Assembly: GCA_001829495.1 (NCBI GenBank)
Contig: MIBJ01000004.1
Location: 30,990-94,989, forward strand
DNA length: 64,000 bases
From: Spirochaetes bacterium RBG_16_49_21
Lineage (GTDB): Bacteria; Spirochaetota; UBA4802; UBA5550
Direction: 5' to 3'
Under the pieces are notes generated by a model, which was not told where the DNA came from, did not search any database, and saw only the letters and a program-made list of their open reading frames with translations. Positions 1-64,000 of this stretch are shown piece after piece. Positions within the stretch are counted from its first letter, which is position 1; every line of letters begins with the position of its first letter. The position numbers were made by a program, and so were the translations under genes.

Positions 1-1
1 G

Positions 2-24
2 CCCTCCCCCGTCAAGGGGGAGGG
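2..24. repeat. C/G-rich inverted repeat at the window edge
   Basis: A near-perfect palindrome (CCCTCCCC / GGGGAGGG around a short GTCAA-type loop). The same motif, in longer form, recurs at 50539-50664. It is probably the end of a short palindromic element that continues outside the window. It lies immediately upstream of the tungstate permease gene, in the place where a substrate-binding protein gene might have been expected. Confidence 0.6.
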
Positions 25-81
25 AGGCGCAGGCATTTAAAAATTTTCTAACTCTGGTGCCAAAATCTTGAGGAGCAGACA

Positions 82-771
82 GTGGACCTAATAGTAGACG
101 GAGTCATACAGGCGTTTCACCTCTTAGTATCAGGAGACCCTGAAGTCATTCAAATCACGCTTTTGTCATTAAAAATATCAGGGGCCGCCACCTTGATAAG
201 CACCTGCATCGGCGTGCTGGCCGGCACTGTCATAGCCCTTATCCGCTTTCCCGGCAGAAGCGTCATCGTAACCCTGGTCAACACCGGCATGGGTCTGCCG
301 CCGGTGGTTGTGGGCCTGTTCGTGACGATCCTGATATGGAGGAGCGGGCCGCTCGGCAGCATCGGGCTTTTGTACACGCCTGCGGGCATGGTCATAGCGC
401 AGACCATCATCGCGGCGCCGATAATAACCGGCATCACCCTCTCGGCCATGCAGCATCTGCCCGGCAGGCTCAGGCTGCAGATACTGGCCCTGGGCGCGAC
501 CCGGCGGCAGATGGTGTGGCTCCTCATGAAGGAGGCGCGGCTTCCCCTGCTCACCGGCGTCATGGCGGGTTTCGGCGGCGTCATCTCCGAGATCGGCGCT
601 TCGATGATGGTAGGCGGCAACATCAAGGGATACACCCGCGTGCTCACCACCGCCACGGTAATGGAGACCGGCAAGGGGAATTTCGCCATAGCCATAGCCC
701 TGGGCGTGATTTTATTAATTCTTGCGCTGGCGGTCAATTTTATCCTGACGGCAATTCAGCAGAGAAAATAA
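82..771 (+). CDS. tupB: Tungstate/molybdate ABC transporter permease, TupB-like
   Basis: Inner-membrane permease of about 229 residues with five or six hydrophobic helices and the EAA-type cytoplasmic loop ('ALGATRRQMVWLLMKEAR', near residues 135-153). The short single-permease architecture next to an ATPase and molybdopterin genes points to the TupB family, which imports tungstate or molybdate. The start is GTG, preceded by AGGAG at 71-75. The stop is two bases before the tupC start, so the two are almost certainly cotranscribed. No periplasmic binding protein (tupA) precedes it in the window. Metal specificity cannot be read from the permease. Confidence 0.85.
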   Translation: MDLIVDGVIQAFHLLVSGDPEVIQITLLSLKISGAATLISTCIGVLAGTVIALIRFPGRSVIVTLVNTGMGLPPVVVGLFVTILIWRSGPLGSIGLLYTPAGMVIAQTIIAAPIITGITLSAMQHLPGRLRLQILALGATRRQMVWLLMKEARLPLLTGVMAGFGGVISEIGASMMVGGNIKGYTRVLTTATVMETGKGNFAIAIALGVILLILALAVNFILTAIQQRK

Positions 772-773
772 AG

Positions 774-1856
774 ATGAACCGGCCGATCATAGAAATAAAA
801 AATCTTCTGGTTAGAAGGAACAACCGGACACTGCTCCAAGTGCCGCAACTCGCATTTCGTTCGGGAACTATCGTATCCGTGATCGGCCCTAACGGCGCCG
901 GTAAGTCGACCATGCTTCTTTCGCTCATGCGCCTGGTGATCCCGGATTCGGGAGAGATACTGTACCGCGGTCAAAGAATTCTTCCCGGAATCTCGATTCA
1001 CCGTTATCGCCGAAAGATGTCCATGGTGTTTCAGGAGCCGCTTCTTTTGAACACCTCGGTGTATAATAATATCGCGTCCGGCCTCAAGATCCGGGGCATG
1101 AACCGCCGCAATATCCGGCCGGCGGTTGAAGAGATGATGGATCTTTTCGGCATCGCGCACCTGTCAAAACGCAGCGCGAGGAGCCTTTCAGGCGGCGAGG
1201 CTCAGCGGGTGAGCCTTTCCCGGGCGCTCGCGGTCAGTCCGGAAATTCTTCTCATGGACGAGCCCTTTTCCTCGCTTGACGCGCCGACGCGGGAGTCCCT
1301 CATCGCCGACCTTGACCGGATCATACGCGACCGGGGCATAACCGTGATTTTCGCGACCCATGACAGGAGCGAGGCCATACGCCTTGCCGATGAGATCATC
1401 GTGCTCAACGAAGGCCGGATCATCCAGTCCGGCACGCCGGCCGAGATCACCCTGTCGCCGGCTGACGAATTCGTCGCTTTTTTTATCGGCACGGAGACCA
1501 TACTTTCCGGCGCGGTCACGAACGCGGCCGAAGGCGTGTTCACGGTTTCGGTCAACGGCTCCGGCGTTGAAATTATGGGAGAGGTGGAGCCGGGCAGGAG
1601 GGTCACTTTCTGCATCAATCCTGAAAACATAATCTTTTCAGCGAATTTCCCGGAAACGAGCGCGCGGAATTCGTTTCGGGGGAAGGTCGTAAAAGCCGTG
1701 TCTCAAGGACTGTTCCACAAAATTTATTTTGATTGCGGGTTCATTCTTGTCGGGTACGTCACCGGCCGTTCCATGGAGACCCTGGGCATCCGCCCGGGCA
1801 GGGAGCTTGTGGCCTCATTCAAGGCCACGGCCGTGCACGTGATAAAGGTAGCGTGA
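774..1856 (+). CDS. tupC: Tungstate/molybdate ABC transporter ATPase, TupC-like
   Basis: ATP-binding subunit of 360 residues that would power the adjacent permease. Walker A is 'GPNGAGKST' near residue 38, the signature is 'LSGGEAQR', Walker B is 'ILLMDEPFSSLD', and the H-loop is 'FATHDRSEA'. The C-terminal 120 residues form a TOBE/MOP-like regulatory region, usual for oxyanion importers. The frame is open well upstream, but the ATG at 774 is two bases after the tupB stop and gives a family-typical length. A 141-base gap then separates it from moeA, so transporter and cofactor genes may share a transcript. Confidence 0.85.
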   Translation: MNRPIIEIKNLLVRRNNRTLLQVPQLAFRSGTIVSVIGPNGAGKSTMLLSLMRLVIPDSGEILYRGQRILPGISIHRYRRKMSMVFQEPLLLNTSVYNNIASGLKIRGMNRRNIRPAVEEMMDLFGIAHLSKRSARSLSGGEAQRVSLSRALAVSPEILLMDEPFSSLDAPTRESLIADLDRIIRDRGITVIFATHDRSEAIRLADEIIVLNEGRIIQSGTPAEITLSPADEFVAFFIGTETILSGAVTNAAEGVFTVSVNGSGVEIMGEVEPGRRVTFCINPENIIFSANFPETSARNSFRGKVVKAVSQGLFHKIYFDCGFILVGYVTGRSMETLGIRPGRELVASFKATAVHVIKVA

Positions 1857-1997
1857 CGGGCCCGGCTGTTGTGCGGTTAAATCGTACTATCGCGGCGCTA
1901 GAGGATGCGGAAAATTTTTCTTGTTTTATCACGGCCATCATTGTTGAATGGCCCTGCACCGATATCGAAAAAAACAGCACGATTCCCCGGAGTATAA

Positions 1998-3197
1998 ATG
2001 ATTTCTTTAGACAGGGCACATAAGATATTATTTAAAAACCTCCCCAATCCCGGGGCTGAAGAGGTTTTTATTGAAGACGCTATCGGGCATATCCTGGCGG
2101 AAAATCTGAAATCAACCGTGTCCATGCCGCCGTTTAATAAATCAGCGGTTGACGGATATGCATGTAACCATAAGTATCTGCGCCATGTTCCGGCCCAGTT
2201 CAGGTCCATCGGCAGTATTGAAGCAGGAGGCTCATTTGATAAAAAACCGGAGCCGGGCGACTGCGTCAAAATAATGACCGGGGCCGCGGTTCCCGAAGGA
2301 TTTGATTCAGTGATAATGATAGAGGATACGGAGCCGGCGGGCAATAAAGTAATAATGAAAAAAAAAGTCAACGGGGGTGCCAATATTGCCCGGAAGGGGG
2401 AAGACCTGCGAAAAGGCGAGATTGTTTTAAAAAAGGGGGAAGAGATTTACGGTCCTGAGGTAATGATTGCCGCGTCTTTGGGCAGGAGGAAAATCAGCGT
2501 CTATAAAAAACCGGAAATAGGCGTTTTGAATACCGGCAATGAGATAGTCGATCCGCCCCAAAAGTTATCAGGCAATAAAATATTCAACAGCAACGGGCCG
2601 CTTATAGTTTCAATCCTCAAAAATCTGCATTTAAAAGTTACCTATCTCGGCATAGCAAAAGACCGGGAACCGGTTTTACATAAAAAAATTACCGAGGGGT
2701 TAAAAAAAGATATTTTAATAATCTCCGGCGGTGTTTCCGTGGGTGATTACGATCTGGTACCGCCGGTATTAAAAAAGGCAGGGGTCAGGATATTATTTCA
2801 TACGGTTAAAATGAAACCCGGAAAACCGATCCTTTTCGGCGTTAAAGGCAAGACAATCGTGTTCGGCCTGCCGGGAAATCCGAATTCAAACTTTCTGGCA
2901 ACCCAACTGTTCATAGTGCCGGCTATTAAAAAGATGATGGGCTATCCTGATTATGGCCTCAAAGTCCAGGAAGGTTTTATTAATGAAGATTTTTACCAGA
3001 AGAAGGGCAGAAAGCATTTTGTATTAATAAAAATTAACAGGATCGAGGAAAGGAGCGTGCTTAGTCCGGTGAAGAGTCACGGCTCGGCAGACGTACCGTC
3101 CTTATCCAGCTCCGACGGATTTATGATATTGGACGAGAATTCGGCCTTTTTTAAGAAAGGCGCAAAGGTACCGTTCATTACATGGAAAAAAATATGA
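1998..3197 (+). CDS. moeA: Molybdopterin molybdenumtransferase MoeA
   Basis: MoeA inserts molybdate (or tungstate) into adenylated molybdopterin, the last common step of cofactor synthesis. The 399 residues are the usual family length. Family motifs are visible: 'NKSAVDGYA' near residue 46, 'MTGAAVPEGFDSV', 'SGGVSVGDYD', and 'GLPGNPNS' near residue 292. It starts the moeA-moaA-moaC-MOSC-mog run and its TGA stop shares bases with the likely moaA start (ATGA at 3194). The gene is visibly A-rich in lysine and asparagine codons compared with the upstream transporter genes. Confidence 0.93.
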   Translation: MISLDRAHKILFKNLPNPGAEEVFIEDAIGHILAENLKSTVSMPPFNKSAVDGYACNHKYLRHVPAQFRSIGSIEAGGSFDKKPEPGDCVKIMTGAAVPEGFDSVIMIEDTEPAGNKVIMKKKVNGGANIARKGEDLRKGEIVLKKGEEIYGPEVMIAASLGRRKISVYKKPEIGVLNTGNEIVDPPQKLSGNKIFNSNGPLIVSILKNLHLKVTYLGIAKDREPVLHKKITEGLKKDILIISGGVSVGDYDLVPPVLKKAGVRILFHTVKMKPGKPILFGVKGKTIVFGLPGNPNSNFLATQLFIVPAIKKMMGYPDYGLKVQEGFINEDFYQKKGRKHFVLIKINRIEERSVLSPVKSHGSADVPSLSSSDGFMILDENSAFFKKGAKVPFITWKKI

Positions 3198-4153
3198 ATA
3201 AAATAAATTACTTGCGATTGTCCGTAACCGACCGGTGTAATTTAAACTGCATATACTGCAATCCTGCCGAAAAAGAAAAATTTCTCCATAAAAGTGAAAT
3301 ACTTTCGTATGAAGAAATGGCAAGGATCACTAAAATATTTTCCATGCTCGGCGTCAATAAAGTAAGGATAACGGGCGGGGAGCCGTTAATAAAAAAAGAA
3401 ATAGTGAAATTTGTCGGGATGTTGAGGGATATCAAAGCAATAGATGAAATATCGATGACGACAAACGGAACTCATTTGAAAAAGCTGGCAAAAGATTTAA
3501 AGCATGCCGGCCTGGACCGGATCAATATAAGCCTGGACACCTTACAGGCGGAAAGGTTTGAAAAGATAACCGGAACGGACGGATTCCATGACGTATGGGA
3601 CGGAATAACGGCGAGTATGGAGGCGGGACTGAGTCCGACCAAATTGAATGTTATCTTGATGAAGGGTATTAATGACGACGAAGTTGATGATTTTATCGAT
3701 CTGACATTCAGGTATCCGCTGATCGTCAGGTTCATTGAATACTTTCCGACCAACAGGCGGCTTAAGGAATACTCCGGCAATACCATAACGAACGAGAAAG
3801 TAAAGGGCGTCATTATCAATGCATACGGCGAACTGAAAGAAGGCCGTGATGTTATCGGGAACGGACCGGCCCGGTATTACCAGGTGAACGGCGCCGTCGG
3901 TGCCGTTGGGTTCATCAGCAGCTTCAGTGACAATTTTTGTTCCGCGTGCAACAGGATACGGATCGATTCTTCCGGCATGATTTATCCCTGCCTGTTTACG
4001 AAAGAAGGCTATGCGGTGCGGCACCTGTTGAAGGAAAACGTATCCGATGAAGTCTTGCTGCAATTCATTACCGGCGTGATACGCGAAAAGCCCCTGCATA
4101 ATAAAAAAAACGAGTGCGAGCCGAAAGTGGAAATGAGCAGCGTGGGAGGGTGA
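3194..4153 (+). CDS. moaA: GTP 3',8-cyclase MoaA
   Basis: Radical SAM enzyme that converts GTP to 3',8-cyclo-GTP, the first step of molybdopterin synthesis. The N-terminal cluster is 'CNLNCIYC' (CX3CX2C) about 15 residues from the start, followed by 'ITGGEP'. The C-terminal cluster is 'CSACNRIRID' plus a third Cys in 'MIYPC'. The protein ends in the Gly-Gly pair that is essential in this family. I chose the ATG at 3194, which overlaps the moeA stop as ATGA; an in-frame ATG at 3182 would add four residues. moaC follows after one base. Confidence 0.94.
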   Translation: MNKINYLRLSVTDRCNLNCIYCNPAEKEKFLHKSEILSYEEMARITKIFSMLGVNKVRITGGEPLIKKEIVKFVGMLRDIKAIDEISMTTNGTHLKKLAKDLKHAGLDRINISLDTLQAERFEKITGTDGFHDVWDGITASMEAGLSPTKLNVILMKGINDDEVDDFIDLTFRYPLIVRFIEYFPTNRRLKEYSGNTITNEKVKGVIINAYGELKEGRDVIGNGPARYYQVNGAVGAVGFISSFSDNFCSACNRIRIDSSGMIYPCLFTKEGYAVRHLLKENVSDEVLLQFITGVIREKPLHNKKNECEPKVEMSSVGG

Positions 4154-4154
4154 C

Positions 4155-4577
4155 ATGATAGATGTCGGGGAGAAAAAAATAACGGAAAGATATGCGGAGG
4201 CCCAGGCGTTTGTCAAATTAAACAGGGATGTCATACAGAGAATTGAGGAGAAGACCATCCCGAAGGGAGACGTGATGGAGCTCGCCCGGATAGCGGGCAT
4301 ACTGGCGGCAAAAAAAACCTCTGACCTGATCCCCTTGTGCCACAATATAAGCATAGATCATGTTGCCATGGATTTACAGTTGAAAGACAACGGGGTCATG
4401 ATAAAATCATCGGTCAGGGCGTCGGCAAAGACGGGCGTTGAAATGGAAGCGCTCGTCGCCGCATCGACCGCGGCGCTTGCGATTTACGACATGTGTAAAA
4501 TGTTCGGCCAAAGAATCGAGATAACAGACGTTTTTTTGTTAAAAAAATCAGGAGGTAAAAGTGACTTCCTCAGGTAG
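4155..4577 (+). CDS. moaC: Cyclic pyranopterin monophosphate synthase MoaC
   Basis: Converts the MoaA product to cyclic pyranopterin monophosphate. The 140 residues include the signatures 'TSDLIPLCHNI' and 'TGVEMEAL', and 'YDMCK' near the end. The last 17 bases overlap the start of the MOSC gene, and a good ribosome site (AGGAGG at 4550-4555) for that gene lies inside the moaC end. moaD, moaE, moeB and mobA are not in the window and must be elsewhere if the pathway is complete. Confidence 0.94.
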   Translation: MIDVGEKKITERYAEAQAFVKLNRDVIQRIEEKTIPKGDVMELARIAGILAAKKTSDLIPLCHNISIDHVAMDLQLKDNGVMIKSSVRASAKTGVEMEALVAASTAALAIYDMCKMFGQRIEITDVFLLKKSGGKSDFLR

Positions 4578-5025
4578 AATATTTTCGATAAATACGAGCA
4601 GAGTAAAAGGCGTTCCTAAAACCCCGGTAAGCGAGGGCACCCTTATTGTCGGACACGGTCTGGAGGGCGACGCTCATGCGGGCGCCGCGTTGCGGGAAGT
4701 CAGCCTGCTCTCGATAGAAGGCATCAGAACACAAAAAGAGTGCGAGAGGATAAAGTCGAAGACTATCGCGTTGAAAGAGGGCGATTTCGCGGAAAATATC
4801 ACGACCGAGGACGTGGATTTATCCAGGCTGAAAATCGGCTCGACGATAAAAATAGGAAATGAGGTGATCCTGGAAGTAACGAAAATCGGAAAGGAATGCC
4901 ACAAATACTGCCAGATTTATTACAACATAGGCTCCTGCATTATGCCGAAACAGGGGATTTTCGCCGGCGTGATAAAAGGCGGGATTATAAAAAAGGGCGA
5001 TACAATCGCGGTGCACAATGATTAA
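4561..5025 (+). CDS. MOSC-domain protein
   Basis: A 154-residue stand-alone MOSC domain with the conserved 'GLEGDAHAG' near residue 38, 'ENITTE' near residue 79, and a Cys in 'KECHKYC' near residue 118 where molybdenum-cofactor sulfurase C-terminal domains carry a functional Cys. MOSC domains are thought to carry sulfur or cofactor. The gene starts with GTG, overlaps moaC by 17 bases and overlaps the next gene by 8. In some genomes MOSC is fused to MoaC or MogA. Here the three parts are separate but translationally coupled. Confidence 0.85.
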   Translation: MTSSGRIFSINTSRVKGVPKTPVSEGTLIVGHGLEGDAHAGAALREVSLLSIEGIRTQKECERIKSKTIALKEGDFAENITTEDVDLSRLKIGSTIKIGNEVILEVTKIGKECHKYCQIYYNIGSCIMPKQGIFAGVIKGGIIKKGDTIAVHND

Positions 5026-5488
5026 AGTCGGAATATTGTCCGTAAGCGACACGAGAAAAAAAGACACGGACCGAAGCGGCGAAGTAATCCGAAGGCTGCT
5101 TGCAAAAGACAGATTTGAGGTCTGCGAATATGACGTCGTCAGGGACGAAAAAAATCAGATAAAAAAATTTTTAATCAAATATGCGGACGCATTCAAAGTT
5201 GATCTGGTGTTGACTACGGGCGGTACCGGCATCGGCCCGCGGGATGTGACCCCTGAAGCCACGAGAGAGATAATTGAAAAAGAGGTCTGCGGCATTGCAG
5301 AGCTGATAAGGGCAAAGGGGTACCGGAAAGCGAAAACCGCGGTCCTTTCGCGGGGAGTCGCCGGAGTAAGAAAAGGAACGCTTATAGTTAATTTGCCCGG
5401 AAGCCCGAAAGGCGCAAAAGAATCCCTCGGATTTATTTTGGATATCCTGGAGCACTCCATCGAAATGCTCAGAGGCGGAGGGCACTGA
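5018..5488 (+). CDS. mog: Molybdopterin adenylyltransferase, MogA/MoaB family
   Basis: Activates molybdopterin by adenylation before MoeA acts. Of its 156 residues, 'LTTGGTGIGPRDVTPEAT' near residues 66-83 is the family signature and 'NLPGSPKGA' near 125-133 is the C-terminal motif. The ATG at 5018 overlaps the MOSC stop. It is the last gene of the plus-strand run; the next gene is convergent and ends seven bases away. MogA and MoaB cannot be separated by eye, but the position next to moeA suggests the MogA role. Confidence 0.9.
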   Translation: MIKVGILSVSDTRKKDTDRSGEVIRRLLAKDRFEVCEYDVVRDEKNQIKKFLIKYADAFKVDLVLTTGGTGIGPRDVTPEATREIIEKEVCGIAELIRAKGYRKAKTAVLSRGVAGVRKGTLIVNLPGSPKGAKESLGFILDILEHSIEMLRGGGH

Positions 5489-5494
5489 TGTCGT

Positions 5495-8400
5495 CTATTT
5501 TTTCTCTTCAGCTCCCTGAATTCTCTCGCCGGTCTGAGGATCCATGACCGGGAGAGACATGTCGTTGTCCTTAAGCCGTATGTCATACGCTCCCTTGCTT
5601 ACCGGAAGCGGCATTTCCGCGTCCTGCTCGACATCGGACTCATTTTTCTGCTCCGGCGTCTCCCATTTCTTGTTTTCCTTTTCTATCAGGGAGCGTACCT
5701 CGTCAAGCCTTCTTTTTGAATCGACGTCATTCGGATCGGCGAGCAGGGCCTTGGAAAAATATTTTTCGGCGTCGTACAGATTGCCCAGCTGTTGATAGCA
5801 CAGGCCGAGATACCGGTATATTGAAGGGGATTTCTCATTCTGCTGAAGGGCCCGGTTGAAGTATTCAACGGCATCCGTGATCTTGCCGGTTGAAAAATAT
5901 AAAATCCCCATCTGGAAGAGAACCTTGGGATGATCCTTATTTATCCGCATTGCCTGCTGAAGATACCTGAATGAGCCGTCAATATCCTGAAGGATTATGC
6001 ATAAAAGCCCCATCCGGTAATTAGCGTCAAAATTATCATTGTTGATCGCCAATACCGTCTTATAAAGCTCTTTCGCCTCTTCCCATTTTTTATTCTTTTC
6101 AAATCTCAGAGCCAGATCATAATAATATTTTTCCTTGTACTTGAGCATCTTGAAAATATAATTCTGCAAATCAATCCTGAACTCCGCCTGCTTTTTCAAT
6201 TCAAATAGATACTGGGTCTCGTCATGGTATTTCCCGAAAGCCTCGGCCAGCTCGGTCTTTTTGAGCAGCGTGAGAATCGAGTCATTCGGCAGGAACAGAT
6301 TATTGATCGTCCGGTAAAAATAGTACTGGTCGGGCGATTTATCTATCAGATCAAGGGCCCCCGTATTGTTCCCGATATAGTCGCTGAAAAATTTCTGTTT
6401 TAGGCGCAAGGCTTCCGGCGGCGCGAGATAGAGCACGGGGAGCAGTTTGCCTGCGGGGATGAGCGGGAGCATACCGGAAATATCGGCATACACCAGATGC
6501 GAGAGGACATGCACTTCGTTCAGGAACACGCCGGATAATTCTTCATGGGTCGTGTAAAATTTAATAAGCCGAGCATAATTACCCTGCTTCAGATCAAAGG
6601 CTTTATCGCCATCAGACGACATAATGACCAGGATATTTGAGAAAAGGAATACGCACTGCCTCTTGAAAGATCTTTGCAGGTTTGAGACCGCAAAAGAAAA
6701 GAGCTCGCGCCGGCTATCCGATATATTGAATGTCTGGACGAATATACCGTTATTCTCCAGCCGCTTTTTGATTAGGGCGTAATATTCACCGGAAAATCTG
6801 AACGGGTTGTAGTTTTGGTCCAGAATATTGGGGATGTCGACGATGGTAAAAAATCTGTTCCCCGTATGTTCAAAATAAAAGAGGAGATCGCCTTTATCAG
6901 GGACATACCCCTGGTTCCCCGTTAAGGGCAATTTATTATAATCGACGTCCCGGTCGGAAAGAACATCCAGGCAGTTGGAGTTTTCATAATATCCTATGAC
7001 CGGGTTTCTGAAAAATTTCTGGTTAGAATCGATAAAGAGAATTTTTTTTTCGTCCTTATGAAAGAGCGACACCGGCACGAGTGAGCGCTTGAGATTACGT
7101 ATCACGCTATCCGCAACATGAAACACCGGGGAGTTTCCCAGGGTTACGACCGCGTCTTTTTTTATGTAATCAGCGTCATAATTAACGTCAAACAGCACGT
7201 CAAAATTCCCGGCCCTGGTCACGTATACATTGCTGTTCAATGAAATATTATAATAGCTGATAATAAAAAAGAAGAGGGGAAGAAAAACAAGCGAAAATGC
7301 GAAATATAACGCCTTCTTGTATGCAGCCGTTGTGGTGTTGGCCATGTATATGGCGGGAATAATGACATTGCAAATCATGAGCACGCCTAAGACCACGTAA
7401 TACCAGAGGTTGGTAAAATTGATGATGGCTAACGAGACCAGTATCGAAGTCGGCACTATTACTATTGCAAATTCAATTATAGTGGCTCTTTTTGCATCAT
7501 CATACCGGCCGGCTATGACGCGTACGGTACTGTTCAGCACGACGCCCATGACGAAAGCGGCGGGGGCGATCAGAAGTATCCCCCCGAAAAAATAGAGGGA
7601 GCCGTGCCAGCGTAATAATAAAATTAAAAAAACAAGAAAACCGACGGGAAACAGCGATCCGCCATAAATGTAGAGATTGGATATGACAATATATCTTCCG
7701 GCGATGTATCCGGCCAGCATTAACAGCAACAGTACAAGAACAAACATGAGCTCCACATATGCTGAATTGCCGTAATACTTGATGATGCTTGAGAAGCCGA
7801 GATAGGAATACATGACAATATAGAAGAAATTAAGATAGATGAATATCAGATTGTCGTTATCCCTCCGGGGGGCGGGCGCGGCGTCCCCCGCAATCTCTTC
7901 TTCAAAATCTTTCTCATACAAAAAAGCCCGATTACGCTGAAGATTCACCAGAACTATTGACGGCAATATTAAAATGGGAACGGCGATCATAAAGGCCGCC
8001 GGAATATTGAGAGAGTAAAAAATTCCCGATACGATGATTCCCAACGAGACCGCCGCGAGCATGAATCCGATGAACAGCCCAATCCCCGGTTTTTTGTCGA
8101 TAAATTCCGTGCATGATACCCTTAGAGAATAATTAATTTTTATTCCGATCAACAACGATGTGATGAATATCAATATCGGAATCAAAAGTTTAAGAGAAAA
8201 AAAGAGCAGAACGAGCAGTTTGGAATTTTGATACTCTATTATTTCCCTCAGGAAATAGAGAATCAGGAGCAGCAGGTATGATACCTCGCAAACAGTAAAG
8301 ATAGACCGGAAATTCCGATGCCGTTCTTGTAGAAACCTGCCCAGCAGATTACCGATCAACAATCCTCCCAAACCCAGGACGAGGATAACTATGACAACCG

Positions 8401-8542
8401 GATCATAAAAAAAATAATATTGCACTACGAATGCAATATCCGCGAAAACCATACCAATCAATAAAAATGAAAGGAAATTATTATAATTGATAATTGTTCC
8501 TTGGGGAATATTGAAATAACGAAAATCTTGAAAAATACTCAT
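5495..8542 (-). CDS. Large membrane protein with spermidine-synthase-like region and C-terminal TPRs
   Basis: A 1015-residue protein. Residues 1-420 hold about a dozen hydrophobic helices. Residues about 440-800 are soluble and resemble a divergent polyamine-synthase-like domain: the stretch 'LENNGIFVQTFNIS' followed by 'SNLQRSFKRQCVFLFSNILVIMSS' has the layout of the end of that fold, but I could not find a convincing SAM-binding loop. Residues about 810-955 are four TPRs ('AKELYKTVLAINNDN', 'SFRYLQQAMRIN', 'AVEYFNRALQQN', 'AEKYFSKALLADP'). The tail is charged and rich in Glu and Lys. It is divergent from the flagellin genes. Function unknown; possibly a scaffold rather than an enzyme. Confidence 0.7.
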   Translation of the reverse strand: MSIFQDFRYFNIPQGTIINYNNFLSFLLIGMVFADIAFVVQYYFFYDPVVIVILVLGLGGLLIGNLLGRFLQERHRNFRSIFTVCEVSYLLLLILYFLREIIEYQNSKLLVLLFFSLKLLIPILIFITSLLIGIKINYSLRVSCTEFIDKKPGIGLFIGFMLAAVSLGIIVSGIFYSLNIPAAFMIAVPILILPSIVLVNLQRNRAFLYEKDFEEEIAGDAAPAPRRDNDNLIFIYLNFFYIVMYSYLGFSSIIKYYGNSAYVELMFVLVLLLLMLAGYIAGRYIVISNLYIYGGSLFPVGFLVFLILLLRWHGSLYFFGGILLIAPAAFVMGVVLNSTVRVIAGRYDDAKRATIIEFAIVIVPTSILVSLAIINFTNLWYYVVLGVLMICNVIIPAIYMANTTTAAYKKALYFAFSLVFLPLFFFIISYYNISLNSNVYVTRAGNFDVLFDVNYDADYIKKDAVVTLGNSPVFHVADSVIRNLKRSLVPVSLFHKDEKKILFIDSNQKFFRNPVIGYYENSNCLDVLSDRDVDYNKLPLTGNQGYVPDKGDLLFYFEHTGNRFFTIVDIPNILDQNYNPFRFSGEYYALIKKRLENNGIFVQTFNISDSRRELFSFAVSNLQRSFKRQCVFLFSNILVIMSSDGDKAFDLKQGNYARLIKFYTTHEELSGVFLNEVHVLSHLVYADISGMLPLIPAGKLLPVLYLAPPEALRLKQKFFSDYIGNNTGALDLIDKSPDQYYFYRTINNLFLPNDSILTLLKKTELAEAFGKYHDETQYLFELKKQAEFRIDLQNYIFKMLKYKEKYYYDLALRFEKNKKWEEAKELYKTVLAINNDNFDANYRMGLLCIILQDIDGSFRYLQQAMRINKDHPKVLFQMGILYFSTGKITDAVEYFNRALQQNEKSPSIYRYLGLCYQQLGNLYDAEKYFSKALLADPNDVDSKRRLDEVRSLIEKENKKWETPEQKNESDVEQDAEMPLPVSKGAYDIRLKDNDMSLPVMDPQTGERIQGAEEKK

Positions 8543-8590
8543 CTGAAGTCAGCCCTATCAGTATACTGGCATTAGGTAGCTTATTAACAA

Positions 8591-8686
8591 TATGAACAGG
8601 AACAAAAATACAAGAATTTTTCTTTTGGCGGAAAAAATAAATGATCCGGAGCTTAAAGCGGCGCTTGGACACGTAATAAAAAATTA
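8591..8686 (+). CDS. Possible 31-residue small protein
   Basis: In the 388-base gap before the first flagellin there is an ATG-to-TAA frame of 31 codons with protein-like composition ('FLLAEKINDPELKAALGHVIKN'), ending in an amphipathic helix-like stretch. There is no strong ribosome site. It could be a leader peptide, a remnant, or chance. The rest of the gap (8690-8930) is AT-rich and holds only the promoter-like and stem-loop elements listed separately. Confidence 0.25.
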
Positions 8687-8832
8687 AAAAATGCTAATGA
8701 TACACTATAATGTTCCGACATATTGATTAGCCAAAATAGGCAAAAATATTATCCTGGGGATAATTATATTTTATATTTATAAATAAATGACTATAATCGG
8801 CTATAATTGCCTTTATTTGTTCATAATCAGAA

Positions 8833-8860
8833 TAAATATCCGGTCAAGCTCAGCCGAATA
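8833..8860 (+). promoter_or_regulatory. Candidate sigma-28 (FliA-type) promoter for the first flagellin gene
   Basis: TAAA at 8833-8836, 16 bases, then GCCGAATA at 8853-8860. The classical flagellar sigma-28 pattern is TAAA, about 15 bases, GCCGATAA. It lies about 70 bases upstream of the flagellin start, a sensible leader length. No comparably good match was seen upstream of the second flagellin gene. Confidence 0.45.
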
Positions 8861-8910
8861 TAAAATCAATGGGTGAAAACTGATCACACGGCACGGAGGC
8901 CGGGGGACAG

Positions 8911-8928
8911 AGATTCAGGGAGGAATCT
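8911..8928 (+). promoter_or_regulatory. Stem-loop presenting the flagellin ribosome site (CsrA-like site)
   Basis: AGATTC (8911-8916) pairs perfectly with GAATCT (8923-8928), leaving the hexaloop AGGGAG. The Shine-Dalgarno sequence of the downstream flagellin lies in that loop, and the start codon follows two bases after the stem. A GGA/GGG-type loop at the ribosome site is the usual form of a CsrA target. Confidence 0.5.
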
Positions 8929-8930
8929 TA

Positions 8931-9776
8931 ATGATCATCAACCACAATTTGTCCGCAATTAATGCCCACCGGGTATTGAAGTTTCAGCACTGGAATGTCG
9001 ACAAGGCGATGGAAAAATTATCCTCAGGGATGAGGATCAATAAGGCCGGTGATGATGCCTCAGGCCTTGCGGTTTCCGAAAAGATGAGGACGCAGATCCT
9101 CGGATTGCGCCAGGCGGAACGGAATACCGAAGACGGCATGTCGTTTATCCAGACAACCGAAGGATATCTCCAAGAAGTAACGGAAATCATACAACGGATG
9201 AGGGTGCTTGCAATACAGTCCTCGCACGGAATTTATACGCAATCAGACCGGCAGCTCATACAGGTGGAGGTCTCGGAACTCGTGGATGAGGTGGACCGGA
9301 TTGCGTCCCAGGCGGAATTCAACACATTGAAGCTTCTCTTGGGAGACTTCTCCCGGATCAATCCAAAGGCCTCAATGTGGTTCCACGTCGGTCCCAACAT
9401 GCACCAGCGGGAGCGGGTCTTTATTCAGACAATGACCGCGGTGGCATTGGGAGTGCGCGACGGCATCGGCAGGCCGATCACCCTGTCCACTCCCGATCTG
9501 GCGAACCGGAGCATCGGGGTTTTTGACGACGCCATCCGGATAATATCAAAGCAGAGGGCCGACCTCGGCGCATACTATAACCGGCTGGAGCATGCGGCCA
9601 AGGGTCTCCTGAACGCCTATGAGAACACCCAGGCTTCCGAAAGCAGGATACGGGATGCGGACATAGCGGAGGTCACGGTCGATTACACGAAATACTCGAT
9701 TTTAGTGCAGAGCGGCACCGCGATGCTTGCTCAGGCGAACGCGAAATCGAGGGTGATTCTGGAATTATTGCGTTAG
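8931..9776 (+). CDS. flaB: Flagellin, spirochaete FlaB type (first copy)
   Basis: Core filament protein, 281 residues. Spirochaete flagella are periplasmic. The N-terminus '[14 protein letters not shown]' and '[25 protein letters not shown]', and the C-terminus '[15 protein letters not shown]...[14 protein letters not shown]', are the conserved D0/D1 parts. The central 'SMWFHVGPN' is shared with other spirochaete FlaB proteins and the variable D2/D3 region is missing, as usual for them. It is closely related to the next flagellin, but here '[14 protein letters not shown]' differs at the C-terminal end. It is followed by a hairpin and its own leader, so the two copies are probably expressed separately. 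Confidence 0.93.
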
Positions 9777-9811
9777 GTGGTTTTCCACGCAAGTGGTTTA
9801 TAGTCATATGT

Positions 9812-9840
9812 TCCGCCGGCGCTCTTTAAGGCCGGCGGGA
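9812..9840 (+). terminator. GC-rich hairpin between the two flagellin genes
   Basis: CCGCCGGC and GCCGGCGG form an eight-pair stem around GCTCTTTAAG, 36 bases after the first flagellin stop. There is no long T-run after it, so it may be a weak or Rho-assisted terminator, or a transcript-stabilising hairpin. Confidence 0.45.
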
Positions 9841-9874
9841 CACGCTCTTTGAAAACTTTAACATCCGCGTTTCA

Positions 9875-9927
9875 ATTGCTGCAAGCATCAGTATCTACCT
9901 CAGGTAGATACATATGGTTGCAGCAAT
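9875..9927 (+). promoter_or_regulatory. Nested palindrome upstream of the second flagellin gene
   Basis: Outer arms ATTGCTGCAA (9875-9884) and TTGCAGCAAT (9918-9927) are perfect complements. Inside them GTATCTACCT (9891-9900) and AGGTAGATAC (9902-9911) are also perfect complements around one base. The one-base centre suggests a DNA operator for a dimeric protein, while the outer pairing suggests an RNA hairpin. Either way it is far more symmetry than chance would give. Confidence 0.5.
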
Positions 9928-9970
9928 GCACCAACAGGTATTCCCTGGTACAATAACCTGGTATCACAAT

Positions 9971-9990
9971 TCCTGATACGGAGATCAGGA
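9971..9990 (+). promoter_or_regulatory. Stem-loop with GGA loop before the second flagellin (CsrA-like site)
   Basis: TCCTGAT (9971-9977) pairs with ATCAGGA (9984-9990) and exposes the hexaloop ACGGAG. It ends 11 bases before the AAAGGAG ribosome site at 10002-10008. Position and loop resemble a CsrA target and match the stem-loop before the first flagellin. Confidence 0.5.
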
Positions 9991-10015
9991 AAGATTTCAA
10001 CAAAGGAGTGTGCCC

Positions 10016-10867
10016 ATGATAATCAATCACAACATGAGTGCGATCAATTCAAACAGAGCGCTGAAATTCAAGCACTGGGATGTCAACAAAGAGATGGAGA
10101 AGCTGTCATCCGGCATGAGAATCAACAGGGCCGGCGACGACGCTTCGGGGCTCGCGGTTTCCGAAAAGATGCGGACCCAGATTCAGGGACTGCGGCAGGC
10201 GGAGCGGAACACCGAAGACGGGATGTCCTTCATCCAGACCGCTGAGGGTTATCTTGACCAGACCTCATCCATCTTGCAGAGGATCAGGGTGCTGTCGGTC
10301 CAGTCATCGAACGGCATCTATGCCCAGGAAGACCGGCAGCTCATTCAGGTCGAGGTATCCGCGCTGGTTAATGAGGTCGACCGGATTGCGTCCCAGGCTG
10401 AATTCAACCGGTTTAAGCTGCTCTTGGGAGACTACGCAAAGTTAAACCCGAAAGCGAGCATGTGGTTCCACATGGGGCCGAATATGTACCAGAGGCAACG
10501 GGTATATATCGGGACCATGACCGCGGAAGCGTTGAACCTGAGGGAAAGAACCGGCAAGTTCCTCGTGAATCTCAGCACCGCTGAAGGCTCTAACCGGTCA
10601 ATAGGCATCATTGACGACTCTCTCCACAAGATTGCGAAGCAGAGAGCCGACCTCGGCGCCTATTACAACCGGCTTGAGTTTGCTGCCAAGGGCTTGATGA
10701 ATGCGTATGAAAATACGCAGGCGGCGGAAAGCCGGATCAGAGACGCTGATATGGCTGAAACCTTGGTCGATCTGTCCAAAGATCAGATTCTTGTCCAGAG
10801 TGGTACTGCAATGCTGGCTCAGGCAAATTTAAAGACAAGGACAGTCTTACAGCTTCTTGGTGGCTAA
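10016..10867 (+). CDS. flaB: Flagellin, spirochaete FlaB type (second copy)
   Basis: Core flagellin of 283 residues, strongly similar to the first copy throughout ('[14 protein letters not shown]', '[24 protein letters not shown]', 'SMWFHMGPN', '[13 protein letters not shown]', '[14 protein letters not shown]'). I chose the ATG at 10016, seven bases after AAAGGAG, rather than the in-frame GTG at 10010, because the MIINHN start is conserved. 'DMAE' at the C-terminal helix is the more common flagellin form. The gene ends at a good intrinsic terminator. Multiple FlaB proteins per filament are normal in spirochaetes. Confidence 0.94.
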
Positions 10868-10912
10868 TAGAAAAAATATCACAATCTTCTCAGGGGAATA
10901 CCACCAGTTGCA

Positions 10913-10941
10913 AACCCGCTCACCCGAGCGGGTTTTTTATT
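10913..10941 (+). terminator. Intrinsic terminator after the flagellin pair
   Basis: AACCCGCT (10913-10920) pairs with AGCGGGTT (10927-10934) around CACCCG and is followed by TTTTATTTT. It lies 45 bases after the second flagellin stop. Confidence 0.85.
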
Positions 10942-10943
10942 TT

Positions 10944-11066
10944 CTACATTTTTTCCACAATCATCGCAAATCCCATGCCGCCGCCGATGCACATCGTGAT
11001 GAGACCGCTGGATTCACCCGCCCTGCCGCTGAGCCGGAGCAGCGAGCTTTTAGAAGCTTCGCTCAT
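10944..11066 (-). pseudogene. C-terminal remnant of an acetyl-CoA acetyltransferase (thiolase)
   Basis: The minus strand encodes about 40 residues ending 'SGLITMCIGGGMGFAMIVEKM' and a TAG stop (key part: CIGGGMG). This is the conserved last block of thiolases, which holds the second active-site Cys. Nothing upstream on this strand looks like the rest of a thiolase: the next 100 bases lose the family pattern and then run into a palindromic element. I read it as the tail of a deleted thiolase gene. Confidence 0.75.
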
Positions 11067-11169
11067 AGCATGAGTGAACTTATTTTTTCTCAGCGGCCTT
11101 GTTTGTAAAGTAAATTAATGGTCGTTCATTAACAATTTTTTAGTCGCCTTCTTTACGAAAGCTTAAAAT

Positions 11170-11287
11170 CCAACTCACCCCCTGCCCCCTCTCTACTTCG
11201 TAAAGAGGGGGATCGTGGCAATAAGCTTATTGTGTATACCTCCCCTTTCTCTTTCCCGAAGAGAAGGGGGCCGGGGGGATGAGTTGG
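11170..11287. repeat. Palindromic repeat element (about 118 bp)
   Basis: The ends CCAACTCACCCCCTGCCCCC and the complement of ...GGGGGATGAGTTGG are imperfect inverted repeats with smaller internal hairpins. No coding frame is evident. The base composition resembles the elements at 1-24 and 50539-50664. With the thiolase remnant and the poorly structured bases on either side, it fills the gap 10868-11468. Confidence 0.65.
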
Positions 11288-11468
11288 AAATGATACGGTC
11301 GGGTTCTTGAATCACTATTAATTTTTTAAATGAATACGGTGCGTCCCCTGTTACGATCGCCGCAACAAAAAATGCTTGCTACCTCTCCTCATCATCGGTT
11401 CATAATGGCCTTCTATCGATCAATGACGAGAGAATATTTGCGGAATCAACACCGAAGCGTTAAGCATT

Positions 11469-13439
11469 GTGGCGTCACTATCATTTATATTAATCCTGGC
11501 CGTTCTGCCGATACCGGTAATCTATTTTTTCTATCACCGCTATTTTATCGTAAAGCCCAGCCGCCTGTACCATCTGGAATATTTTATCTACGGCGCCATG
11601 CTGGCCCTCATAATCCTTCTCCTCGGGAAAACGGCAGCGCCGCCCGTCGCCTTCCAGGGCGCGGCAGCCGGAGGATTCCTCCACGCCGCGCTCGTTGAAA
11701 AAACCGCTGCTTTTATCGTCATGCTTCTTCTCATGTATAAATCACGGCGCGCTCTCCTGGTTCTCAACGCGGTCATCTCAGCCATGTTTTTAGGTATGGG
11801 ATTTGCGACCGTTGAGAATATACTCTATGCCCTTGACATCCATACATCGATCATCATGGTGAGGCTCTTCAGCTCCGTACCCCTCCACGTGCTCACCTGC
11901 GGAATGATCGGATACTATTGCGCGCTCATGAGGCTCTCCGGCACCTGCTTCAATAAGGCCCTGTATGCCGTCAAGGCCCTGGCCGTGCCATTGATCTTTC
12001 ACGGCCTGTATGACACCCTTCTTTTCAGGGGAGGAGACGCCACCTACTGGACAGCGCCCCTTTTGGTCGCCCTGATTCTCAAAATGGAATACATGCTCGC
12101 CAAATCCCAGAACCTTCCGCTTCTCGACGGTCTCATAAAACACAACCTGCGGCTTGAGGATTGGGAGGCCATGCAGCGCCAGGCGCAGTACGAGCGGTGG
12201 ATTCTCCGCTCCATGGGCTCGAAAGCCAGGGAGCATGTGCCCTTCTTCCGCCTGAGCATGAGTCCTTTTAAAATCAGCATTATTGCCGTCATGCTCGCTG
12301 CAGCGGTCTTTTCGCTGCCGGCAGCCGACTTCATCATCAACTCTCTCGGCCAAAAGCTGAAAATCGAAGAATACTCCATGTTATTCACCCTGCTTCCCGC
12401 GCTCTATTCGCTGAACCTCTTCATAATCGGCGTGCTGAACCCGAAATATTTCCAAAACAGCATAATCAAGATACCCATCATCATTGACGCGGATATGGCG
12501 GTGGATGGAGCGAATATTAAAATAATCACCTATCACGTTACAGCCGATAACTGCTACCTTAAAACAGCAGATAAGCTTGAGCCGGGATCGGAGTGCCATC
12601 TCTCCTTTACCTGCTCGCATTTCTCTTCACCCCGGATACCGGGAGTCGTTCTCTGGGACACTCACGGCGAACAGGAGCAGCTCTCCGGCACGCTGGTTCG
12701 CTTTCTTCGAAAGCCTAAGGGTTTTCGTATTTTCCTATTGAAATATTATCTCTACCGGATTTCAAAGGGCCTGTCGTTCAACCTGCGCCTTCCGGGGTTC
12801 AAGAGCATCAGACGGCTCTTTGTGCGACCCGTATCGGTCATGCAGAAGGAGCTGATGTTCAGCACGGGCCAGAAGCTCTTTGAGCAGGGCGACGAGGGTT
12901 CGGTTTTTTATCTGATCAAAAAGGGCGAGGTGGACATCGTCAAGACATTGGAGACCGGCGAGCAGGTACCCATGGCTACACTTACCCAGGGAGAGATCCT
13001 CGGGGAGATGGCCATCGTGGGAAGCCAGCCGCGCCTGGCTACGGCGATCTGCCGAACCGACTGCGTGATCGCGGTTGCGGAGGCCGGAAACCTCGAAGCC
13101 CTCATCGAGGTGAACCCGGAGTTTGCCCAGCGCTTGATTAAAAAATTCGCCAATCGTCTGAACGCGTCCGAGCAGATCATGCTTAAAAACATCGCAGATG
13201 CCGAACAGGCGTCGAAAAAGAGGGAGCTCAAGCTTATGACCCTGTGCAAAATAATTCTGGCTACCGCCGCATTAAAAAAATTCAACAGCCGGGATATAAC
13301 CGATTCTGATATTGAAGGTATATCGCAAAAATTAAATATTGATATAAAAACGGTTCGTGAATCGGCAAATATCTTAACTAAAATAAATGATGCCGAACCG
13401 TTAGATGTTATTATCGATTCCTGCCTTGATAGATGGTAA
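11469..13439 (+). CDS. PrsW-like intramembrane protease fused to a cyclic-nucleotide-binding domain
   Basis: A 656-residue protein. The first 210 residues hold about seven helices with PrsW-family residues in order: E77-K78 ('LVEKTA', a reduced EExxK), 'GFATVEN' (E116), H140 in 'VPLHVL', and 'FHGLYD' (H178, D182). Two further helices follow near residues 275 and 310. A soluble stretch leads to a CAP-type cyclic-nucleotide-binding fold at about 470-580 ('GQKLFEQGDEGSVFYLIKKGEV' and 'GEILGEMAIVGSQPR'). The C-terminal 80 residues are helical. PrsW cleaves anti-sigma factors in Bacillus; here nucleotide binding might gate proteolysis. The GTG start at 11469 has no strong ribosome site, so the N-terminus is uncertain. 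Confidence 0.8.
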   Translation: MASLSFILILAVLPIPVIYFFYHRYFIVKPSRLYHLEYFIYGAMLALIILLLGKTAAPPVAFQGAAAGGFLHAALVEKTAAFIVMLLLMYKSRRALLVLNAVISAMFLGMGFATVENILYALDIHTSIIMVRLFSSVPLHVLTCGMIGYYCALMRLSGTCFNKALYAVKALAVPLIFHGLYDTLLFRGGDATYWTAPLLVALILKMEYMLAKSQNLPLLDGLIKHNLRLEDWEAMQRQAQYERWILRSMGSKAREHVPFFRLSMSPFKISIIAVMLAAAVFSLPAADFIINSLGQKLKIEEYSMLFTLLPALYSLNLFIIGVLNPKYFQNSIIKIPIIIDADMAVDGANIKIITYHVTADNCYLKTADKLEPGSECHLSFTCSHFSSPRIPGVVLWDTHGEQEQLSGTLVRFLRKPKGFRIFLLKYYLYRISKGLSFNLRLPGFKSIRRLFVRPVSVMQKELMFSTGQKLFEQGDEGSVFYLIKKGEVDIVKTLETGEQVPMATLTQGEILGEMAIVGSQPRLATAICRTDCVIAVAEAGNLEALIEVNPEFAQRLIKKFANRLNASEQIMLKNIADAEQASKKRELKLMTLCKIILATAALKKFNSRDITDSDIEGISQKLNIDIKTVRESANILTKINDAEPLDVIIDSCLDRW

Positions 13440-13450
13440 TGCCGATTGAA

Positions 13451-14287
13451 TCAATCCTGAAAGGTCTCAAGCCCCAGGCGCTTCCGGGCAGCGCGGGCGA
13501 TCCCTACCGCGATGCGAAGCCGCCGCTTCGGCATATTGGCGATCCAGGAGCCGAGGCTCGTGAGGCCGCTGGAGTAGACCAACAGTTTCGGCTTTTCAAC
13601 CAGGGCGATGAGCTGCCGGGCGACGTGTTCCGGAGTTTTCGGCCTGGTGAAAAACCGGGTGATCGCATTCTGTTCCGGATCGATCACGGCGTCCTGGTCG
13701 ACCGGTCCGCGCCGGGATTCCGCTTTTGAGTCGGTCTTGATGTAGCCGGGGAAATACTCGCTCACCGCGATCCCGCTCCCCGCCCATTCGGCCTGTATGG
13801 TTCGGGTCCAGCCGCTCATGGCGGCCTTTGAACATACGTACGGAAGATACAGCGGAATACCCAGCATAAAGCCCGGCGATCCTATATTGATGATATGGCC
13901 GCACCCCTGCTCGCGCATGTAGTGGAGGGCCCGGTTTGCCGCCCGCAGCGGGCCGATAAGGTTGGTCCTGAACGATCGGATCAGATCGCCGGTTGCGACC
14001 TCATCCGCGCGCGAGACGATGATCGCGGCAGCGTTGTTGATGAGCACGTCTATCCTGCCGAAATGCTTTACGGTCTTATCGATCATGGTAACCGCCTGCT
14101 TTTCATCGGACAGGTCGGTCGGCAGGACGAGCGCGCCGTTCATCATGGCCGCGTTCGCTTTAAGAAGCTCCTTTCTCCGCGCAGCCATGGCGACCCTGGC
14201 CCCTGTGCGGTCAAAGGCAAGGGCCGCGGCCCTGCCGATCCCGCTCGAGGCTCCGGTTATGAGCACGACGGCTCCTTCTATCTTCAT
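13451..14287 (-). CDS. Short-chain dehydrogenase/reductase
   Basis: NAD(P)-dependent oxidoreductase of 278 residues. The cofactor motif is 'TGASSGIG' near residue 11, with 'NNAA' near 87, the active-site Ser in 'INIGSPG' and 'YVCSK' as the catalytic Tyr/Lys. The C-terminal 60 residues are Arg-rich and hydrophobic, which may tie it to the membrane. It is the last gene of a minus-strand operon with an M28 peptidase, a zinc dehydrogenase and an LsrF-like aldolase (gaps of 9-17 bases). The substrate is unknown. Confidence 0.85.
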   Translation of the reverse strand: MKIEGAVVLITGASSGIGRAAALAFDRTGARVAMAARRKELLKANAAMMNGALVLPTDLSDEKQAVTMIDKTVKHFGRIDVLINNAAAIIVSRADEVATGDLIRSFRTNLIGPLRAANRALHYMREQGCGHIINIGSPGFMLGIPLYLPYVCSKAAMSGWTRTIQAEWAGSGIAVSEYFPGYIKTDSKAESRRGPVDQDAVIDPEQNAITRFFTRPKTPEHVARQLIALVEKPKLLVYSSGLTSLGSWIANMPKRRLRIAVGIARAARKRLGLETFQD

Positions 14288-14303
14288 TATGCAACCCCGT
14301 AGA

Positions 14304-15251
14304 TTATAGTCCCACGATCACCCAATAGAGCCCCTTCACCACCTCCGCCATCCTCTCGAAATCAAGCGTATCGATGGTGTCCGTTTCCCTATGATAATTT
14401 TTGTTCCGGTAAAAGGCGGTGTCCGTAATCATGACTGCCGGGTACCCGTATTTCCAAAAGCTCTGGTGGTCGGAAAAGTCGATGCCGGGAAGGAATGACG
14501 GAGCGGAGATCGAGTGGACCGGCACCTTCGAGGTCTTTGATAGGAGCCCCTTAGTCTTCTCAACAAGCTCCCCCTGATCCAGATTCCCCACAACCGCGAT
14601 GTAGTTGCCGACCGACGGGTATTTCCACTTCAAGAAGAATACCGGATACCTTTGCGAGTCCGGCTTGTCGGTAAAGAAACCGATCATCTCAAGCGCTATC
14701 ATCGCCCGCACCTTGACGCCTGCCGCGGAAAGCGATTGCGCGTACACCCTGCTCCCCATGTGGCGGGTCTTAAAGAATATCGGCTCCTCGAGGGTAAACG
14801 CGACAAGATCGGTGCGGTATTTCAGGCTCGGCTTTAATCCGGCAAGCAGCCGTCCGACCTCAAGAAGCCCGGCAACGCCGCTCGCGTTGTCGTCTGCTCC
14901 GGGCTGGTCCCCGTACACGTCATAATGGGCGCCGACGATAATCCGCTCTCCCTGCTCAGGGCCGAACGAACAGACGATGTTCCGATATTCCTTTTCATTA
15001 GCAACGAATCTTTGGAAATCAACGCGGCACTTCATCTTTTTGAATTCAGCAGTAATATAGTCCGCTGTCTTATCGAGGGATTGAACATTCCGGTAGTTCC
15101 TCGGCGGATGAACGGCGGTAAGGATTCTGACATCCTCTTCTATCCGGCCAATGCTCACGGGGGTGTATTGCCGCGCGCCTATTTTATTTACCTGCACCAT
15201 ATATATTCCCATCGCGATCGGTAAAACAATGATACCGAGCGTTCTTTTCAT
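14304..15251 (-). CDS. M28-family metallopeptidase, exported
   Basis: Zinc aminopeptidase-like protein of 315 residues with an N-terminal hydrophobic segment (residues 4-20), so exported or membrane-anchored. The di-zinc site is readable: His/Asp in 'GAHYDVYG', Asp in 'GADDNASG', 'LEEP' with the general-base Glu, Glu in 'ALEMIGFF', and His in 'NYHRETDT'. The metal-binding Asp before 'GY' is Glu here, as in many M28 members. It sits between the dehydrogenase and SDR genes. The physiological substrate is not evident from context. Confidence 0.87.
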   Translation of the reverse strand: MKRTLGIIVLPIAMGIYMVQVNKIGARQYTPVSIGRIEEDVRILTAVHPPRNYRNVQSLDKTADYITAEFKKMKCRVDFQRFVANEKEYRNIVCSFGPEQGERIIVGAHYDVYGDQPGADDNASGVAGLLEVGRLLAGLKPSLKYRTDLVAFTLEEPIFFKTRHMGSRVYAQSLSAAGVKVRAMIALEMIGFFTDKPDSQRYPVFFLKWKYPSVGNYIAVVGNLDQGELVEKTKGLLSKTSKVPVHSISAPSFLPGIDFSDHQSFWKYGYPAVMITDTAFYRNKNYHRETDTIDTLDFERMAEVVKGLYWVIVGL

Positions 15252-15260
15252 AATGCCACC

Positions 15261-16289
15261 CTATTCCTGATGCGGCTTGAGTATGACTTTAATCGACTCC
15301 GACGCCTCCGCCACCATTCTGAACCCGATCGCAGCCTGGTCCAGGGAAAGCCGGTGAGTTATCATCTCATCCACGATCACACGGCCTGCGGCCAAGAGCT
15401 CGATGGCGACGGCTATGTCCGCCGGGCTTCCGCCGTACGAGGGAAGCAGGGTCGTACCGTTCCGCCACAATGCATTAATCGGCACGGAGAGATTGACGCC
15501 CGGATCGGTCGGCGCGAAAAAAAGCACGGTCCCGCCCCGGTCGACCGATTCAAGCGCCTGTTCAAATGCGGACAAAACACCGGTGCACACGACCGCCAAA
15601 TCCGCGGGCCTGCCGCCGTTTAACTCCAGTACAGCCTTCGGCACGTTCTCGCGGGCGTATATGACGGCATCAGCCCCGAATTTTTTCGCCGCACTAAGAC
15701 GATATTCGCTGATATCGGTAGCTATGATCCGTCCCGCTCCCAGAGAGCGGGCGAGCGCGATATGCAGCAGGCCGGACATGCCGCTTCCCAGAACGAGCAC
15801 GCTTTGGCCGGGCCTCAGGCGCGCGATCCCCTGGCCGCGGATCACGCAGGCAAGGGGCTCGATAAGCGTTCCCTGATCGAAAGATACCTCCTCCGGAAGC
15901 AGGAACACGCCGCGGTCGACGTTGAGCTCCGGCACGCGGACATACTCGGCGAATCCGCCCGGATCGAAGTTGGTGGTGTGCAGGGTCTCGCACGCCGTGT
16001 GATTCCCGTTCAGGCAATGCCTGCAGGTATTGCAGGGAACATGGTGGGAGACGAATACGCGCTGTCCCGTATGATAGTTATGAACCTTTTCGCCGGTTTT
16101 AACGATCTCCCCGGTGATCTCGTGGCCCAGAACAAGGGGGGCTTTTTTAAGCCGGTACCATTCCATCACGTCGCTTCCGCAGATCCCGCTTGAGAGCACC
16201 TTGACCAGGATCTCGCCCGGAGCGATCCCGGGCACCGGCATCTCCTCGATCCTGACGTCCCTGTTGTTGTAATACATTGCAACGCGCAT
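15261..16289 (-). CDS. Zinc-dependent alcohol dehydrogenase (threonine/sorbitol dehydrogenase-like)
   Basis: Medium-chain dehydrogenase of 342 residues. Catalytic zinc ligands are in 'GICGSD' (Cys37) and 'GHEITGE' (His-Glu), and the structural-zinc Cys set is 'CNTCRHCLNGNHTAC'. The nucleotide-binding glycine motif 'VLGSGMSGLL' begins near residue 166 and is followed by 'DISEYRL', whose Asp favours NAD. It is directly downstream (10 bases) of the LsrF-like gene, so it may oxidise or reduce a phospho-sugar or polyol related to that aldolase. Exact substrate is not determinable. Confidence 0.87.
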   Translation of the reverse strand: MRVAMYYNNRDVRIEEMPVPGIAPGEILVKVLSSGICGSDVMEWYRLKKAPLVLGHEITGEIVKTGEKVHNYHTGQRVFVSHHVPCNTCRHCLNGNHTACETLHTTNFDPGGFAEYVRVPELNVDRGVFLLPEEVSFDQGTLIEPLACVIRGQGIARLRPGQSVLVLGSGMSGLLHIALARSLGAGRIIATDISEYRLSAAKKFGADAVIYARENVPKAVLELNGGRPADLAVVCTGVLSAFEQALESVDRGGTVLFFAPTDPGVNLSVPINALWRNGTTLLPSYGGSPADIAVAIELLAAGRVIVDEMITHRLSLDQAAIGFRMVAEASESIKVILKPHQE

Positions 16290-16299
16290 AACTAACGGG

Positions 16300-17193
16300 T
16301 CAGCAGTATTCCTTGGTCTCTTTATAAATATCCACCGCCTGTTTCGGGGTCGCGTTCTTGTGAATTACCGCGTGGAGCGCCTTCGCCATCGCGACCGGAA
16401 AGGGATTCTGCCACACGTTCCTTCCCAGGTTCACGCCTATGGCGCCCCGCTGCATGCCGTCATGCACGAACTCGAACACCTCGAGCTCGGTCTCGCACTG
16501 GGGCCCGCCCGCCATGACGACCGGGACCGGGCAGCCGTTCGACACCTTGTCGAAGTTTTCGCACCAGTAGGTCTTCACCACCTTTGCCCCGAGCTCTGCT
16601 GCGATGCGGCAGCAGAGGCTCAGGTACCGGGCGTCCCGCTTTTCCAGCTCCTTGCCCACTGCCGTGACCGCCATCACCGGTATCCCGTACTTCTCGCACT
16701 CGTTCACGATAAAGCTTAAGTTGGCGAGGCTCTCCTTTTCGTAATCGGTTCCGATAAAGACGGATACGCCGACCGCGCTCACGTTGAGCCTGATGATGTC
16801 GTCGATCGAGGTGGTGATGATCTCGTTGGCGAGGTCCTTGCCCACCACGCTCGTGCCTCCGGACACGCGCAGAATAATCGGCGTATCGCCGTCCGGGTCA
16901 ATGCAGCTCCGCACCACCCCCCTGGTCACGAACAGGGCGTCGGCGTATTCCAAAAGATCGCACACGGTCTCGCCCGGCCTCTCCAGGCAGCGCGTGGGCC
17001 CCTGGAAGTAGCCGTGGTCGATGGGCATGAAAAAGCAGTGCCCGTCCTCCCTGATGAGCCGGGACAGGCGGTTGCGCATGCCCCAGTCCATGTGTTCCGA
17101 TCCTTTTATATATTTGGCTTTATTGGTCATGGCCTTTTCAGGCGCCATATCCTTCGCGTCCCTTGCATCGAGAATTTTCCCTGCATCCGGCAT
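16300..17193 (-). CDS. LsrF-like class I aldolase/thiolase
   Basis: TIM-barrel Schiff-base enzyme of 297 residues resembling E. coli LsrF, which cleaves phosphorylated autoinducer-2. Shared blocks include 'DWGMRNRLSR', 'DHGYFQGPT', 'MAVTAVGKE', 'KVVKTYW' (Lys207, the Schiff-base lysine position) and 'GCPVPVVMAGG'. The related archaeal DhnA-type fructose-bisphosphate aldolases and ADH synthases are alternatives. The start is clear: AGGAGG lies eight bases upstream. No lsrK, lsrR, lsrG or lsr transporter genes are nearby, so an autoinducer-2 role is unproven. It heads the four-gene operon with the dehydrogenase. Confidence 0.8.
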   Translation of the reverse strand: MPDAGKILDARDAKDMAPEKAMTNKAKYIKGSEHMDWGMRNRLSRLIREDGHCFFMPIDHGYFQGPTRCLERPGETVCDLLEYADALFVTRGVVRSCIDPDGDTPIILRVSGGTSVVGKDLANEIITTSIDDIIRLNVSAVGVSVFIGTDYEKESLANLSFIVNECEKYGIPVMAVTAVGKELEKRDARYLSLCCRIAAELGAKVVKTYWCENFDKVSNGCPVPVVMAGGPQCETELEVFEFVHDGMQRGAIGVNLGRNVWQNPFPVAMAKALHAVIHKNATPKQAVDIYKETKEYC

Positions 17194-17230
17194 GATTTCT
17201 ACCTCCTATTTCCTATAATCCTCGCCTCAT

Positions 17231-17445
17231 ATGCCCTCACCCGCGCTCTGCGCACGCCGAGCGCTTTTTGGCGCAGCGCCTTTTCGTGCATCCTGCACGG
17301 CGCTGCACTGCGACATCCATGTCGGGAGCATCCTGTCCGCGCTCGGGAGCGGTCAGGAAGACCGCCTGCAGACGCTGAACAGGATGTTCAGAATGCGTCT
17401 GCCACTGCAACATCCTGTCCGGCAGGTGTCGGGGGGTGAGGGCAT
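17231..17445. repeat. Inverted-repeat-bounded non-coding element (about 215 bp)
   Basis: Perfect 12-base ends ATGCCCTCACCC and GGGTGAGGGCAT enclose GC-rich sequence full of short self-complementary pieces (for example CAGGATGTT...AACATCCTG near 17380-17420). No plausible gene is inside. It looks like a miniature mobile-type element and accounts for most of the gap between the LsrF-like gene and the small Cys protein. Confidence 0.6.
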
Positions 17446-17509
17446 TGTCACATGACAATTTAAATGCAGCTAAAAGCTGCCTAGTATATACATTCTGCAA
17501 TTCAACAGC

Positions 17510-17722
17510 CTACTGCACCGGTCGGATAATGAGATAGCCCTTTTCTATCAACCAGTGGTGGAATTGATAGGTCGTGTACCTGCACCCCGATTTACAGATA
17601 TTCCTTATTCTTTCGTATTCATGGGAGCCTTCTTTTTGACCGTCGAGCTCCAGTTGAACCGGACACTTAACATCCTTGCAGAATTCCCTTCGTTTGTATT
17701 CGAGGTATCCGTCCAGTTTCAT
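17510..17722 (-). CDS. Small four-cysteine protein, conserved type
   Basis: A 70-residue protein with two Cys pairs ('FCKDVKC' and 'ICKSGC') and the ending 'TTYQFHHWLIEKGYLIIRP'. The Cys spacing suggests metal binding. From memory, proteins of this shape occur as unnamed families in spirochaetes and deltaproteobacteria, but I cannot name one. The frame is open upstream to 17785; I prefer the ATG at 17722 because the preceding residues are Thr-rich and atypical. Single gene, no operon partner. Confidence 0.65.
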   Translation of the reverse strand: MKLDGYLEYKRREFCKDVKCPVQLELDGQKEGSHEYERIRNICKSGCRYTTYQFHHWLIEKGYLIIRPVQ

Positions 17723-17825
17723 AGTTTCACGCCCCAACAAAAGATCGATGGTTGTGGTTGTGTTAATAATTGGAGTACGAGCCATTTGTCAAGGAGGTTT
17801 TGAGTCTGGTCGGTAATGGAGCGGG

Positions 17826-18437
17826 TCATTCTCTCAGCTTGATATCGATCTCCCGGGGTTTCTCCGCGACATAGGTGTCTCCGACCCTGAAAATGAAACT
17901 CAGCCGGGCAAACCCCTCGGCTTTGCCGACCGCCGTATCGCTTGATTTGTTTTCAGGCAATATTGGTGCGGTTCCTATACTAAACGGCGGCATATTCAAA
18001 TACATGATGCCCCACTCACTTTTATGATACGGACCGATACCGATACTCGTAGTTACGCCTATTTCGAAGCTCACTGTAAAAAGCCTGCCTGGATTCAGGT
18101 TAATTCCGAGGACCGCTCCAAACCCGAGGGAGAAAACCTTTGAATCAATCGATTGCATCATATAAGCGAATAAAATCGGCGGAGCGCCATCCAGGTACCT
18201 GTTGCTGACGCTTTTAAACTGATACCCCAGGTCCACCTGCGGCCCCATCCTCGCGATCCTTGTCCCCTATACGCCTGCGCCGAAAACATGCGTCATCGAC
18301 ACCCGGTGCATCGGTGAGACCGGGGCCCCAGCCAGAACCGGAACGACTCGGTACCGCTCGGCCACCCAGATATTGATAATGAATTGTCGCGCACTCCCAA
18401 AAAAGAATTGAAATTCCGGATATTGTGAATGTACCAT
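17826..18437 (-). pseudogene. Truncated outer-membrane-type protein with an in-frame stop
   Basis: An intact 140-codon frame (18248 to 17826) begins 'MGPQVDLGYQFKSVSNRYLDG', with alternating polar and hydrophobic residues as in beta-barrels. In the same frame, upstream of a TAG at 18267-18269, another 55 codons read sensibly ('INIWVAERYRVVPVLAGAP' and then 'SPMHRVSMTHVFGAGV'). The frame then runs into the divergent DUF1207 gene, with no signal peptide. I read it as a 5'-truncated, stop-interrupted gene. Translation from 18248 alone remains possible. Confidence 0.6.
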
Positions 18438-18446
18438 AATACAATC

Positions 18447-19298
18447 ATGAAGGCGTTTGAGCGTAATCTTTATATCATCACCACAGCCTTGCTCCTGCTG
18501 CCGGCTCCATTGGCAGCATACGACCTGGAATTTTTATCGCAGGATAAGCTCTCCCTCAACCCGCACGCCGCCCTGCTCCGGTCGCATGCAATCAACGTTT
18601 TGTATACGTACTCAGAAGACAAAAACAAGCATTACATGGAATTCGACTTCGGGGCAAAGATTCCCGGGATCACCCTGCGCAACGTGAGCGGCGCAGACAT
18701 CGAGATCGGCGGCGCCGGAGGGGTCTTCACGCAGTTCCAGCTTTTCTCCCAATCCTTTAATTTCATTCACGCCGACTTTAACGGCACTATATACACGGAC
18801 GTGCGGTATAAGCGTTTGTTGTTTGAAACGTCGATTTACCACACGAGCTCCCACATCGGCGACGACTATATCCTGTACGACCGCGGCGTGGTAAAAAACA
18901 CCGGATACGAGGCGATCAGGCACTATACGACATTCATGGCTGATTACCTTGACGTGAGCGTTGGATTCGATTATAAGCTCGGCCGCAGGCCCAAACGCAC
19001 GATTTTCTCCGATCCCTCGATCTTTCTCGGGGCACGGCTCGATCTTTTGTCTGCCGGGATTCCGGTTTTTGTCGAGTGCGATGTAGAAGTGATTGTCGGC
19101 AGGCGCCTTCCGAACGTCGGCATACGGGCGGGCGTATATCTGAAATATATTTTTAATACGATCTTTTTAAAGAAGCCTTCCTCCGGCAAAGAGCCGCACG
19201 AGCTTGCCGTGTATTTCTACAGCGGGTATTCAAAAATGGGCTATTTTTACGACAGGAGGGAAACCCTGATACTGTTCGGGCCCACGTACCGGTATTAG
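18447..19298 (+). CDS. DUF1207-type outer-membrane protein
   Basis: A 283-residue exported protein. The signal peptide is 'MKAFERNLYIITTALLLLPAPLAAY'. The body is rich in aromatic, alternating strands and holds the block 'GGVFTQFQLFSQSFNFIHADF' (split here: 'GGVFTQFQLF', 'NFIHADFNG') followed by 'YHTSSHIGDDYIL', which matches my memory of the DUF1207 family, where 'SSHLGDE' is the hallmark. I chose the ATG at 18447 rather than an in-frame ATG at 18429 because it gives a clean signal sequence. It ends in Tyr, typical of barrels. Function is unknown for the family. Confidence 0.7.
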   Translation: MKAFERNLYIITTALLLLPAPLAAYDLEFLSQDKLSLNPHAALLRSHAINVLYTYSEDKNKHYMEFDFGAKIPGITLRNVSGADIEIGGAGGVFTQFQLFSQSFNFIHADFNGTIYTDVRYKRLLFETSIYHTSSHIGDDYILYDRGVVKNTGYEAIRHYTTFMADYLDVSVGFDYKLGRRPKRTIFSDPSIFLGARLDLLSAGIPVFVECDVEVIVGRRLPNVGIRAGVYLKYIFNTIFLKKPSSGKEPHELAVYFYSGYSKMGYFYDRRETLILFGPTYRY

Positions 19299-19323
19299 TA
19301 CCGCTCCATATAGGACATTGTTC

Positions 19324-20652
19324 TTACTTCAAAGGATTTCCTTTACTGTCAACAGTGAATGTAAATATTTCAATGATTGCCCACAGCCATACAAGTAGCA
19401 CTGCATAAAAACCATACGAACCGAGCAGCATACTGCCCAGAGTAATCAGCAGTTTAATGGCGCCTCTTATTTTATAGCCTGTGTAAAAATTATGTAAGCC
19501 ATAGAAACCTAAAATTGTGGCCAACAATATATAGATCAATCTTTTCTTAAATGGGTAGTTTGACAGGCGCGGCATTTCTGCAACCTGGTTCTCATCTGTT
19601 TTCAGCCAAATCCGCGTGTTCAGATTCAGATCATCTATGATATCCAGGGCTATTCTGAAATCATTGTAATATTCTTTGATCTTGTCAAAGTCATAGAGGG
19701 ACTTGAAGAGATTGATTTCAAATGAATTCTTTTTATTGCCTATGGCGATGAATATCTTATTACGAATAAATGATATCCGGATGGCGCGGCCGACTTTGAT
19801 TTTATATTCCGTTATTCTTTTCATCAGGCTTGTTGAAAGAATATATCGCGCTGTAATCTGGTCCGTGGAGTAAACCGCAAAATGTTTTTCGAATTCAATA
19901 TCTTCCAGGCGGACAGGCTCGCGCCCGGTAGCCGCCAGCCATTGCGGCCGGATCCCCAGATCATCAGGCCGTATCAATGTGCAGCCCTTGAATGATTTAT
20001 TGAATTCAGCCACGAAAAACAAACCCCTGAATGATATACGCTCCGGAATGTCCGCATCGGACTTTAAATCTATGGGAATCACGCCCTTGTAAAGATGATT
20101 CCGCCAATCCGAGTATCTGGAATATATGGCGCGGGGGGAGGAGCAGTTGATTTCGAAAAACTCGAATTTTGTCCGGCCAAGCTCACCTTCCACAAAGTCT
20201 TCGGCCCAGAAACCCGGGGGGTAATATGAAGAGTGTGGAAATATCTCGCTTCCCAGGAACAGGACCCCGGGCACAATTCTATCCTCCGGACTGTATTTTA
20301 ATTCCGGTTCGACAAATTTGACTATCGGGCTTATCAGCGCCTCCTTGAATTCATGCCGGAAATCCGCTCTTTTTCGAAAAAAGTTCCACCAGGCAATGCA
20401 GAGCCCAAGGAAGAAAGGCAATAGAAAGATCTGAGAAATAAAAACCCAAAATGCCGGGATATCATGATTTTTATCAGGAGATTTTACAATGAGAAATACA
20501 AAATTACTGAATATCGCCAATATCGATATTCCAAATAGGAAGTGAAATATAATTTTCTTCCGCTTTGCTTTTATCCGCTTTGTCTCAAGCCCATCAAGAT
20601 TGGGCTTGATATTCAGCTCGAAAAATTGCCGAAGCTCCTCAATCGATTTCAC
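19324..20652 (-). CDS. DUF3137-like membrane protein with C-terminal TM2 domain
   Basis: A 442-residue protein. Two helices lie near residues 35-55 and 68-88. The central region (about 90-340) resembles DUF3137, a domain often encoded beside LemA. The last 80 residues form a TM2 domain: 'GFYGLHNFYTGYKIRGAIKLL' (split: 'GFYGLHNFYTG', 'YKIRGAIKLL') and two helices. It is encoded eight bases after lemA, and the pair is a common arrangement. The joining of DUF3137 and TM2 in one chain is less usual. Function unknown, probably envelope-associated. Confidence 0.75.
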   Translation of the reverse strand: MKSIEELRQFFELNIKPNLDGLETKRIKAKRKKIIFHFLFGISILAIFSNFVFLIVKSPDKNHDIPAFWVFISQIFLLPFFLGLCIAWWNFFRKRADFRHEFKEALISPIVKFVEPELKYSPEDRIVPGVLFLGSEIFPHSSYYPPGFWAEDFVEGELGRTKFEFFEINCSSPRAIYSRYSDWRNHLYKGVIPIDLKSDADIPERISFRGLFFVAEFNKSFKGCTLIRPDDLGIRPQWLAATGREPVRLEDIEFEKHFAVYSTDQITARYILSTSLMKRITEYKIKVGRAIRISFIRNKIFIAIGNKKNSFEINLFKSLYDFDKIKEYYNDFRIALDIIDDLNLNTRIWLKTDENQVAEMPRLSNYPFKKRLIYILLATILGFYGLHNFYTGYKIRGAIKLLITLGSMLLGSYGFYAVLLVWLWAIIEIFTFTVDSKGNPLK

Positions 20653-20660
20653 GATATTTC

Positions 20661-21224
20661 CTAAGAATTAAACAGGGACTTCACATTTACATTCTGCCGC
20701 TCAGTCTGCGGAATTTCAAACACCTGTTTTGTCCGATATCCCATCAGCAACGCCATGATATTGGTGGGAAACATCTCCACCGCGTTGTTGTAATCGGTTA
20801 CCGCGGCGTTGTATGCCCTTCTCCCGGCCGATATCTGCTCTTCCACTTCATTGATCGAGGCCTGCAGATGCAAGAAGTTCTGACTGGCCTTTAAATCCGG
20901 GTAATTTTCCACAGCGATCAGGATACCATCCAGGGCCTTGGTCAGCTTGTTCTGCATATCCACTTTTTCTTGTTCACCGAGGTTGGGATTAATGGCCTTT
21001 GCGCGCAATTCGGTGAGGGCTTGCAGGATATCTCTTTCATGCTTCATGTAGACCTGGACGGTTGAAATGAGATTTGGAACCAGATCGAAACGTTTTTTCA
21101 GCAAGGCATCCATGCTGCCGAAGACATTGATAACCTGGTTCTTCCTGCGGATCAGGAGATTGTATAGAATTATAAGGGATGGAACCAGTAAACCTGTTAT
21201 TATGATTATAGTAATTATTGCCAT
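20661..21224 (-). CDS. lemA: LemA family protein
   Basis: A 187-residue protein with one N-terminal transmembrane segment (residues 2-22) and a helical soluble domain. The family pattern is clear: 'VFGSMDALLKKRFDLVPNLISTV', with 'YNAAVTDYNNAVEMFPTNI' later (quoted here only as landmarks). A strong ribosome site (AAGGAGG) precedes the ATG. LemA proteins are of unclear function and usually sit beside a membrane partner, here the DUF3137-TM2 protein. The 131 bases upstream hold no gene. Confidence 0.92.
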   Translation of the reverse strand: MAIITIIIITGLLVPSLIILYNLLIRRKNQVINVFGSMDALLKKRFDLVPNLISTVQVYMKHERDILQALTELRAKAINPNLGEQEKVDMQNKLTKALDGILIAVENYPDLKASQNFLHLQASINEVEEQISAGRRAYNAAVTDYNNAVEMFPTNIMALLMGYRTKQVFEIPQTERQNVNVKSLFNS

Positions 21225-21355
21225 TATTTTGTCCTCCTTTTATTTCCTAAGAAATGTTATTTCATTAATACACAGGATTGTTCACACGCTTCTTGGCGTA
21301 CCGGCCTCGCTGATGAACCCGCCGTGTATTAAGTAATAATCATGCGGAAGCGGTA

Positions 21356-22003
21356 CTAATCAAGCCGCTCCGCCTCGATCAAGTCAAGCTCAAGCGAATA
21401 CCGGAGCAGGCCGTATCCGGTAAGCTCGATCCGGCCGGGGATCCCGTCATGGCGCAGCTTTTTAAACGCAACAAGACGCATCAGGTTCAGGGACGCGTCA
21501 TACGCGCGGATTTCCACGCTGCCGTCGTCCTTCATCAATGCCTCCGTGACTCCCCCGTCGGAGCGATACCTGCACACCGGGCCTTCCCCGGAAGAGCCAG
21601 TCTCGGCCGCTTCCCCTCCGGGCCTAAACAGCATGAGGCTGATATCGCGGATCACTCCCTTCACAAAGCTCTCGGATTCGAAGGGGCCGATGCCGCGCTT
21701 TATTACAAGCGCTCCGTCATAGTCCGCGTCCAGAAACACAAAACCCTCGATCGACATGAGGATGCAACGGATTCCGCCGCCCTGAGGGGAGGCGACGGAC
21801 ACGCCGATCATGGAGGCGTTCGCTCCGCCGGGGAGCGTACCGCTGATCAAGTGAACAAGGCGCCATCTGTTTTTCAGAAACGGGGCCTCGCACCTTTTAA
21901 TAATCCGCTCCTTTTCCGCGGAGCTTACGGGAGTTATTTTCAAAATTCCGGCGCAGGCTATTAAGGCCGGAAGCATCAAAAGAAGGAAAGCCGCTCTCAT
22001 CAT
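21356..22003 (-). CDS. Outer-membrane-type lipoprotein of the lipid cluster
   Basis: A 215-residue protein with a signal peptide ending in a lipobox (LIAC, Cys17). The mature part is beta-rich with no recognised catalytic motif. In aryl-polyene clusters a lipoprotein of similar size (DUF3261) is encoded beside the LolA-like gene. Order and size here match, but I cannot confirm the family by eye. Its start overlaps the LolA-like stop (ATGA), so the two are coupled. Probably it helps place the acyl product at the outer membrane. Confidence 0.65.
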   Translation of the reverse strand: MMRAAFLLLMLPALIACAGILKITPVSSAEKERIIKRCEAPFLKNRWRLVHLISGTLPGGANASMIGVSVASPQGGGIRCILMSIEGFVFLDADYDGALVIKRGIGPFESESFVKGVIRDISLMLFRPGGEAAETGSSGEGPVCRYRSDGGVTEALMKDDGSVEIRAYDASLNLMRLVAFKKLRHDGIPGRIELTGYGLLRYSLELDLIEAERLD

Positions 22004-22614
22004 ACGCCTAAAAAAAGGGAATCCGGAATCCGGGCGTTTAACTTCACTCTGCTGAAATCCAGGAGCGTGTACGATTTTTTGCTTTCATAGATCAGAACGG
22101 ACCGGATCACCCCCGGCTTGTTCGACAGCCTCAGCTCAATGCGCTGGATGATATCCGCGACCGACTTGTCCCGCGGCGTGAGGATAATAACTCTTCCCGG
22201 CTTGAGCTCAGGGATGAATCCCGGATTCGCGTTGAAGTCACCCTTCATCCATTGGACGATGTCAGAGAGGACTACCTGCATGGCCTGCATCCCGGCTGAC
22301 GAATCCTGCATGATTGTGTCCCCCTTTTTGATATAGCGCTTCACCGATCCGTCGTGCATGAGGAGAATGCTTCGAACGGGCGAGGTGTATTCCCACCGGA
22401 GCGATTTCGGGGCCTGGAAATAGAACGTGCCCCGTGAGATCAGGGGCCGTGACAATATTTCCATATGCTTTTCCTGAACGAACCGGGCCTCAACCGAACT
22501 GATCGTGCCGGCCCCTTTTTTAATCTGGTCCCAGGTATCGCCCCAGCCGATGAATGCTGCGGATAAAAAGACAATAGAAATGAGTCTTCCGAGTTTGCGT
22601 ATTATGTTGTTCAT
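22000..22614 (-). CDS. LolA-like periplasmic lipid/lipoprotein carrier
   Basis: A 204-residue exported protein of the LolA fold: 'VEARFVQEKHMEILSRPLISRGTFYF' (landmarks VEARFVQEK and SRGTFYF) followed by 'LRWEYTSP' are family signatures. LolA-like proteins carry lipoproteins or hydrophobic products across the periplasm. Cluster-specific copies are typical of aryl-polyene clusters. It overlaps the FabG start by one base and the lipoprotein by four, forming a tight four-gene run with the dehydratase. Confidence 0.85.
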   Translation of the reverse strand: MNNIIRKLGRLISIVFLSAAFIGWGDTWDQIKKGAGTISSVEARFVQEKHMEILSRPLISRGTFYFQAPKSLRWEYTSPVRSILLMHDGSVKRYIKKGDTIMQDSSAGMQAMQVVLSDIVQWMKGDFNANPGFIPELKPGRVIILTPRDKSVADIIQRIELRLSNKPGVIRSVLIYESKKSYTLLDFSRVKLNARIPDSLFLGV

Positions 22615-23351
22615 TACATCATCCCGCCGTTCACCGATATCACCTGGCCGGTGATATACGAGGCGTCGTCCGAGCAGAGGAACCGCACCACCGCAGCGAC
22701 CTCCTCAGGCTTTCCTATTCTGCCCATGGGAATGATGTTTGTGATCATCTCCACCGGAGCGTCCTTGATCATGTCGGTCTCGATCAGCCCCGGGGCCACG
22801 ACGTTGATCCGGATCCCCTTTTTCGCCACTTCCGAGGCTATGGAGCGGCTTGCGCCGATAAGTCCCGCCTTGGCAGCGGCGTAGTTCGCCTGGCCCTTGT
22901 TCCCGATAAGCCCGGCCACGGATGAGATGGATACGATCGAGCCCTTCTTCTGCCGGAGCATCCTTTTCAGAACCGGCTTGGTCATATTGTAAAATCCCTT
23001 GAGCGTGGTGCCGATGACCGAATCCCACTCAGCCTCCGGCATCATGAGAAAGAGGTTGTCCGCGGTCACGCCTGCGTTGTTTATCAAGGCGTCGATCACG
23101 GGAAACCGCTTTACGATATCTTCCATTGCCCTTTCCGCCTCGGCGGTATCGGCCACATCGAATTTCACGGTCTCCCCATCGCCCCCCGCCGCCCTCACCC
23201 GTCCCAGGGTCTCGGCTGCCGCCTGATCATTTGATTTGTAGTTTATAATGACGTAATACTTTTCCCCGGCCAGCTCGACCGCGATAGCCCTCCCTATCCC
23301 CCTGCTTGCGCCGGTAACGATGGCTACCCTGTTGTCCGCGCCCTGAGTCAT
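22614..23351 (-). CDS. fabG: 3-oxoacyl-ACP reductase, FabG-like (cluster ketoreductase)
   Basis: Reduces the beta-keto group after each chain-extension round. The 245 residues are the standard length. 'TGASRGIG' is at 13-20, 'NNAG' at 91-94, and the catalytic set is Ser144, Tyr157 and Lys161 ('SSVAG', 'YAAAK'). The C-terminus 'SYITGQVISVNGGMM' is typical of FabG. The gap to the upstream dehydratase gene is 12 bases. Being inside the cluster, it is more likely the dedicated reductase than the housekeeping enzyme. Confidence 0.9.
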   Translation of the reverse strand: MTQGADNRVAIVTGASRGIGRAIAVELAGEKYYVIINYKSNDQAAAETLGRVRAAGGDGETVKFDVADTAEAERAMEDIVKRFPVIDALINNAGVTADNLFLMMPEAEWDSVIGTTLKGFYNMTKPVLKRMLRQKKGSIVSISSVAGLIGNKGQANYAAAKAGLIGASRSIASEVAKKGIRINVVAPGLIETDMIKDAPVEMITNIIPMGRIGKPEEVAAVVRFLCSDDASYITGQVISVNGGMM

Positions 23352-23363
23352 ACTGCCTCCTGT

Positions 23364-23804
23364 TTATTCATTCTCGGGACGGAAAACCTGAAGCACCATC
23401 TCTGCGATAGTCTCGTTTCCCAGCTTGGCGGTGCCGGCAATTTCCGCATATACCTCGTCGCTCCTCCGTTCCTCGACCATCGTCACGATCCTCGCCTGAA
23501 GGGGAATTTTGTCCTTTAAAAATTCAGCGCTCTTGATGCCCACGAGCCATCCCCGTCCCGCCTTTGCTTTTTTCCCCTTCCGCTGTTCATGCCAGCCGAA
23601 GCTGACGCCGGCAGTCTGCGCCGCAAGCTCTATCAAAATGATCGGGCTGGCATATCCATCTTCAACAAGCGGCCAATCCGGCGAAACGGTCGCAGAGGTA
23701 ATGCAATGATTATCGTCGATCTCAACAATCTCATCCAGGAGCTTCATGCTGTTCCGGTGAGGAATCAGATTCTCAATGTCGATATTAATCTCCCGCATGT
23801 TCAA
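23364..23804 (-). CDS. Hot-dog 3-hydroxyacyl-ACP dehydratase, ApeP-like
   Basis: A 146-residue hot-dog protein beginning 'LIPHRNSMKLLDEI', with 'IILIELAAQTAGVSFG' as the central helix. It resembles the ApeP-type dehydratase subunit of aryl-polyene clusters rather than FabZ. The usual FabZ 'GHFP' motif is absent, so catalysis, if any, may need a partner (in APE systems ApeP works with ApeI; the second dehydratase here is at 28800). It is the first gene of the left, minus-strand arm and faces a divergent ACP gene across a repeat. Confidence 0.78.
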   Translation of the reverse strand: MNMREINIDIENLIPHRNSMKLLDEIVEIDDNHCITSATVSPDWPLVEDGYASPIILIELAAQTAGVSFGWHEQRKGKKAKAGRGWLVGIKSAEFLKDKIPLQARIVTMVEERRSDEVYAEIAGTAKLGNETIAEMVLQVFRPENE

Positions 23805-23807
23805 TTA

Positions 23808-23960
23808 TTAAGACCCCCCCAACCCCCAAAGGGGGCTTTCTTGCCAGATCGATGATATAGCGGAACGTTTGTATAATTCCGTTCATAAAGATGATTAACG
23901 AATAAGGAAAGTATATGTAAAAAAAATTTAAAGCCCCCCCAGGGGGTTGGGGGGTCTTAA
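23808..23960. repeat. Inverted-repeat element in the divergent control region (about 153 bp)
   Basis: The left end TTAAGACCCCCCC...GGGGGCTTT (23808-23838) and right end AAAGCCCCCCC...GGGGGGTCTTAA (23930-23960) are near-complements of about 31 bases, and each arm has its own small hairpin. It sits between the two divergent arms of the cluster, leaving about 135 bases before the ACP start for a promoter. Confidence 0.7.
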
Positions 23961-24034
23961 AAATCGATGTGGACATTTGCCCCCCTGCTTTTTGAGCAGA
24001 TACTAGACCACAAGCTCGTGTCAATAAAAATATC

Positions 24035-24063
24035 TTGACATTACCCTGTTAAATAAAAACTAT
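24035..24063 (+). promoter_or_regulatory. Candidate promoter for the ACP/ketosynthase arm
   Basis: A consensus -35 TTGACA at 24035-24040 is followed 17 bases later by AACTAT, a weak -10. It is 34 bases upstream of the first ACP start in a region with no genes. The -35 match is perfect, the -10 is poor. Confidence 0.35.
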
Positions 24064-24096
24064 CTTCACGGCACACGTAACCGCATTGAGGAAAAA

Positions 24097-24354
24097 ATGG
24101 AAGAGCTGATCGCTGAATTAAAGGAAAAGATCATCGCGACCCTTGATTTGATAGACGTCACGCCGCAAGACATCAATGAGGATGACCGCCTCGTGGGCGG
24201 AAAGCTGGGAATCGATTCCATCGATGTGCTGGAGCTTGTCATGATGATTGATAAGGATTATTCGGTTAAAATCGACAGCAAAGAGCTCGGTGAAAAAATT
24301 TTCGCTTCGCTCAGAACACTCGCGGAATACATCCACAAAAGCCGCACGGGGTGA
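24097..24354 (+). CDS. Acyl carrier protein 1
   Basis: An 85-residue acidic carrier protein with 'LGIDSIDVLEL'. Ser41 is the phosphopantetheine attachment site. It would carry the growing chain for the adjacent ketosynthases. It belongs to the cluster-type ACPs seen with aryl-polyene genes rather than the canonical fatty-acid ACP (the usual 'LGADSLD' is 'LGIDSID'). The TGA stop overlaps the GTG start of the ketosynthase fusion. Confidence 0.92.
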   Translation: MEELIAELKEKIIATLDLIDVTPQDINEDDRLVGGKLGIDSIDVLELVMMIDKDYSVKIDSKELGEKIFASLRTLAEYIHKSRTG

Positions 24355-26534
24355 TCCTGTTGAACGGCACGCGGGTCTTTATTACCGGAATGGGAATCAT
24401 AAGCTCTCTCGGACAGGGAACGGGCCGCCATCTGGAATCACTGCAAAAAAACCGTTCCGGCATAAAACCGCTTACCCTGTTCACGCCGTCGCCGGGAAAT
24501 TCCTTCCCCGCCGGGGAAGTCCCCGGCTTCAGCCAAACCATGGCCGTACCCCGAACGCATGAGCTCGCGCTCCTGGCCGCCCGGGAGGCGCTTTCAGGAA
24601 CCGGCGCCGTTCCTGATTCAATCATCATTGGGACGACCACCGGCGGCATGCCGGTGACCGAAGAGCTGTTAAAGAAGAATGTGCCGGACCCGGACCAGTA
24701 CCGGTATCATTCGACCGCATCCGTGGCGGAATTCCTTGCCGCCGTTCTGCGCTGCACCGGGATGGTGCTCACCATCACCACCGCGTGCTCGTCAGGGGCG
24801 GCTGCGATCAAGCTTGCGTACGAGCTGATACGCTCGGGCAAGGCCGGACGCGTTCTCGCCGGCGGAGCGGACGCGCTCTGCAGGCTCACCTATTACGGGT
24901 TCAACTCCCTGCAGCTCATTGATCCGGCCGGAGCCCGGCCTTTTGACCGGGAGAGAAAGGGAATGACCGTTGCCGAGGGCTCGGCCATGCTCCTCCTTGA
25001 AGGAGGGGAATCAGTGCCTGACTGCGCCGTTGTGGAAATCCTGGGCGGAGGACTTTCCTGCGACGCGTACCATCCGGCAACCCCGCATCCGGAGGGAAAG
25101 GGAGCGCTTGCGGCAATGAGGAAGGCCCTCCAGAGTGCGGGTATTTCTCCCCGGGAGGTCGGCTATATCAATCTTCACGGGACCGGGACCAGGGACAACG
25201 ATCTTGCAGAAGCGAGGGCCCTGAATTCCCTCTTTGGGAACGCGATGCCCCTCCTGTCATCGGTGAAGGGCGCCTTCGGCCACTCCCTCGCCGCAGCGGG
25301 CGCGATCGAGGCTGTGGTCTGCGCCGCGGCCGTCAGGGAAGGGCTGATCCCGGCAAATACCGGGTGCGCTGATCCGGATCCGGAATTAAACCTGAAGCCG
25401 GTTCTCACCCCCCGTGCCGAAAAGGCAGCCGTCGTCCTGTCCAACTCCTTCGGCTTCGGCGGCAACAATGCATGCCTGGTGCTCGCGGATCCGGCCGCGA
25501 AGCGTGAAAAGCCGGTCCCCGTCGAACCGTCCGGATTTGAAATATTGGGAAGCGCCTGCATCACCGGCGCGGGAGACACGGACCAGACTTTGCGGAAATT
25601 AACTGTAGACAAAACCTGTAGCGGAATCCTGCCGCTTGCGGATATATCGAAAGATCTTCCTGCCCGCGAGGTGCGCCGGCTGAAAAGGCTGCCGCGGCTT
25701 GCGCTTGCCCTGGCAATGGAAGCGCGCAAAATCTCAAACCATGATCAAACCCCGTCATCCGTCTTTTTCGGCACATCATGGGGCCCCCTGTCCGAAACAT
25801 ACGATTTCCTCACCCGGCTGTATGCATCAAACGAGCAGTTCACGAGCCCGACGGAATTCGTCGGCTCGGTTCACAACGCTCCGGCCGGACAGGCGGCCAT
25901 CATGCTCGGGGCAGACGGAGCGAACCTTACCCTTACCGGCGGCGACTATTCCTTTGAGCAGGCCCTGATCGCCGCCACCCTGACGGCGGCCGACGGCGGC
26001 ACCGCGCTCGTCATGGCAGCCGACGAGTTTCATGAGACGCTATCTCCATTGTTCGATGCATCCGTACGGCTGAGCCGGGTACCGTCCGACGGCGGAGGCG
26101 CGCTCGTGCTGCGAAAACCAGCAGGCGGATCACGGCCACGGATAAGGCCGGTCTTCTTCGAAAATTCCGTCAACAATCCATCCATACTGCAATCGCTTGT
26201 TCAGAGCCTGGGAGGTACGGAAGAGATCAGCGCCCGGTACGGCGCCCTGTTCGCCGGAATGCCGATGAAAGATCGGGACGCCTGCGAAAAACAGCTCGGC
26301 GAAATTATTAAAGCCGCTGAATTCAGAGCCCCGGCCGTCGATTTCCGGAGATTTACCGGCGAATACGGGTCCGCAACCGCGACTGCAGTCGCTCTGGCGG
26401 CGGGGTTCGTGCGGGACGGGAATATCCCCTCCTCCATCACCGGCGGCGCGGAATGCCCCCTCGGCGGAAAAGGAATTTTGATCCTGGGGCTGGGAGGCTT
26501 TGTCACGGCCATTGAAATTCTAAATTGCCCGTAA
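24351..26534 (+). CDS. Ketosynthase fused to a chain-length-factor-like second half
   Basis: A 727-residue protein. Residues 1-385 are a complete FabF-type ketosynthase with Cys146 ('TACSSG'), His276 ('HGTGT') and Lys306/His311 ('SVKGAFGHS'), ending in 'NSFGFGGNN'. Residues about 395-727 are a second thiolase-fold half that lacks the catalytic triad: 'SVHNAPAG' (506-513) is the hallmark of the KS-like domain found as chain-length factor in aryl-polyene and coronafacic-type clusters (Ketoacyl-synt_2), and the nucleophile position reads 'TGGDYSF'. In known APE systems the two are separate proteins (ApeO and ApeC). The GTG start overlaps the ACP stop. The overlap and the intact frame argue for a real fusion, not a missed stop. 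Confidence 0.88.
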   Translation: MILLNGTRVFITGMGIISSLGQGTGRHLESLQKNRSGIKPLTLFTPSPGNSFPAGEVPGFSQTMAVPRTHELALLAAREALSGTGAVPDSIIIGTTTGGMPVTEELLKKNVPDPDQYRYHSTASVAEFLAAVLRCTGMVLTITTACSSGAAAIKLAYELIRSGKAGRVLAGGADALCRLTYYGFNSLQLIDPAGARPFDRERKGMTVAEGSAMLLLEGGESVPDCAVVEILGGGLSCDAYHPATPHPEGKGALAAMRKALQSAGISPREVGYINLHGTGTRDNDLAEARALNSLFGNAMPLLSSVKGAFGHSLAAAGAIEAVVCAAAVREGLIPANTGCADPDPELNLKPVLTPRAEKAAVVLSNSFGFGGNNACLVLADPAAKREKPVPVEPSGFEILGSACITGAGDTDQTLRKLTVDKTCSGILPLADISKDLPAREVRRLKRLPRLALALAMEARKISNHDQTPSSVFFGTSWGPLSETYDFLTRLYASNEQFTSPTEFVGSVHNAPAGQAAIMLGADGANLTLTGGDYSFEQALIAATLTAADGGTALVMAADEFHETLSPLFDASVRLSRVPSDGGGALVLRKPAGGSRPRIRPVFFENSVNNPSILQSLVQSLGGTEEISARYGALFAGMPMKDRDACEKQLGEIIKAAEFRAPAVDFRRFTGEYGSATATAVALAAGFVRDGNIPSSITGGAECPLGGKGILILGLGGFVTAIEILNCP

Positions 26535-26559
26535 CTCAGTTATTTCTCGAAAAGACGCT

Positions 26560-27906
26560 ATGAAAGTACTTCTCGTTTCAGCAAACAGGGTGCGGACCCC
26601 CTACTACGTATATCCTCTGGGGCTTGACTATGTGGCTTCAGCGATATCGGGCAGACACCAGGTGAAAATAACGGACATCAATTCCCGCGAAAAAGCCCGG
26701 TCCATCATCGATACGATCAGGGATTTTGCTCCTGATGTAATCGGCATATCCATCCGCAATATCGACAATGTGGATGCGCATGATGTCAAGAGCTTCATTA
26801 CATTCTACCGTGAACTCATCCTTGCCGTCAGGGAAATCACCGGAGCGGTCATCGTTGTCGGCGGAAGCGGGTTCACCATCTTCCCGGAGCGGATGATGCA
26901 GGCACTCGAGCCTGATTACGGCATCATCGGCGAAGGGGAGCGGATGTCCGTTTTTCTCGAAGCCCTTGAATCCGGGAAAGACCCGTCAGCCCTTTCCGGC
27001 GTTATCGCGCCCGGCATGAAGGAAGCCTTCCCCCCTCCCCTTGAGCTTCCCTTCACGAGAACCGTGACCCCGGAATCGGTTGCCGAATTTTACCTGTCCC
27101 GGGGCGGCATGCTCAACCTGCAGACAAAGCGGGGATGCACCTATAATTGCATCTACTGCACCTATCCCCACATCGAGGGAGCGGCCCTGCGGCTCATCCC
27201 CGCTGATGAGGTGGCCGGCACCGCCGTGAAACTGGAGCGCGCCGGCGCGAAATACCTCTTCATCACCGATTCCGTGTTTAACACCAGCTACGAGCACAGC
27301 GCAGATGTGGCCCGCGCCTTTGCTGCCAAGGGGCTTACTATCCCCTGGGGAGCTTTTTTCGCGCCGACAAAGCCTCCGGAAAACTACTACCGCGTGCTTC
27401 ACCGGGCCGGTCTGACCCACGCGGAATTCGGAACCGAGGCGCTGGCCGGCTCCATGCTCGCGTCATACCAAAAGCCCTTCAGCGTGGGTGATGTTTTCAC
27501 GGCCCACGCCGCAGCCCTGGATGCCGGGCTGTATGCGGCCCACTATATCCTCCTGGGAGGCCCGGGCGAGAACCGGCACACGGTAACTGAAACGCTCGAC
27601 AACGCAGAGCGGCTCGATAAAACCGTGATCTTTTTTTTCTGCGGCATCAGGATATACCCGCATACCAGAATTTATGAAATCGCCCGAGCTGAGGGTCAGA
27701 TAGCAGAGACCGACGATCTGCTGGAGCCGGTGTTCTACCAGTCCGGATCCATTTCCGGCGAGGAGATCATCTGCATGGTCGAGGAACGCGGCCGGAAGCA
27801 TGAAAACTGGTTCATCGGCTCAGGAGGGAATAAGGCTGCCCGGCTCGTTTCGCGCCTTCATAAACAGGGCCATAGCGGCCCCCTGTGGGAGCATATGATC
27901 AGATGA
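26560..27906 (+). CDS. B12-binding-type radical SAM enzyme 1
   Basis: A 448-residue protein. Residues 1-150 have the Rossmann-like layout of a cobalamin-binding domain ('LLVSANRV', 'DVIGISI', 'VVGGSGFTIFPE', 'YGIIGEGE'), but the DxHxxG histidine is missing ('ITDINSRE'), so cobalamin would bind without a His ligand. The radical SAM cluster is C193, C197, C200 ('CTYNCIYC'). 'LLGGPGE' is a later SAM-binding loop. Such enzymes do C-methylation, ring or bond rearrangements. Context points to the acyl chain as substrate. It is ATGA-coupled to the deacetylase-like gene. Confidence 0.88.
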   Translation: MKVLLVSANRVRTPYYVYPLGLDYVASAISGRHQVKITDINSREKARSIIDTIRDFAPDVIGISIRNIDNVDAHDVKSFITFYRELILAVREITGAVIVVGGSGFTIFPERMMQALEPDYGIIGEGERMSVFLEALESGKDPSALSGVIAPGMKEAFPPPLELPFTRTVTPESVAEFYLSRGGMLNLQTKRGCTYNCIYCTYPHIEGAALRLIPADEVAGTAVKLERAGAKYLFITDSVFNTSYEHSADVARAFAAKGLTIPWGAFFAPTKPPENYYRVLHRAGLTHAEFGTEALAGSMLASYQKPFSVGDVFTAHAAALDAGLYAAHYILLGGPGENRHTVTETLDNAERLDKTVIFFFCGIRIYPHTRIYEIARAEGQIAETDDLLEPVFYQSGSISGEEIICMVEERGRKHENWFIGSGGNKAARLVSRLHKQGHSGPLWEHMIR

Positions 27907-28703
27907 GAGAAGCCCCGCCAGCCATCCGATTGACGCCGGCGCTTCAGGCATGCATCGCAGCGTATCTGGCTGCAATGCTCCTGGCATTCGTAGACGTACG
28001 GCTCTCCGCCGTACCCCTGGCTCTGTTTCTGTTTCTTTGCATTGCCGCGCCCTTTTTTCCCGGATTCGGTTTTTATCTGCCGGTAATAAGCCGCGGGTGT
28101 TCCGGCAGGCGCGCCGTGGCCATAACCTTTGACGACGGCCCGGACCCGGTAACCACGCCCGCGCTCCTGGAACTCCTGAAAAGGCATGATGCCGCAGCCA
28201 CCTTTTTTATCATCGGCGGGCATGCCGCCGAGCACCGGAGCCTGGTGAAAAAAATTTTAAGCGACGGCCACACCATCGGAAATCATTCATACCACCACTC
28301 ACCGCTCTTAATGCTCAGATCCCTTTCCCATCTCCGCGCCGAGATCCGGAGCACGCAGGCATTATTATCGGAATTCAGCGTCTCTTCCCTCGCCTTCAGG
28401 CCGCCGGTCGGGATAACGAGCCCGCGGCTCGGACCGGTCCTCGCAGAAGCGGGATTAATATGCGTGAACTTCAGCTGCCGCGGATTCGACGCAGGAAACA
28501 GGCGCATCAGCCGGCTTTCGGGAAAAATACTGCGCCGGGTCAAACCGGATGACATAATACTGCTGCACGACCGCGCGCCGAAAAGTTCGGTTGACCTCGG
28601 TAAATTTCTCAATGAGGTGGAATTGATCCTTGTCGGATTGAATGATAAGGGGCTCGAAATCATCCCCCTTTCGGAAATCATCGGCCGACCGATAACCAAA
28701 TGA
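27903..28703 (+). CDS. Membrane-anchored polysaccharide-deacetylase-like (NodB/CE4) protein
   Basis: A 266-residue protein. Two helices near residues 13-33 and 38-55 anchor a NodB-homology domain with 'TFDDGPDP' (catalytic Asp and metal Asp), 'NHSYHHS' (metal His pair) and 'FRPPVG'. Late 'ILLHDRA' holds the final catalytic His. This set is complete, so deacetylation or de-N-acetylation of a sugar-containing molecule is plausible. The ATG at 27903 overlaps the radical SAM stop. I infer a glycan or amide-bearing substrate, perhaps the headgroup of the cluster's lipid. Confidence 0.83.
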   Translation: MREAPPAIRLTPALQACIAAYLAAMLLAFVDVRLSAVPLALFLFLCIAAPFFPGFGFYLPVISRGCSGRRAVAITFDDGPDPVTTPALLELLKRHDAAATFFIIGGHAAEHRSLVKKILSDGHTIGNHSYHHSPLLMLRSLSHLRAEIRSTQALLSEFSVSSLAFRPPVGITSPRLGPVLAEAGLICVNFSCRGFDAGNRRISRLSGKILRRVKPDDIILLHDRAPKSSVDLGKFLNEVELILVGLNDKGLEIIPLSEIIGRPITK

Positions 28704-28799
28704 CGGGGTTCATTTTTTTCTTGACACCGGTAACAGCATGTAAGCATTTTCTAAAAAATAAACTTCATAAACAACACGTCGCAACATTGTAATTTACAA

Positions 28800-29195
28800 A
28801 TGAATAAAGAATGGCATTCTTTAAAAAACCTGAGAGTAACTGAGACCCCGGAGATTTCAGCCGAGGCGACCATTAAACCGGATTCATCATGGTTTGACGG
28901 TCATTTCCCCGGGTTCCCGATCCTGCCGGGAATCGCACAGCTCGGCATCGTTTCTGATTTGATCAGAATGGCCGCGGCAAACAAGGGAAAAACCATATCC
29001 ATTTCCCAAATATGGAAAGTGCGCTTCAGGCAATTTATCAGGCCGAACGACACGGTGAGCGTGGTAACGTCGCCCGACAAACATGATCCGAATACATACC
29101 GATTCAAGCTGCTGGTTAAGGGTCAGATAGCATGCAACGGAGTGATGGCAACCGGCGCCGCCGATGATGAAATTACGACCAAGGAGCACGGTTGA
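28800..29195 (+). CDS. FabZ/ApeI-like hot-dog dehydratase
   Basis: A 131-residue hot-dog protein with the catalytic 'FDGHFPGFPILPGIAQLG' motif (His in GHFP). This is the pattern of FabZ and of ApeI, the active dehydratase of aryl-polyene clusters. It would dehydrate 3-hydroxyacyl-ACP to the 2-enoyl form, and with no enoyl reductase in the cluster repeated action would leave conjugated double bonds. The 96-base gap upstream contains TTGACA at 28721-28726 but no clear -10. ACP2 follows after 12 bases. Confidence 0.88.
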   Translation: MNKEWHSLKNLRVTETPEISAEATIKPDSSWFDGHFPGFPILPGIAQLGIVSDLIRMAAANKGKTISISQIWKVRFRQFIRPNDTVSVVTSPDKHDPNTYRFKLLVKGQIACNGVMATGAADDEITTKEHG

Positions 29196-29207
29196 GGAGG
29201 ATGATTC

Positions 29208-29465
29208 ATGCCGGATAAAAAAACAATACTCCGCGTGGCGGAGATTCTGATCGATGAGCTGAAACTTGAAGATATTACGCCGGAAACCTTTAACCCGGAT
29301 CTCGATCTGGTCGACGAGCTGGGAATCGACAGCATGGATCTGACCACCGTGGTACTTGTTCTTCAGGATGAGTACGGCATAACCATTGATGAGGAGGATT
29401 ATCCGAAACTGTCGAATGTCACATTAATCGCGGAATATATCGAAGAAAAGTTGAAGGAAAAATAA
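29208..29465 (+). CDS. Acyl carrier protein 2
   Basis: An 85-residue acidic ACP with 'LGIDSMDL'; Ser42 carries the phosphopantetheine. It has a good ribosome site (GAGGA at 29193-29197). It differs clearly from ACP1, as the two ACPs do in aryl-polyene clusters, where they serve loading and elongation. The position just before the two radical SAM genes makes it a candidate carrier for a radically modified intermediate, but this is inference. Confidence 0.92.
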   Translation: MPDKKTILRVAEILIDELKLEDITPETFNPDLDLVDELGIDSMDLTTVVLVLQDEYGITIDEEDYPKLSNVTLIAEYIEEKLKEK

Positions 29466-29529
29466 ATTTTCAGTAAATTATGGGCGCATCCAAAAAGGTT
29501 TCTAGAAGCTTACCTAAGAGGCATAAGCC

Positions 29530-30624
29530 GTGAACGTTAAACACGCGAAAACCATTGCCGCAAAAAAAAACGAGGACGGCAATAAAATTAAATTCTCGGA
29601 TATCATCAAGGACCCGGCGATACGTGAGCGATGGGAAAAGGTCCGCAAATTCTTCTTTCTCCGGGAATCGACCTACGATATGACCAACCGTTGCAACATC
29701 AGATGCGACGGCTGCTATTATTATGAGGGTGAGAAGCAATTCGCCAAGGAAAACGGGACGCCGGAACAGTGGCGCTCGCTCGTAAAAAGCGAGAGGGAGC
29801 GGGGAATCACCTATGTGGTCCTGGCCGGAGCCGAGCCGTCTCTGGTCCCCCGGCTTTGCCAGGTATGCTTCGAGGAGATCCCGCTCGGCTGCATCGCCTC
29901 CAATGGATTCAAGCGCATTCCTGAATCGGTGGGGTATAAGATCCACATCTCCGTATGGGGAAACGACGAAACCAGCCTGCGGGTTCGGAACGCTAAGCAT
30001 CTGCTGGAAAAACAGATCCGGAATTACGCAGGGGACCCCCGCGCGGTGTTCGTGTATACCTTCACCAGGGAAAATATCAATGAGATATACGACATCATGG
30101 AAGTCCTGTCAAAGCAGGACGGGAAAATTACTTTTAACACCTTTTCAGCCCCGGTCGGATACACGGGCAAGCTCCGCCATGACCGGCAATCGCTCTCTTT
30201 GACGAGAAAAACGATGATGGATATCTTGATAAAATATCCCGATAATGTCCTTTTTTCGCCATATAATGTGGTGGCCCACACCCATTCCAGCAGCCTGCAT
30301 GAATTGTACGGCTGCTCATACCCCCGGATGAACCCGTCCACGGACATCGGTCTCGGAAGATCGTTTCGGCAGTACCGGACCGACCTTTCATGGGACCGGA
30401 GCGCCTCCTGCTGCGTGCCCGACACCGACTGCGCTGACTGCCGCCACTATGCTGCCGGAAGCGCGGTGGTGACCGCCAGGCTCTACCGTCACGCGACCGA
30501 TGCCGAGAGCTTCAAGGCCTGGCTTGACTATGTCGACACCTACCTTGCGGTATGGGTCATGGGCTATGAAAAGGGGGAAAGCCTCCTGGATCATATGACG
30601 CCTCCGCCTGAATTCGCGCTATAG
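29530..30624 (+). CDS. Radical SAM enzyme with C-terminal Cys cluster (paralogue A)
   Basis: A 364-residue protein. The SAM-binding cluster is C55, C59, C62 ('CNIRCDGC'). The usual 'GGE' is altered to 'AGAEP'. A C-terminal Cys group, 'CC-x6-C-x2-C' near residues 298-308 with another Cys in 'YGCSYP', suggests a SPASM/twitch-type auxiliary iron-sulfur cluster. It starts with GTG and is preceded by AAGAGG. The next gene is a diverged paralogue sharing the same Cys plan. Function unknown: such pairs commonly dehydrogenate or link C-H positions. The cluster context suggests an ACP-bound chain. Confidence 0.85.
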   Translation: MNVKHAKTIAAKKNEDGNKIKFSDIIKDPAIRERWEKVRKFFFLRESTYDMTNRCNIRCDGCYYYEGEKQFAKENGTPEQWRSLVKSERERGITYVVLAGAEPSLVPRLCQVCFEEIPLGCIASNGFKRIPESVGYKIHISVWGNDETSLRVRNAKHLLEKQIRNYAGDPRAVFVYTFTRENINEIYDIMEVLSKQDGKITFNTFSAPVGYTGKLRHDRQSLSLTRKTMMDILIKYPDNVLFSPYNVVAHTHSSSLHELYGCSYPRMNPSTDIGLGRSFRQYRTDLSWDRSASCCVPDTDCADCRHYAAGSAVVTARLYRHATDAESFKAWLDYVDTYLAVWVMGYEKGESLLDHMTPPPEFAL

Positions 30625-30647
30625 TTCCAATCAAAGAGGAGAATACC

Positions 30648-31646
30648 ATGAATACCGTCAGTTCAATGCTGGATAATGAATGGCATGAACGATACAGGCA
30701 GATATCAAAGCTCAATATCCGGAGCTCGATATACGATGTGACCAACAAATGCAATCTCCGGTGCAAGGGCTGCTTCTTTTTCTCCTCCGACGAGCATAAG
30801 AAATCCCCGGACGAACCAGACATTCGGAAATGGGAGGAGTTCGTCGACCGGGAGAAGGCCCGCGGAGTCAATCTCGCCATTCTTATAGGCGGAGAGCCGA
30901 CCCTGTTCCTTGACCGGGTCGAGGCCTTCTACAGGCGCCTCCCCACCTACTGCGCCACCAACGGCATCATCAAGGTGCCGCGGGAACGCTTCCCCGACTT
31001 GATGGTCGGCATATCGCTCTGGGGGGACGAAGAGGACGAGAAAACGCTCAGGGGACGCGACACCTTCTCCATTTCGCGGAAAAACTACGAGGGTGATCCC
31101 TACACCTACTATCTGTATACCATTACGCCGAAGCAGATCGGAAAGATAGAGCGAATCATTAAAAAAATCGCGGATGTCGGCCTCAAAGTTCACATGCAGC
31201 TCTTGTCCAATGACGAAGGGGTCGACGGATTTTCATGGAAGCATGAGGAGCTGCTGGATTTAAGGAAGGAGATGGACGAGGTGCTGGATAAATATCCGGA
31301 CACCGTGATCTCCTCGAAATATTACCACCAGATAATAACCACCGGCACCATGCTCGGCAGGCCCTTCGGCTGGATGGAGTGCCCGTCGGTGACCAAGCCG
31401 CTCGACAACCGCAAGCCGGAGCCTAAGCGGCTGATTGAATTCATCAGATGGGCCGCGGATCTGAAGACCATGCACCGCTGCTGCACCTCCGAGACGCGCG
31501 AATGCTCCACCTGCAAGGACGGAGCCGCGCACATGAGCTGGGTCATGGTCAACAAGCGGGCCCACATGCGCTCCCCCAAGGACCTCCAGAACTGGATAGA
31601 GGTCTACGAGATGTTCGCCAAGCTGTATAAGTTCATACCGTGGTAG
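30648..31646 (+). CDS. Radical SAM enzyme with C-terminal Cys cluster (paralogue B)
   Basis: A 332-residue protein and paralogue of the preceding one: both contain 'YD.TN.CN.RC.GC' at the front. Cluster Cys are C35, C39, C42. 'IGGEPTL' keeps the normal GGE. C-terminal 'RCCTSETRECSTC' repeats the CC-x6-C-x2-C plan, and a further Cys is in 'MECPSV'. It has a strong ribosome site (AGAGGAG, eight bases before ATG). It ends six bases before ketosynthase 2. Paralogue A with a changed GGE and B with a normal one could mean one active and one regulatory partner, or two distinct reactions. Confidence 0.87.
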   Translation: MNTVSSMLDNEWHERYRQISKLNIRSSIYDVTNKCNLRCKGCFFFSSDEHKKSPDEPDIRKWEEFVDREKARGVNLAILIGGEPTLFLDRVEAFYRRLPTYCATNGIIKVPRERFPDLMVGISLWGDEEDEKTLRGRDTFSISRKNYEGDPYTYYLYTITPKQIGKIERIIKKIADVGLKVHMQLLSNDEGVDGFSWKHEELLDLRKEMDEVLDKYPDTVISSKYYHQIITTGTMLGRPFGWMECPSVTKPLDNRKPEPKRLIEFIRWAADLKTMHRCCTSETRECSTCKDGAAHMSWVMVNKRAHMRSPKDLQNWIEVYEMFAKLYKFIPW

Positions 31647-31652
31647 TACGCC

Positions 31653-32894
31653 GTGCATAAAGCAGTAATAATCGGATACGACACCGTGTCCCCTCTGGGC
31701 ACGGACATGCACACGCAGTGGGAGCGCGCCGTTTCCGGCGAAAGCGGCATAGGAAGGCTCACCAGGTTTTCTTTTAACGAAGATTTCCCGGTTCATATAG
31801 CGGGCCAGGTCGGCGAGATCGACGCGGGCCCCTATCCCTTCCTCTCTCCCCGCGAGATGGCGCATTGGATCTCGCCGATCTTCAAGCACGCGATGCTTGT
31901 GGCGCACCGTGCTCTGGAAAGAAGCGGAATTGAAATAACGCCGGATCTCGCCCCGCGCGTGGGCGTGACCTTCAGCTCCGCCGTGGGAGGCCTGGACGCG
32001 GTCATCGCCGCCGACCGGCTCATGATAAAAGAAAATAAATTGCCTCACCCCTTCACGAATCCGAATTCGTGCATCAATATGGTCGGCGGCAAGGTCTCCA
32101 TCCTTACCGGGGCGACCGGCCCGATAAGTGCGACCATCACCGCATGCGCCACCGGGGCGACGTCCATGATCATAGGCTCCCTGTTCCTGAACCAGGGTCT
32201 GGCGGACGCGGTCATCTGCGGGGCAGTGGATTTTCCCCTGGTTGAGCCTATTGTGGCGGGCTTCGCATCCATGAACGGCGCGTATAAACATAAAAAGGAC
32301 CAGCCCGAGCAGCCTGAACAAGCGAGCCGACCTTTCTCCGTAAACAGAAGAGGGTTTGTCGTTTCAGAAGGAGCGGCAGGCGTGATCATCTGCACCCGGG
32401 AGTTCGCCGAGGCGCACGGCCTGAAGTTTCAAATAGAGATCGCCGGCTACGGCATGACCTCGGACGCGCGCCATTTTGTAGCGCCAAACCTCGACACCGT
32501 CACCCGCTGCATTGCGGAGAGCATTTCCGACGCCGGCATACGGCCTTCAGACATAGCTGCGGTCAACGCACACGGCACCTCGACCAAAATCGGCGACAAG
32601 GTCGAGTTCGACGCCCTCAATACTATTTTCGGGGGGAAGATACCGCCGGTGTCCGCGAACAAATCCCAGATCGGACATGCCATGGGCGCTTCAAGCGGCA
32701 TCGAGTCGATATTCGCCATGGAAGGGATGCTCAAGAACAGACTGCTCCCGACTATAAATTATACGCCGGATCCTGAGATCGGGCTCGACTGCGTGTCAGA
32801 GGGAGCGCGCAGCCTTGAACAGGAATTCGTGCTTAAAAACGCGTTCGGCTTCGGCGGGTGCAATTCATGCATCGTGTTCCGGCGGGTGGGGTAA
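31653..32894 (+). CDS. Ketosynthase 2, FabF-like
   Basis: Beta-ketoacyl-ACP synthase of 413 residues. Catalytic set: Cys165 ('TACATG'), His307 ('HGTST') and Lys337/His342 ('NKSQIGHAMG'). 'FGFGGCN' near the end is the usual glycine loop. It is closely related to ketosynthase 3 (41252), with the same 'LPTINYTPDPE' and 'NKSQIGH' blocks, and less to the KS fusion. GTG start, six bases after the radical SAM gene. A cluster-specific elongation or priming role is likely. Confidence 0.92.
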   Translation: MHKAVIIGYDTVSPLGTDMHTQWERAVSGESGIGRLTRFSFNEDFPVHIAGQVGEIDAGPYPFLSPREMAHWISPIFKHAMLVAHRALERSGIEITPDLAPRVGVTFSSAVGGLDAVIAADRLMIKENKLPHPFTNPNSCINMVGGKVSILTGATGPISATITACATGATSMIIGSLFLNQGLADAVICGAVDFPLVEPIVAGFASMNGAYKHKKDQPEQPEQASRPFSVNRRGFVVSEGAAGVIICTREFAEAHGLKFQIEIAGYGMTSDARHFVAPNLDTVTRCIAESISDAGIRPSDIAAVNAHGTSTKIGDKVEFDALNTIFGGKIPPVSANKSQIGHAMGASSGIESIFAMEGMLKNRLLPTINYTPDPEIGLDCVSEGARSLEQEFVLKNAFGFGGCNSCIVFRRVG

Positions 32895-32905
32895 CCGGGA
32901 TTATA

Positions 32906-33703
32906 TCATCCGCTCAATCCCAGATACGAGCCGTATAACTTTTCAGTCATCCGGTAATATAATCTCCGCGGCATAAACCGCGCGAGGGCATAAAAGAGCT
33001 TGTTCCTTATCCCGGGAATGCAGATCACCTTCCCTTTTCCCAGACGCTTCATTGATTTTATCACCACCCGTTCCGGCGTCATCCAGTGAATCATACGGTT
33101 TTTCTTCATCTCCTCCTCAATCCCCATTTTCCGGTGGAAATCGGTGCGGGTAAAACCGGGGCACAGGGACTGCACCTTTATGCCGTAGCGCCGCACTTCC
33201 ATATGGAGCGACTCGGTAAACACGTTCAGGAACGACTTGGTACCGCCGTAAATGCCGTTGATGGGAGCCGGCGCATAAGCGCCCAGAGACGCCACATTGA
33301 TAATGATTCCGTTCTTTTTGTTGATCATGCGGGGCAGTGCCGCGTGGATGAGCCGGAGAGCGGCGTTCACGTGAACCTCGATCATGTCCAGATGCTTCTG
33401 CACCGGCAGGTTGATAAATAACTTCCTCTCGCCGTACCCGGCATTATTAATTAGGACAGAGAGGTCTCCAGCCTTCTCAATCGTCCTGAGCACCGGGCGA
33501 ACGCCTTCCTTGTTCGAAAGTTCCGCGATCACCACCGTGACGGCTATCCCGTGCGCCTTCTTGAGCTCACGTGCCACGGCGGTGATGACCTCTTTCCGCC
33601 TGCCGGTGAGTATAAGATCATATCCCCTGCGGGCGAAATATTCTGCATAGGCTTTACCGATGCCGGATGTCGCGCCGGTGATAAGGGCCGTTTGTCTGTT
33701 CAT
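32906..33703 (-). CDS. Short-chain dehydrogenase/reductase
   Basis: A 265-residue SDR convergent with ketosynthase 2. 'TGATSGIG' is at residues 9-16 and 'NNAGYG' at 87-92. The catalytic Ser is in 'VASLG' and the Tyr/Lys pair is 'YGGTK'. The C-terminal 70 residues are Arg/Lys-rich with a hydrophobic stretch, like SDRs that act on membrane lipids. It may reduce a ketone in the cluster's product, or be unrelated. Opposite strand and lone position lower my confidence in membership. Confidence 0.85.
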   Translation of the reverse strand: MNRQTALITGATSGIGKAYAEYFARRGYDLILTGRRKEVITAVARELKKAHGIAVTVVIAELSNKEGVRPVLRTIEKAGDLSVLINNAGYGERKLFINLPVQKHLDMIEVHVNAALRLIHAALPRMINKKNGIIINVASLGAYAPAPINGIYGGTKSFLNVFTESLHMEVRRYGIKVQSLCPGFTRTDFHRKMGIEEEMKKNRMIHWMTPERVVIKSMKRLGKGKVICIPGIRNKLFYALARFMPRRLYYRMTEKLYGSYLGLSG

Positions 33704-33866
33704 GCCGATACCTCGTATAAAATAGTTCTACAGATTTAAAATAGCCCGGGCTGAGATTCTTTCTTCCTGCAATTCACCTAACATTCTCCGATACGTAGTC
33801 ACATAAAACAACGTATGTCAATAAGCTTTTTTTCGTAAGAAGGCGGAATTTTCCGAAGGGAGGTAA

Positions 33867-33907
33867 TAAAAAGAAAAGGGGCTAAACAAAAAATCGCTTT
33901 AGCCCCT
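33867..33907 (-). terminator. Intrinsic terminator of the glycerol ABC operon
   Basis: AGGGGCTAAA (33877-33886) and TTTAGCCCCT (33898-33907) form a perfect ten-pair stem. Read on the minus strand the stem is followed by TTTTCTTTTT. It lies 114 bases past the end of glpV, so it closes the minus-strand operon. Confidence 0.85.
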
Positions 33908-33926
33908 CAGAAGCTTAACATACTAT

Positions 33927-33997
33927 TATGCGCTCCGGCAAAGACTCTTATATAGTATAACCCCCAATCACGCAGGAAATACCGGCCGGAGCGCATA
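33927..33997. repeat. 13-base inverted repeat next to the glp operon end
   Basis: TATGCGCTCCGGC (33927-33939) and GCCGGAGCGCATA (33985-33997) are perfect complements. They flank 45 bases that include ATATAGTATA. This is between the glpV stop and the terminator, and could be a transcript-end hairpin or a small element scar. The rest of 33704-34020 shows nothing else. Confidence 0.5.
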
Positions 33998-34020
33998 CCG
34001 GATGCCAATCCCCGGGAAAG

Positions 34021-35772
34021 TTATTTCACGCGACCTGCGCGCCAGGCACTAATGAGTTTGTCATAGTCGACAGTTTCACCTTTCGGCTTCTCGTTTGCGA
34101 GCTTAGCCTGCGGTGCGACTCCACCCGGTTTGCCGAGCCAAGTCTTTTCGTCAACGCAGGCGTTCAGCTTCGGACCGCGGTTACCCTGCACGCCCGAACG
34201 CTCAAGCCGTTCCAGAACAGCGTCCTGCTCGCGGGCCAGATTGTCCATGGCCTTGTCAACGCTGATCGCGCCGGAAGACGCCTCACCGATATTTTGCCAC
34301 CAGAGCTGGGCCATCTTCGGATAATCAGGAACGTTGGTGCCGGTCGGCGTCCAGGCGACGCGAGCCGGGCTGCGGTAGAATTCGACCAGACCGCCGAGTT
34401 TCGGCGCGCGCTCGGTGTAGGACTTGTCCCGGATATCGCTGTCGCGAATGAATGTCAGACCGACATGGGACTTTTTCAGCGATGTTGTCTTGGCTACGCA
34501 GAACTGCGCATAGAGCCATGCTGCCTTGCGGCGCTCGAGAGGCGTGCTCTTGAACAGCGTCCAGGAACCGCAATCCTGATAGCCCAGTTTCATTCCTTCT
34601 TTCCAGTAGGCGCCATGGGGAGACGGAGCCATGCGCCATTTCGGCGTCCCGTCCGGGTTGACCGTTGGGCCGGGAGCGACCATGTCGGGCACGAATGCCG
34701 TATACCAGAAAATCTGCTGCGCCACGTTGCCTTTAGCCAGGTACGGCAGGTACGTATAAAAATCCATCCCCCGGGCGCCCGGAGGGGCGTACTTGTCGAG
34801 CCACTCAATGTACTTGCGGAGCGCGTACTTCGCAGCCGGGCCGTTGACATCGCCGCCGCGGCAAACACTGGAACCGACCGGGCGATCATTTTGGTCAACA
34901 CGAATCCCCCATTCATCAACCGGCTTGCCGTTCGGTATCCCCTTGTCTCCGTTGCCGGCCATGGACAGCCACGCGTCCGTGAACCGCCAGCCGAGATCGG
35001 GCGCCTTCTTGCCGTAGTCATTGTGGCCGTAAACCTTTACGCCGTCGATCTCCTTCACGTGCTTGGTGAAGAACTCCGCGATGTCTTCATACGCGGACCA
35101 GTTTACCGGTACGCCCAGCTCGTAGCCGTAAATTTTCTTGAATTGAGCTTTGAAATCAGGCCGCTTGAACCAGTCGTAGCGGAACCAGTAGAGGTTCGCG
35201 AACTGCTGGTCCGGAAGCTGGTAGAGCTTGCCGTCCGGGCCGGTGGTAAAAGATTTTCCCATGAAATCGTTGACGTCGAGCGTGGGGAGTGTAACGTCCT
35301 TGCCCTCGCCTTTCATGAAATCTTCCAGAACAACCACATACGGGTAGCGCCAGTGGGTGCCTATGAGATCGGAATCGTTTATGTAGGCGTCGTAGATATT
35401 CTTTCCCGACTGCCACTGGGTCTGAAGCTTTTCGATCACGTCTCCTTCCTGGATCAGATCGTGCGCGACTTCTATCCCCGTAATCTCATAGAAGGCCTTG
35501 GCTAACACTTTCGATTCGTAATCATGAGTCGAGATGGTCTCCGACACAACCTTGATCTTCATACCTTTGAACGGCTCCGCCGCCTTGATGAACCATTCCA
35601 TCTCTTTCATCTGCTTCTCTTTAGTCAGCGTCGACGGTTGGAACTCGGTGTCCACCCATTTCTTTGCCGCATCCAGGGGCGGCAGTGCTTTTTTACAGGC
35701 AGTGGAAACGGCAAACACCGCAGCCATGATGCAACAGAACAATAAGCTCTTTCTCAAACGATTGTGAATCAT
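34021..35772 (-). CDS. glpV: Glycerol ABC transporter substrate-binding lipoprotein, GlpV-like
   Basis: A 583-residue binding protein with signal peptide and lipobox (STAC, Cys26). It has the size and blocks of the large GlpV-type binding proteins ('YNAYINDSDLIGTHWRYPYV' variant: landmarks 'DAYINDSDLIGTH', 'QFANLYWFRYDWF', 'GLTFIRDSDIRD'). It is last in a minus-strand order that matches the rhizobial glycerol system glpSTPQUV exactly: two ATPases, two permeases, a small membrane protein, then this protein. Glycerol is therefore the most likely ligand; another polyol is possible. Confidence 0.85.
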   Translation of the reverse strand: MIHNRLRKSLLFCCIMAAVFAVSTACKKALPPLDAAKKWVDTEFQPSTLTKEKQMKEMEWFIKAAEPFKGMKIKVVSETISTHDYESKVLAKAFYEITGIEVAHDLIQEGDVIEKLQTQWQSGKNIYDAYINDSDLIGTHWRYPYVVVLEDFMKGEGKDVTLPTLDVNDFMGKSFTTGPDGKLYQLPDQQFANLYWFRYDWFKRPDFKAQFKKIYGYELGVPVNWSAYEDIAEFFTKHVKEIDGVKVYGHNDYGKKAPDLGWRFTDAWLSMAGNGDKGIPNGKPVDEWGIRVDQNDRPVGSSVCRGGDVNGPAAKYALRKYIEWLDKYAPPGARGMDFYTYLPYLAKGNVAQQIFWYTAFVPDMVAPGPTVNPDGTPKWRMAPSPHGAYWKEGMKLGYQDCGSWTLFKSTPLERRKAAWLYAQFCVAKTTSLKKSHVGLTFIRDSDIRDKSYTERAPKLGGLVEFYRSPARVAWTPTGTNVPDYPKMAQLWWQNIGEASSGAISVDKAMDNLAREQDAVLERLERSGVQGNRGPKLNACVDEKTWLGKPGGVAPQAKLANEKPKGETVDYDKLISAWRAGRVK

Positions 35773-35889
35773 TGTTGCTCCCTCCTTATTTTAAATTTAT
35801 TCGATTCAGGAACGTGCTGCCCCTCTTTCAAAGCCCGTACATCCCGCATCATTTGAATTTCAGCCCAGCCGGGAAAAGCATCGCGCCGG

Positions 35890-36168
35890 TTATCCGAAAC
35901 GCATAACGATGACGAGCCAGACAATTGAAATCGGCAAGGCAAACCAGAGGCTCCAGTCGGTCAGCCCCACCCATGCTATATTGATATACGCGCTGCAGAG
36001 CAGCCCTATAAAGAAACGGTCGCCGCGCGTTGTGGAGATCGGAAGAAATCTCCGACGTTCGATTGAGGGCGCTATGACCTCCCACACACCCATTCCCACC
36101 AGCATGAGCGCAATAATAATAAAGAAACCGGCAGTAATCGGCGTCCAATACATCCATTCTAATTTCAT
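35890..36168 (-). CDS. glpU: Small membrane subunit of the glycerol transporter, GlpU-like (DUF2160)
   Basis: A 92-residue protein with two or three helices ('FFIIIALMLVGMGVWEV' and 'WFALPISIVWLVIVM'). It sits between permease and binding-protein genes in the same place as glpU in rhizobia, where its role is unknown. The ATG at 36168 is favoured over an upstream one because the extra residues are charged and lie inside the permease end region, and because GGAACGG precedes it. Confidence 0.75.
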   Translation of the reverse strand: MKLEWMYWTPITAGFFIIIALMLVGMGVWEVIAPSIERRRFLPISTTRGDRFFIGLLCSAYINIAWVGLTDWSLWFALPISIVWLVIVMRFG

Positions 36169-36184
36169 TGCCGTTCCTCTTTTT

Positions 36185-36988
36185 TTATACCCGGCCCAGG
36201 GCAAAGCCCTTGGCCATATAATCGCGCACGAACCAGATCACCAACGCGCCCGGTACGATGGTAAGCACCCCCGCTGCCGCCATAAGACCCCAGTCAAGAC
36301 CGGTCGCGCTGATCGTTCGCGTCATGACCGCCCCGATCGGTTTCGCGCTCGTTACCGTCAACGTCCGGGCAAACAGCAACTCCACCCAACTGAACATGAA
36401 ACAGAAAAACGCCGTAACCCCCACCCCGGCCCGGATCAAAGGGATAAATATGGTGACAAAGAATCGGGGTAAACTATACCCGTCGATAAAGGCTGTTTCA
36501 TCAATTTCACGGGGAATACCGGACATGAAGCCTTCCAATATCCACACAGCCAGGGGTACGTTGAACAGGCAGTGCGCCAATGCCACCGCTATATAGGTGT
36601 CTATAAGACCGATAGTGGAATAGAGCTGGAAAAACGGCAGCAGGAAAACAGCGGCCGGCGCCATGCGATTGGAGAGCAACCAGAAAAAGATATGTTTGTC
36701 CCCTATAAAAGTATAGCGTGAAAAGGCATACGCAGCCGGCAGGGCAACGGTCAGCGATATCATGGTGTTGATGGTGACGTAGATAATGGAATTGATAAAT
36801 CCTGAATACCAGTCCGAGTCAGTAAATATTTTTATATAGTTTTTCCATGTCGGATCAGCCGGGTACAGGGTTAACGTGCTGAGGATATCGGCGTTGGTTC
36901 TCAAAGACATGTTGAGCATCCAGTAGATCGGAAGAAACAGCAATATAAAATATACGGCCAAAGCAATTGTTTTCTTTTTTCCTTTCAT
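36185..36988 (-). CDS. glpQ: Glycerol ABC transporter permease, GlpQ-like
   Basis: A 267-residue inner-membrane permease of the MalG type with six helices and the EAA loop 'EIDETAFIDGYSLPRFFVTIFIPL' (landmarks EIDETAFIDG and FIPL). The start codon overlaps the previous permease stop as ATGA. The frame is open much further upstream, but that region overlaps the other permease gene and is not coding in this frame. It pairs with GlpP to form the channel. Confidence 0.88.
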   Translation of the reverse strand: MKGKKKTIALAVYFILLFLPIYWMLNMSLRTNADILSTLTLYPADPTWKNYIKIFTDSDWYSGFINSIIYVTINTMISLTVALPAAYAFSRYTFIGDKHIFFWLLSNRMAPAAVFLLPFFQLYSTIGLIDTYIAVALAHCLFNVPLAVWILEGFMSGIPREIDETAFIDGYSLPRFFVTIFIPLIRAGVGVTAFFCFMFSWVELLFARTLTVTSAKPIGAVMTRTISATGLDWGLMAAAGVLTIVPGALVIWFVRDYMAKGFALGRV

Positions 36989-37857
36989 ATTCTGGCTCCC
37001 TTCCCGACGTTCTGGAGTACCTGGTAAAAAACAAAACACAACAGCAGTACGATTAAGAAGTAGATGAGCGAGAAGGCTGAAGCCATTCCCAGGTCGAATT
37101 GGCCGGTGGCGATCTTTACCAGATAAATGGACAGGAAGGTGGTGGCATCGCCCGGACCGCCTCCGGTGAGCACAAAGGGTTCCGCGTAGATCAAAAAGCT
37201 GTCCATAAAGCGAAGGAGTAATGCGATCGTGAGCACGCCGCGCATTTTCGGCAGCTGGATGTAACGAAACGTAGACCAGGCAGACGCGCCGTCGATCTTT
37301 GCCGCCTGATAGTACATCTCGGGGATCGCCCTCAACCCGGCATAGGCAAGGAGAGCGACGAGCGGCGTCCAGTGCCATACCTCCATGAGCATCAGAGTGA
37401 TCCAGGCATCGAGAGGCCTCCTCGTATGATCGAAGGCTAGACCCAGGCTGTTGATCGCGGCGCCGAACAGCCCGATATCCGGCCGTGTAAAGATTATCCA
37501 GATCGAGCCGATCGTGTTCCAGGGAATGAGGAGCGGAAGCGCGAGCGTGACCAGGCTGAATGAGACTCCCCATCCCTTTTTCGGCATCGCCAGCGCTATG
37601 AGAATACCGAGCGGCATCTCGATTAATAGCACAAGCCCGGAAAAGAGGAACTGACGCCACAATGCGTCATGCAGGCGATAGTCGTGCAGAACTTTCTTGA
37701 ACCATTCGGTGCCCACGAAAACGCTTTCGCCCGGAGCCAAGATGTCCTGGACCGAATAGTTTACCACGGTCATAAGCGGAATAAGGGCGCTGAAGGCGAC
37801 AAAGGCCAGTACCGGCACCACCAAAAACCACGCTTTATTGTTTTCCCACTTTTCCAT
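36985..37857 (-). CDS. glpP: Glycerol ABC transporter permease, GlpP-like
   Basis: A 290-residue MalF-type permease with six helices and EAA loop 'EMYYQAAKIDGASAWSTFRYI' (landmark YQAAKIDGASAW). I chose the ATG at 37857 ('MEKWENNKAW'), 13 bases after the glpT stop and preceded by GGGAGATGTG, because upstream in-frame residues belong to the glpT region. The name is the rhizobial permease glpP, not the unrelated Bacillus antiterminator glpP, which here is encoded at 40427. Confidence 0.88.
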   Translation of the reverse strand: MEKWENNKAWFLVVPVLAFVAFSALIPLMTVVNYSVQDILAPGESVFVGTEWFKKVLHDYRLHDALWRQFLFSGLVLLIEMPLGILIALAMPKKGWGVSFSLVTLALPLLIPWNTIGSIWIIFTRPDIGLFGAAINSLGLAFDHTRRPLDAWITLMLMEVWHWTPLVALLAYAGLRAIPEMYYQAAKIDGASAWSTFRYIQLPKMRGVLTIALLLRFMDSFLIYAEPFVLTGGGPGDATTFLSIYLVKIATGQFDLGMASAFSLIYFLIVLLLCFVFYQVLQNVGKGARI

Positions 37858-37870
37858 CACATCTCCCCTG

Positions 37871-38956
37871 CTACTTAACCAGACGGCCGTCGGCAAACAG
37901 CCGTATCCATTGCGGCGGAAACACAAGCCAGGCCGTGCCCCCGGGAACCGGTTTTCCCTCAGGAAGCTTGGCCTGTAAAGTTTTACCAGCCAGCGTCAGC
38001 GTAACGATTTTGTAGCTGCCCAGATCCTCAACCGCTTTAATATCGGCGGGCACCCCGTTTTTCCCGGGCTCGGAACTCAGTTCCAGATACTTCGGCCGAA
38101 TTCCCAGCTCCAGCTTTCCTCGCGCCTTTCCTCCCAATTCCGTTGTTTTTTGGTCTAACAGTATCCTCGCACCATCAATGTGAGCGACATTTCCGTTAAG
38201 GGTGCAGCTCAGAAGGTTCATCCCCGGACTGCCGATGAAGTATCCCACAAACGTATGCTCCGGATTCTCGACAAGATCCTGGGGAGTGCCGATCTGCACG
38301 ATTTCCCCTTCATACATGACCACCACCTTCTCGGCAAAGGTAAGGGCTTCCATCTGATCGTGGGTGACGTATATCAAGGTCAGCTTCAATTGTTCATGTA
38401 TTTCTTTGAGTTTACGCCTGAGATGCCACTTCAGGTGCGGATCGATTACGGTCAGCGGCTCATCGAATAGAATGGCAGCCACATCGCTTCGTACCAAACC
38501 CCGTCCCAATGAGATTTTCTGCTTGGCGTCTGCCGCCAGTCCGGCTGCTTTCTTTTTAAGAAAAGGAGTAAGGTCAAGAATTTCAGCCACCTCGTGAACC
38601 CGCTTGATTACTTCATTTTTCTCTATGCCTCGATTTCGCAAGGGAAAAGCCAGGTTATCGAACACCGTCATGGTGTCGTACAGGACCGGGAACTGAAAGA
38701 CCTGGGCGATATTGCGCTTTTCCGGCGGCATGGCGGTAACATCCCTGCCGTCGTATAATACGCGTCCTCTGCTGGGGGTGACCAGGCCGGAAATGATGTT
38801 CAACAGGGTGGTTTTACCGCAACCGGAAGGGCCGAGCAGGGCGTATGCGCCGCCGTCGTCCCATACGTTATGGATCCGTTTGATGGCGTAATCCGACTCT
38901 CCCGCAGGGTTGCGGACGTAGGCGTGAGCGATTTCATTTAATTCTATGCAGGCCAT
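37871..38956 (-). CDS. glpT: Glycerol ABC transporter ATPase, GlpT-like
   Basis: A 361-residue ATPase. Walker A 'GPSGCGKT' is at 42-49, Walker B is 'ILFDEPLTVID', and the H-loop His199 is normal ('VTHDQMEAL'). The signature motif, usually LSGGQ, reads 'LAADAKQK' at 140-147, so this subunit cannot supply a normal signature to its partner. The C-terminal 120 residues are a TOBE-like domain. It overlaps glpS by 13 bases. It is probably an obligate heterodimer with GlpS. Confidence 0.9.
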   Translation of the reverse strand: MACIELNEIAHAYVRNPAGESDYAIKRIHNVWDDGGAYALLGPSGCGKTTLLNIISGLVTPSRGRVLYDGRDVTAMPPEKRNIAQVFQFPVLYDTMTVFDNLAFPLRNRGIEKNEVIKRVHEVAEILDLTPFLKKKAAGLAADAKQKISLGRGLVRSDVAAILFDEPLTVIDPHLKWHLRRKLKEIHEQLKLTLIYVTHDQMEALTFAEKVVVMYEGEIVQIGTPQDLVENPEHTFVGYFIGSPGMNLLSCTLNGNVAHIDGARILLDQKTTELGGKARGKLELGIRPKYLELSSEPGKNGVPADIKAVEDLGSYKIVTLTLAGKTLQAKLPEGKPVPGGTAWLVFPPQWIRLFADGRLVK

Positions 38957-40056
38957 GCCGGTCTCCTATCTGACCCTTTGTTGAACGGCGATGCAAACAG
39001 CGCGCCGGCTGTATCGTATACAAAAAAACAAGCGGGGTTGACGTAAATCGTTATTTCTTGCCCTATACGGAGAGGATTAACCCCGTCCTCCTGAACCACC
39101 AGACGGGAATCGCCGTGGCTGACATGGATGAATGTTTCGGACCCGTTTATTTCCGCCAATTCAACCTTCACGCGTAATTCGGCATCCTTATCGCTGACCC
39201 TCGAAAGAAAAAAATGATTAGGCCGAATGCCGAATATATAGCTTCCGGCGGGCACGGATTTCAGATGGCCGTCCAATGGAAATTCAATGTCCTGCTCCAG
39301 CCGCACGGCATCCCCCCGGACGGCGCCGTTCAGATAGTTAATCGGCGGATCGCTGAATAGCTGGGCGACCTTGAGCGTCGCCGGATTATGATATACTTCC
39401 GGGGTGGACCCGGTCTGTAAAACGCGCCCCTCATCAATGACCACGATGTTGCCCCCCAGCATCAAGGCCTCTGCCGGCTCCGTTGTGGTATACACGACAA
39501 TGGCCTCCCGCTTTTTGAATATATCCTGAAGTTCAACTTGAAGTTCCTCGCGCAATTTATAATCCAAGTTGACCAGCGGCTCGTCGAGTAATAACAGGTC
39601 GGCGTCTTTGGCCAGAGAGCGGGCGATGGCCGTGCGCTGCTGCTGGCCGCCGCTGAGCTCCGCGGGGAATCGATCGAGCAGATCTTCAATATGCAGCATG
39701 GCGGCCGTTTCGCGGACTTTTCGATCGATCTCAATTTTGCTCATTCCGCTCATCTTAAGGGACGAGGCGATATTTTTGTATACGGTCAGGGAAGGATAGT
39801 TCACGAACTGCTGATATACCATGGAAACGCTTCTTTTACGGACCGACATGCCGGTTACGTCCCTTCCATTCACCAGAATACGACCCGAAGTCGGCCGGTC
39901 CAGACCCGCCATTAAACGAAGAAGCGTGGTCTTGCCGGCCAATGTATGGCCGAGCACCACAGTGGTGGTGCCGATTTCAAGCTCCAGGCTGATGTTGTTT
40001 AAGTGGGTTTCGGCGACCACCTTTTTGGTAACGGAATCGAGAACAATGCCCATCAT
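38944..40056 (-). CDS. glpS: Glycerol ABC transporter ATPase, GlpS-like
   Basis: A 370-residue ATPase. Walker A is the unusual 'GHTLAGKTT' (36-44), the signature is canonical 'LSGGQQQR', Walker B is 'LLLLDEPLVNLD', but the H-loop His is Thr192 ('YTTTEPAEAL'). I chose the ATG at 40056, five bases after AGGAG; two in-frame ATGs occur upstream within the ribosome site region. It is the first gene of the transporter operon and follows a structured leader with a terminator-like stem. Motif losses here complement those of GlpT. Confidence 0.9.
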   Translation of the reverse strand: MMGIVLDSVTKKVVAETHLNNISLELEIGTTTVVLGHTLAGKTTLLRLMAGLDRPTSGRILVNGRDVTGMSVRKRSVSMVYQQFVNYPSLTVYKNIASSLKMSGMSKIEIDRKVRETAAMLHIEDLLDRFPAELSGGQQQRTAIARSLAKDADLLLLDEPLVNLDYKLREELQVELQDIFKKREAIVVYTTTEPAEALMLGGNIVVIDEGRVLQTGSTPEVYHNPATLKVAQLFSDPPINYLNGAVRGDAVRLEQDIEFPLDGHLKSVPAGSYIFGIRPNHFFLSRVSDKDAELRVKVELAEINGSETFIHVSHGDSRLVVQEDGVNPLRIGQEITIYVNPACFFVYDTAGALFASPFNKGSDRRPAWPA

Positions 40057-40106
40057 TATTGCTCCTAGCATTGTAAATCTATCGATGGAATATTCTTAAC
40101 TGATAG

Positions 40107-40188
40107 AAAAAAACCATGTTGAGAAGCGTACGGAAACCAAAAGATATTATATAAAATGCACGCCGTCCGTTTCCGGGTGCTCATGGTT
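40107..40188 (-). promoter_or_regulatory. Terminator-type stem in the glpS leader (putative GlpP-controlled attenuator)
   Basis: On the minus strand AACCATG (40188-40182) pairs with CATGGTT (40118-40112), and within that CGGAAAC (40175-40169) pairs with GTTTCCG (40137-40131). A run of seven T follows at 40113-40107. The start of glpS is 50 bases downstream. The structure has a large internal loop, so alternative pairing is possible, as expected of an antiterminated leader. The remaining leader bases (40189-40426) show a weaker GCCCT...AGGGC stem and a T-run near 40230-40220, and no gene. Confidence 0.6.
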
Positions 40189-40426
40189 GAAGCGCCTTTT
40201 TTCTTTAGAGTGGTCTGAAAAATAAAAAAAGCCATGACAGAAACGCGCACGCCCTTTAAGTGCTCATCATCCATCAGGGCTTACTCTTTTTTCTCTCGCC
40301 CGAAGATTATTATGGGAAAACTATTCCTCTGAGTTTTGTGTGTGTATCGGTATGTGTCAAGAATTATTTTTAGCAATGGTAAACTTTCCCCGCAATGAAG
40401 TGCCGGCGATTCTAATGAGCCCGCTC

Positions 40427-40990
40427 TTAATGACTAAAAAGATGGGACGAGGTGGTGGATATCCCGACCGCCCCGGAGGCGAGTATCTCATGTATCTCTT
40501 CTTCACTGGTGATCAGCCCCCCGGCTATGACCGGTATGGAGACGGTCATCCTGATCTTTTTCATTATCTTGGGGAGTATCATACCGGGAAGGATCTCCAA
40601 AGCGTCCGGTTTTGATTTCTCGATGACGCCGAGCCCCCCTGCAAGAGACTCCGAGTCCAGGACGAACATTCTTTGAATTGAGACCAGCCCCTCTTTCTGT
40701 ATGCTCTTTATGAGATTGCTGCGTGTCGTGATGATTCCATCCGCCAGAATTTCCTTTGCCAGAAATCGGACTCCCGAAGCGTCCTTTCCGATCCCTTTCA
40801 GGAGATCGATGTCGGCAAAGACCAGCTTGCCATATCTTTTTGCCTGTTCAACGATGTGCGGAAGGTCAAAAATGGTGCCTCCTAAAATAAAAAGCATATT
40901 TATGTGATTCAATGCCTCAACATTGATATTTTCAATATCCCTAAAAGCCGCAATTACCGGATTATTCCGCAGAGCCGTCAGAAAATCCAA
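40427..40990 (-). CDS. glpP: Glycerol-3-phosphate-responsive antiterminator (Bacillus GlpP family)
   Basis: A 187-residue TIM-barrel-like regulator. 'MLFILGGTIFDLPHIV', 'FADIDLLKGIGKDASGVRFLA' (landmarks FADIDLLKGIGKD, GVRFL) and 'PVIAGGLITSEEEI' are the conserved blocks of GlpP, which binds glpD/glpFK leader RNA with glycerol-3-phosphate and prevents termination. I prefer the TTG start at 40990 because GGAGG lies six bases upstream and the length matches Bacillus GlpP; an ATG in frame at 41020 or 41047 would add atypical residues. It is on the same strand just upstream of the leader it probably controls. Confidence 0.87.
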   Translation of the reverse strand: MDFLTALRNNPVIAAFRDIENINVEALNHINMLFILGGTIFDLPHIVEQAKRYGKLVFADIDLLKGIGKDASGVRFLAKEILADGIITTRSNLIKSIQKEGLVSIQRMFVLDSESLAGGLGVIEKSKPDALEILPGMILPKIMKKIRMTVSIPVIAGGLITSEEEIHEILASGAVGISTTSSHLFSH

Positions 40991-41065
40991 TGCCAGCCTC
41001 CTTTCAACGATGCTAATCATTGTTGCTGAAACCGAAATATAAGTCAAGACTATAACTCAGCATAA

Positions 41066-41172
41066 ATAATAGCTTGTTGCATAATTAATCAAAATTATTC
41101 ATTTTTACCCCCGCCGCCTTCGGCGGCGGGGGTAAAAATCATTGATTATTGACTTTGTAACAAGTTTAATAT
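41066..41172. repeat. Palindromic repeat family A, copy 1 (107 bp)
   Basis: Ends ATAATAGCTTGTTG and the complementary ...CAACAAG...TAT enclose a 17-pair central stem (41102-41118 with 41123-41139) with a TTCG loop. A second copy is at 60238-60347. The stem could also act as a two-way terminator between the glpP-type regulator and ketosynthase 3. Confidence 0.8.
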
Positions 41173-41251
41173 ACTCCGTCAAAAAAATGTTGTTAAATAT
41201 TGCTGTTTCTCCTATTAATGTCCTACTTTTTAATGTCCTGCTTTTTTATAT

Positions 41252-42517
41252 ATGAGAGCACCAAAAAACAGACGCGTCTTTGTAATCGGATACGGCGCCG
41301 CAACGCCGCTCGGGGCAACGTTCGAAAAATCGTGGGAGCGGGCTGTCCGGGGTGAAGCAGGGTTCAGGAAGGTAACCCGCTGCCGGGTCCGGACCGCATG
41401 CGACGTCGTGGGCGAGATACCGGACTGGGACCCGCGCTCCCTTGATTTCGCCGACAAAAAGGAGATATACAACTGGAGTGCTGATTTCGTGCTCCTCACC
41501 ATGGCGGTCTGCCAGGAGGCGCTCCGGGACGCGGGCCTTGAAATCGATACGGAGACCGGGCCGAGAACCGCCTGCCTCATCGGCTCCGCCCTTAACGGCT
41601 CCGATGCGTACCGGAAGGCAATGGACAACTACCTCACCAGAGGCCCGCTGAAAGTGAGCCCCTACCTTCTGCCCAACCTGTGCGCGAACCTCCCCTCGGG
41701 CAAGGCGGGGATGCTCCTGGGATTCACCGGGCCCATCTTCTCACCCGAGGGGGCGTGCGCCTCGGGCAATCACGCCATAGGAATCGGCGGCCGCATGATA
41801 CGGGACGGCGACGTGGACTTCGTGCTTGCCGGCGGGGTGGACACCTGCATCATACCCGAGATCATTCACGGGTTCGAGAACATGAACGCCACGATCAAGA
41901 TCAGGCCGGGCGACCGGGCGTTCACCGCTCCGTCCCGGGCTTCGCGTCCGTTCAGCATAGACCGGAAAGGCTTCGTTCTTTCAGAGGGGGCCGGAGTCGT
42001 CGTTCTGGCGGCGGATGAAATGATTACGGCGTACGGGCTCAAGCCAAGGGCGGAGCTTCTCGGCATCGGGTGGAACTCCGACGCCTTCCACATAACCAGG
42101 CCCAATAAGGATACCATCATCATCGCTATCCGCATGGCCATTGAAGACGCGGGGCTAAAGCCTTCCGACATCCAGTACGTCAACGCGCACGGCACCTCAA
42201 CCCTAAAAGGCGATTCGACCGAGATCGAGTGCCTCAAGGCCGTGTTCGGGAAAGACATGGAGAATATCCCGGTGTCGTCAAATAAATCGCAGATCGGACA
42301 TACGATCGGCGCGGCAGCCGCCATAGAGGCTGCCTTCGCCATTGAGGGGATGCGGCGGGGAATCATCCTCCCCACGGTAAACTACATCCCGGACCCGGAG
42401 CTTGCGGGCGTGGACGTCGTTCCCGACAAGGCCCGCAGCCAGAGCCATGAGATCGTTCTTTCCAATGCATTCGGCTTCGGCGGCACAAACTGCTGCGCCG
42501 TGTTCAGGGGCGTGTGA
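41252..42517 (+). CDS. Ketosynthase 3, FabF-like
   Basis: A 421-residue beta-ketoacyl synthase. Cys169 is in 'GACASG', His313 in 'HGTST', Lys345/His350 in 'NKSQIGH', and 'FGFGGTN' is at the end. It is most like ketosynthase 2. It opens the second plus-strand arm of the lipid cluster. No clear ribosome site precedes the ATG. Its TGA stop shares a base with the thioesterase start. With three ketosynthases and one dead KS-like half, priming, elongation and branch roles may be divided among them. Confidence 0.92.
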   Translation: MRAPKNRRVFVIGYGAATPLGATFEKSWERAVRGEAGFRKVTRCRVRTACDVVGEIPDWDPRSLDFADKKEIYNWSADFVLLTMAVCQEALRDAGLEIDTETGPRTACLIGSALNGSDAYRKAMDNYLTRGPLKVSPYLLPNLCANLPSGKAGMLLGFTGPIFSPEGACASGNHAIGIGGRMIRDGDVDFVLAGGVDTCIIPEIIHGFENMNATIKIRPGDRAFTAPSRASRPFSIDRKGFVLSEGAGVVVLAADEMITAYGLKPRAELLGIGWNSDAFHITRPNKDTIIIAIRMAIEDAGLKPSDIQYVNAHGTSTLKGDSTEIECLKAVFGKDMENIPVSSNKSQIGHTIGAAAAIEAAFAIEGMRRGIILPTVNYIPDPELAGVDVVPDKARSQSHEIVLSNAFGFGGTNCCAVFRGV

Positions 42518-42996
42518 TGAAGCCGAAGCCCTTCAGGCCGGAGCCGTACGGCAACGACGGACGATACGTCCGCGATACCACAAGCGGCGAGATTTGGCAC
42601 CGGTGCCAGTACCGGACTCTGTACGCGGACACAGACCGGTCCGAGGTCGTGTATCATTCCAATTATCTCAGATATTTTGAATTCGGCAGGACCTCGCTCA
42701 TGCGGGATACCGCCTATCCCTACCGGGAGATCGAGAAAAGCGGGTACGTCTACCCGATCATCGATCTCGGCATCACCTTTTACAAGCCGCTCTATTACGA
42801 CGATCTGATATGGATACACACCCGGCCCATCGAGCTTGAGCGGGTGAAGCTCACGTTCGACTATATCATCACCCTTGCCCAAACGGGCGATATGATCTGC
42901 CGCGGTTTCACCCGCCACTGCGCGCTCAACAAGAGGGGCATGCCGGTGGCTGTTGATGAAAAGACGGTCCACCTATGGAAAGCCTTTCCCAAATAA
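42517..42996 (+). CDS. YbgC/4-hydroxybenzoyl-CoA-type acyl thioesterase
   Basis: A 159-residue hot-dog thioesterase. 'YADTDRSEVVYHSNYLRYFE' (landmarks YADTD and VVYHSNYLRYFE) is the YbgC-type active-site segment, with the catalytic Asp in 'DTD'. Such enzymes release acyl groups from CoA or ACP, and one is usual in aryl-polyene clusters. The ATG at 42517 overlaps the ketosynthase 3 stop, and the gene's own end overlaps the next start by 22 bases. It probably trims or releases the chain. Confidence 0.88.
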   Translation: MKPKPFRPEPYGNDGRYVRDTTSGEIWHRCQYRTLYADTDRSEVVYHSNYLRYFEFGRTSLMRDTAYPYREIEKSGYVYPIIDLGITFYKPLYYDDLIWIHTRPIELERVKLTFDYIITLAQTGDMICRGFTRHCALNKRGMPVAVDEKTVHLWKAFPK

Positions 42997-44468
42997 TACC
43001 GGTCACCATTCCCGTGGCGGATTACCTCCGCGATCACGTGCACAACGAGCGGGCCGTTTTCCCGGCGGTCGAATCCATGGCCGTCCTTGCCCGGTCCTGC
43101 CTGCCGCTCCTGCACGGCTCCGCCGCGATCCGAATGGATCAAGCCGATTTTATTAAATTTCTGCAGATCGACCATGATGCCGCGCACATTGAAGCGCTCA
43201 ATGAAGTAACAAGGCTTGACAACGGCGCTGTTTCTTGCCGGCTCATTACGGTCCGAAAACAGGGAAAATCAGGCATCGTACGCCGGATTGAACACGCGTC
43301 GTGCATCTTAAACAAGAGCGCCGTTCCTCCGAAAGAACCGCCGCTCGACACTATCCTGGGCCTTGAAGGCGTGTGCATTCAATTGAGCATGAAACAGGTC
43401 TACAGCGAACTGATCCCCTTTAAATCCGCGTATCAAAACATCAATGAGCTCTTTGTCACGGACCAGGGCGCGATCGCGATCGTTGACGGGGGAACGGATA
43501 AGGCTCCTTCCGAACCGCTCGGTTCCCCGTTTCCCCTGGACGCCTCATTTCACGCTGCGTGCGTGTGGGGGCAGCGCTTTGCCGGCATTGTAGGGTTCCC
43601 GGTCCATATTGACCGGCGTATCATTATGCAAAAAACCAGGCCGTACCAGACCTATATAAGCAGAATAACGCCGGTCAAGGCCGGCCCGAGCCTGCTCATA
43701 TTCGATCTCTGGATCTACTCTATCGAAGGCAGGCTGTGCGAGGAAGTCCGGGGCCTGCACCTTAAAGACGTCAGCGGGAAAAAGCTCCTGCCGCCGGAGT
43801 GGATACGAAGCGGGAAGGACAAGAGGCTTGAATCCGTCAGGTCCGCATGCAGGGAGCTTTCCCTGATCGAGCTTGCGACCGTGACCAAGCCGTGCGAAGG
43901 GATATTGTCCCCTCCGGAAATGGAGCGGTTCAGAAGCATGCGTGAAAAGCGGGGCAAAAGCTTTGTCGCTGCGCGGCTTGCGCTGAAAAAGCTCTCGCGA
44001 GGGTCATCCGGAAGCGACATGACGGCGCCGGCGAGCTCGATTACGACCATAGAGCCGGACGGCAGGCCTGCATGTCCGGTCACCGGCGGCGAGGATACCC
44101 GGTGGTGCACCGCATCCCATGACGCGCGATTCGCGGTTGCGGCGGTATCCGATCGCCGGATCGGAATAGACGTGGAGGAAATATCAGGCCGCGTTCTCAA
44201 ATCGCAGCGCCTGTATATGCACGAGGAAGAGCTCCCTCTCGTGAAAAGCCACGCTCTCGGGGACCGGGAAGCCTCGGCCAGGGTGTGGAGCATAAAGGAG
44301 GCTGTGTCAAAAGCGGCAGGCATGAATCTTGCAGATGCGTGGCAGAGGACAAGGGTGAAGGAAATCGGCAGGGAAAAAAGCGTTATTCTGATCGATGATG
44401 AAACTCACGAGGCCATCCATGCTGTTGTGGACGGGCATATCTTTACTGTGATTGTGATGAAATCCTGA
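42975..44468 (+). CDS. Polyketide-type dehydratase fused to a phosphopantetheinyl transferase
   Basis: A 497-residue fusion. Residues about 10-270 look like a PKS double-hot-dog dehydratase: His21 lies in a HxxxGxxxxP-like motif in which Gly is Glu ('HVHNERAVFP'), and Asp189 in 'PLDASFHAA' fits the second catalytic residue. Residues about 340-497 are an Sfp-type phosphopantetheinyl transferase with 'RIGIDVEE' (Asp399, Glu401) and 'WSIKEAVSKAAG' (Lys441-Glu442). The transferase would activate the two cluster ACPs. I recall no named family with exactly this fusion outside large polyunsaturated-acid synthases, where the transferase is often C-terminal. Confidence 0.83.
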   Translation: MESLSQIIPVTIPVADYLRDHVHNERAVFPAVESMAVLARSCLPLLHGSAAIRMDQADFIKFLQIDHDAAHIEALNEVTRLDNGAVSCRLITVRKQGKSGIVRRIEHASCILNKSAVPPKEPPLDTILGLEGVCIQLSMKQVYSELIPFKSAYQNINELFVTDQGAIAIVDGGTDKAPSEPLGSPFPLDASFHAACVWGQRFAGIVGFPVHIDRRIIMQKTRPYQTYISRITPVKAGPSLLIFDLWIYSIEGRLCEEVRGLHLKDVSGKKLLPPEWIRSGKDKRLESVRSACRELSLIELATVTKPCEGILSPPEMERFRSMREKRGKSFVAARLALKKLSRGSSGSDMTAPASSITTIEPDGRPACPVTGGEDTRWCTASHDARFAVAAVSDRRIGIDVEEISGRVLKSQRLYMHEEELPLVKSHALGDREASARVWSIKEAVSKAAGMNLADAWQRTRVKEIGREKSVILIDDETHEAIHAVVDGHIFTVIVMKS

Positions 44469-44507
44469 GACTAGAAGTTTACTCAAAAATAAATATCTGA
44501 ACTAATT

Positions 44508-44637
44508 TGTCATTGCGAGGAGCGCAGCGACGAAGCAATCTTGTTATTGCTACACTAAACATTCATTAAAAAGAGATGTTTTTTCATGACTTCTATATTG
44601 TATATACCCAGATCGCTTCACTTCGTTCGCGATGACA
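44508..44637. repeat. Palindromic repeat, TGTCATTGCGAGG type (130 bp)
   Basis: The left end TGTCATTGCGAGG...CGAAGCAATCT and right end AGATCGCTTCA...CGCGATGACA are imperfect complements. The motif is a widespread type of bacterial miniature repeat. It fills the gap between the PPTase fusion and plsY. Confidence 0.7.
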
Positions 44638-44647
44638 GGTAAAACAA

Positions 44648-45244
44648 ATGTATACTATGGAGCTCATTATATTGTTAATTTTTTCCTACCTTGCCGGCTC
44701 AGTTAACTTCTCCATTCTCCTCTTTAAGCTCCTGGGCAAAGAAGACCCGCGTACAAGCTTTTCCGGCAATGCAGGGGTAACCAACGTGTACCGACAGGCA
44801 GGCATGGTATGGGCGGCAGTCGTGCTTCTCCTGGACGTTGGCAGGGCGGCTGCAATTGCCCTGTTTGCAGAGCACTTTCTAACACCGGGCCAGGTACCGT
44901 GGCCGGGGCTTAGCCTCGTGATCGGGAATCGCTTTCCCTGCTTTCATCGGTTTAAGGGAGGCAAGGGGGTGGCGGCGTATCTCGGATTTTCCCTGCCGAT
45001 AACCCCCCTGGGCGCTGCCCTTTCCGCCCTTGCATGGGTGGCAATCTACCTGTTGAAGCGGACGCCTTTCATCGCTTCCTTCGCCATGATTTTTGTCCTG
45101 GGCCTGGGCATTATCGCTGGTTGTAGTTATAAGCCCGCGGCTATTGTCGGAACCATACTGACGGTACTTTTCATAATCTACGGCCATAATAAGAATATCA
45201 CGGAATTCATCCGGAAAATTCCAAGGAGTAATTCAAATGCATGA
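44648..45244 (+). CDS. plsY: PlsY-like acyl-phosphate:glycerol-3-phosphate acyltransferase
   Basis: A 198-residue membrane protein with about five helices. 'AGSVNFSILLFKLLGK', 'SGNAGVTNVYR' and 'GNRFPCFHRFKGGKGVA' (landmarks GNRFPCFHRF, GGKGVA) are the PlsY loops for glycerol-3-phosphate and acyl phosphate. PlsY transfers a fatty acyl group from acyl phosphate to position 1 of glycerol-3-phosphate. Whether this is the housekeeping PlsY or a cluster copy is not known. Its location suggests the cluster's chain may enter glycerolipids. A short ORF follows by an ATGA overlap. Confidence 0.88.
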   Translation: MYTMELIILLIFSYLAGSVNFSILLFKLLGKEDPRTSFSGNAGVTNVYRQAGMVWAAVVLLLDVGRAAAIALFAEHFLTPGQVPWPGLSLVIGNRFPCFHRFKGGKGVAAYLGFSLPITPLGAALSALAWVAIYLLKRTPFIASFAMIFVLGLGIIAGCSYKPAAIVGTILTVLFIIYGHNKNITEFIRKIPRSNSNA

Positions 45245-45408
45245 TAAAAACCCTGTCCGATGTCCCTCCCCATCTGTTAAAAGAGATCGAACACTTTTTC
45301 GCGGTCTACAAGGAATTGGAAAATAAAAAAGTCGGAATTGAGGGATGGAAGGATAAAGAGAGCGCCCTGGAAATAATCGAGGAAGCAAAACAACGATATA
45401 AGCAATGA
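45241..45408 (+). pseudogene. Orphan C-terminal piece of inorganic pyrophosphatase
   Basis: Fifty-five codons starting ATGATAAAA, overlapping the plsY stop. The residues 'DVPPHLLKEIEHFFAVYKELE' and 'GIEGWKDKESALEIIEEAKQRYKQ' (landmarks IEHFFAVYKELE, EGWKDKESA) match the end of soluble family I inorganic pyrophosphatase, after the catalytic core. The N-terminal three quarters with all active-site Asp residues are missing. I read it as a remnant, but it keeps a full frame, a start and coupling to plsY, so a small functional protein cannot be excluded. Confidence 0.75.
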
Positions 45409-45416
45409 TATGCCTT

Positions 45417-45448
45417 ATGAAGGCGGGGTTGCGCAACCCCGCCTTCAT
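45417..45448. terminator. Strong hairpin between convergent genes
   Basis: ATGAAGGCGGGGTT and AACCCCGCCTTCAT form a perfect 14-pair stem around GCGC. It overlaps the fabD stop codon and lies just past the pyrophosphatase fragment. No U-run follows on either strand, so termination would not be classical; it is placed to stop both transcripts. Confidence 0.55.
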
Positions 45449-46356
45449 GCCTTGAGGAGCCTCTCGCCGGAAACAATCTTCTGATCCTTGACGATGCGCT
45501 TAACCAGGCCGGCGAGCACGCTTCCCGGCCCCGACTCGATAAAGGTTGCAGCCTCCGCGTTGCAGGCGGCGAGCACCGACTTTTCCCACTGCACGGGGCT
45601 TGAAAGCTGAAGCACGAGCTTTCTCCTGATCTTCTCGGGATCATTCTCCATGAGCCCGGTAACGTTATCGATGAATTCCATCCGCGGCTGCTTGAAGGTA
45701 AAATCCGCAAGAAAGCCGCTGAATTCATCGGCAACCGGCTTCATGAGGGACGAGTGGAATGGGGCGGACACGTTCAGCTCAACAGCCCTGCCGGTCCCTC
45801 CGTCGTTGACGAGCCGTACGGCCGCGTCCACGGCTTCCTTTTGGCCGGAAATGACCACCTGGGTCGGCGAATTGAAATTGGCTATCTCGATCACGCCCGA
45901 GCTTCTGCTCTTCTCGACGATATCTTCCAGCTTGGTCTTATCTATGCCGATAACCGCAGCCATGGTGCCGGGAGTGTTCTTCACCGCCTTCTCCATAAGC
46001 TCGCCGCGCCTCCGGACGATCCGCACCGCATCGGCAAAATCGACGACGCCGGAGTGAACCAGGGCGTTATATTCGCCCAGGGAATGCCCCATCACGATAT
46101 CCGCCCGGTACCCCCGGGCATCGATCGCCTTGCTGAAGGCTATCCCCATGACGAGCAGGGCGGGCTGGGTATTTGAGGTCCTGGTGAGCTCCTCATCCGG
46201 ACCCTGGTCAATGAGCACGCTCAAGGAAAAGCCCAGGATATAGTCGGCGGTGCTGAAAAGCTCCTTCTGCTCTTCGGACATGGAGCCGAGCTTGTTTCTC
46301 ATTCCGACCGACTGAGACCCCTGACCCGGGAACATGTACACGGTTTTTCCGCCCAT
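45445..46356 (-). CDS. fabD: Malonyl-CoA:ACP transacylase, FabD-like
   Basis: Loads malonyl units onto ACP. The 303 residues include 'FPGQGSQSVGM' near residue 9, 'GHSLGEYNAL' with Ser92, and 'APFHSSLM' with His201. Housekeeping FabD and a cluster copy look alike. Its place next to the AMP-ligase and radical SAM genes on the minus strand suggests cluster membership. In aryl-polyene clusters a dedicated transacylase is not standard. Confidence 0.92.
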   Translation of the reverse strand: MGGKTVYMFPGQGSQSVGMRNKLGSMSEEQKELFSTADYILGFSLSVLIDQGPDEELTRTSNTQPALLVMGIAFSKAIDARGYRADIVMGHSLGEYNALVHSGVVDFADAVRIVRRRGELMEKAVKNTPGTMAAVIGIDKTKLEDIVEKSRSSGVIEIANFNSPTQVVISGQKEAVDAAVRLVNDGGTGRAVELNVSAPFHSSLMKPVADEFSGFLADFTFKQPRMEFIDNVTGLMENDPEKIRRKLVLQLSSPVQWEKSVLAACNAEAATFIESGPGSVLAGLVKRIVKDQKIVSGERLLKA

Positions 46357-46377
46357 CGCTTGACCCTCTATGTCCCT

Positions 46378-47730
46378 TCAGCTGAGAAACAGCTTCATAA
46401 TTGCTTCACGGTCATACTTGCCCGTGGATGTTGCTGGAATCTTGCCGACCAGGCGCACCCTGCGCGGCACGGCAAAGGGCTCAAATTTTTCCGAGAGGAT
46501 CCTCTTCAGCTCCGCCTCAGCGATGTCACCCTCAATAACAGCGGCAATATCCGCGTCCCTTCCCTTCCTTCCCGGCAAGGAAACGACGAAAGCGTCGCAG
46601 ATTCCCGGAATCAGCTTTATCTTATCCTGAACCTCGTTTAAATCAACCCTTTTTCCCCCCACCTTCACTACGCCGTCGGCGCGGCCGAGGAGAATGAATC
46701 CGCCCCCGCTTTCGAATTTTACCCTGTCTCCGGTCATATAAAAACCCTGTTCATCAACCGGCAGATCGGGCGAAATGAGTAATGATTTAACGCATATCCG
46801 CTCTTCCCTGGTCTTGCACTGCACCCAGGCGAAGGGTTCGAGCAGCTCACGTCCGACTGCGGCGCACTTGCACGCGATGCCTCCTGTTTCTGTTGAGCCG
46901 TAAATCTCCTCAACCCCGACCCCCGTCTGCCGGTAAAAATAGATGCCGTCCTCCCGGTCAAGCGGCCCTGCGGAGGAAAACGCTATCCTGAGATGCCGTG
47001 CATGAATGGCAGCGCCGTTCAATATCCGGTAATGAACCGGCACGCTTACCAGTACCGTTGCCGGATTCTCTTTCAGTGCGCCGATGATCTCCTGGGGAAA
47101 AACGTAGTTCTTTCCCAGAACCGTGGCGGACGCGAGAAAGGGAACCAGCACGGTATACAACAGCCCGTAGATATGGTAGGGCGGCACGGTTGAGGCGATG
47201 AGGTCATCCGGGATGATGCGGTACTTCATTCTCAGATTGTTCGATTCAGCAAGCATATTGACCGGCGTTTTTGACCAGACCGCGGGCTTTCCCGTCGAGC
47301 CGCCGGTAAAAAGCGTAAGAAACACCGAATTCAGATCACGCGACCGTCGCGTCGCAAAAGCATCCCGCGGTCCGCGCTCCGGGACTATGCCCCGGATGCC
47401 GGACGGCAGATCAACGGAGCCGTCGGATATCGCATGCGTGAAGCGTGTAATCTCGCGGGTCTCCGATAAAACCTGCGCCGACAATGAATGGGGAAGGATC
47501 AACGCGGGACCGCCGGCAAGCGCTGCGATCAGCGCCGCGGTGATGATCCCCCGGTCCTCGGTGCAGATGCAGACCGGCTTGTCATCTATATCAAGCCGGG
47601 AAAATATTTCTAAAAAACCTGCTGCGAGGCCGTACACATCCGCATAAGTATATTCTGAAGCGATGAAATCCTTATCCGGCACCGGCGGCCCCGCCAGAAT
47701 CTTCTCGATGAGCTGCTGTATATGATTCAT
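46378..47730 (-). CDS. AMP-dependent acyl ligase (ApeH-like)
   Basis: Adenylate-forming enzyme of 450 residues, shorter than typical acyl-CoA ligases (about 500-560). Motifs: 'FTGGSTGKP' near 139, 'YGSTETGG' near 276, 'YMTGDRV' and the C-terminal Lys in 'TSTGKYDR'. It would activate a starter acid and load it on an ACP. In aryl-polyene clusters ApeH-type enzymes activate an aromatic acid. The starter here is unknown and no aromatic ammonia-lyase is encoded nearby. It is 21 bases upstream of fabD in the same transcript. Confidence 0.87.
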   Translation of the reverse strand: MNHIQQLIEKILAGPPVPDKDFIASEYTYADVYGLAAGFLEIFSRLDIDDKPVCICTEDRGIITAALIAALAGGPALILPHSLSAQVLSETREITRFTHAISDGSVDLPSGIRGIVPERGPRDAFATRRSRDLNSVFLTLFTGGSTGKPAVWSKTPVNMLAESNNLRMKYRIIPDDLIASTVPPYHIYGLLYTVLVPFLASATVLGKNYVFPQEIIGALKENPATVLVSVPVHYRILNGAAIHARHLRIAFSSAGPLDREDGIYFYRQTGVGVEEIYGSTETGGIACKCAAVGRELLEPFAWVQCKTREERICVKSLLISPDLPVDEQGFYMTGDRVKFESGGGFILLGRADGVVKVGGKRVDLNEVQDKIKLIPGICDAFVVSLPGRKGRDADIAAVIEGDIAEAELKRILSEKFEPFAVPRRVRLVGKIPATSTGKYDREAIMKLFLS

Positions 47731-47777
47731 GAGGCAGCATAAAAAAATATTTAGAAGAAGATCAAGAATAATTTATG

Positions 47778-49205
47778 CTATGAATCGGGCTCGAAATTCT
47801 TTCTGGCCCTTGCAAACGACGGAAGATGTTTCAGCAAATACAGAAGGCTATGCCGGTGCTGCCAGAGCCGGAACATGAACTTCCTGCGCCACGCCGGACT
47901 TGAATAAAACCGCTTTACGTGCTGATTGTAGAGCCGGTCGAGCCGCTCGCGCGATTCTATGGCCTTGGGGACAAAAACAAAATTAAGGCAGTTCATCTGC
48001 TGCCAGTCGTTCTCCAGCATTCCCTCCTCTTCGATCGCGGACCAGATGGGAGCGCCGGGAAAGGGTGTAAACTTCGCCATGTTCTGATCGTCAAGCCCGA
48101 GGGAGATGACGAAATCGCTCGTTTTTCTTATAGACTCCTCCGTTTCGCCGGGCAATCCCATCATGAACAATCCCTTGACCCTGAGTCCCTGGCGCTTGAT
48201 CCGCTCCACCGTGTCCCTTACCTCCGCAAGGGTAACCCCCGACTTATGCCGTGCGAGGATCCCCTCATCCGCCGACTCGATCCCCACGGACACCATAAGG
48301 CAGCCGGCGGCCTTGAGCATGCGAAGCAGATCATCGTCCGCGTATCCGACTCTGACCGCACAGTTGAAGTTCATGCCCAGGGGCCCGGATGCGAGCATGC
48401 CGCACAGCTCCTCGATCCGTCTCCGGTTCAGGGTGAATAGATCGTCATAGATGTTTACATGGCGCACGCCGAAGCGGAAACGGAGGTCTTTCATATGCTC
48501 ATAGATGTATCGGGATGAATTGTATCTGAATCCTCTCCTGAAAACGGAGCGGTCGCAGTACGAGCATTGGTACGGACATCCGCGGCTGGTGATCATGGTC
48601 GCCCCCGGCGCCTTTATATAGCTGAAAAGAGGAAGATTATACCCGCCGGGAAAACCCGCGAGCTTCTCATATGCCGGGAAGGGGAGCGTGTCAAGGTCGG
48701 CTATTTGTCCGCGCGGCGGATTAGCGACAACGCGGCCGCCTTCTTTCCGCACCAGGCCCGGAATTGATTGCGGATCATGGCCGTCGGCAAGCTCCCCGAT
48801 AGTTACTTCGCCCTCGCCCATGCTCAGATAGTCAATGTCAGGATAATTTTCCAGAAGAACTCCGCCCAAAGCGGATATATGCACGCCGCCAAAAACAACG
48901 ACAATGCCGGGCCGTTTTTTCTTTATTAAAGAAGCCAGACGGTATCCGTCCAGGAATCCGGAAGTTGTTGCTGAAAACCCGACCAGATCCGGATCATGGG
49001 ACTCTATTATTTTTATATTTTTTTCGGCTTCATGCGGAGCATGGGGTCCCAGGCAATCGTGCACAAAAACTTCATGCCCCCCCTGTTCAAGAAAAGCCGC
49101 AATGGACAGGAGTCCGATAGGAGCCATCCGGTTGGCTACGGCCGCAAGGTCTTTCTTCCCCTTGATCCAGTTCGAACCCGCGGGATGAACCAGTACGATT
49201 CTCAT
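47778..49205 (-). CDS. B12-binding-type radical SAM enzyme 2
   Basis: A 475-residue protein. Residues 1-140 form a cobalamin-type domain ('LVHPAGSNW', 'LVGFSATTSG', 'VFGGVHISALG', 'YLSMGEGE'), without the DxHxxG histidine ('VHDCLGPHA'). The cluster is C210, C214, C217 ('CPYQCSYC'). A long helical C-terminal tail includes 'RRKFMFRLWQHRHSLL'. It resembles enzymes of the BchE/lipid-modifying type but cannot be placed precisely. It is 47 bases upstream of the ligase gene and 5 bases downstream of an outer-membrane gene on the same strand. Confidence 0.87.
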   Translation of the reverse strand: MRIVLVHPAGSNWIKGKKDLAAVANRMAPIGLLSIAAFLEQGGHEVFVHDCLGPHAPHEAEKNIKIIESHDPDLVGFSATTSGFLDGYRLASLIKKKRPGIVVVFGGVHISALGGVLLENYPDIDYLSMGEGEVTIGELADGHDPQSIPGLVRKEGGRVVANPPRGQIADLDTLPFPAYEKLAGFPGGYNLPLFSYIKAPGATMITSRGCPYQCSYCDRSVFRRGFRYNSSRYIYEHMKDLRFRFGVRHVNIYDDLFTLNRRRIEELCGMLASGPLGMNFNCAVRVGYADDDLLRMLKAAGCLMVSVGIESADEGILARHKSGVTLAEVRDTVERIKRQGLRVKGLFMMGLPGETEESIRKTSDFVISLGLDDQNMAKFTPFPGAPIWSAIEEEGMLENDWQQMNCLNFVFVPKAIESRERLDRLYNQHVKRFYSSPAWRRKFMFRLWQHRHSLLYLLKHLPSFARARKNFEPDS

Positions 49206-49210
49206 GGGAA

Positions 49211-50455
49211 CTAGAAATGCACACCGGCTGAAATTTCCATGCCTACCTCATGATGAGCCGCCTTTTTATTCCCGTCCAGGTATATGAACGGATCCCTGCC
49301 GAGGACGATATACGAATAGGCATAGGTGACATTTATCCCTATGGTAAGGGGAAAGTATTTATTCAATGAGAAGTGCGGCCCGAACCCTCCCCGTATGGTA
49401 TAGCCGTTGAACCTTGTTTTGTTCACCTGCCGTGAAGCATAGAAGGCGCTTATCGTTTCCAGAAAATGTCCTGAACCGTACAGGCGCGCAAGCTCCGCTC
49501 CGAGAAAACGGGAGCTCCGCAACGCGGCTGCGGGGAGGAGCCGGCCGCCGAATATCTGTCCCGCGACCGCGTAGAAGTTGAGGATGAAATTCATGGCATT
49601 GCTCCGGGGACCGAAGATCAGGTCCACTATCGGGCCGGCGGCCCAATAGTGGTAGCTCATGAGCCTGCCCCGGAGCATCTCATAGCCTTCAACGGTATCA
49701 TAATATGCATCCTGGTCCACGATGACGCTGTCGACGAACTCGTGCCCGTATCGCCCTCTGATCCCGAACTTGATGCCGGTAAAGTCGAACCCCCGCCGCT
49801 GCTTAAACTTGACGGCCGGCGGCATGAGATCAAGCTCTCCCCCGCCGCTGACAAACGTCTGGAGCAACTGATAATCGCGCGGCAATATGTACGCCGTGAA
49901 GAGATCCGGCCGGTAGGCATTGAAAACGCGCTCCTCTTTTTCGAAGACGCCCCGATAGGGGGTGCCGAATCCGAAGAACCCCGCGACCCGGACGACTGAA
50001 TCATGAAAGCCGCCGACGGGCTTTTTCTCTTCGATTGAACCCCCCCATTGCTGATCCTTCCTCTCGGCGATATACACGGTCTTGCCGTCGCTGTATTCCA
50101 ACCGCTCGATCTCTATGCGCGGAAGCGACTTCTCTTCTGCTGATCCCTCAGGGGTATACACGATATCGCTGCCGGTTACCCGTTTGATTATCCCTTTGAT
50201 CGCCGAGCCGTCCTTTCGGTACAGGGTATCCGGCGCATAATTCACCACCCTGCCGTCGTCATATACGATTTTGATGACAGTGCCTTTATCAACAACGTCA
50301 AAGGCGCGGCCGGCCCCGGGATTGAATTCAATCCGGCTCTCCGTAATCTGTATAATCCTGCCTTTTACAACAGTGCCGTCTTTAAGATATATAGTATCTG
50401 CGTAAGCAACGGTTGCGGCAAAAATAAGCACGATAGATAATATAAATTTTCGCAT
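49211..50455 (-). CDS. Outer-membrane protein with two KDG-repeat segments and a barrel-like domain
   Basis: A 414-residue exported protein (signal 'MRKFILSIVLIFAATVAYA'). Two short tandem segments follow: 'DTIYLKDGTVVKGRIIQITE' and 'DTLYRKDGSAIKGIIKRVTG' (one shared pattern, DT.Y.KDG...KG.I). Such beta-hairpin motifs are common in spirochaete envelope proteins. The rest (about 160-414) is rich in Tyr/Phe/Gly with alternating strands, ending in Phe, as in a beta-barrel. It begins the minus-strand run with the radical SAM, ligase and fabD genes, so it may help export or place the product. Confidence 0.7.
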   Translation of the reverse strand: MRKFILSIVLIFAATVAYADTIYLKDGTVVKGRIIQITESRIEFNPGAGRAFDVVDKGTVIKIVYDDGRVVNYAPDTLYRKDGSAIKGIIKRVTGSDIVYTPEGSAEEKSLPRIEIERLEYSDGKTVYIAERKDQQWGGSIEEKKPVGGFHDSVVRVAGFFGFGTPYRGVFEKEERVFNAYRPDLFTAYILPRDYQLLQTFVSGGGELDLMPPAVKFKQRRGFDFTGIKFGIRGRYGHEFVDSVIVDQDAYYDTVEGYEMLRGRLMSYHYWAAGPIVDLIFGPRSNAMNFILNFYAVAGQIFGGRLLPAAALRSSRFLGAELARLYGSGHFLETISAFYASRQVNKTRFNGYTIRGGFGPHFSLNKYFPLTIGINVTYAYSYIVLGRDPFIYLDGNKKAAHHEVGMEISAGVHF

Positions 50456-50538
50456 TGGGGAACCTCTCTGTATTTCTATATATGTGTGGAACTGCCCACT
50501 AAATAATTAACTTGAGTTAGGCGATTTTTAATTAAAGC

Positions 50539-50664
50539 AGTCCCCCTCCCTTGACGGGAGGGGTGAGGGGAGGGTGAAATAGATTTTTGGTATACAAAAG
50601 TCACCTATTCGCCATAAGTTAATCACCCCCACCCCCAGCCCTCCCCCATGTAGGGGGAGGGAGT
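50539..50664. repeat. Palindromic repeat, CCCTCCC type (126 bp)
   Basis: The left end AGTCCCCCTCCC and right end GGGGGAGGGAGT are complementary, with CACCCCC/GGGTGAGG-type inner arms. It resembles the edge motif at 2-24. The remaining bases of 50456-50764 are AT-rich and show no gene. Confidence 0.65.
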
Positions 50665-50764
50665 AAGAGATATTAACAAAATTAGCCATTCGAGTAATTA
50701 ATCTTTTATTCATTGTATATACTTTCAATAAAAAAGTCCAATTTTTTTCAAGCATTCGACAGAA

Positions 50765-51499
50765 TCATTCCAGCCGCAGTATTTCTTTGAGCAGCGGAGC
50801 GTATTTCTTTCCAACCGGCAGGGAGCTTTTCTCCTCGTCGTTCAGGAATGCGATATACTGCCCGCCGATAAAGTACTCCACCACCGCTATATACCGCATG
50901 TTGACAATATGCTGTTTGTGAATTCTGATGAAGACGTCATGCGGCAATTTCCTTGCAATATCCTTGAGCATTATGCGGATTTCATATTCCTGACTAACGG
51001 TGTGGATGGTGGTCTTCTTCCCATGGGACGTAAAGTATATGATATCCTGATACGGGAGTATAGTATACCTCCCCTGATGCTTGAACGAAAAACCCACCCC
51101 GCCCTCCGGTTCAGCCTTCCGCTCCGCCCCTCTTTTGAGATTTAAAAATTTTTCAATGGATTGATTGAACCGCTCCATGCTGAACGGCTTTAACAGATAA
51201 TCCACGGCATGAAATTCAAAAGCCTTGAGCGCATAGGTGTCGTACGCGGTAGTAAAAACTATATAGGGGAGCTTTTTCAGTCGTTCCAGTATCTCAACTC
51301 CGGACATCTGGGGAAGATGGATGTCCATAAACACCAGATCATAGGAATTCCGGGAAAGCTTGGCAAGCGCGTCCGCGCCGTTTTTGGCTATACCGGCGAG
51401 CTTCAGTTCGGAACGGGTAAGTAAATATTCCACCAACAGCTCGCGGGCCGGCATTTCATCCTCAACTATGAAAACAGAAAATGTATCATCCGAATCCAT
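50765..51499 (-). CDS. LytTR-family response regulator
   Basis: A 244-residue two-component regulator. The receiver domain has Asp59 as phosphoacceptor ('VFMDIHLPQ'), 'IVEDE' at the front and Lys in 'LLKPF'. Residues about 135-240 are a LytTR DNA-binding domain ('ILPYQDIIYFTSHGKKTTI', landmarks 'DIIYF' and 'FIRIHKQHIVN'). It is two bases downstream of the hybrid kinase gene, so they are cotranscribed. It probably receives phosphate from the C-terminal LytS-type kinase module. Target promoters are unknown. Confidence 0.9.
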   Translation of the reverse strand: MDSDDTFSVFIVEDEMPARELLVEYLLTRSELKLAGIAKNGADALAKLSRNSYDLVFMDIHLPQMSGVEILERLKKLPYIVFTTAYDTYALKAFEFHAVDYLLKPFSMERFNQSIEKFLNLKRGAERKAEPEGGVGFSFKHQGRYTILPYQDIIYFTSHGKKTTIHTVSQEYEIRIMLKDIARKLPHDVFIRIHKQHIVNMRYIAVVEYFIGGQYIAFLNDEEKSSLPVGKKYAPLLKEILRLE

Positions 51500-51501
51500 A
51501 T

Positions 51502-54500
51502 TCAGGACACCCCGGAGATCGTTTTTGTCTTTCGGTAACGATATGACATGTTCACTTCCACGCCGCCGGCATCTGCATTGCGCACGCTGAATTCAACGTC
51601 GTCAAAGTGATAATTCAAACGCTTCCTGATGTTGCCGAGCGAGCGCGAATAAATATCCCCGGACTTCAGGCCCGATCCGTTGTCACAAACCGAGATCGAT
51701 ACGCGGTCCGCATCAGCCGCGGCGGACACGCGTATCATTCCCCTCTCCTCCCGCTTCCATATGCCGTGCTTCAGCGAATTCTCCACAACCGGCTGGATCG
51801 TCAGCGGCGGAATGAACACTTCGGAAAAATCGCCGCTCCTTTCCATCATGATGGAAAGCGTATCGCTGAAGCGCAGCTCCTCGAGCTCAAGATAATTCGC
51901 GACAAACCTCCATTCAGTATTAAATAAAATCAGTGAACGGTGGGAAAGCTCGATTAAAAAACGGTAATTGTCGGCCAGCTTGATTATCGCCTCGTCCGCC
52001 CTGGCCGGATCTTTATTGATCAGGGCGTGCACGGTATTAAGGGCGTTGAACAGGAAATGCGGGCTCGCCCGCTCCTGTAATAGCTTGGATTTCGCCTCAT
52101 TGTGGGCCTCAACGGTTTTCTTAAGAAATACGAGGGTACGAACGCGCGTGACGAGCTCATCCCGGCGGATCGGTTTCGTGAGATAATCGTTGGCGCCCAA
52201 ATTGAAAGCGTGTACGAGATCTTCTATGCTGTTTCTGGCGGTGAGAAACACGATCGGGAGCTCGTACAGGGAAAACCGCTTTCTCAATTCCGCGCATATA
52301 TCATATCCCGAAATATTCGGCATCATCACGTCGAGCAGGATACAATCAAACGAACGCTGCTGCATTATATTCATGGCTTCGGTTCCGCTTGTTGCCGATA
52401 TAACGGCATAGTCTTCAAAGGATAAAAAATTCCTTATTACCTGCAGATTGATGATGTCGTCATCAACGATGAGCAGCTGCCCCGCGCTCCCCGACCGGCA
52501 ATCATACGATCCGCCAGCCCGGTCACGTACCGTGTCCCGTCGATGTACCTGAGCGAAAAAAATCGGCGTGCTTTTTACCGTCCGGCACTCATGATCCGGA
52601 CCCCGGTACAGAGGGAGCGTAAATGAAAATATCGATCCTTTCCCGACAACAGACTCCACGCCCAATTCACCGCCGTGCAGCTCTACAAGCTGGCGGGCAA
52701 TGGAAAGCCCGATCCCGGCTCCGCCGTAGTGCCGGGGTATTGAAACATCCCCTTGCTCAAAGCATTCAAAAATGATTTCCCGCCTCTCCTCCGGTATGCC
52801 GATTCCGGAATCCGATACCGAAATCTTCATCCATCCTTCGTCATTATGGGTGATCGTTTCCGCGGATATGATTATAATTCCTTCATCGGTGAATTTTATC
52901 GCATTGCCGATAAGATTATGAAGGATCTGCTGCACCCTGTTCTCGTCCGCATGGATAAGCGGCCCCTCTGAAGCTATCGCGTTACATATGTCGATTTTTT
53001 TGTTCCCGATGAGCGGCCAGGAAAGGGCCAAAACAATCTCAACGACGGTATGGATGTCTACGGCATTGGGGCATAAAACGATATCCCTGTTTTTCAGCTT
53101 TGAAAAATCGCCGATATCATTAACGAGCCCGGAAAGGCGCATCCCGCTTGCCGCTATTAACGTGAGATTGTGCCGCGATTCATCATCCAGGGAATCGTTC
53201 TGCATCCCGATCATCGATTCCGCTATCCCGATTATGCCGTGAAGCGGCGTCCTGAACTCATGGGATACGGCGGCCAAAAATTCATCCTTCAATTTGTCAA
53301 GATCGACAAGCCTCCTGTTTTTACCTTCAAGCTCCACGGAGAGATTTTCGACCGCGCTTAACGTTCTGGAGAAACGGCGGGAGAGGAGAAAAGCCTGCGA
53401 AAAAATAAAAAAGAAAAGCCCGTACGGCACGACATATCCGGTGGGAATTATCATGTTGTTATATAGAAAATCATTGATCGCCGCCGTGACCAGCACGGAA
53501 AATCCGATCATGAAGGGTACGGCGTCTTCCCGTTTTCTCATCAGCGCACGGATTATCGCATACAAGCCATACACGCATACCAGGAACGACAGGATCTGAA
53601 AAAATCGCAGAGTATGCGTGTATATCTGCGAAGGCGTAACGATAACCACACAGGAAAAAACGATCCCCAAAAGCTGAAATGCCCGGAGCGCCTTTTTATT
53701 GAATTCATCGGGAAACAATACGCGAAGAAACATGAAAAATAGCGGAAAACTCAGGTAAAAGGTCAGATATTCAATCTTGTGAAGATAATTCCAGGGCATA
53801 TCCGGAAAAATGCGAATCAGATAATATTTGCCGGTTACCAGTATGCGCACCGGTATAATCAGGCAGATAAGGCCGAAATAGAGGAAGGATGCGTCTTTTT
53901 TTCTCATGGCGAAAAGGACCAGATGATAACAGGCCATGATGAAGATTGAGCCGACGAGAAAGAAATCGAGGGTGAGTTTTTTTTCCCTCAGGTCATGGAT
54001 GGAATGTTCCGTCCCAAGAATTATAGTATCCCAGACGCCTCCTTTTCGGTGGTGATAATTCGAAATATGCAGGATGATGTCAACCTCGTCTCCTATAGAA
54101 ACAAAGCCGGCCACATCAGGCCAGTATCCGGGCACGGCCCGGGCAGGGGAGCGCGCAACGGTCCCGCCGTGCGCGATCCGCTGCCCGTTGATAAAAAGGG
54201 TATAGGCGGTAGCCATGGAGCGGACCAGAAGCGCCAGATCCTGTCTGATCCCGGATGCAGACGGCTTTTTCAATAACACGTGCAGCCGGTATGTCGCGTA
54301 TCCATAGCCGGTTAGCTTCCTCCCATCAATGACCAGGTTGTTCCAGATACCCGGCACCCGGATATAGCGGGCGGCGGGAACCGATCCGGGTTTCTTATCC
54401 GGGAAATCGACTGAAAACTGTTCCCAGTAAAACTCCCATTCTCCGGTTAAATTAACCGGCCCGTCCAGTTCAAAATCCCAATCACGAAGATCCATTGTAC

Positions 54501-54609
54501 CCTTTGACGCGAGCGGCTGTTTTTTCCCGAAAAAACCGCTGCCGCACCCGGCTCCCAGACAGAGCGGAATGATTACTGCCGCCAGCAGATATTGTATGCC
54601 CCTCCCCAT
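51502..54609 (-). CDS. Double hybrid sensor kinase: 7TM sensor, HisKA kinase, receiver, LytS-type kinase
   Basis: A 1035-residue protein. A lipobox-like Cys22 follows the leader. Residues about 40-205 are a jelly-roll sensor ('LTGEWEFYWEQF'), then seven helices (215-410) of 7TMR-DISM type. HisKA has His450 ('SHEFRTPLHG'); its ATPase has the N box 'NLIGNAIKF' and 'GAGIGLS'. The receiver domain has Asp760 ('LLDVMMP'). Residues 845-1035 are a second kinase of the LytS type with His851 ('SPHFLFNALN'), 'VENSLKHGI' and 'DNGSGL'. Two complete kinase modules in one chain is unusual. It is cotranscribed with the LytTR regulator. Confidence 0.88.
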   Translation of the reverse strand: MGRGIQYLLAAVIIPLCLGAGCGSGFFGKKQPLASKGTMDLRDWDFELDGPVNLTGEWEFYWEQFSVDFPDKKPGSVPAARYIRVPGIWNNLVIDGRKLTGYGYATYRLHVLLKKPSASGIRQDLALLVRSMATAYTLFINGQRIAHGGTVARSPARAVPGYWPDVAGFVSIGDEVDIILHISNYHHRKGGVWDTIILGTEHSIHDLREKKLTLDFFLVGSIFIMACYHLVLFAMRKKDASFLYFGLICLIIPVRILVTGKYYLIRIFPDMPWNYLHKIEYLTFYLSFPLFFMFLRVLFPDEFNKKALRAFQLLGIVFSCVVIVTPSQIYTHTLRFFQILSFLVCVYGLYAIIRALMRKREDAVPFMIGFSVLVTAAINDFLYNNMIIPTGYVVPYGLFFFIFSQAFLLSRRFSRTLSAVENLSVELEGKNRRLVDLDKLKDEFLAAVSHEFRTPLHGIIGIAESMIGMQNDSLDDESRHNLTLIAASGMRLSGLVNDIGDFSKLKNRDIVLCPNAVDIHTVVEIVLALSWPLIGNKKIDICNAIASEGPLIHADENRVQQILHNLIGNAIKFTDEGIIIISAETITHNDEGWMKISVSDSGIGIPEERREIIFECFEQGDVSIPRHYGGAGIGLSIARQLVELHGGELGVESVVGKGSIFSFTLPLYRGPDHECRTVKSTPIFFAQVHRRDTVRDRAGGSYDCRSGSAGQLLIVDDDIINLQVIRNFLSFEDYAVISATSGTEAMNIMQQRSFDCILLDVMMPNISGYDICAELRKRFSLYELPIVFLTARNSIEDLVHAFNLGANDYLTKPIRRDELVTRVRTLVFLKKTVEAHNEAKSKLLQERASPHFLFNALNTVHALINKDPARADEAIIKLADNYRFLIELSHRSLILFNTEWRFVANYLELEELRFSDTLSIMMERSGDFSEVFIPPLTIQPVVENSLKHGIWKREERGMIRVSAAADADRVSISVCDNGSGLKSGDIYSRSLGNIRKRLNYHFDDVEFSVRNADAGGVEVNMSYRYRKTKTISGVS

Positions 54610-54668
54610 AAATCCGATTGTACTCCGATTTCAGGCACTGTTTAAGGCTAACAATGTCAATATTGTGG

Positions 54669-54695
54669 TTGACCAGACTTTGTATTTTTTATACT
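54669..54695 (+). promoter_or_regulatory. Candidate promoter for the PP2C phosphatase gene
   Basis: TTGACC at 54669-54674 and TATACT at 54690-54695 are separated by only 15 bases, so it is a suboptimal sigma-70-like pair. It lies about 70 bases before the TTG start in the 155-base divergent gap. Confidence 0.3.
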
Positions 54696-54764
54696 ATTGC
54701 AGGGTTTAGATTATCTTATCTGGAAAAATAATCAAGGAAAAAAAGTAATTAATAGGATCCGGCC

Positions 54765-56912
54765 TTGTTTTACGCAGAGATAAGCCTTGCCGTTGCGGCG
54801 ACAGTCATTTGCCTGGTAATTTTTTTTTATAATATTGTAAAAAAATCCCGCTCCTCGTGCAACACGCTCCTCGCAGCAGCCGGACTTGCTTCCGCCGCAT
54901 TATCTTCTCTCATAATCATAAACCGGCTCGATATCGGCATCCTCACTCCGGCGCTGGCGCAAAAAATAATTCTCTCCCTCCTGATGCTGGTGGGCACCCT
55001 GGTGTTCGCTTTCTTCTGGGTTTATCCGTATACAAAACCCGGAGGCATAATTATTGCCCTGATCGCCGGCATTCCCGGTTACCTGGTCAGCGGCATTACG
55101 GCTGCGAGCAGTGTTACGCTTGCTGAGCCGGCGCGCGCCGGTTCCTTCGCCGGTCTGATCGGCTCCGGATATCCGGCTTATCTCTTAACCGTCACCCTCT
55201 ATCTGCTTGCAACGCTGATCGTAATACTATACAAAGCCGGGCAGCATGCAAACCGGGCGCTGCGAAACGACCTTTTATATCTTTTGGCCGGATTAATAGT
55301 GCTCTTCCCATCCTTCCTTGTCCCTGCCGTTTACCTTGAGTACTTCGGGGGCATCACGGACTTCAGCACGACGAGCGTCCTTCCTGCCGTCCCGTTGATC
55401 CTTATAATAATGAACTACGCCGCTTCAGATTACAGCACTATTGACATGAAAAAATTTTACGCTCGGGCATTCTACTGGCTCATCACCATACTCCTTCTCC
55501 TGGCGCCCACCCTTTTAATGATAAAATATAATACCCGGCAGTATCTGCAGGAAAAAATTCCCAGCCTGGCATTAGCTTTCATTCTGTTTTTATATCTATT
55601 TACTGTTTTTAAGTATATTCGGCCCCGAATCGCGGATCTGTTTGAGCGGGGGCGCCGCAATCTGATAACAAGACTTGATCAATTGTTTAACGATCTGAAG
55701 CGGGTCACTGAAAATATAAAACAGGAGGAGTACTGGGACAATTTTTTTGAAGCCCTGGCCGGCGGTTTTGCGGCGGCATTCGGGATACGCAACGCCTATT
55801 GTTTTCTTTACAACAAAAAAGAAAATAAATTCATTACTGCGTTCGGCACCGGGGAAAAAATACCTGACGTTGAGATTTTATCGGATCATCCCCTGTTGAC
55901 GCTGTTATCCCGTACACCCGGGATAGTATATAAACCGGCCCTCCATTTTCCCGGAAGGCCGGATGACGGCAACAGTGCTCTTGAATTTTTCGAAAGGAAC
56001 CGGCTCGAGGTTATACTGCCGTGTTACAACCCTGAGAAGGAAATGATAGGCTTGATCGCCCTGGGCCAGCTGCGGGGAAACAAAATCTATACAAAGTCTT
56101 TCCTCTCCGCACTGGAGCTGTACCGGATTCAGTTCCAGCACCATCTTGCCAATGCCCTCATGCTCGAACAGGTCAGGGCCACGCAGGTGATCAAGCACGA
56201 CCAGATAGTCGTCAGCAGCATAAAAAATAAAATCATACCCCACGGCATGAGCCAGCTGAGGGGCTACCGGATCAGCTCCCTGTATGTCAACAATTCCCCG
56301 TACGGCGGCGATTACTTCGATTCCATGCCGGTTGATGAAAACCGTATAGCGCTGTTTATATCCGACGCGTCCTATTCGGGAATCGATTCCGCGATCATAT
56401 CCCTCGAACTGTATTCCGTTCTTCATTCCCATGCGAAACTATTCGATTCCCCGAATAAGATCCTGAACATGATGAACTGGGTCATCGGCTCCTCGGTATT
56501 CTCCAATAAATACGCCCAGGCGTTTTGCGCGATACTGTCCTCGTCCGGGGAGCTCTCTTATTCCAATGCGGCTTTTAATCCGCTGCTGGTATATAGTCCG
56601 GATGCCGACACGATCACCGAATGCGACATAAAGGGCCTCCCGGTCGGGGTGAATAAAAAATCGATGTACGAATCAAAAACTATTCAGCTGAATCCGGGAA
56701 GCGCCGGGATTCTTTATTCAGACGGCCTGGTTACCGCCATCAATGACAACGGCGAGGCTTATTCTATTGATCGCGTGCAGAACGTGCTCAGAAGGGCGAG
56801 GGAGACGGGGCCGGCGGATTTAGTAAAAATCATACACGCCGACCTGCAACATTTCATCAAAGAAAAGAAACAGATTAATGATATGAGCGTCATTGCCTTT
56901 AAATTTCAGTAA
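54765..56912 (+). CDS. Membrane PP2C/SpoIIE-type phosphatase with GAF-like region
   Basis: A 715-residue protein. Eight or nine helices occupy residues 1-290 (a histidine-kinase-type 7TM sensor region). A coiled linker ('RGRRNLITRLDQLFNDLKRV') and a GAF-like domain (about 330-465) follow. The C-terminal 230 residues are a SpoIIE-type phosphatase: 'GDYFDSMPV', 'FISDASYSGIDSA' (landmark 'DASYSGIDSA'; the usual DVSGHG is altered), 'FSNKYAQAFCAIL' and 'LYSDGLVTAIN'. The start is TTG at 54765, after TAGGATCC. It would dephosphorylate a partner such as an anti-sigma antagonist. The next gene overlaps closely. Confidence 0.85.
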   Translation: MFYAEISLAVAATVICLVIFFYNIVKKSRSSCNTLLAAAGLASAALSSLIIINRLDIGILTPALAQKIILSLLMLVGTLVFAFFWVYPYTKPGGIIIALIAGIPGYLVSGITAASSVTLAEPARAGSFAGLIGSGYPAYLLTVTLYLLATLIVILYKAGQHANRALRNDLLYLLAGLIVLFPSFLVPAVYLEYFGGITDFSTTSVLPAVPLILIIMNYAASDYSTIDMKKFYARAFYWLITILLLLAPTLLMIKYNTRQYLQEKIPSLALAFILFLYLFTVFKYIRPRIADLFERGRRNLITRLDQLFNDLKRVTENIKQEEYWDNFFEALAGGFAAAFGIRNAYCFLYNKKENKFITAFGTGEKIPDVEILSDHPLLTLLSRTPGIVYKPALHFPGRPDDGNSALEFFERNRLEVILPCYNPEKEMIGLIALGQLRGNKIYTKSFLSALELYRIQFQHHLANALMLEQVRATQVIKHDQIVVSSIKNKIIPHGMSQLRGYRISSLYVNNSPYGGDYFDSMPVDENRIALFISDASYSGIDSAIISLELYSVLHSHAKLFDSPNKILNMMNWVIGSSVFSNKYAQAFCAILSSSGELSYSNAAFNPLLVYSPDADTITECDIKGLPVGVNKKSMYESKTIQLNPGSAGILYSDGLVTAINDNGEAYSIDRVQNVLRRARETGPADLVKIIHADLQHFIKEKKQINDMSVIAFKFQ

Positions 56913-56925
56913 AGAGGATTCGGCA

Positions 56926-58014
56926 GTGAAAGGACTATCGAATGATCTGGCTGCGGCAATAAAAAAATACAAAAGCATAATGATCGTGGTTAAGGGATCG
57001 CCCGATCCGGACGCAATCGCTTCATCCTATGCCTTAAGCGCCATCTGCCACCGCCTGGATACGGCCAGCTCGATCCTGATAACCAAAAAGCTTTCCCTGC
57101 CGGAAAACAAAGCCTTCGTGGGCATATTGAAAATACCGATATCGTTCGCCCAGCCGGACAAGGACAGAGAGAAATTCGACGCCTATATGATCGCCGATTA
57201 TCAGTCGCCATCCATACCGGCCGTAACCGGCGCCTTGCCCTGCGCGGCATATATCGACCACCATGAATCGTCCGATGAAGAGATACAAGCGGATTTCATA
57301 CTCAAAGATCCGGAAGCGGGTGCCACGAGCTCGCTGGTGGCTTTGCTGATAAAAGATCTTTCACCGCCCCTCGAAGACACCGTGATGTCGTCGGTCGCCA
57401 CCGCCCTTCTCTACGGCATATACACCGATACGGACAAATACTCCCACGCGAGCTCGATCGACTATGCGGCGCTGGATTATATATCGAAATTCGCCGACAA
57501 CGCGCTGTTCCGCAAAATCAGCAGCATCCCCCTGTCAAAAACAACCCTCCAGATGCTCAACAGCGCCATCAACAATAAGGTACTCTACAAGGACTGGCTT
57601 ATAACCGGCATCGGATATATTGATTCATCCCACCGCGACAGCATCGCCATAGTTGCGGATTTTTTGCTGAAAAGAGAAAATGTCCCCGCCGTGGTCGTCT
57701 TTGCCGCAGTGGAGAACAATGCACAGAAGAGCCTCACCCTGGATGCATCGTTCCGATCTAACAGCGAGCATATGAATCTGAATGAAATAATAAAAAAAAT
57801 TACATCCCAGGGCGGCGCGCGCAAGTATAAGGGAGCTTATCAAATCGACCTTGACTATTTCTCCCCCTGCCCTGACCGGAAGATGCTTTGGGATGTCATT
57901 GAGCTCACGACAATGGAGCTTATTAAGCAGAGCAGGGATGATATGTATATCACCGAGCTCAGGGGATTTTATAAGAGATTCAGAAATAAGGTAAGAGATT
58001 ATTTCAACCAATGA
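56926..58014 (+). CDS. DHH-family phosphoesterase
   Basis: A 362-residue protein of the DHH/NrnA class. 'KGSPDPDAIASS' is the first metal motif and 'YIDHHESSD' holds the DHH triad. 'ALLYGIYTDTD' and a DHHA1-like C-terminal half with 'QGGARKYKG' complete the pattern. It may act on oligonucleotides, cyclic dinucleotide fragments or pAp. The GTG at 56926, eight bases after AAAGAGG, is preferred; an in-frame TTG at 56893 lies inside the phosphatase end. Cotranscribed with the phosphatase (13-base gap). Confidence 0.85.
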   Translation: MKGLSNDLAAAIKKYKSIMIVVKGSPDPDAIASSYALSAICHRLDTASSILITKKLSLPENKAFVGILKIPISFAQPDKDREKFDAYMIADYQSPSIPAVTGALPCAAYIDHHESSDEEIQADFILKDPEAGATSSLVALLIKDLSPPLEDTVMSSVATALLYGIYTDTDKYSHASSIDYAALDYISKFADNALFRKISSIPLSKTTLQMLNSAINNKVLYKDWLITGIGYIDSSHRDSIAIVADFLLKRENVPAVVVFAAVENNAQKSLTLDASFRSNSEHMNLNEIIKKITSQGGARKYKGAYQIDLDYFSPCPDRKMLWDVIELTTMELIKQSRDDMYITELRGFYKRFRNKVRDYFNQ

Positions 58015-58042
58015 TGAGTAGGCGTTTGGCTGAAATTTATGC

Positions 58043-59041
58043 TCACCATATCCTGCTCATGTATGGATATGGATTGATGGGTATTCCGAGCCGTATCTCA
58101 TAATGGCAATGGTTGCCGGTAGCGTTTCCGGTTTGGCCGACATATGCGACGACTTCCCCTTTCCGTACCTGCTGCCCCGGAACAACCGCGGCGGCCTTAC
58201 AGTGCCCATACACGGATTCGAATCCATATTTATGCTGTATGCGGATCATAATCCCGTATCCCCCGCTCCATCCCGCAGAGATAACGGTGCCGGGGGCCGT
58301 AGCCCTGATCTCCATGCCGGGCGGGGCGGCTATGTCTATGCCGGAATGAAAATCACGCCCATGCCCGAACGGCGACCTTCTCCATCCGAACAGGGAGGTG
58401 ATATGACCGGGGCACGGAACAAGTGACGGAGTATCCCGTACAACCTTGCTGCGGACATCAATAAAATTCTTTACGGTTTTTATCGTATTCGTCATGCAGA
58501 CGATATCTTTCTGCAAATTCTTTATGGTAAAAATCTCCTCCGGAAGAATATTCTGAATTTTCTTCAGCTCGTCGTAGTCCTTCTTATCCATTTCGTCAAG
58601 ATCCCATATCTGGTTAACATCGTCGGAGCCTGCGGTGAGTTCATACAGCTCCTCGACGTCCGGCTTTATCTCATCGCCAAGCTCGGCGACCGAATTCGTA
58701 AGCTTTTCGAACCGCAGCAGGTGCGAGCGGATATCCTCATAGGTCATGAGGAGCCTCTGCTCCTCACGCTTAACACCGGCGTGCCTGATCAGGGCATACG
58801 AGGAGGTCACGAGCACTACGACGAAGAGCAGAAAGAAAAATGAAATGGTGAATTTTGATATCTGAAAATTAAATATCTTCCGCTCATTGTGGGGGATGAA
58901 CATGATGGTCATCTTTTCATGGCCTTTCTCAATGAAGCCGTCCCAGAGTTTTAGAAACCTCTTTTTGGATACGTAATAATTTTCAAATAATTTCAGCCGG
59001 AACCTGCTCTGATATTGCTTTATTGTCGTTTTCATCGTCAC
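58043..59041 (-). CDS. Membrane-anchored M23 (LytM-type) peptidase
   Basis: A 332-residue envelope protein. A transmembrane helix lies near residues 64-85, a coiled-coil at about 90-200, then a C-terminal M23 domain. The zinc site is His232 and Asp236 ('FHSGIDIA'), His280 ('YGHC') and His311/His313 ('HCHYEI'), all present, so it is likely active on peptidoglycan cross-links rather than a degenerate regulator. It is convergent with the DHH gene and faces a divergent gap. Such proteins are common in spirochaetes. Confidence 0.9.
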   Translation of the reverse strand: MTMKTTIKQYQSRFRLKLFENYYVSKKRFLKLWDGFIEKGHEKMTIMFIPHNERKIFNFQISKFTISFFFLLFVVVLVTSSYALIRHAGVKREEQRLLMTYEDIRSHLLRFEKLTNSVAELGDEIKPDVEELYELTAGSDDVNQIWDLDEMDKKDYDELKKIQNILPEEIFTIKNLQKDIVCMTNTIKTVKNFIDVRSKVVRDTPSLVPCPGHITSLFGWRRSPFGHGRDFHSGIDIAAPPGMEIRATAPGTVISAGWSGGYGIMIRIQHKYGFESVYGHCKAAAVVPGQQVRKGEVVAYVGQTGNATGNHCHYEIRLGIPINPYPYMSRIW

Positions 59042-59120
59042 ACCAGCGGCTTTGCCTTCAATCCGTATGCATATACTATTAATCGGATTTTATCAAGAAA
59101 TTTTTATATTATAGTATTTG

Positions 59121-59939
59121 TTAGGTTCCGGTAAATTTCGGCTTCCGCTTCTCTGCAAATGCGGCAGCGGCCTCAAGCAAATCATGGGAAGGAACTATCG
59201 CCGTGCTCAGGATTGCATTCAAAACGAGGCTTTCATTCTCCGTGTCCGCTTTCATCTGGTTCAGAACTATCTTCGTCGCCTTAACCCCTAACGGAGAATT
59301 CTCGGACATCTCCACAGCCATACGTTCCGCCCCTTTTATAAGCTCATCCTGATTTTGAAACACTTCATTGACCAGGAGTATCTCTTTGGCCCTGGCAGCG
59401 GAGATAAATTTTGCCGTGAAAGCCAGCTCGCGGGTAATCCCCTGACCCACGATCGGAACGATACGCTGAAGCACTCCCATGTCGGCAACAAAGCCGACCG
59501 CAGCCTCCCGCAGGGAAAACTGAGCGTCGTGCGAGCACACTCTCACATCGCACGCCGTAATAAGATCAAGGCCTGCGCCGATACACCTCCCGTGCACCGC
59601 CGCGATTACCGGCTTTCTGCACCGTTCGATGCAGGTGAGGCCGTCCTGCATTTTCAGAATCTTGCGGTACAATTCCAGTTTAATTCCGCCGGACTGCTCC
59701 TTGTTCATAAGCTCCGGCGTCGTTTGCGCCATGCCGGTCAGATCTATACCCGCGCAGAAATCGGATCCCTTTCCGGCAATGATTACGGAGCGTATGCTTT
59801 CGTCCTCATCAAGCTCCTCCATGATCGGAATGAGCTCTGACCATGCCGGAGCATTCATGGCATTCTTTTTTTCAGGCCTGTTGAGGTAAACCCGGGCAAT
59901 CGGCGGTTTTTTCTCCATCAGATAAAATTTATAATTCAT
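59121..59939 (-). CDS. Delta3,5-delta2,4-dienoyl-CoA isomerase-like crotonase
   Basis: A 272-residue enoyl-CoA hydratase/isomerase family protein. 'SDFCAGIDL' and 'HGRCIGAGLD' form the oxyanion hole. Asp125, Glu145 and Asp153 ('GAGLD', 'FSLREAAVGFVADMG') stand at the positions of Asp176, Glu196 and Asp204 of mammalian ECH1, the dienoyl-CoA isomerase. This argues against a simple hydratase. It acts on odd-position double bonds in unsaturated fatty acids. The ATG at 59939 with AGGAG eight bases upstream is chosen over an upstream ATG. Confidence 0.83.
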   Translation of the reverse strand: MNYKFYLMEKKPPIARVYLNRPEKKNAMNAPAWSELIPIMEELDEDESIRSVIIAGKGSDFCAGIDLTGMAQTTPELMNKEQSGGIKLELYRKILKMQDGLTCIERCRKPVIAAVHGRCIGAGLDLITACDVRVCSHDAQFSLREAAVGFVADMGVLQRIVPIVGQGITRELAFTAKFISAARAKEILLVNEVFQNQDELIKGAERMAVEMSENSPLGVKATKIVLNQMKADTENESLVLNAILSTAIVPSHDLLEAAAAFAEKRKPKFTGT

Positions 59940-60082
59940 TGGGCATACTCCTGAGATAGTCCATCCCCTCCATCGGTGACGGTAAATCAATATATAATGA
60001 TTCGATGAGAACTTATTAAATCAGGTATAAAATTATGCAATAAAAAAACAAAATATTCCGGATCGATATCCGATCAGGCATA

Positions 60083-60112
60083 TTATCCACAGAGTTATCC
60101 ACAATATCCACA
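60083..60112 (+). other. Cluster of three DnaA boxes
   Basis: TTATCCACA at 60083-60091, TTATCCACA at 60095-60103, and ATATCCACA at 60104-60112, all in the same direction. The first two are perfect consensus boxes. Flanks are AT-rich (59950-60380, no gene). Nothing of a replication-gene neighbourhood (dnaA, dnaN) is in the window, so this may be a replication origin part, a DnaA-titrating site, or a DnaA-controlled promoter. Confidence 0.7.
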
Positions 60113-60237
60113 TAAAAATAAACGGCGCGCAGCTATAAATGAACGGAAAAAAATTATGTCGCATCATATCCATGATCCGACGATTAAAAGGTCTATACAA
60201 CAAGAAAATATTATTGATAAATTAACTGCTATAGGAC

Positions 60238-60347
60238 ATAATAGACTTGTTGTGTGACTACTCGTAATTATGCATTTTTACCCGCCGCAGCCGAAGACGG
60301 CGGGGGTAAAAATAATTGATTATTGAGCTATGCAACAAATCTATTAT
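60238..60347. repeat. Palindromic repeat family A, copy 2 (110 bp)
   Basis: Ends ATAATAGACTTGTTG and the complementary CAACAAATCTATTAT flank a central TTTTTACCCGCCG...CGGCGGGGGTAAAAA stem. It matches copy 1 at 41066-41172 in both ends and centre, with a less perfect stem. Confidence 0.8.
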
Positions 60348-60382
60348 ACCAAAAATAAATTGAATAGCATAAAGGACTGAAT

Positions 60383-60832
60383 GTGAAAATCGGCATCGGC
60401 TCGGATCATGGCGGATTTGCCTTAAAGAAGGCGATTATCAACCGTTTCACGGATATCCATTTTGATGACGTGGGCACGTACGATGAAGAATCGTGTGATT
60501 ATTCCGATTATGTTTCAAAAGTATGTTACAAAATACAGAAGGGAGAACTTGAATACGGAATAGTGGTCTGCGGCACCGGCATCGGCGCTTCAATAGCGGC
60601 GAATAAAATTAAGGGGATACGGGCAGCGCTCTGCTGCAACGAATTTATGGCTGAAATGTCCCGGCGGCACAACAATGCCAATGTTCTGGTTCTGGGCGGA
60701 CGGGTGCTTGCTGAAGAATTTTCATTTAAGATTGTAGAGCGGTGGATCGATTCTTCATTCGAACAGGGGCGGCATCAGAGAAGAATAGATAAAATCCATG
60801 AACTGGAAATAGCCCAAAATAATTCAGCGTAA
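60383..60832 (+). CDS. rpiB: Ribose-5-phosphate isomerase B
   Basis: Interconverts ribose-5-phosphate and ribulose-5-phosphate, pentose phosphate pathway. The 149 residues hold 'IGSDHGGFALK' (His9), the catalytic Cys63 in 'VVCGTGIGAS', and 'RRHNNANVLVLGGR'. The GTG start has AAAGGA at 60371-60376. The RpiB/LacAB family is also sugar-allose specific in some species, but the motifs fit RpiB. No operon partner is clear; 39 bases separate the next gene. Confidence 0.93.
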   Translation: MKIGIGSDHGGFALKKAIINRFTDIHFDDVGTYDEESCDYSDYVSKVCYKIQKGELEYGIVVCGTGIGASIAANKIKGIRAALCCNEFMAEMSRRHNNANVLVLGGRVLAEEFSFKIVERWIDSSFEQGRHQRRIDKIHELEIAQNNSA

Positions 60833-60871
60833 CCTATAGTTACACACAAAGCAACAAATCCAGGGAAAGAG

Positions 60872-62560
60872 ATGAGATGTAGACGCATTCATATACGAAC
60901 AGTGCTGGCGGTTCTCTGCATATACCCCCTCGTTTACGCGCGGATTGAATCAACCGGCACAAGGGTTTTCCCCCTGGTGCCGAAGAGATGCCTCTATAAT
61001 GTGAAGGTTATTACGGATCAAAGCGGACAGGAGGGATACACCGTAAAGGACCTGACCTATAAGGCGGCAAGCGACCCTTTCATTACCGATATCGTCCTCT
61101 CATTCAACACCCCTTCATCCCGCCTGCATCGGGACGACCTGAAACATTATCGAATACTCTCAAGCGACTACACCTTCATCGCCGGCGGAGGAGCCCTGGG
61201 GAAAGGGTGCGCGCAGTTTTACAAAAAAGAACACGGGGTCGCCATTGAAACCGCAAAAGGCGCATGGCTCGGCACCTGCGACGACTTAGGATCTTTTACC
61301 ATTGAATTCAGGCTGTATCCAAAAAAATTTCAAGACGGGAGCGTGCTCTTTTCGCGCCTCGGATACTTGTCAGGGAGAAAACGCGGGATCGAAATCGAGC
61401 TTAAGAATCAAAGGATCATTGCCGGCTTGTATGGAATTTTTAAGCACCCGGACGGAGAGCCCTTTGACGTAATTCTCAAGCGGGGCCGTGCGCTCCAAAA
61501 AAGGAGATGGTACCATTTCAGCCTGAGCTTTGACATGCTTTCCGGAAAACTGACGAAATATCTGAACGGCGAGGAAGACGAAGTTCAATATGTCACGAAA
61601 AGCGGCGAACCGTTCGACGGCGTATACATGCCTTCGTTCGGCAAGCCGAATCAGGACGGCACGCGCCAGTGTCTCGATTTGCCCCAGGCGTATATCGGGA
61701 AAAACTATCATGGATTGCTCGATGAATTCAGAATATCGTACCGGCAGTTCGAGGATGTGGCTCAATACGCGGAGATTGCCAGCAAAAACTATCACACGGT
61801 GGCCACGATCGGGAAAATCCCCTTAAACGTCGAAGGCGTGATAACGAGCCCCGTATATACGTTCCCGGGCACCGGCACCAGCGTGACCGAGTTCAGATGG
61901 GAAGAGAGACCGGCCAAGAACACGTTTATATGGATGCAGTTCAGAATAGCCGACCGTTATTTCACCGAGGAGAGCGCCGATATAAAATGGTACCGTATTG
62001 ATAATAATCAGAAAAACATTCACCTGAAAAAAGAGAGCGTCGATTATCTCCGGGGTAAATATTATCAGTGGAGAGCACATCTCGTATCCTCCCCGGATGG
62101 AAAACGCGCGCCCTCCATCTCCGATGTCAAGCTCGATTACCGGCTCGATCTCTCTCCCGACCCCCCGCGGTTCCTTGAGGTTCCCGGCACCGGGGACAGG
62201 AAGGTGACCCTTAAATGGAAAAAAAACACGGAGAACGATATTCTGGGATATAAGATTTATTACGGCATTGTTCCGGACAGATATGACGGCATCATAGCGG
62301 TCATAAACGGCGGGAAAATCACCAATGCAGCAAGCAGCGGCAACGTTATCCAGGTAAAAATAACAAACGCCGTGATCGAAGAGAACCGGAAACAGGACAA
62401 ATGGGGAAAGCTCACCTACCCGATTTTAAAGAACACCGTGCTCTACTACTTTGCCGTGAGCGCGTACGATTCCTATAAGCCGGATACGCCGTTCAATCAC
62501 GAGTCTTCCCCTTCACCATACGTAACTGCGCGTCCGTATGAAGGATCGGAGATCAGATGA
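60872..62560 (+). CDS. Secreted LamG-like and fibronectin-III domain protein
   Basis: A 562-residue exported protein (hydrophobic leader 'TVLAVLCIYPLVYA'). Residues about 100-300 form a laminin-G/concanavalin-like fold ('FTIEFRLYPKKFQDGSVLFSR', landmarks 'FTIEFRLYP' and 'WYHFSLSFD', 'LLDEFRISYRQF'). Residues about 430-550 are a fibronectin type III domain ('PPRFLEVPGTGDRKVTLKWKKN', landmarks 'VTLKWKKNTENDILGYKIYYG'). Similar proteins are typical of spirochaete surfaces and may bind glycans. The ribosome site AAAGAGAT precedes the ATG. The gene is followed by 113 bases with no feature I can name. Confidence 0.75.
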   Translation: MRCRRIHIRTVLAVLCIYPLVYARIESTGTRVFPLVPKRCLYNVKVITDQSGQEGYTVKDLTYKAASDPFITDIVLSFNTPSSRLHRDDLKHYRILSSDYTFIAGGGALGKGCAQFYKKEHGVAIETAKGAWLGTCDDLGSFTIEFRLYPKKFQDGSVLFSRLGYLSGRKRGIEIELKNQRIIAGLYGIFKHPDGEPFDVILKRGRALQKRRWYHFSLSFDMLSGKLTKYLNGEEDEVQYVTKSGEPFDGVYMPSFGKPNQDGTRQCLDLPQAYIGKNYHGLLDEFRISYRQFEDVAQYAEIASKNYHTVATIGKIPLNVEGVITSPVYTFPGTGTSVTEFRWEERPAKNTFIWMQFRIADRYFTEESADIKWYRIDNNQKNIHLKKESVDYLRGKYYQWRAHLVSSPDGKRAPSISDVKLDYRLDLSPDPPRFLEVPGTGDRKVTLKWKKNTENDILGYKIYYGIVPDRYDGIIAVINGGKITNAASSGNVIQVKITNAVIEENRKQDKWGKLTYPILKNTVLYYFAVSAYDSYKPDTPFNHESSPSPYVTARPYEGSEIR

Positions 62561-62673
62561 CATCCCTCTAATATATTTCTAAAAATCCATTGACTAATAG
62601 TGCGCTTATCACTTTATTGTTCATAGATATCTCTTACAGCCGCGGCCATGAAACAACGATACCGGGTTCTCTC

Positions 62674-64000
62674 ATGCAGAAAGTCAATATAACCATCAAC
62701 ATCCCGGACGAGGTCCGCAAAACAATATTCAAAATAATCAATAAATTTCATGATAATGGTTTTGAATGTTATCTCATCGGCGGATCGGTGCGGGATTTCA
62801 TCATGGGCAACGAGGTATACGACTACGATTTTGCGACAAACGCCCGGCCTGAGCAGATGATGAAATTGTTTCGGAAGACGATACCGACCGGGATCAAGCA
62901 CGGCACCATATCGGTGCTCGCGGATAGTCATCAGTTTGAGATAACAACCTACCGCTCCGACGGCAGGTATATCGATGGAAGGCACCCGGATTCGGTTTCC
63001 TTTGCCCAGGAGCTTCGGATTGACGTGGAGCGCCGGGATTTCACCATCAACGGCCTGGTGTACGATTTCCAAACCGGCGAGGTCATCGATTATGTCAACG
63101 GACTGTCGGATATCGAGCATAAGATCATCCGGACCATCGGCGATCCGATAGCACGCTTCTCTGAAGACGGCCTCCGCGCCGTGCGCGCCTGCCGGTTTGC
63201 GGCCAAGCTCAACTTCGATATTGAATTGAACACCTTCCGCGCCATTCCGGAGACGCTTGAAACCGTTAAAAAAGTGTCTAAAGAAAGAATCAGGGACGAG
63301 CTCCTCAAGATCCTTGAATCAGAAAAACCGTCGGTCGGGTTTGAGTATCTCCGGAGATCCGGCCTTCTCGATCTCTTTCTGCCCGAGCTGGCCGAATGCT
63401 ACGGCGTTTTGCAGAACAAATATCACATTTATGATGTATATTATCACAGCATCTACTCATGCGATGCGGCGCCGAAAGACAATATGGCGGTACGGCTTGC
63501 AGCCCTGTTCCACGACATCGGCAAGGTGGCCACAAAACAGCCGAACGCGAGCGGGGATTTCACCTTTTACAATCACGAGGTGCTCGGCGTCAGAATAACC
63601 AAAAAAATAATGAGGCGGCTTAAGTTTTCCAACGAACAGATCGACGGCGTCAGCAACCTGATACTCAATCACATGTTCCATTACACGGATGAATGGACCG
63701 ACGGCGCCGTGCGGCGTTTTATCCGAAAGGCGGGACTGGAAAACATCGATGATCTTTTTCTTCTCCGTATGGCGGACCGGAAGGGAAACGGCGCCAGAAA
63801 GGGGCTCCCCCACCCGATTGGGCGGTTCAAGGAAAGGATCCGCCGGGTGCTTGAAGCTGAAAACGCCTTCTCGGTGCGGGATCTCAATATCAACGGAAAC
63901 GTGATCATGGACGAACTCGGCCTGAAGCCGGGGCCGATCATCGGAAAAATTTTGAACGAGCTTCTGGAGCTCGTGCTGGATAATCCTGAACTGAATGAAA
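62674..64000 (+). CDS. CCA tRNA nucleotidyltransferase / poly(A) polymerase family (partial, runs off the window)
   Basis: At least 442 codons, open to the window end. The nucleotidyltransferase motifs are near the start: 'LIGGSVRDFIMG' and 'DYDFATNA' (the DxD metal site), then 'RRDFTINGL' and 'EDGLRAVRACRF', with an HD domain at about residues 263-360 ('LAALFHDIGKVATKQP'). The combination with an HD domain occurs in CCA-adding enzymes and in poly(A) polymerases, which cannot be separated by eye. The ATG at 62674 is preferred; an ATG at 62648 is out of frame. Confidence 0.9.
   Translation, partial: MQKVNITINIPDEVRKTIFKIINKFHDNGFECYLIGGSVRDFIMGNEVYDYDFATNARPEQMMKLFRKTIPTGIKHGTISVLADSHQFEITTYRSDGRYIDGRHPDSVSFAQELRIDVERRDFTINGLVYDFQTGEVIDYVNGLSDIEHKIIRTIGDPIARFSEDGLRAVRACRFAAKLNFDIELNTFRAIPETLETVKKVSKERIRDELLKILESEKPSVGFEYLRRSGLLDLFLPELAECYGVLQNKYHIYDVYYHSIYSCDAAPKDNMAVRLAALFHDIGKVATKQPNASGDFTFYNHEVLGVRITKKIMRRLKFSNEQIDGVSNLILNHMFHYTDEWTDGAVRRFIRKAGLENIDDLFLLRMADRKGNGARKGLPHPIGRFKERIRRVLEAENAFSVRDLNINGNVIMDELGLKPGPIIGKILNELLELVLDNPELNE

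Follow-up and report, generated by a model that had tools for sequence, protein, structure and literature searches.

A natural single-chain ketosynthase–chain-length factor in a gene cluster of probable aryl-polyene type from an order of Spirochaetota

Ketosynthases (KS) that work alongside a catalytically dead, KS-like chain-length factor (CLF) occur in several arrangements. In the ishigamide (PDB 6kxd) and actinorhodin (1tqy) structures, as well as in entry 9s5h, a KS is accompanied by a full-length dead partner on a second, separate chain. Described aryl-polyene systems also use two separate proteins, the ketosynthase ApeO and its PF13723-type dead partner ApeC (6qsp), the latter consisting of a single thiolase subdomain (PMC8358021). 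An intramolecular KS-CLF pair has a published precedent in PfaC, from the polyunsaturated (omega-3) fatty acid synthases (Santin et al. 2020, as cited in PMC13311796), in which an active KS is followed by a dead CLF in one chain (6riw) belonging to a large multidomain protein of type I. A KS and a non-canonical, Cys-less FabF, again encoded by separate genes, are also found in the FASII clusters of anammox bacteria and Desulfotalea (kuste3605/kuste3606, kuste2803), along with B12-binding and further radical SAM proteins, a phytoene-desaturase-like protein and a polysaccharide deacetylase-like protein (Rattray 2009, PMC2649909).

Here we analyse a stretch of 64,000 nucleotides (‘the window’) from Spirochaetes bacterium RBG_16_49_21, in which a first-pass annotation, made from the sequence alone, had pointed to a KS and a CLF fused in one uninterrupted reading frame that overlaps an upstream acyl carrier protein (ACP) gene. 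Both details hold: all 727 codons are open, and the GTG start overlaps the ACP 1 gene, whose stop codon lies at 24352-24354, by 4 nt (Table 1). The TTG at 24360 may be the true start instead, because the first position reads GTA rather than GTG in two homologues of the same genus, and the second is TTG or GTG in all homologues within the genus. A search of 59 related genomes identified full-length fused homologues in 10 others, all of the same order, where the fusion is carried by 11 of 46 genomes. We consider this gene to encode a genuine single-chain KS-CLF heterodimer of the aryl-polyene/flexirubin type, acting in a discrete type II chain-building pathway, with a probability of roughly 0.8.

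The two halves are readily distinguished by sequence. Pfam places the KS N- and C-terminal domains on residues 8-337 (∼1e-30 each), and PF13723 (Ketoacyl-synt_2) on residues 435-561 (2e-14). The solved structures closest in sequence to the N half are chain B of 9s5h, then FabF and KS chains, and the C half matches chain B of 6qsp, which is ApeC (1e-6), and chain C of 9s5h (2e-5), a KS-like chain distinct from chain B of that entry; the halves also match the ApeO/ApeC pair (6qsp_A and 6qsp_B). Since the two halves match different chains of one PDB entry, the fusion joins two chains that are separate in other systems. The 14-residue linker between them is the least conserved stretch in an alignment of the 11 homologues.

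Residues C146, H276, K306 and H311 are invariant in this alignment, at the numbers by which an active KS had been recognized in the first-pass annotation. With Cys-His-His and the conserved Lys in place, the N half is, by sequence, a catalytically complete ketosynthase of FabF/ApeO type. The C half had been described as KS-like, carrying an ‘SVHNAPAG’ motif but no nucleophile (‘TGGDYSF’), and the alignment agrees: the block G505-S506-V507-H508-N509-A510-P511-A512 is invariant, and the position of the nucleophile (D532) is occupied by Asp in 10 homologues, by Ser in one, and never by Cys. The KS motif HGTGT aligns with AGMP, and GHS with GE[YFH] (GRF in the most distant homologue), so that both catalytic histidines are absent from the C half. 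Judged by these residues, the C half is a relative of KS that has kept its full length but lost its catalytic capacity, that is, a KS-fold partner without nucleophilic cysteine.

Table 1. Features of the fusion gene and its surroundings, in window coordinates.
Feature	Position	Strand	Evidence or remark
Putative lipoprotein, kept beside LolA in the cluster	21356..22003	-	no family match
LolA-like periplasmic carrier	22000..22614	-	best NCBIfam match flexirubin LolA2, below cut-off
FabG-type ketoreductase	22614..23351	-	best NCBIfam match flexirubin FlxB, below cut-off
ApeP-like dehydratase	23364..23804	-	PF22817; only PDB match 6qsr_B, FabA/FabZ-type dehydratase
Acyl carrier protein 1	24097..24354	+	PF00550; NCBIfam PRK09184 at its cut-off; adjoins fusion in 10/10 homologous loci
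KS-CLF fusion protein, 727 aa	24351..26534	+	open frame; 10 other genomes of the order have full-length homologues; AlphaFold2 pTM 0.92; top Foldseek match 6riw
Ketosynthase half, residues 7-380	24369..25490	+	Pfam KS N/C domains; best PDB sequence match 9s5h_B, E 1e-66; catalytic residues invariant
C146 (KS half, catalytic)	24786-24788	+	
H276 (KS half, catalytic)	25176-25178	+	
K306 (KS half, catalytic)	25266-25268	+	
H311 (KS half, catalytic)	25281-25283	+	
Linker, residues 381-394	25491..25532	+	0-50% identity in 11-homologue alignment
Chain-length-factor half, residues 395-727	25533..26531	+	PF13723; PDB sequence matches 6qsp_B (ApeC), 9s5h_C; AlphaFold2 and Foldseek: KS/CLF fold
Asp532 in place of nucleophilic Cys (CLF half)	25944-25946	+	both His lost as well
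B12-binding radical SAM protein	26560..27906	+	TIGR04072 rSAM_ladder_B12, 392.7 bits (cut-off 360)
Polysaccharide deacetylase	27885..28703	+	a relative has it fused to a methyltransferase domain that is lacking here
ApeI/FabZ-like dehydratase	28800..29195	+	PF07977, PF22818
Acyl carrier protein 2	29208..29465	+	PF00550
Radical SAM protein	29530..30624	+	PF04055
Radical SAM protein	30648..31646	+	80-91% identity in relatives
Second, stand-alone ketosynthase (KS2)	31653..32894	+	
Third, stand-alone ketosynthase (KS3)	41252..42517	+	set apart here by ABC-transporter block
4HBT thioesterase	42514..42996	+	
Dehydratase-like domain joined to phosphopantetheinyl transferase	42975..44468	+	
Malonyl-CoA:ACP transacylase (FabD-type)	45445..46356	-	
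AMP-binding acyl/aryl ligase	46378..47730	-	34% identical to ligase in the aryl-polyene-type cluster of genome G021

The surroundings of the fusion are those of an aryl-polyene/flexirubin-type locus, in which the KS-CLF pair and ACPs are joined by a FabG/ApeQ-type ketoreductase, dehydratases of the ApeP and ApeI types, and LolA (Table 1). The genes encoding the ApeP-like dehydratase, FabG, LolA and the lipoprotein-like protein lie upstream of the fusion in divergent orientation, and gene order is largely retained in relatives. Beyond the ABC-transporter block, KS3 and the thioesterase and ligase group are accompanied by another B12 radical SAM protein. Among the genes of the cluster we saw none for an enoyl reductase.

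The distribution of aromatic ammonia-lyases points in the same direction: 9 of the 11 genomes with the fusion have a gene for this enzyme, compared with 1 of the 35 other genomes of the order (as a fragment), a co-occurrence for which Fisher's test gives 5e-7, a value overstated by the relatedness, and hence non-independence, of the genomes. In five fusion genomes, 12-46 kb separate the ammonia-lyase gene from the fusion; in the genome studied here it is on another contig (G000:C45), with GT2 and acyltransferase genes, and it was not found in two fusion genomes (G024 and G033). In genome G021, the fusion is accompanied by genes for an MMPL protein, GT2, acyltransferases, a thioesterase, an O-methyltransferase, a ligase and the aromatic ammonia-lyase, as well as a PRK09116-type KS that scores over its cut-off, and, on this gene content, belongs to an aryl-polyene-type set that is almost complete. 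MMPL genes are found on other contigs in the present genome. Neighbourhood and ammonia-lyase co-occurrence thus support the attribution to aryl-polyene biosynthesis made in the first-pass annotation.

The locus also has features of a ladderane-type FASII cluster, the B12 radical SAM protein encoded directly downstream of the fusion belonging to TIGR04072. Ten of the 11 genomes with the fusion encode a member of this family, as against none of the 35 others (Fisher's test 3e-9, again overstated, as the genomes are related and not independent). It is therefore possible, if rather unlikely, that the main task of the fused KS-CLF lies in a ladderane-like or anaerobic polyunsaturated-lipid pathway, in which the B12 and other radical SAM proteins would cyclise or otherwise modify the KS-CLF polyene; the genes of aryl-polyene-like character would then be shared or ancestral. 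The tandem radical SAM genes, the deacetylase (which relatives have as a fusion with a methyltransferase) and a phytoene-desaturase-like gene, which in two of the genomes with the fusion (G024 and G033) adjoins the gene for the B12 radical SAM protein, echo the gene pools of anammox bacteria and Desulfotalea (PMC2649909), a likeness of gene content alone. Several observations weigh against such a role. The fusion of G021 occurs without TIGR04072, and the radical SAM module of G033 is on a different contig from the fusion; the methyltransferase domain that a relative has fused to its deacetylase was compared with solved structures, and anammox AmxMT1 (8HD2) is not among its matches; and the anammox ladderane candidate genes themselves yielded no ladderanes in E. 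coli (PMC4790861). A hybrid of the two pathways is doubtful. It would place an aryl-polyene/ladderane-like anaerobic lipid pathway outside the anammox bacteria: the aryl or alkyl polyene made by the fusion would be cyclised or remodelled by the co-inherited B12 radical SAM module, and the fusion would be a lineage-specific solution to polyene synthesis. The consistent company of a ladderane-type radical SAM module is the least explained and most interesting part of the locus.

The first-pass annotation had made its reading depend on a thiolase-like fold in residues 395-727, and AlphaFold2 predicts a KS fold for this half (pLDDT 88.5, pTM 0.90), with both thiolase subdomains retained. Foldseek returned 343 PDB matches for it at E<=1e-3, the best 50 of which are all KS or CLF; ishigamide and AntDE structures are among the matches. 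Because the C half has two thiolase subdomains, compared with one in ApeC, the protein is not a plain ApeO-ApeC fusion. The whole chain, modelled from an input alignment of 11 sequences only, reaches a pTM of 0.92, and its best Foldseek match in the PDB is the single-chain PfaC KS-CLF didomain, 6riw (E 4e-43; TM 0.79 by query length over 889 columns), which leads the next PDB match by nine orders of magnitude. Since a high TM over both domains needs a similar relative placement, the two halves are predicted to pair as in PfaC, probably within the chain, and may do so across the KS two-fold interface. The structure prediction that had been proposed as a check on KS/CLF-like intramolecular pairing has come out in favour of it.

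Stand-alone FabF-type KSs are homodimers, and each half might likewise homodimerise with the same half of another chain, giving a domain-swapped or tetrameric assembly in which the fusion tethers the halves without pairing them. The prediction covered a single chain, and therefore cannot show inter-chain pairing; nevertheless, we regard this arrangement as very unlikely, given the confidence of the single-chain model, its match to the intramolecular arrangement of PfaC over both domains, and the invariable presence of the active half alongside the dead one.

The fusion is genuine and natural. The ten homologues, identified by the search for the same fusion that had been suggested at the outset, comprise five from the same genus, two from the same family and three from the same order, with 41-66% identity and zero internal stops. 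Two separate genes in close relatives, named beforehand as the observation that would indicate a base error, were not seen: a profile search with the C half revealed no split copy of this KS-CLF pair in the 46 genomes of the order, every close match being inside a fused frame. The same search yielded one weak, separate ApeC-like gene at another locus in genome G010, and an apparent second fusion in this genome (contig C248) was rejected, consisting of two genes with an intervening stop. The dN/dS ratios calculated for one congeneric pair (0.08 for the KS half, 0.13 for the CLF half) indicate that purifying selection acts on both halves. That a base error or assembly artefact joined two adjacent genes, as might be supposed from the distant genome G085 (same phylum, other family), where the same kind of pair is split and the ATG of the CLF adjoins the stop codon of the KS, can be dismissed, because 11 genomes of such divergence carry the fusion in one frame without stops, with the linker retained and both halves under selection.

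Among relatives of this type, only G085 has the pair as two genes. In the KS tree, a single clade (100/99) unites the KS halves of the fusions, and G085 is placed beside it (94/94) on a long branch; both the KS and the CLF tree have long deep branches, and are firm only for the grouping of the 11 fusions. These sequence comparisons are most simply explained by a single fusion in the ancestry of the order and subsequent losses. A scan of genome contigs found only three distant relatives.

Viewed against the systems described, the architecture represents a variant of an established kind, with a precedent in PfaC and in unremarked plasmid annotations. PfaC shares the order of an active KS followed by a dead CLF in one chain, is the best structural match of the full model and, as far as the model predicts, pairs its halves in the same manner. 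In contrast to PfaC, the present protein is a stand-alone 727-residue chain working with discrete ACP, ketoreductase and dehydratase proteins, its KS half is FabF/ApeO-like by sequence, and the locus encodes discrete genes rather than a type I megasynthase with tandem ACPs and dehydratase domains. The ApeO-ApeC system resembles it in combining a KS with a PF13723-type dead partner, in its neighbouring genes (ACPs, FabG/ApeQ, ApeP, ApeI, LolA), and in the ammonia-lyase present in most fusion genomes; ApeO and ApeC are, however, separate proteins (PMC8358021). The ishigamide, actinorhodin and 9s5h pairs, which both halves match in sequence or in fold, differ in being two chains.

Two plasmid-encoded proteins, from Priestia megaterium (WP_013060151.1, 809 aa) and Streptomyces sp. 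NBC_00536 (WP_330335539.1, 787 aa), also consist of an active KS followed by a Cys-less KS-like half. The former adjoins genes for a discrete ACP, FabG, FabZ and malonyltransferase, the latter genes for a discrete ketoreductase, dehydratases and KSs. They are ∼30-34% identical to the present fusion over the matched part, and both of their halves belong to a different clade, together with unfused pairs. Another KS-CLF fusion, of 793 aa, was observed in genome G350 of the same phylum. Because the halves of the Priestia, Streptomyces and G350 proteins group with unfused pairs in other clades, KS-CLF fusions probably arose more than once, and those of Priestia and Streptomyces are, on the trees, probably events separate from that of this order. 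The earlier statement that KS and CLF are separate partners in described aryl-polyene systems thus stands for ApeO and ApeC, but a fused KS-CLF as such has precedents. We found no paper on a fused type II KS-CLF in the open-access literature, and the aryl-polyene-type fused form and its radical SAM company appear to be undescribed so far.

To judge from the gene content of the cluster, the fusion most likely builds the chain of a conjugated polyene, its dead half being an obligate partner. The N half would be the working ketosynthase, holding the growing acyl chain on Cys146 and condensing it with malonyl-ACP, while the C half would fold back on it as an obligate dimer partner, as in PfaC, to complete the active-site tunnel. 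Ketoreduction by FabG, followed by dehydration by the ApeP/ApeI-like enzymes, would in repeated rounds yield a polyene on the ACPs of the cluster, conjugation being predicted because no enoyl reductase was seen among the cluster genes. Delivery of the polyene to a membrane lipid would then fall to LolA and to the other genes for export and acyl transfer. We infer both the polyene product and an aryl starter from the genes present; the fusion may also fix a 1:1 stoichiometry, prevent the formation of KS homodimers, and control chain length.

Native KS-CLF pairs are often hard to co-express. A compact KS-CLF of 727 residues with discrete partners would offer a handy single-chain system in which to dissect what the dead half contributes, including questions of pairing, tunnel shape and chain length. 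By itself, the fusion is a variation on a known theme; its exclusive company with TIGR04072 within the order provides a genetic lead on the substrate of that radical SAM family.

Joining of a ketosynthase (KS) to a chain-length factor (CLF) or KS-like partner in a single frame is also found outside the order of the window, in genomic settings that vary. Fusions carried on a Priestia megaterium plasmid and a Streptomyces plasmid lie in discrete fatty-acid-type clusters, and the only name that annotation gives them is ‘beta-ketoacyl synthase family protein’. Within the same phylum as the window, a distant KS-KS-like fusion is encoded 3' of an acyl carrier protein (ACP) gene in a different genomic setting (genome G350), and its halves cluster with unfused pairs. 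Two further genomes, G369 and G382, also carry a distant fusion of this type. The frame in genome G052, which is adjoined by a separate KS gene, is a CLF fusion of a different kind.

Coordinates of features in the window and at comparison loci
Feature	Locus	Position	Remarks
Two flagellin genes	window	8931-10867	resemblance to spirochaete periplasmic flagellins, by eye; may point to a spirochaete host
B12 radical SAM protein	window	26560-27906	TIGR04072 (‘rSAM_ladder_B12’), score above family cut-off
Polysaccharide deacetylase	window	27885-28703	272 aa
ABC-transporter gene block	window	34021-40071	between stand-alone ketosynthases KS2 and KS3
Amine-oxidase/phytoene-desaturase-like gene	L033 (G024)	8034-9500	adjoins B12 radical SAM gene
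Amine-oxidase/phytoene-desaturase-like gene	L047 (G033)	11247-12749	adjoins B12 radical SAM gene
CLF-like domain + AMP-binding ligase domain	L039 (G052)	8498-10306	one 602-aa frame
Distant KS-KS-like fusion	L041 (G350)	5604-7985	793 aa; ~28% identical
Unfused KS + full-length KS-like protein	L043 (own genome, contig C70)	8429-10908	406 aa; 411 aa
KS-CLF fusion	L052 (Priestia megaterium plasmid)	3998-6427	single annotated CDS
KS-CLF fusion	L053 (Streptomyces plasmid)	3941-6304	single annotated CDS

The genome from which the window derives also encodes a second, unfused pair, whose KS-like member, read by eye, has EGNGT in place of the HGTGT motif. Genes adjacent to this pair resemble, again by eye, subunits of an enzyme of the 2-hydroxyacyl-CoA dehydratase/benzoyl-CoA reductase type, together with its activator.

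The polysaccharide deacetylase is longer in several relatives (487-497 aa vs. 272 aa in the window); in G002, the one of these that was scanned, the additional length corresponds to a methyltransferase domain, and this part of the gene is missing from the window. The gap between KS2 and KS3 is only 2.6 kb in G002, where it is filled by other genes, including a phosphoesterase-like one.

Within the order, TIGR04072 is confined to fusion carriers, being found in 10 of the 11 genomes with the KS-CLF fusion vs. none of the 35 others. The pairing of phytoene-desaturase-like and B12 radical SAM genes in the fusion-bearing genomes G024 and G033 is reminiscent of how genes are grouped in anammox FASII clusters.

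Follow-up and report, generated by a model that had tools for sequence, protein, structure and literature searches.

Two adjacent genes for radical SAM proteins, here called A and B, lie between an acyl carrier protein (ACP) gene and a ketosynthase (KS) gene in a 64,000-nucleotide stretch of DNA (the window) from a Spirochaetes bacterium whose genome comprises 3.8 Mb in 83 contigs. The SAM motif of A is altered, which raises the question of whether the two proteins are both working enzymes and, if so, on what they act. An earlier note, made from the sequence alone, had proposed either two enzymes acting together or in sequence, or an active enzyme with a scaffold. Table 1 lists the features of the window that bear on this question.

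Table 1. Radical SAM proteins A and B and the surrounding lipid-related genes in the window.
Feature	Coordinates	Strand	Basis and residues
LolA-like protein	22000..22614	-	PF03548
FabG-like ketoreductase	22614..23351	-	PF13561
FabZ-like dehydratase	23364..23804	-	TIGR01750 2.4e-9, below cut-off
Acyl carrier protein ACP1	24097..24354	+	PF00550
Ketosynthase fused to second KS-like half	24351..26534	+	Pfam, active-site alignment
B12-binding radical SAM protein, ladderane-associated TIGR04072	26560..27906	+	392.7 bits versus cut-off 360
Polysaccharide deacetylase-family protein	27885..28703	+	PF01522
FabA/ApeI-like dehydratase DH2	28800..29195	+	PF07977, PF22818
Acyl carrier protein ACP2, DSM serine motif	29208..29465	+	PF00550
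Radical SAM protein A, 364 aa	29530..30624	+	ORF, PF04055, conservation, AF2 model; CX3CX2C C55/C59/C62; GAEP 100-103; C-terminal C262, C294, C295, C301, C304
Radical SAM protein B, 332 aa	30648..31646	+	ORF, PF04055, conservation, AF2 model; CX3CX2C C35/C39/C42; GGEP 81-84; C-terminal C245, C278, C279, C286, C289
FabF-like ketosynthase KS2, Cys-His-His intact	31653..32894	+	PF00109/PF02801, active-site alignment
FabF-like ketosynthase KS3	41252..42517	+	
Polyketide-type dehydratase fused to 4'-phosphopantetheinyl transferase	42975..44468	+	PF14765, PF01648
PlsY-like glycerol-3-phosphate acyltransferase	44648..45244	+	PF02660

The ORF calls agreed with the earlier note in placing A and then B as consecutive plus-strand genes, separated by 23 bp, and both proteins passed the Pfam cut-off for Radical_SAM (PF04055; 30.1 bits for A and 36.0 bits for B versus 29.5). 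Neither reached the cut-off of any model in the NCBIfam scan. Their reading as a paralogous pair was supported by 27% identity across 328 aligned residues, and the CX3CX2C motif is indeed common to both (CNIRCDGC in A, CNLRCKGC in B). The difference that had been described between the two motifs, AGAEP in A and GGEPT in B, is real, but its register was one residue off. When aligned, A-G-A-E-P stands against I-G-G-E-P, so that GAEP in A corresponds to GGEP in B, the second Gly alone is altered and the Glu and Pro are kept. The C-terminal plan thought to be shared, CC-x6-C-x2-C, holds for B, but in A it is CC-x5-C-x2-C; a further invariant Cys precedes the CC doublet by 31 residues in A and 32 in B.

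B was used to scan the GTDB species genomes, where 276 relatives were found, and the counts reported here rest on the best 80 of the 276, which were aligned with the window as row 81. By NCBI lineage, these 80 included 55 Thermodesulfobacteriota, 12 filed under Myxococcota (which are 'Deltaproteobacteria bacterium' records), 7 Spirochaetota, 1 Planctomycetota and 5 without a phylum. In all 80 loci A immediately precedes B on the same strand, with a median gap of 25.5 bp. GGEP was present in all 81 B rows and GAEP in all 75 A rows readable at the Ala column, the other six being cut or gapped. The three radical SAM cysteines were intact in 81/81 B rows and 74/74 readable A rows, and the five C-terminal cysteines in all 81 rows of each protein. 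Additionally, the Gly before the last Cys of CX3CX2C (G61 in A, G41 in B) was kept in at least 99% of rows for both proteins; excerpts of PMC6231123 give an aromatic residue at this position in SkfB. The retention of the pair in 80 of 80 related loci, together with the fixed motifs, indicates more than chance.

The pair is rare in the window's own phylum, where it was found in 10 of 392 genomes belonging to two families, and A was detected in 28 of 73 genomes of one Desulfobacterota family. Cultured carriers include Desulfosarcina widdelii, Desulfatitalea alkaliphila and Desulfogranum japonicum. Among 392 Planctomycetota genomes the pair was found in one, G392, where it lies on a contig of 5.8 kb. 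On the Planctomycetota MAG contig L055 (5811 bases; also L172) the gene order is B12 radical SAM-DH2-ACP2-A-B-KS2, with B 81% identical, and the presence of this cluster there reflects either transfer or mis-binning.

Whether A is a working enzyme was addressed through its evolution. Within or near the genus, dN/dS was 0.071-0.122 for A and 0.043-0.108 for B (seven of nine pairs, two with saturated dS having been dropped), figures that are rough because dS was near saturation in the remaining pairs as well. Within the genus, A evolved faster (dN 0.10-0.15 versus 0.05-0.08 for B). In a tree of 41 proteins, with a bootstrap that had yet to converge and a very long branch to the outgroup, A and B formed separate clades (99/98 each), and relatives from Planctomycetota grouped weakly with B (90/54). 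Since B, these relatives and the outgroup rows all have GGE, GAE is taken as the derived state. Gly precedes the Glu in 15 of 17 other radical SAM proteins of the genome (a script count, A left out, that covered 60 of 61 places and missed some motifs), and the exceptions elsewhere in the genome include NQEP and STEP. GGE is thus not strictly defining for radical SAM proteins, and both A and B have PF04055 over the cut-off, CX3CX2C in the readable rows and, in the models, a six-strand barrel.

The earlier note had allowed that homologues of A might have a normal GGE and the variation be neutral. None of the 75 readable A rows has GGE, and their uniform GAEP rules out neutral drift of the motif. 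The fixed motifs and cysteines, combined with dN/dS of about 0.04-0.12, indicate that A is a functional lineage and not a decaying copy. From these sequence comparisons, GAEP looks like the lineage mark of a working enzyme rather than a dead one, and the Gly-to-Ala change probably tunes SAM binding. The proposal that B is the catalyst and A, with its altered SAM motif, a non-catalytic partner could draw on the faster evolution of A and on the changed residue itself. However, a dead partner would be expected to drop ligands in some of the 81 rows, and A keeps its readable CX3CX2C cysteines, the Glu and Pro of the motif and all five C-terminal cysteines under purifying selection; NQEP and STEP in the same genome also count against reading the change as a loss. 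We consider the scaffold proposal very improbable. The other proposal, of two enzymes together or in sequence, is favored by two old clades that were never found apart in 80 loci.

AlphaFold2 models of A and B (pLDDT 85.7 and 90.0, from alignments of 50 and 49 sequences) predicted a six-strand barrel followed by a Cys-bearing loop and then helices, with pLDDT below 50 for the loop at residues 267-277 of A. A C-terminal Fe-S fold, the absence of which the earlier note took as refuting, is only partly borne out: a predicted Cys-bearing loop and helices follow the barrel in the models, which are of protein only. VIA-align, used as a second pass over the top 1000 of Foldseek, ranked SkfB (Z 17.8, rmsd 4.0, 241 residues) and BlsE (Z 17.5, rmsd 3.7, 262 residues) highest for A, and BlsE (Z 18.2, rmsd 3.6, 261 residues) and SkfB (Z 17.6, rmsd 3.7, 239 residues) highest for B, with anSME, viperin and SuiB close behind for both; these Z values are whole-protein scores driven by the barrel. 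The sequence profiles of A and B also matched SkfB through the barrel (1.3e-17 and 9e-19).

The C-terminal region alone had no Pfam or NCBIfam family and no credible PDB sequence match, its profiles giving weak unrelated matches (0.47 to 4.1 and 0.053 to 7.3), and Pfam at E <= 10 gave no match to this region of B or of the Planctomycetota relatives. With five C-terminal cysteines each, A and B do not have the seven-Cys motif of SPASM proteins, which goes with two auxiliary clusters. The twitch motif CX9-15GX4C with a further Cys was also not found in either protein: in A, a Gly stands at x11 after C262 but no Cys follows five residues on, and the next cysteines are 294-295 in A and 278-279 in B. 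SkfB has five conserved C-terminal cysteines and makes C-S bonds, according to the portion of PMC6231123 consulted. A and B are predicted to share with SkfB and BlsE, the nearest twitch proteins, a radical SAM barrel and a small, Cys-rich C-terminus, but they differ from both in the missing CX9-15GX4C, in the spacing of the CC doublet and Cx2C and in having no peptide-binding domain.

As the earlier note had observed, the pair adjoins an ACP and a ketosynthase: 64 bp separate the ACP from A, and 6 bp separate B from the ketosynthase, which is FabF-like. The plus-strand order is ACP1, the KS-KS-like fusion, the TIGR04072 protein, the deacetylase, DH2, ACP2, A, B and KS2. The second half of the fusion is without the catalytic Cys and both His and is chain-length-factor-like. 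KS3, the dehydratase/phosphopantetheinyl transferase fusion and the PlsY-like gene follow 8.4 kb past KS2, and the FabZ-, FabG- and LolA-like genes are on the opposite strand. Among the best 80 of the 276 relatives, 67 of 68 testable loci have ACP2 no more than 500 bp before A, 71 of 73 have KS2 as the gene following B, and 46 of 60 have a relative of the window's B12 radical SAM protein in the 5 kb that precede A. The cluster is built around a core of ACP-A-B-ketosynthase and, judging from the PlsY-like gene, its product may end up in a phospholipid.

Minus-strand genes, among them an SDR and an ABC transporter set, occupy the 8.4 kb between KS2 and KS3 (32894-41252); the KS2-KS3 spacing was below 1 kb in 61 of 64 measurable relatives, and 2.6 and 4.2 kb in two loci of the same genus. 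A second B12 radical SAM protein, HpnJ/BchE-like and below every cut-off, is encoded at 47778-49205 beside an AMP ligase and FabD on the minus strand. Elsewhere in the window, 8931-10867 contains two neighboring, near-alike genes that by eye are flagellin-like.

The combination of a TIGR04072 B12 radical SAM protein with KS, ACP, FabG- and FabZ-like genes points to a ladderane-associated type II fatty acid cluster. For comparison, cluster L190 of genome G680 was taken for the Kuenenia ladderane cluster, by gene order against the available parts of PMC2649909 and PMC4790861; its TIGR04072 protein scored 440 bits. The window shares with the anammox ladderane cluster (kuste3335-3352) KS paralogues, FabG, a polysaccharide deacetylase-like protein and TIGR04072, but where the window has A and B, the anammox cluster has a Kuste3343-like SPASM radical SAM protein. 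In L190 a canonical SPASM protein (70 NCBIfam matches) occupies the place expected for Kuste3343, and no A or B orthologue was found in G680 or in four further genomes of that sort. The window cluster is therefore a sibling of the anammox ladderane cluster rather than the same cluster.

We rejected A and B as orthologues of Kuste3342/3343, given the SPASM and TIGR04072 proteins at those places in L190; BLASTP of the SPASM protein against A and B was significant over no more than 58 and 94 residues, surrounding the radical SAM motif. HZS_alpha was likewise rejected as an anammox-only marker and used for support alone, as 77 of 392 genomes matched it, some in many copies, including G392 and G745. 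According to excerpts of PMC4790861, no protein was detected when kuste3342/3343 were expressed in E. coli, and 'ladderane' clusters with a product that is not known have been reported from Desulfobacterota and other non-anammox phyla in the part of PMC9902471 consulted.

A second setting for this family was found in Planctomycetota. Full-length relatives of B occur in 4 of 392 genomes (29-33% identity by BLAST, E 1e-58 to 1e-65), with the cysteine plan of A and B and the motif GGEPS, and in 4 of 4 the gene overlaps the end of LipS2, which itself follows LipS1 (NF053743 E ~1e-56; NF053742 221.5 to 233.7 bits versus 230). The profile scan covered LipS1 in three of these genomes, and in the remaining one LipS1 was read by eye. 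LipS2 was found in 10 of 392 Planctomycetota genomes, and in the other six there was no relative of B beside it within the 2.3-3.9 kb flanks examined. The loci with a third radical SAM protein after LipS1-LipS2 are L170:9632-12736, L303, L305, L306 and L307. Further genes at one locus with LipS1-LipS2 and a B relative encode a lipoate ligase, a GcvH-type carrier, DsrE and a ferredoxin domain, DsrE being part of the lipoate-linked sulfur-oxidation setting. Lipoate-linked sulfur oxidation has been described in such a gene setting (PMC10332631, consulted in part). No description of a third radical SAM protein after LipS1-LipS2 was found in the open-access literature.

Since LipS1 is also present, the B relative as a stand-in for LipS1 is ruled out; it is encoded in addition to LipS1 and LipS2 and so differs from the enzyme known to insert sulfur. 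The A/B family accompanies acyl chains on carriers in two settings that are unrelated, the ACP clusters and the LipS1-LipS2 loci. LipS1 and LipS2 resemble A and B as two radical SAM proteins that act in turn on an acyl chain on a carrier, which for A and B would be ACP2, and LipS1 also in an upstream Cys plus a CC doublet as auxiliary ligands (C230 and C276-C277, according to the accessible portion of PMC9585515). A and B differ from them in their C-terminus, in not being annotated, as LipS1/LipS2 were, as biotin synthases, and in belonging to fatty-acid clusters, where the gene scan showed no lipoate ligase; neither matched the LipS1/LipS2 models NF053742/NF053743 at E <= 0.001. Of the 392 Planctomycetota genomes, 21 have more distant B-like matches (E ~1e-13 to 1e-15), which were not counted as cluster members: in the three opened of the 21 they are lone genes of ~340 aa outside lipid clusters (e.g. 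L167:9705-10724), and the one protein scanned was nearest to PTO1314.

We hold it slightly better than even that A and B are an obligate pair of working radical SAM enzymes acting on an ACP2-bound acyl chain in a ladderane-associated type II fatty-acid/polyketide cluster. The operon shows their association with the ACP and KS genes rather than their substrate, which we infer. A and B would act in sequence or as a complex on the acyl chain held by the neighboring ACP2, before or between the KS2 and KS3 elongations. At its CX3CX2C cluster each would generate a 5'-deoxyadenosyl radical, which would take hydrogen from an unactivated chain carbon, while the putative C-terminal cluster (C-x31/32-CC-x5/6-C-x2-C) would catch, oxidise or supply what follows. 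The chemistry that we prefer for this pair, by analogy with LipS2 and LipS1, is the formation of C-S bonds at two positions, one per enzyme; this choice is tentative, and a double bond formed via electron loss would be the next choice. Paired C-H chemistry on ACP2-bound chains appears to be the best-supported reading, with C-S chemistry in the lead.

If A and B were instead anaerobic desaturases, they would take hydrogen and pass an electron to the C-terminal cluster, making double bonds without oxygen. A cluster rich in chain-building and dehydratase genes agrees with such a role, BtrN offers a twitch enzyme precedent for dehydrogenation (PMC6231123, in the excerpts seen), and the portion of PMC2649909 consulted reports C31:8 and C31:9 hydrocarbons in Desulfotalea psychrophila and an anaerobic PUFA route proposed by Rattray et al. 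for related clusters. The genes of that proposal (Kuste3343/DP1855 and Kuste3342/DP1853), however, are on our reading of the anammox locus SPASM and TIGR04072 proteins and not A or B, and we regard desaturation as unlikely, though a serious competitor. Were A and B to form C-C bonds in lipid chains, by way of a substrate-sulfur intermediate at the C-terminal cluster, they would be comparable to the tetraether synthase Tes (GDGT-MAS), which acts on unactivated lipid carbon and has a C-terminal auxiliary cluster (partial text of PMC9433317), a putative feature in A and B. Tes ranked second among the PDB sequence matches for both profiles, over the barrel half (5.6e-8 and 9.5e-7), and the structural alignment (Z 13.5 for A and 12.5 for B, rmsd 3.8, 229 residues) extended into its C-terminal cluster domain. 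Although by eye Tes has a stretch similar to F-x5-D-x6-CC of B, this scored -0.6 bits, Tes was absent at E <= 10 from the matches of the C-terminal-only profiles, and NF045702 hit the barrel alone (23.9 and 28.5 bits versus a cut-off of 450). Sequence support for a Tes-type C-terminal domain was not significant, and the extra N-terminal iron domains of Tes are absent from A and B, which leaves C-C coupling distinctly improbable.

The nearest folds also include the peptide maturases SkfB, SuiB and anSME, so that A and B might modify a peptide or another target and their fatty-acid neighborhood be incidental. The chance of this is slight, the lowest that we assign: the barrel begins at ~45 in A and ~26 in B, neither protein has an N-terminal domain for binding peptides like that of SkfB, and the ACP and KS genes adjoin the pair almost without exception. 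Returning to the obligate pair, a bolder and rather unlikely extension is that A and B form a split sulfur-inserting or sulfur-mediated ring-forming enzyme that edits the acyl chain as it grows on ACP, so that anaerobic bacteria would make thiolated or cyclised membrane lipids of an undescribed class.

No description of the A-B pair was found in the open-access literature. The databases and that literature, which leaves out most subscription papers, are consistent with the earlier statement that no characterised enzyme in a lipid cluster has this exact plan. A and B are a real, undescribed pair of enzymes in anaerobic bacteria. The biosynthesis of ladderanes is unsolved, and this conserved paired module provides a testable handle on the products of non-anammox clusters, which occur with the pair in the cultured Desulfosarcina, Desulfatitalea and Desulfogranum species named above. 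The link to LipS1-LipS2 suggests that the A/B family works on carrier-bound acyl chains and, if the split sulfur-inserting or ring-forming reading is true, it would show how ladderane-type clusters outside the anammox bacteria build unusual chains.
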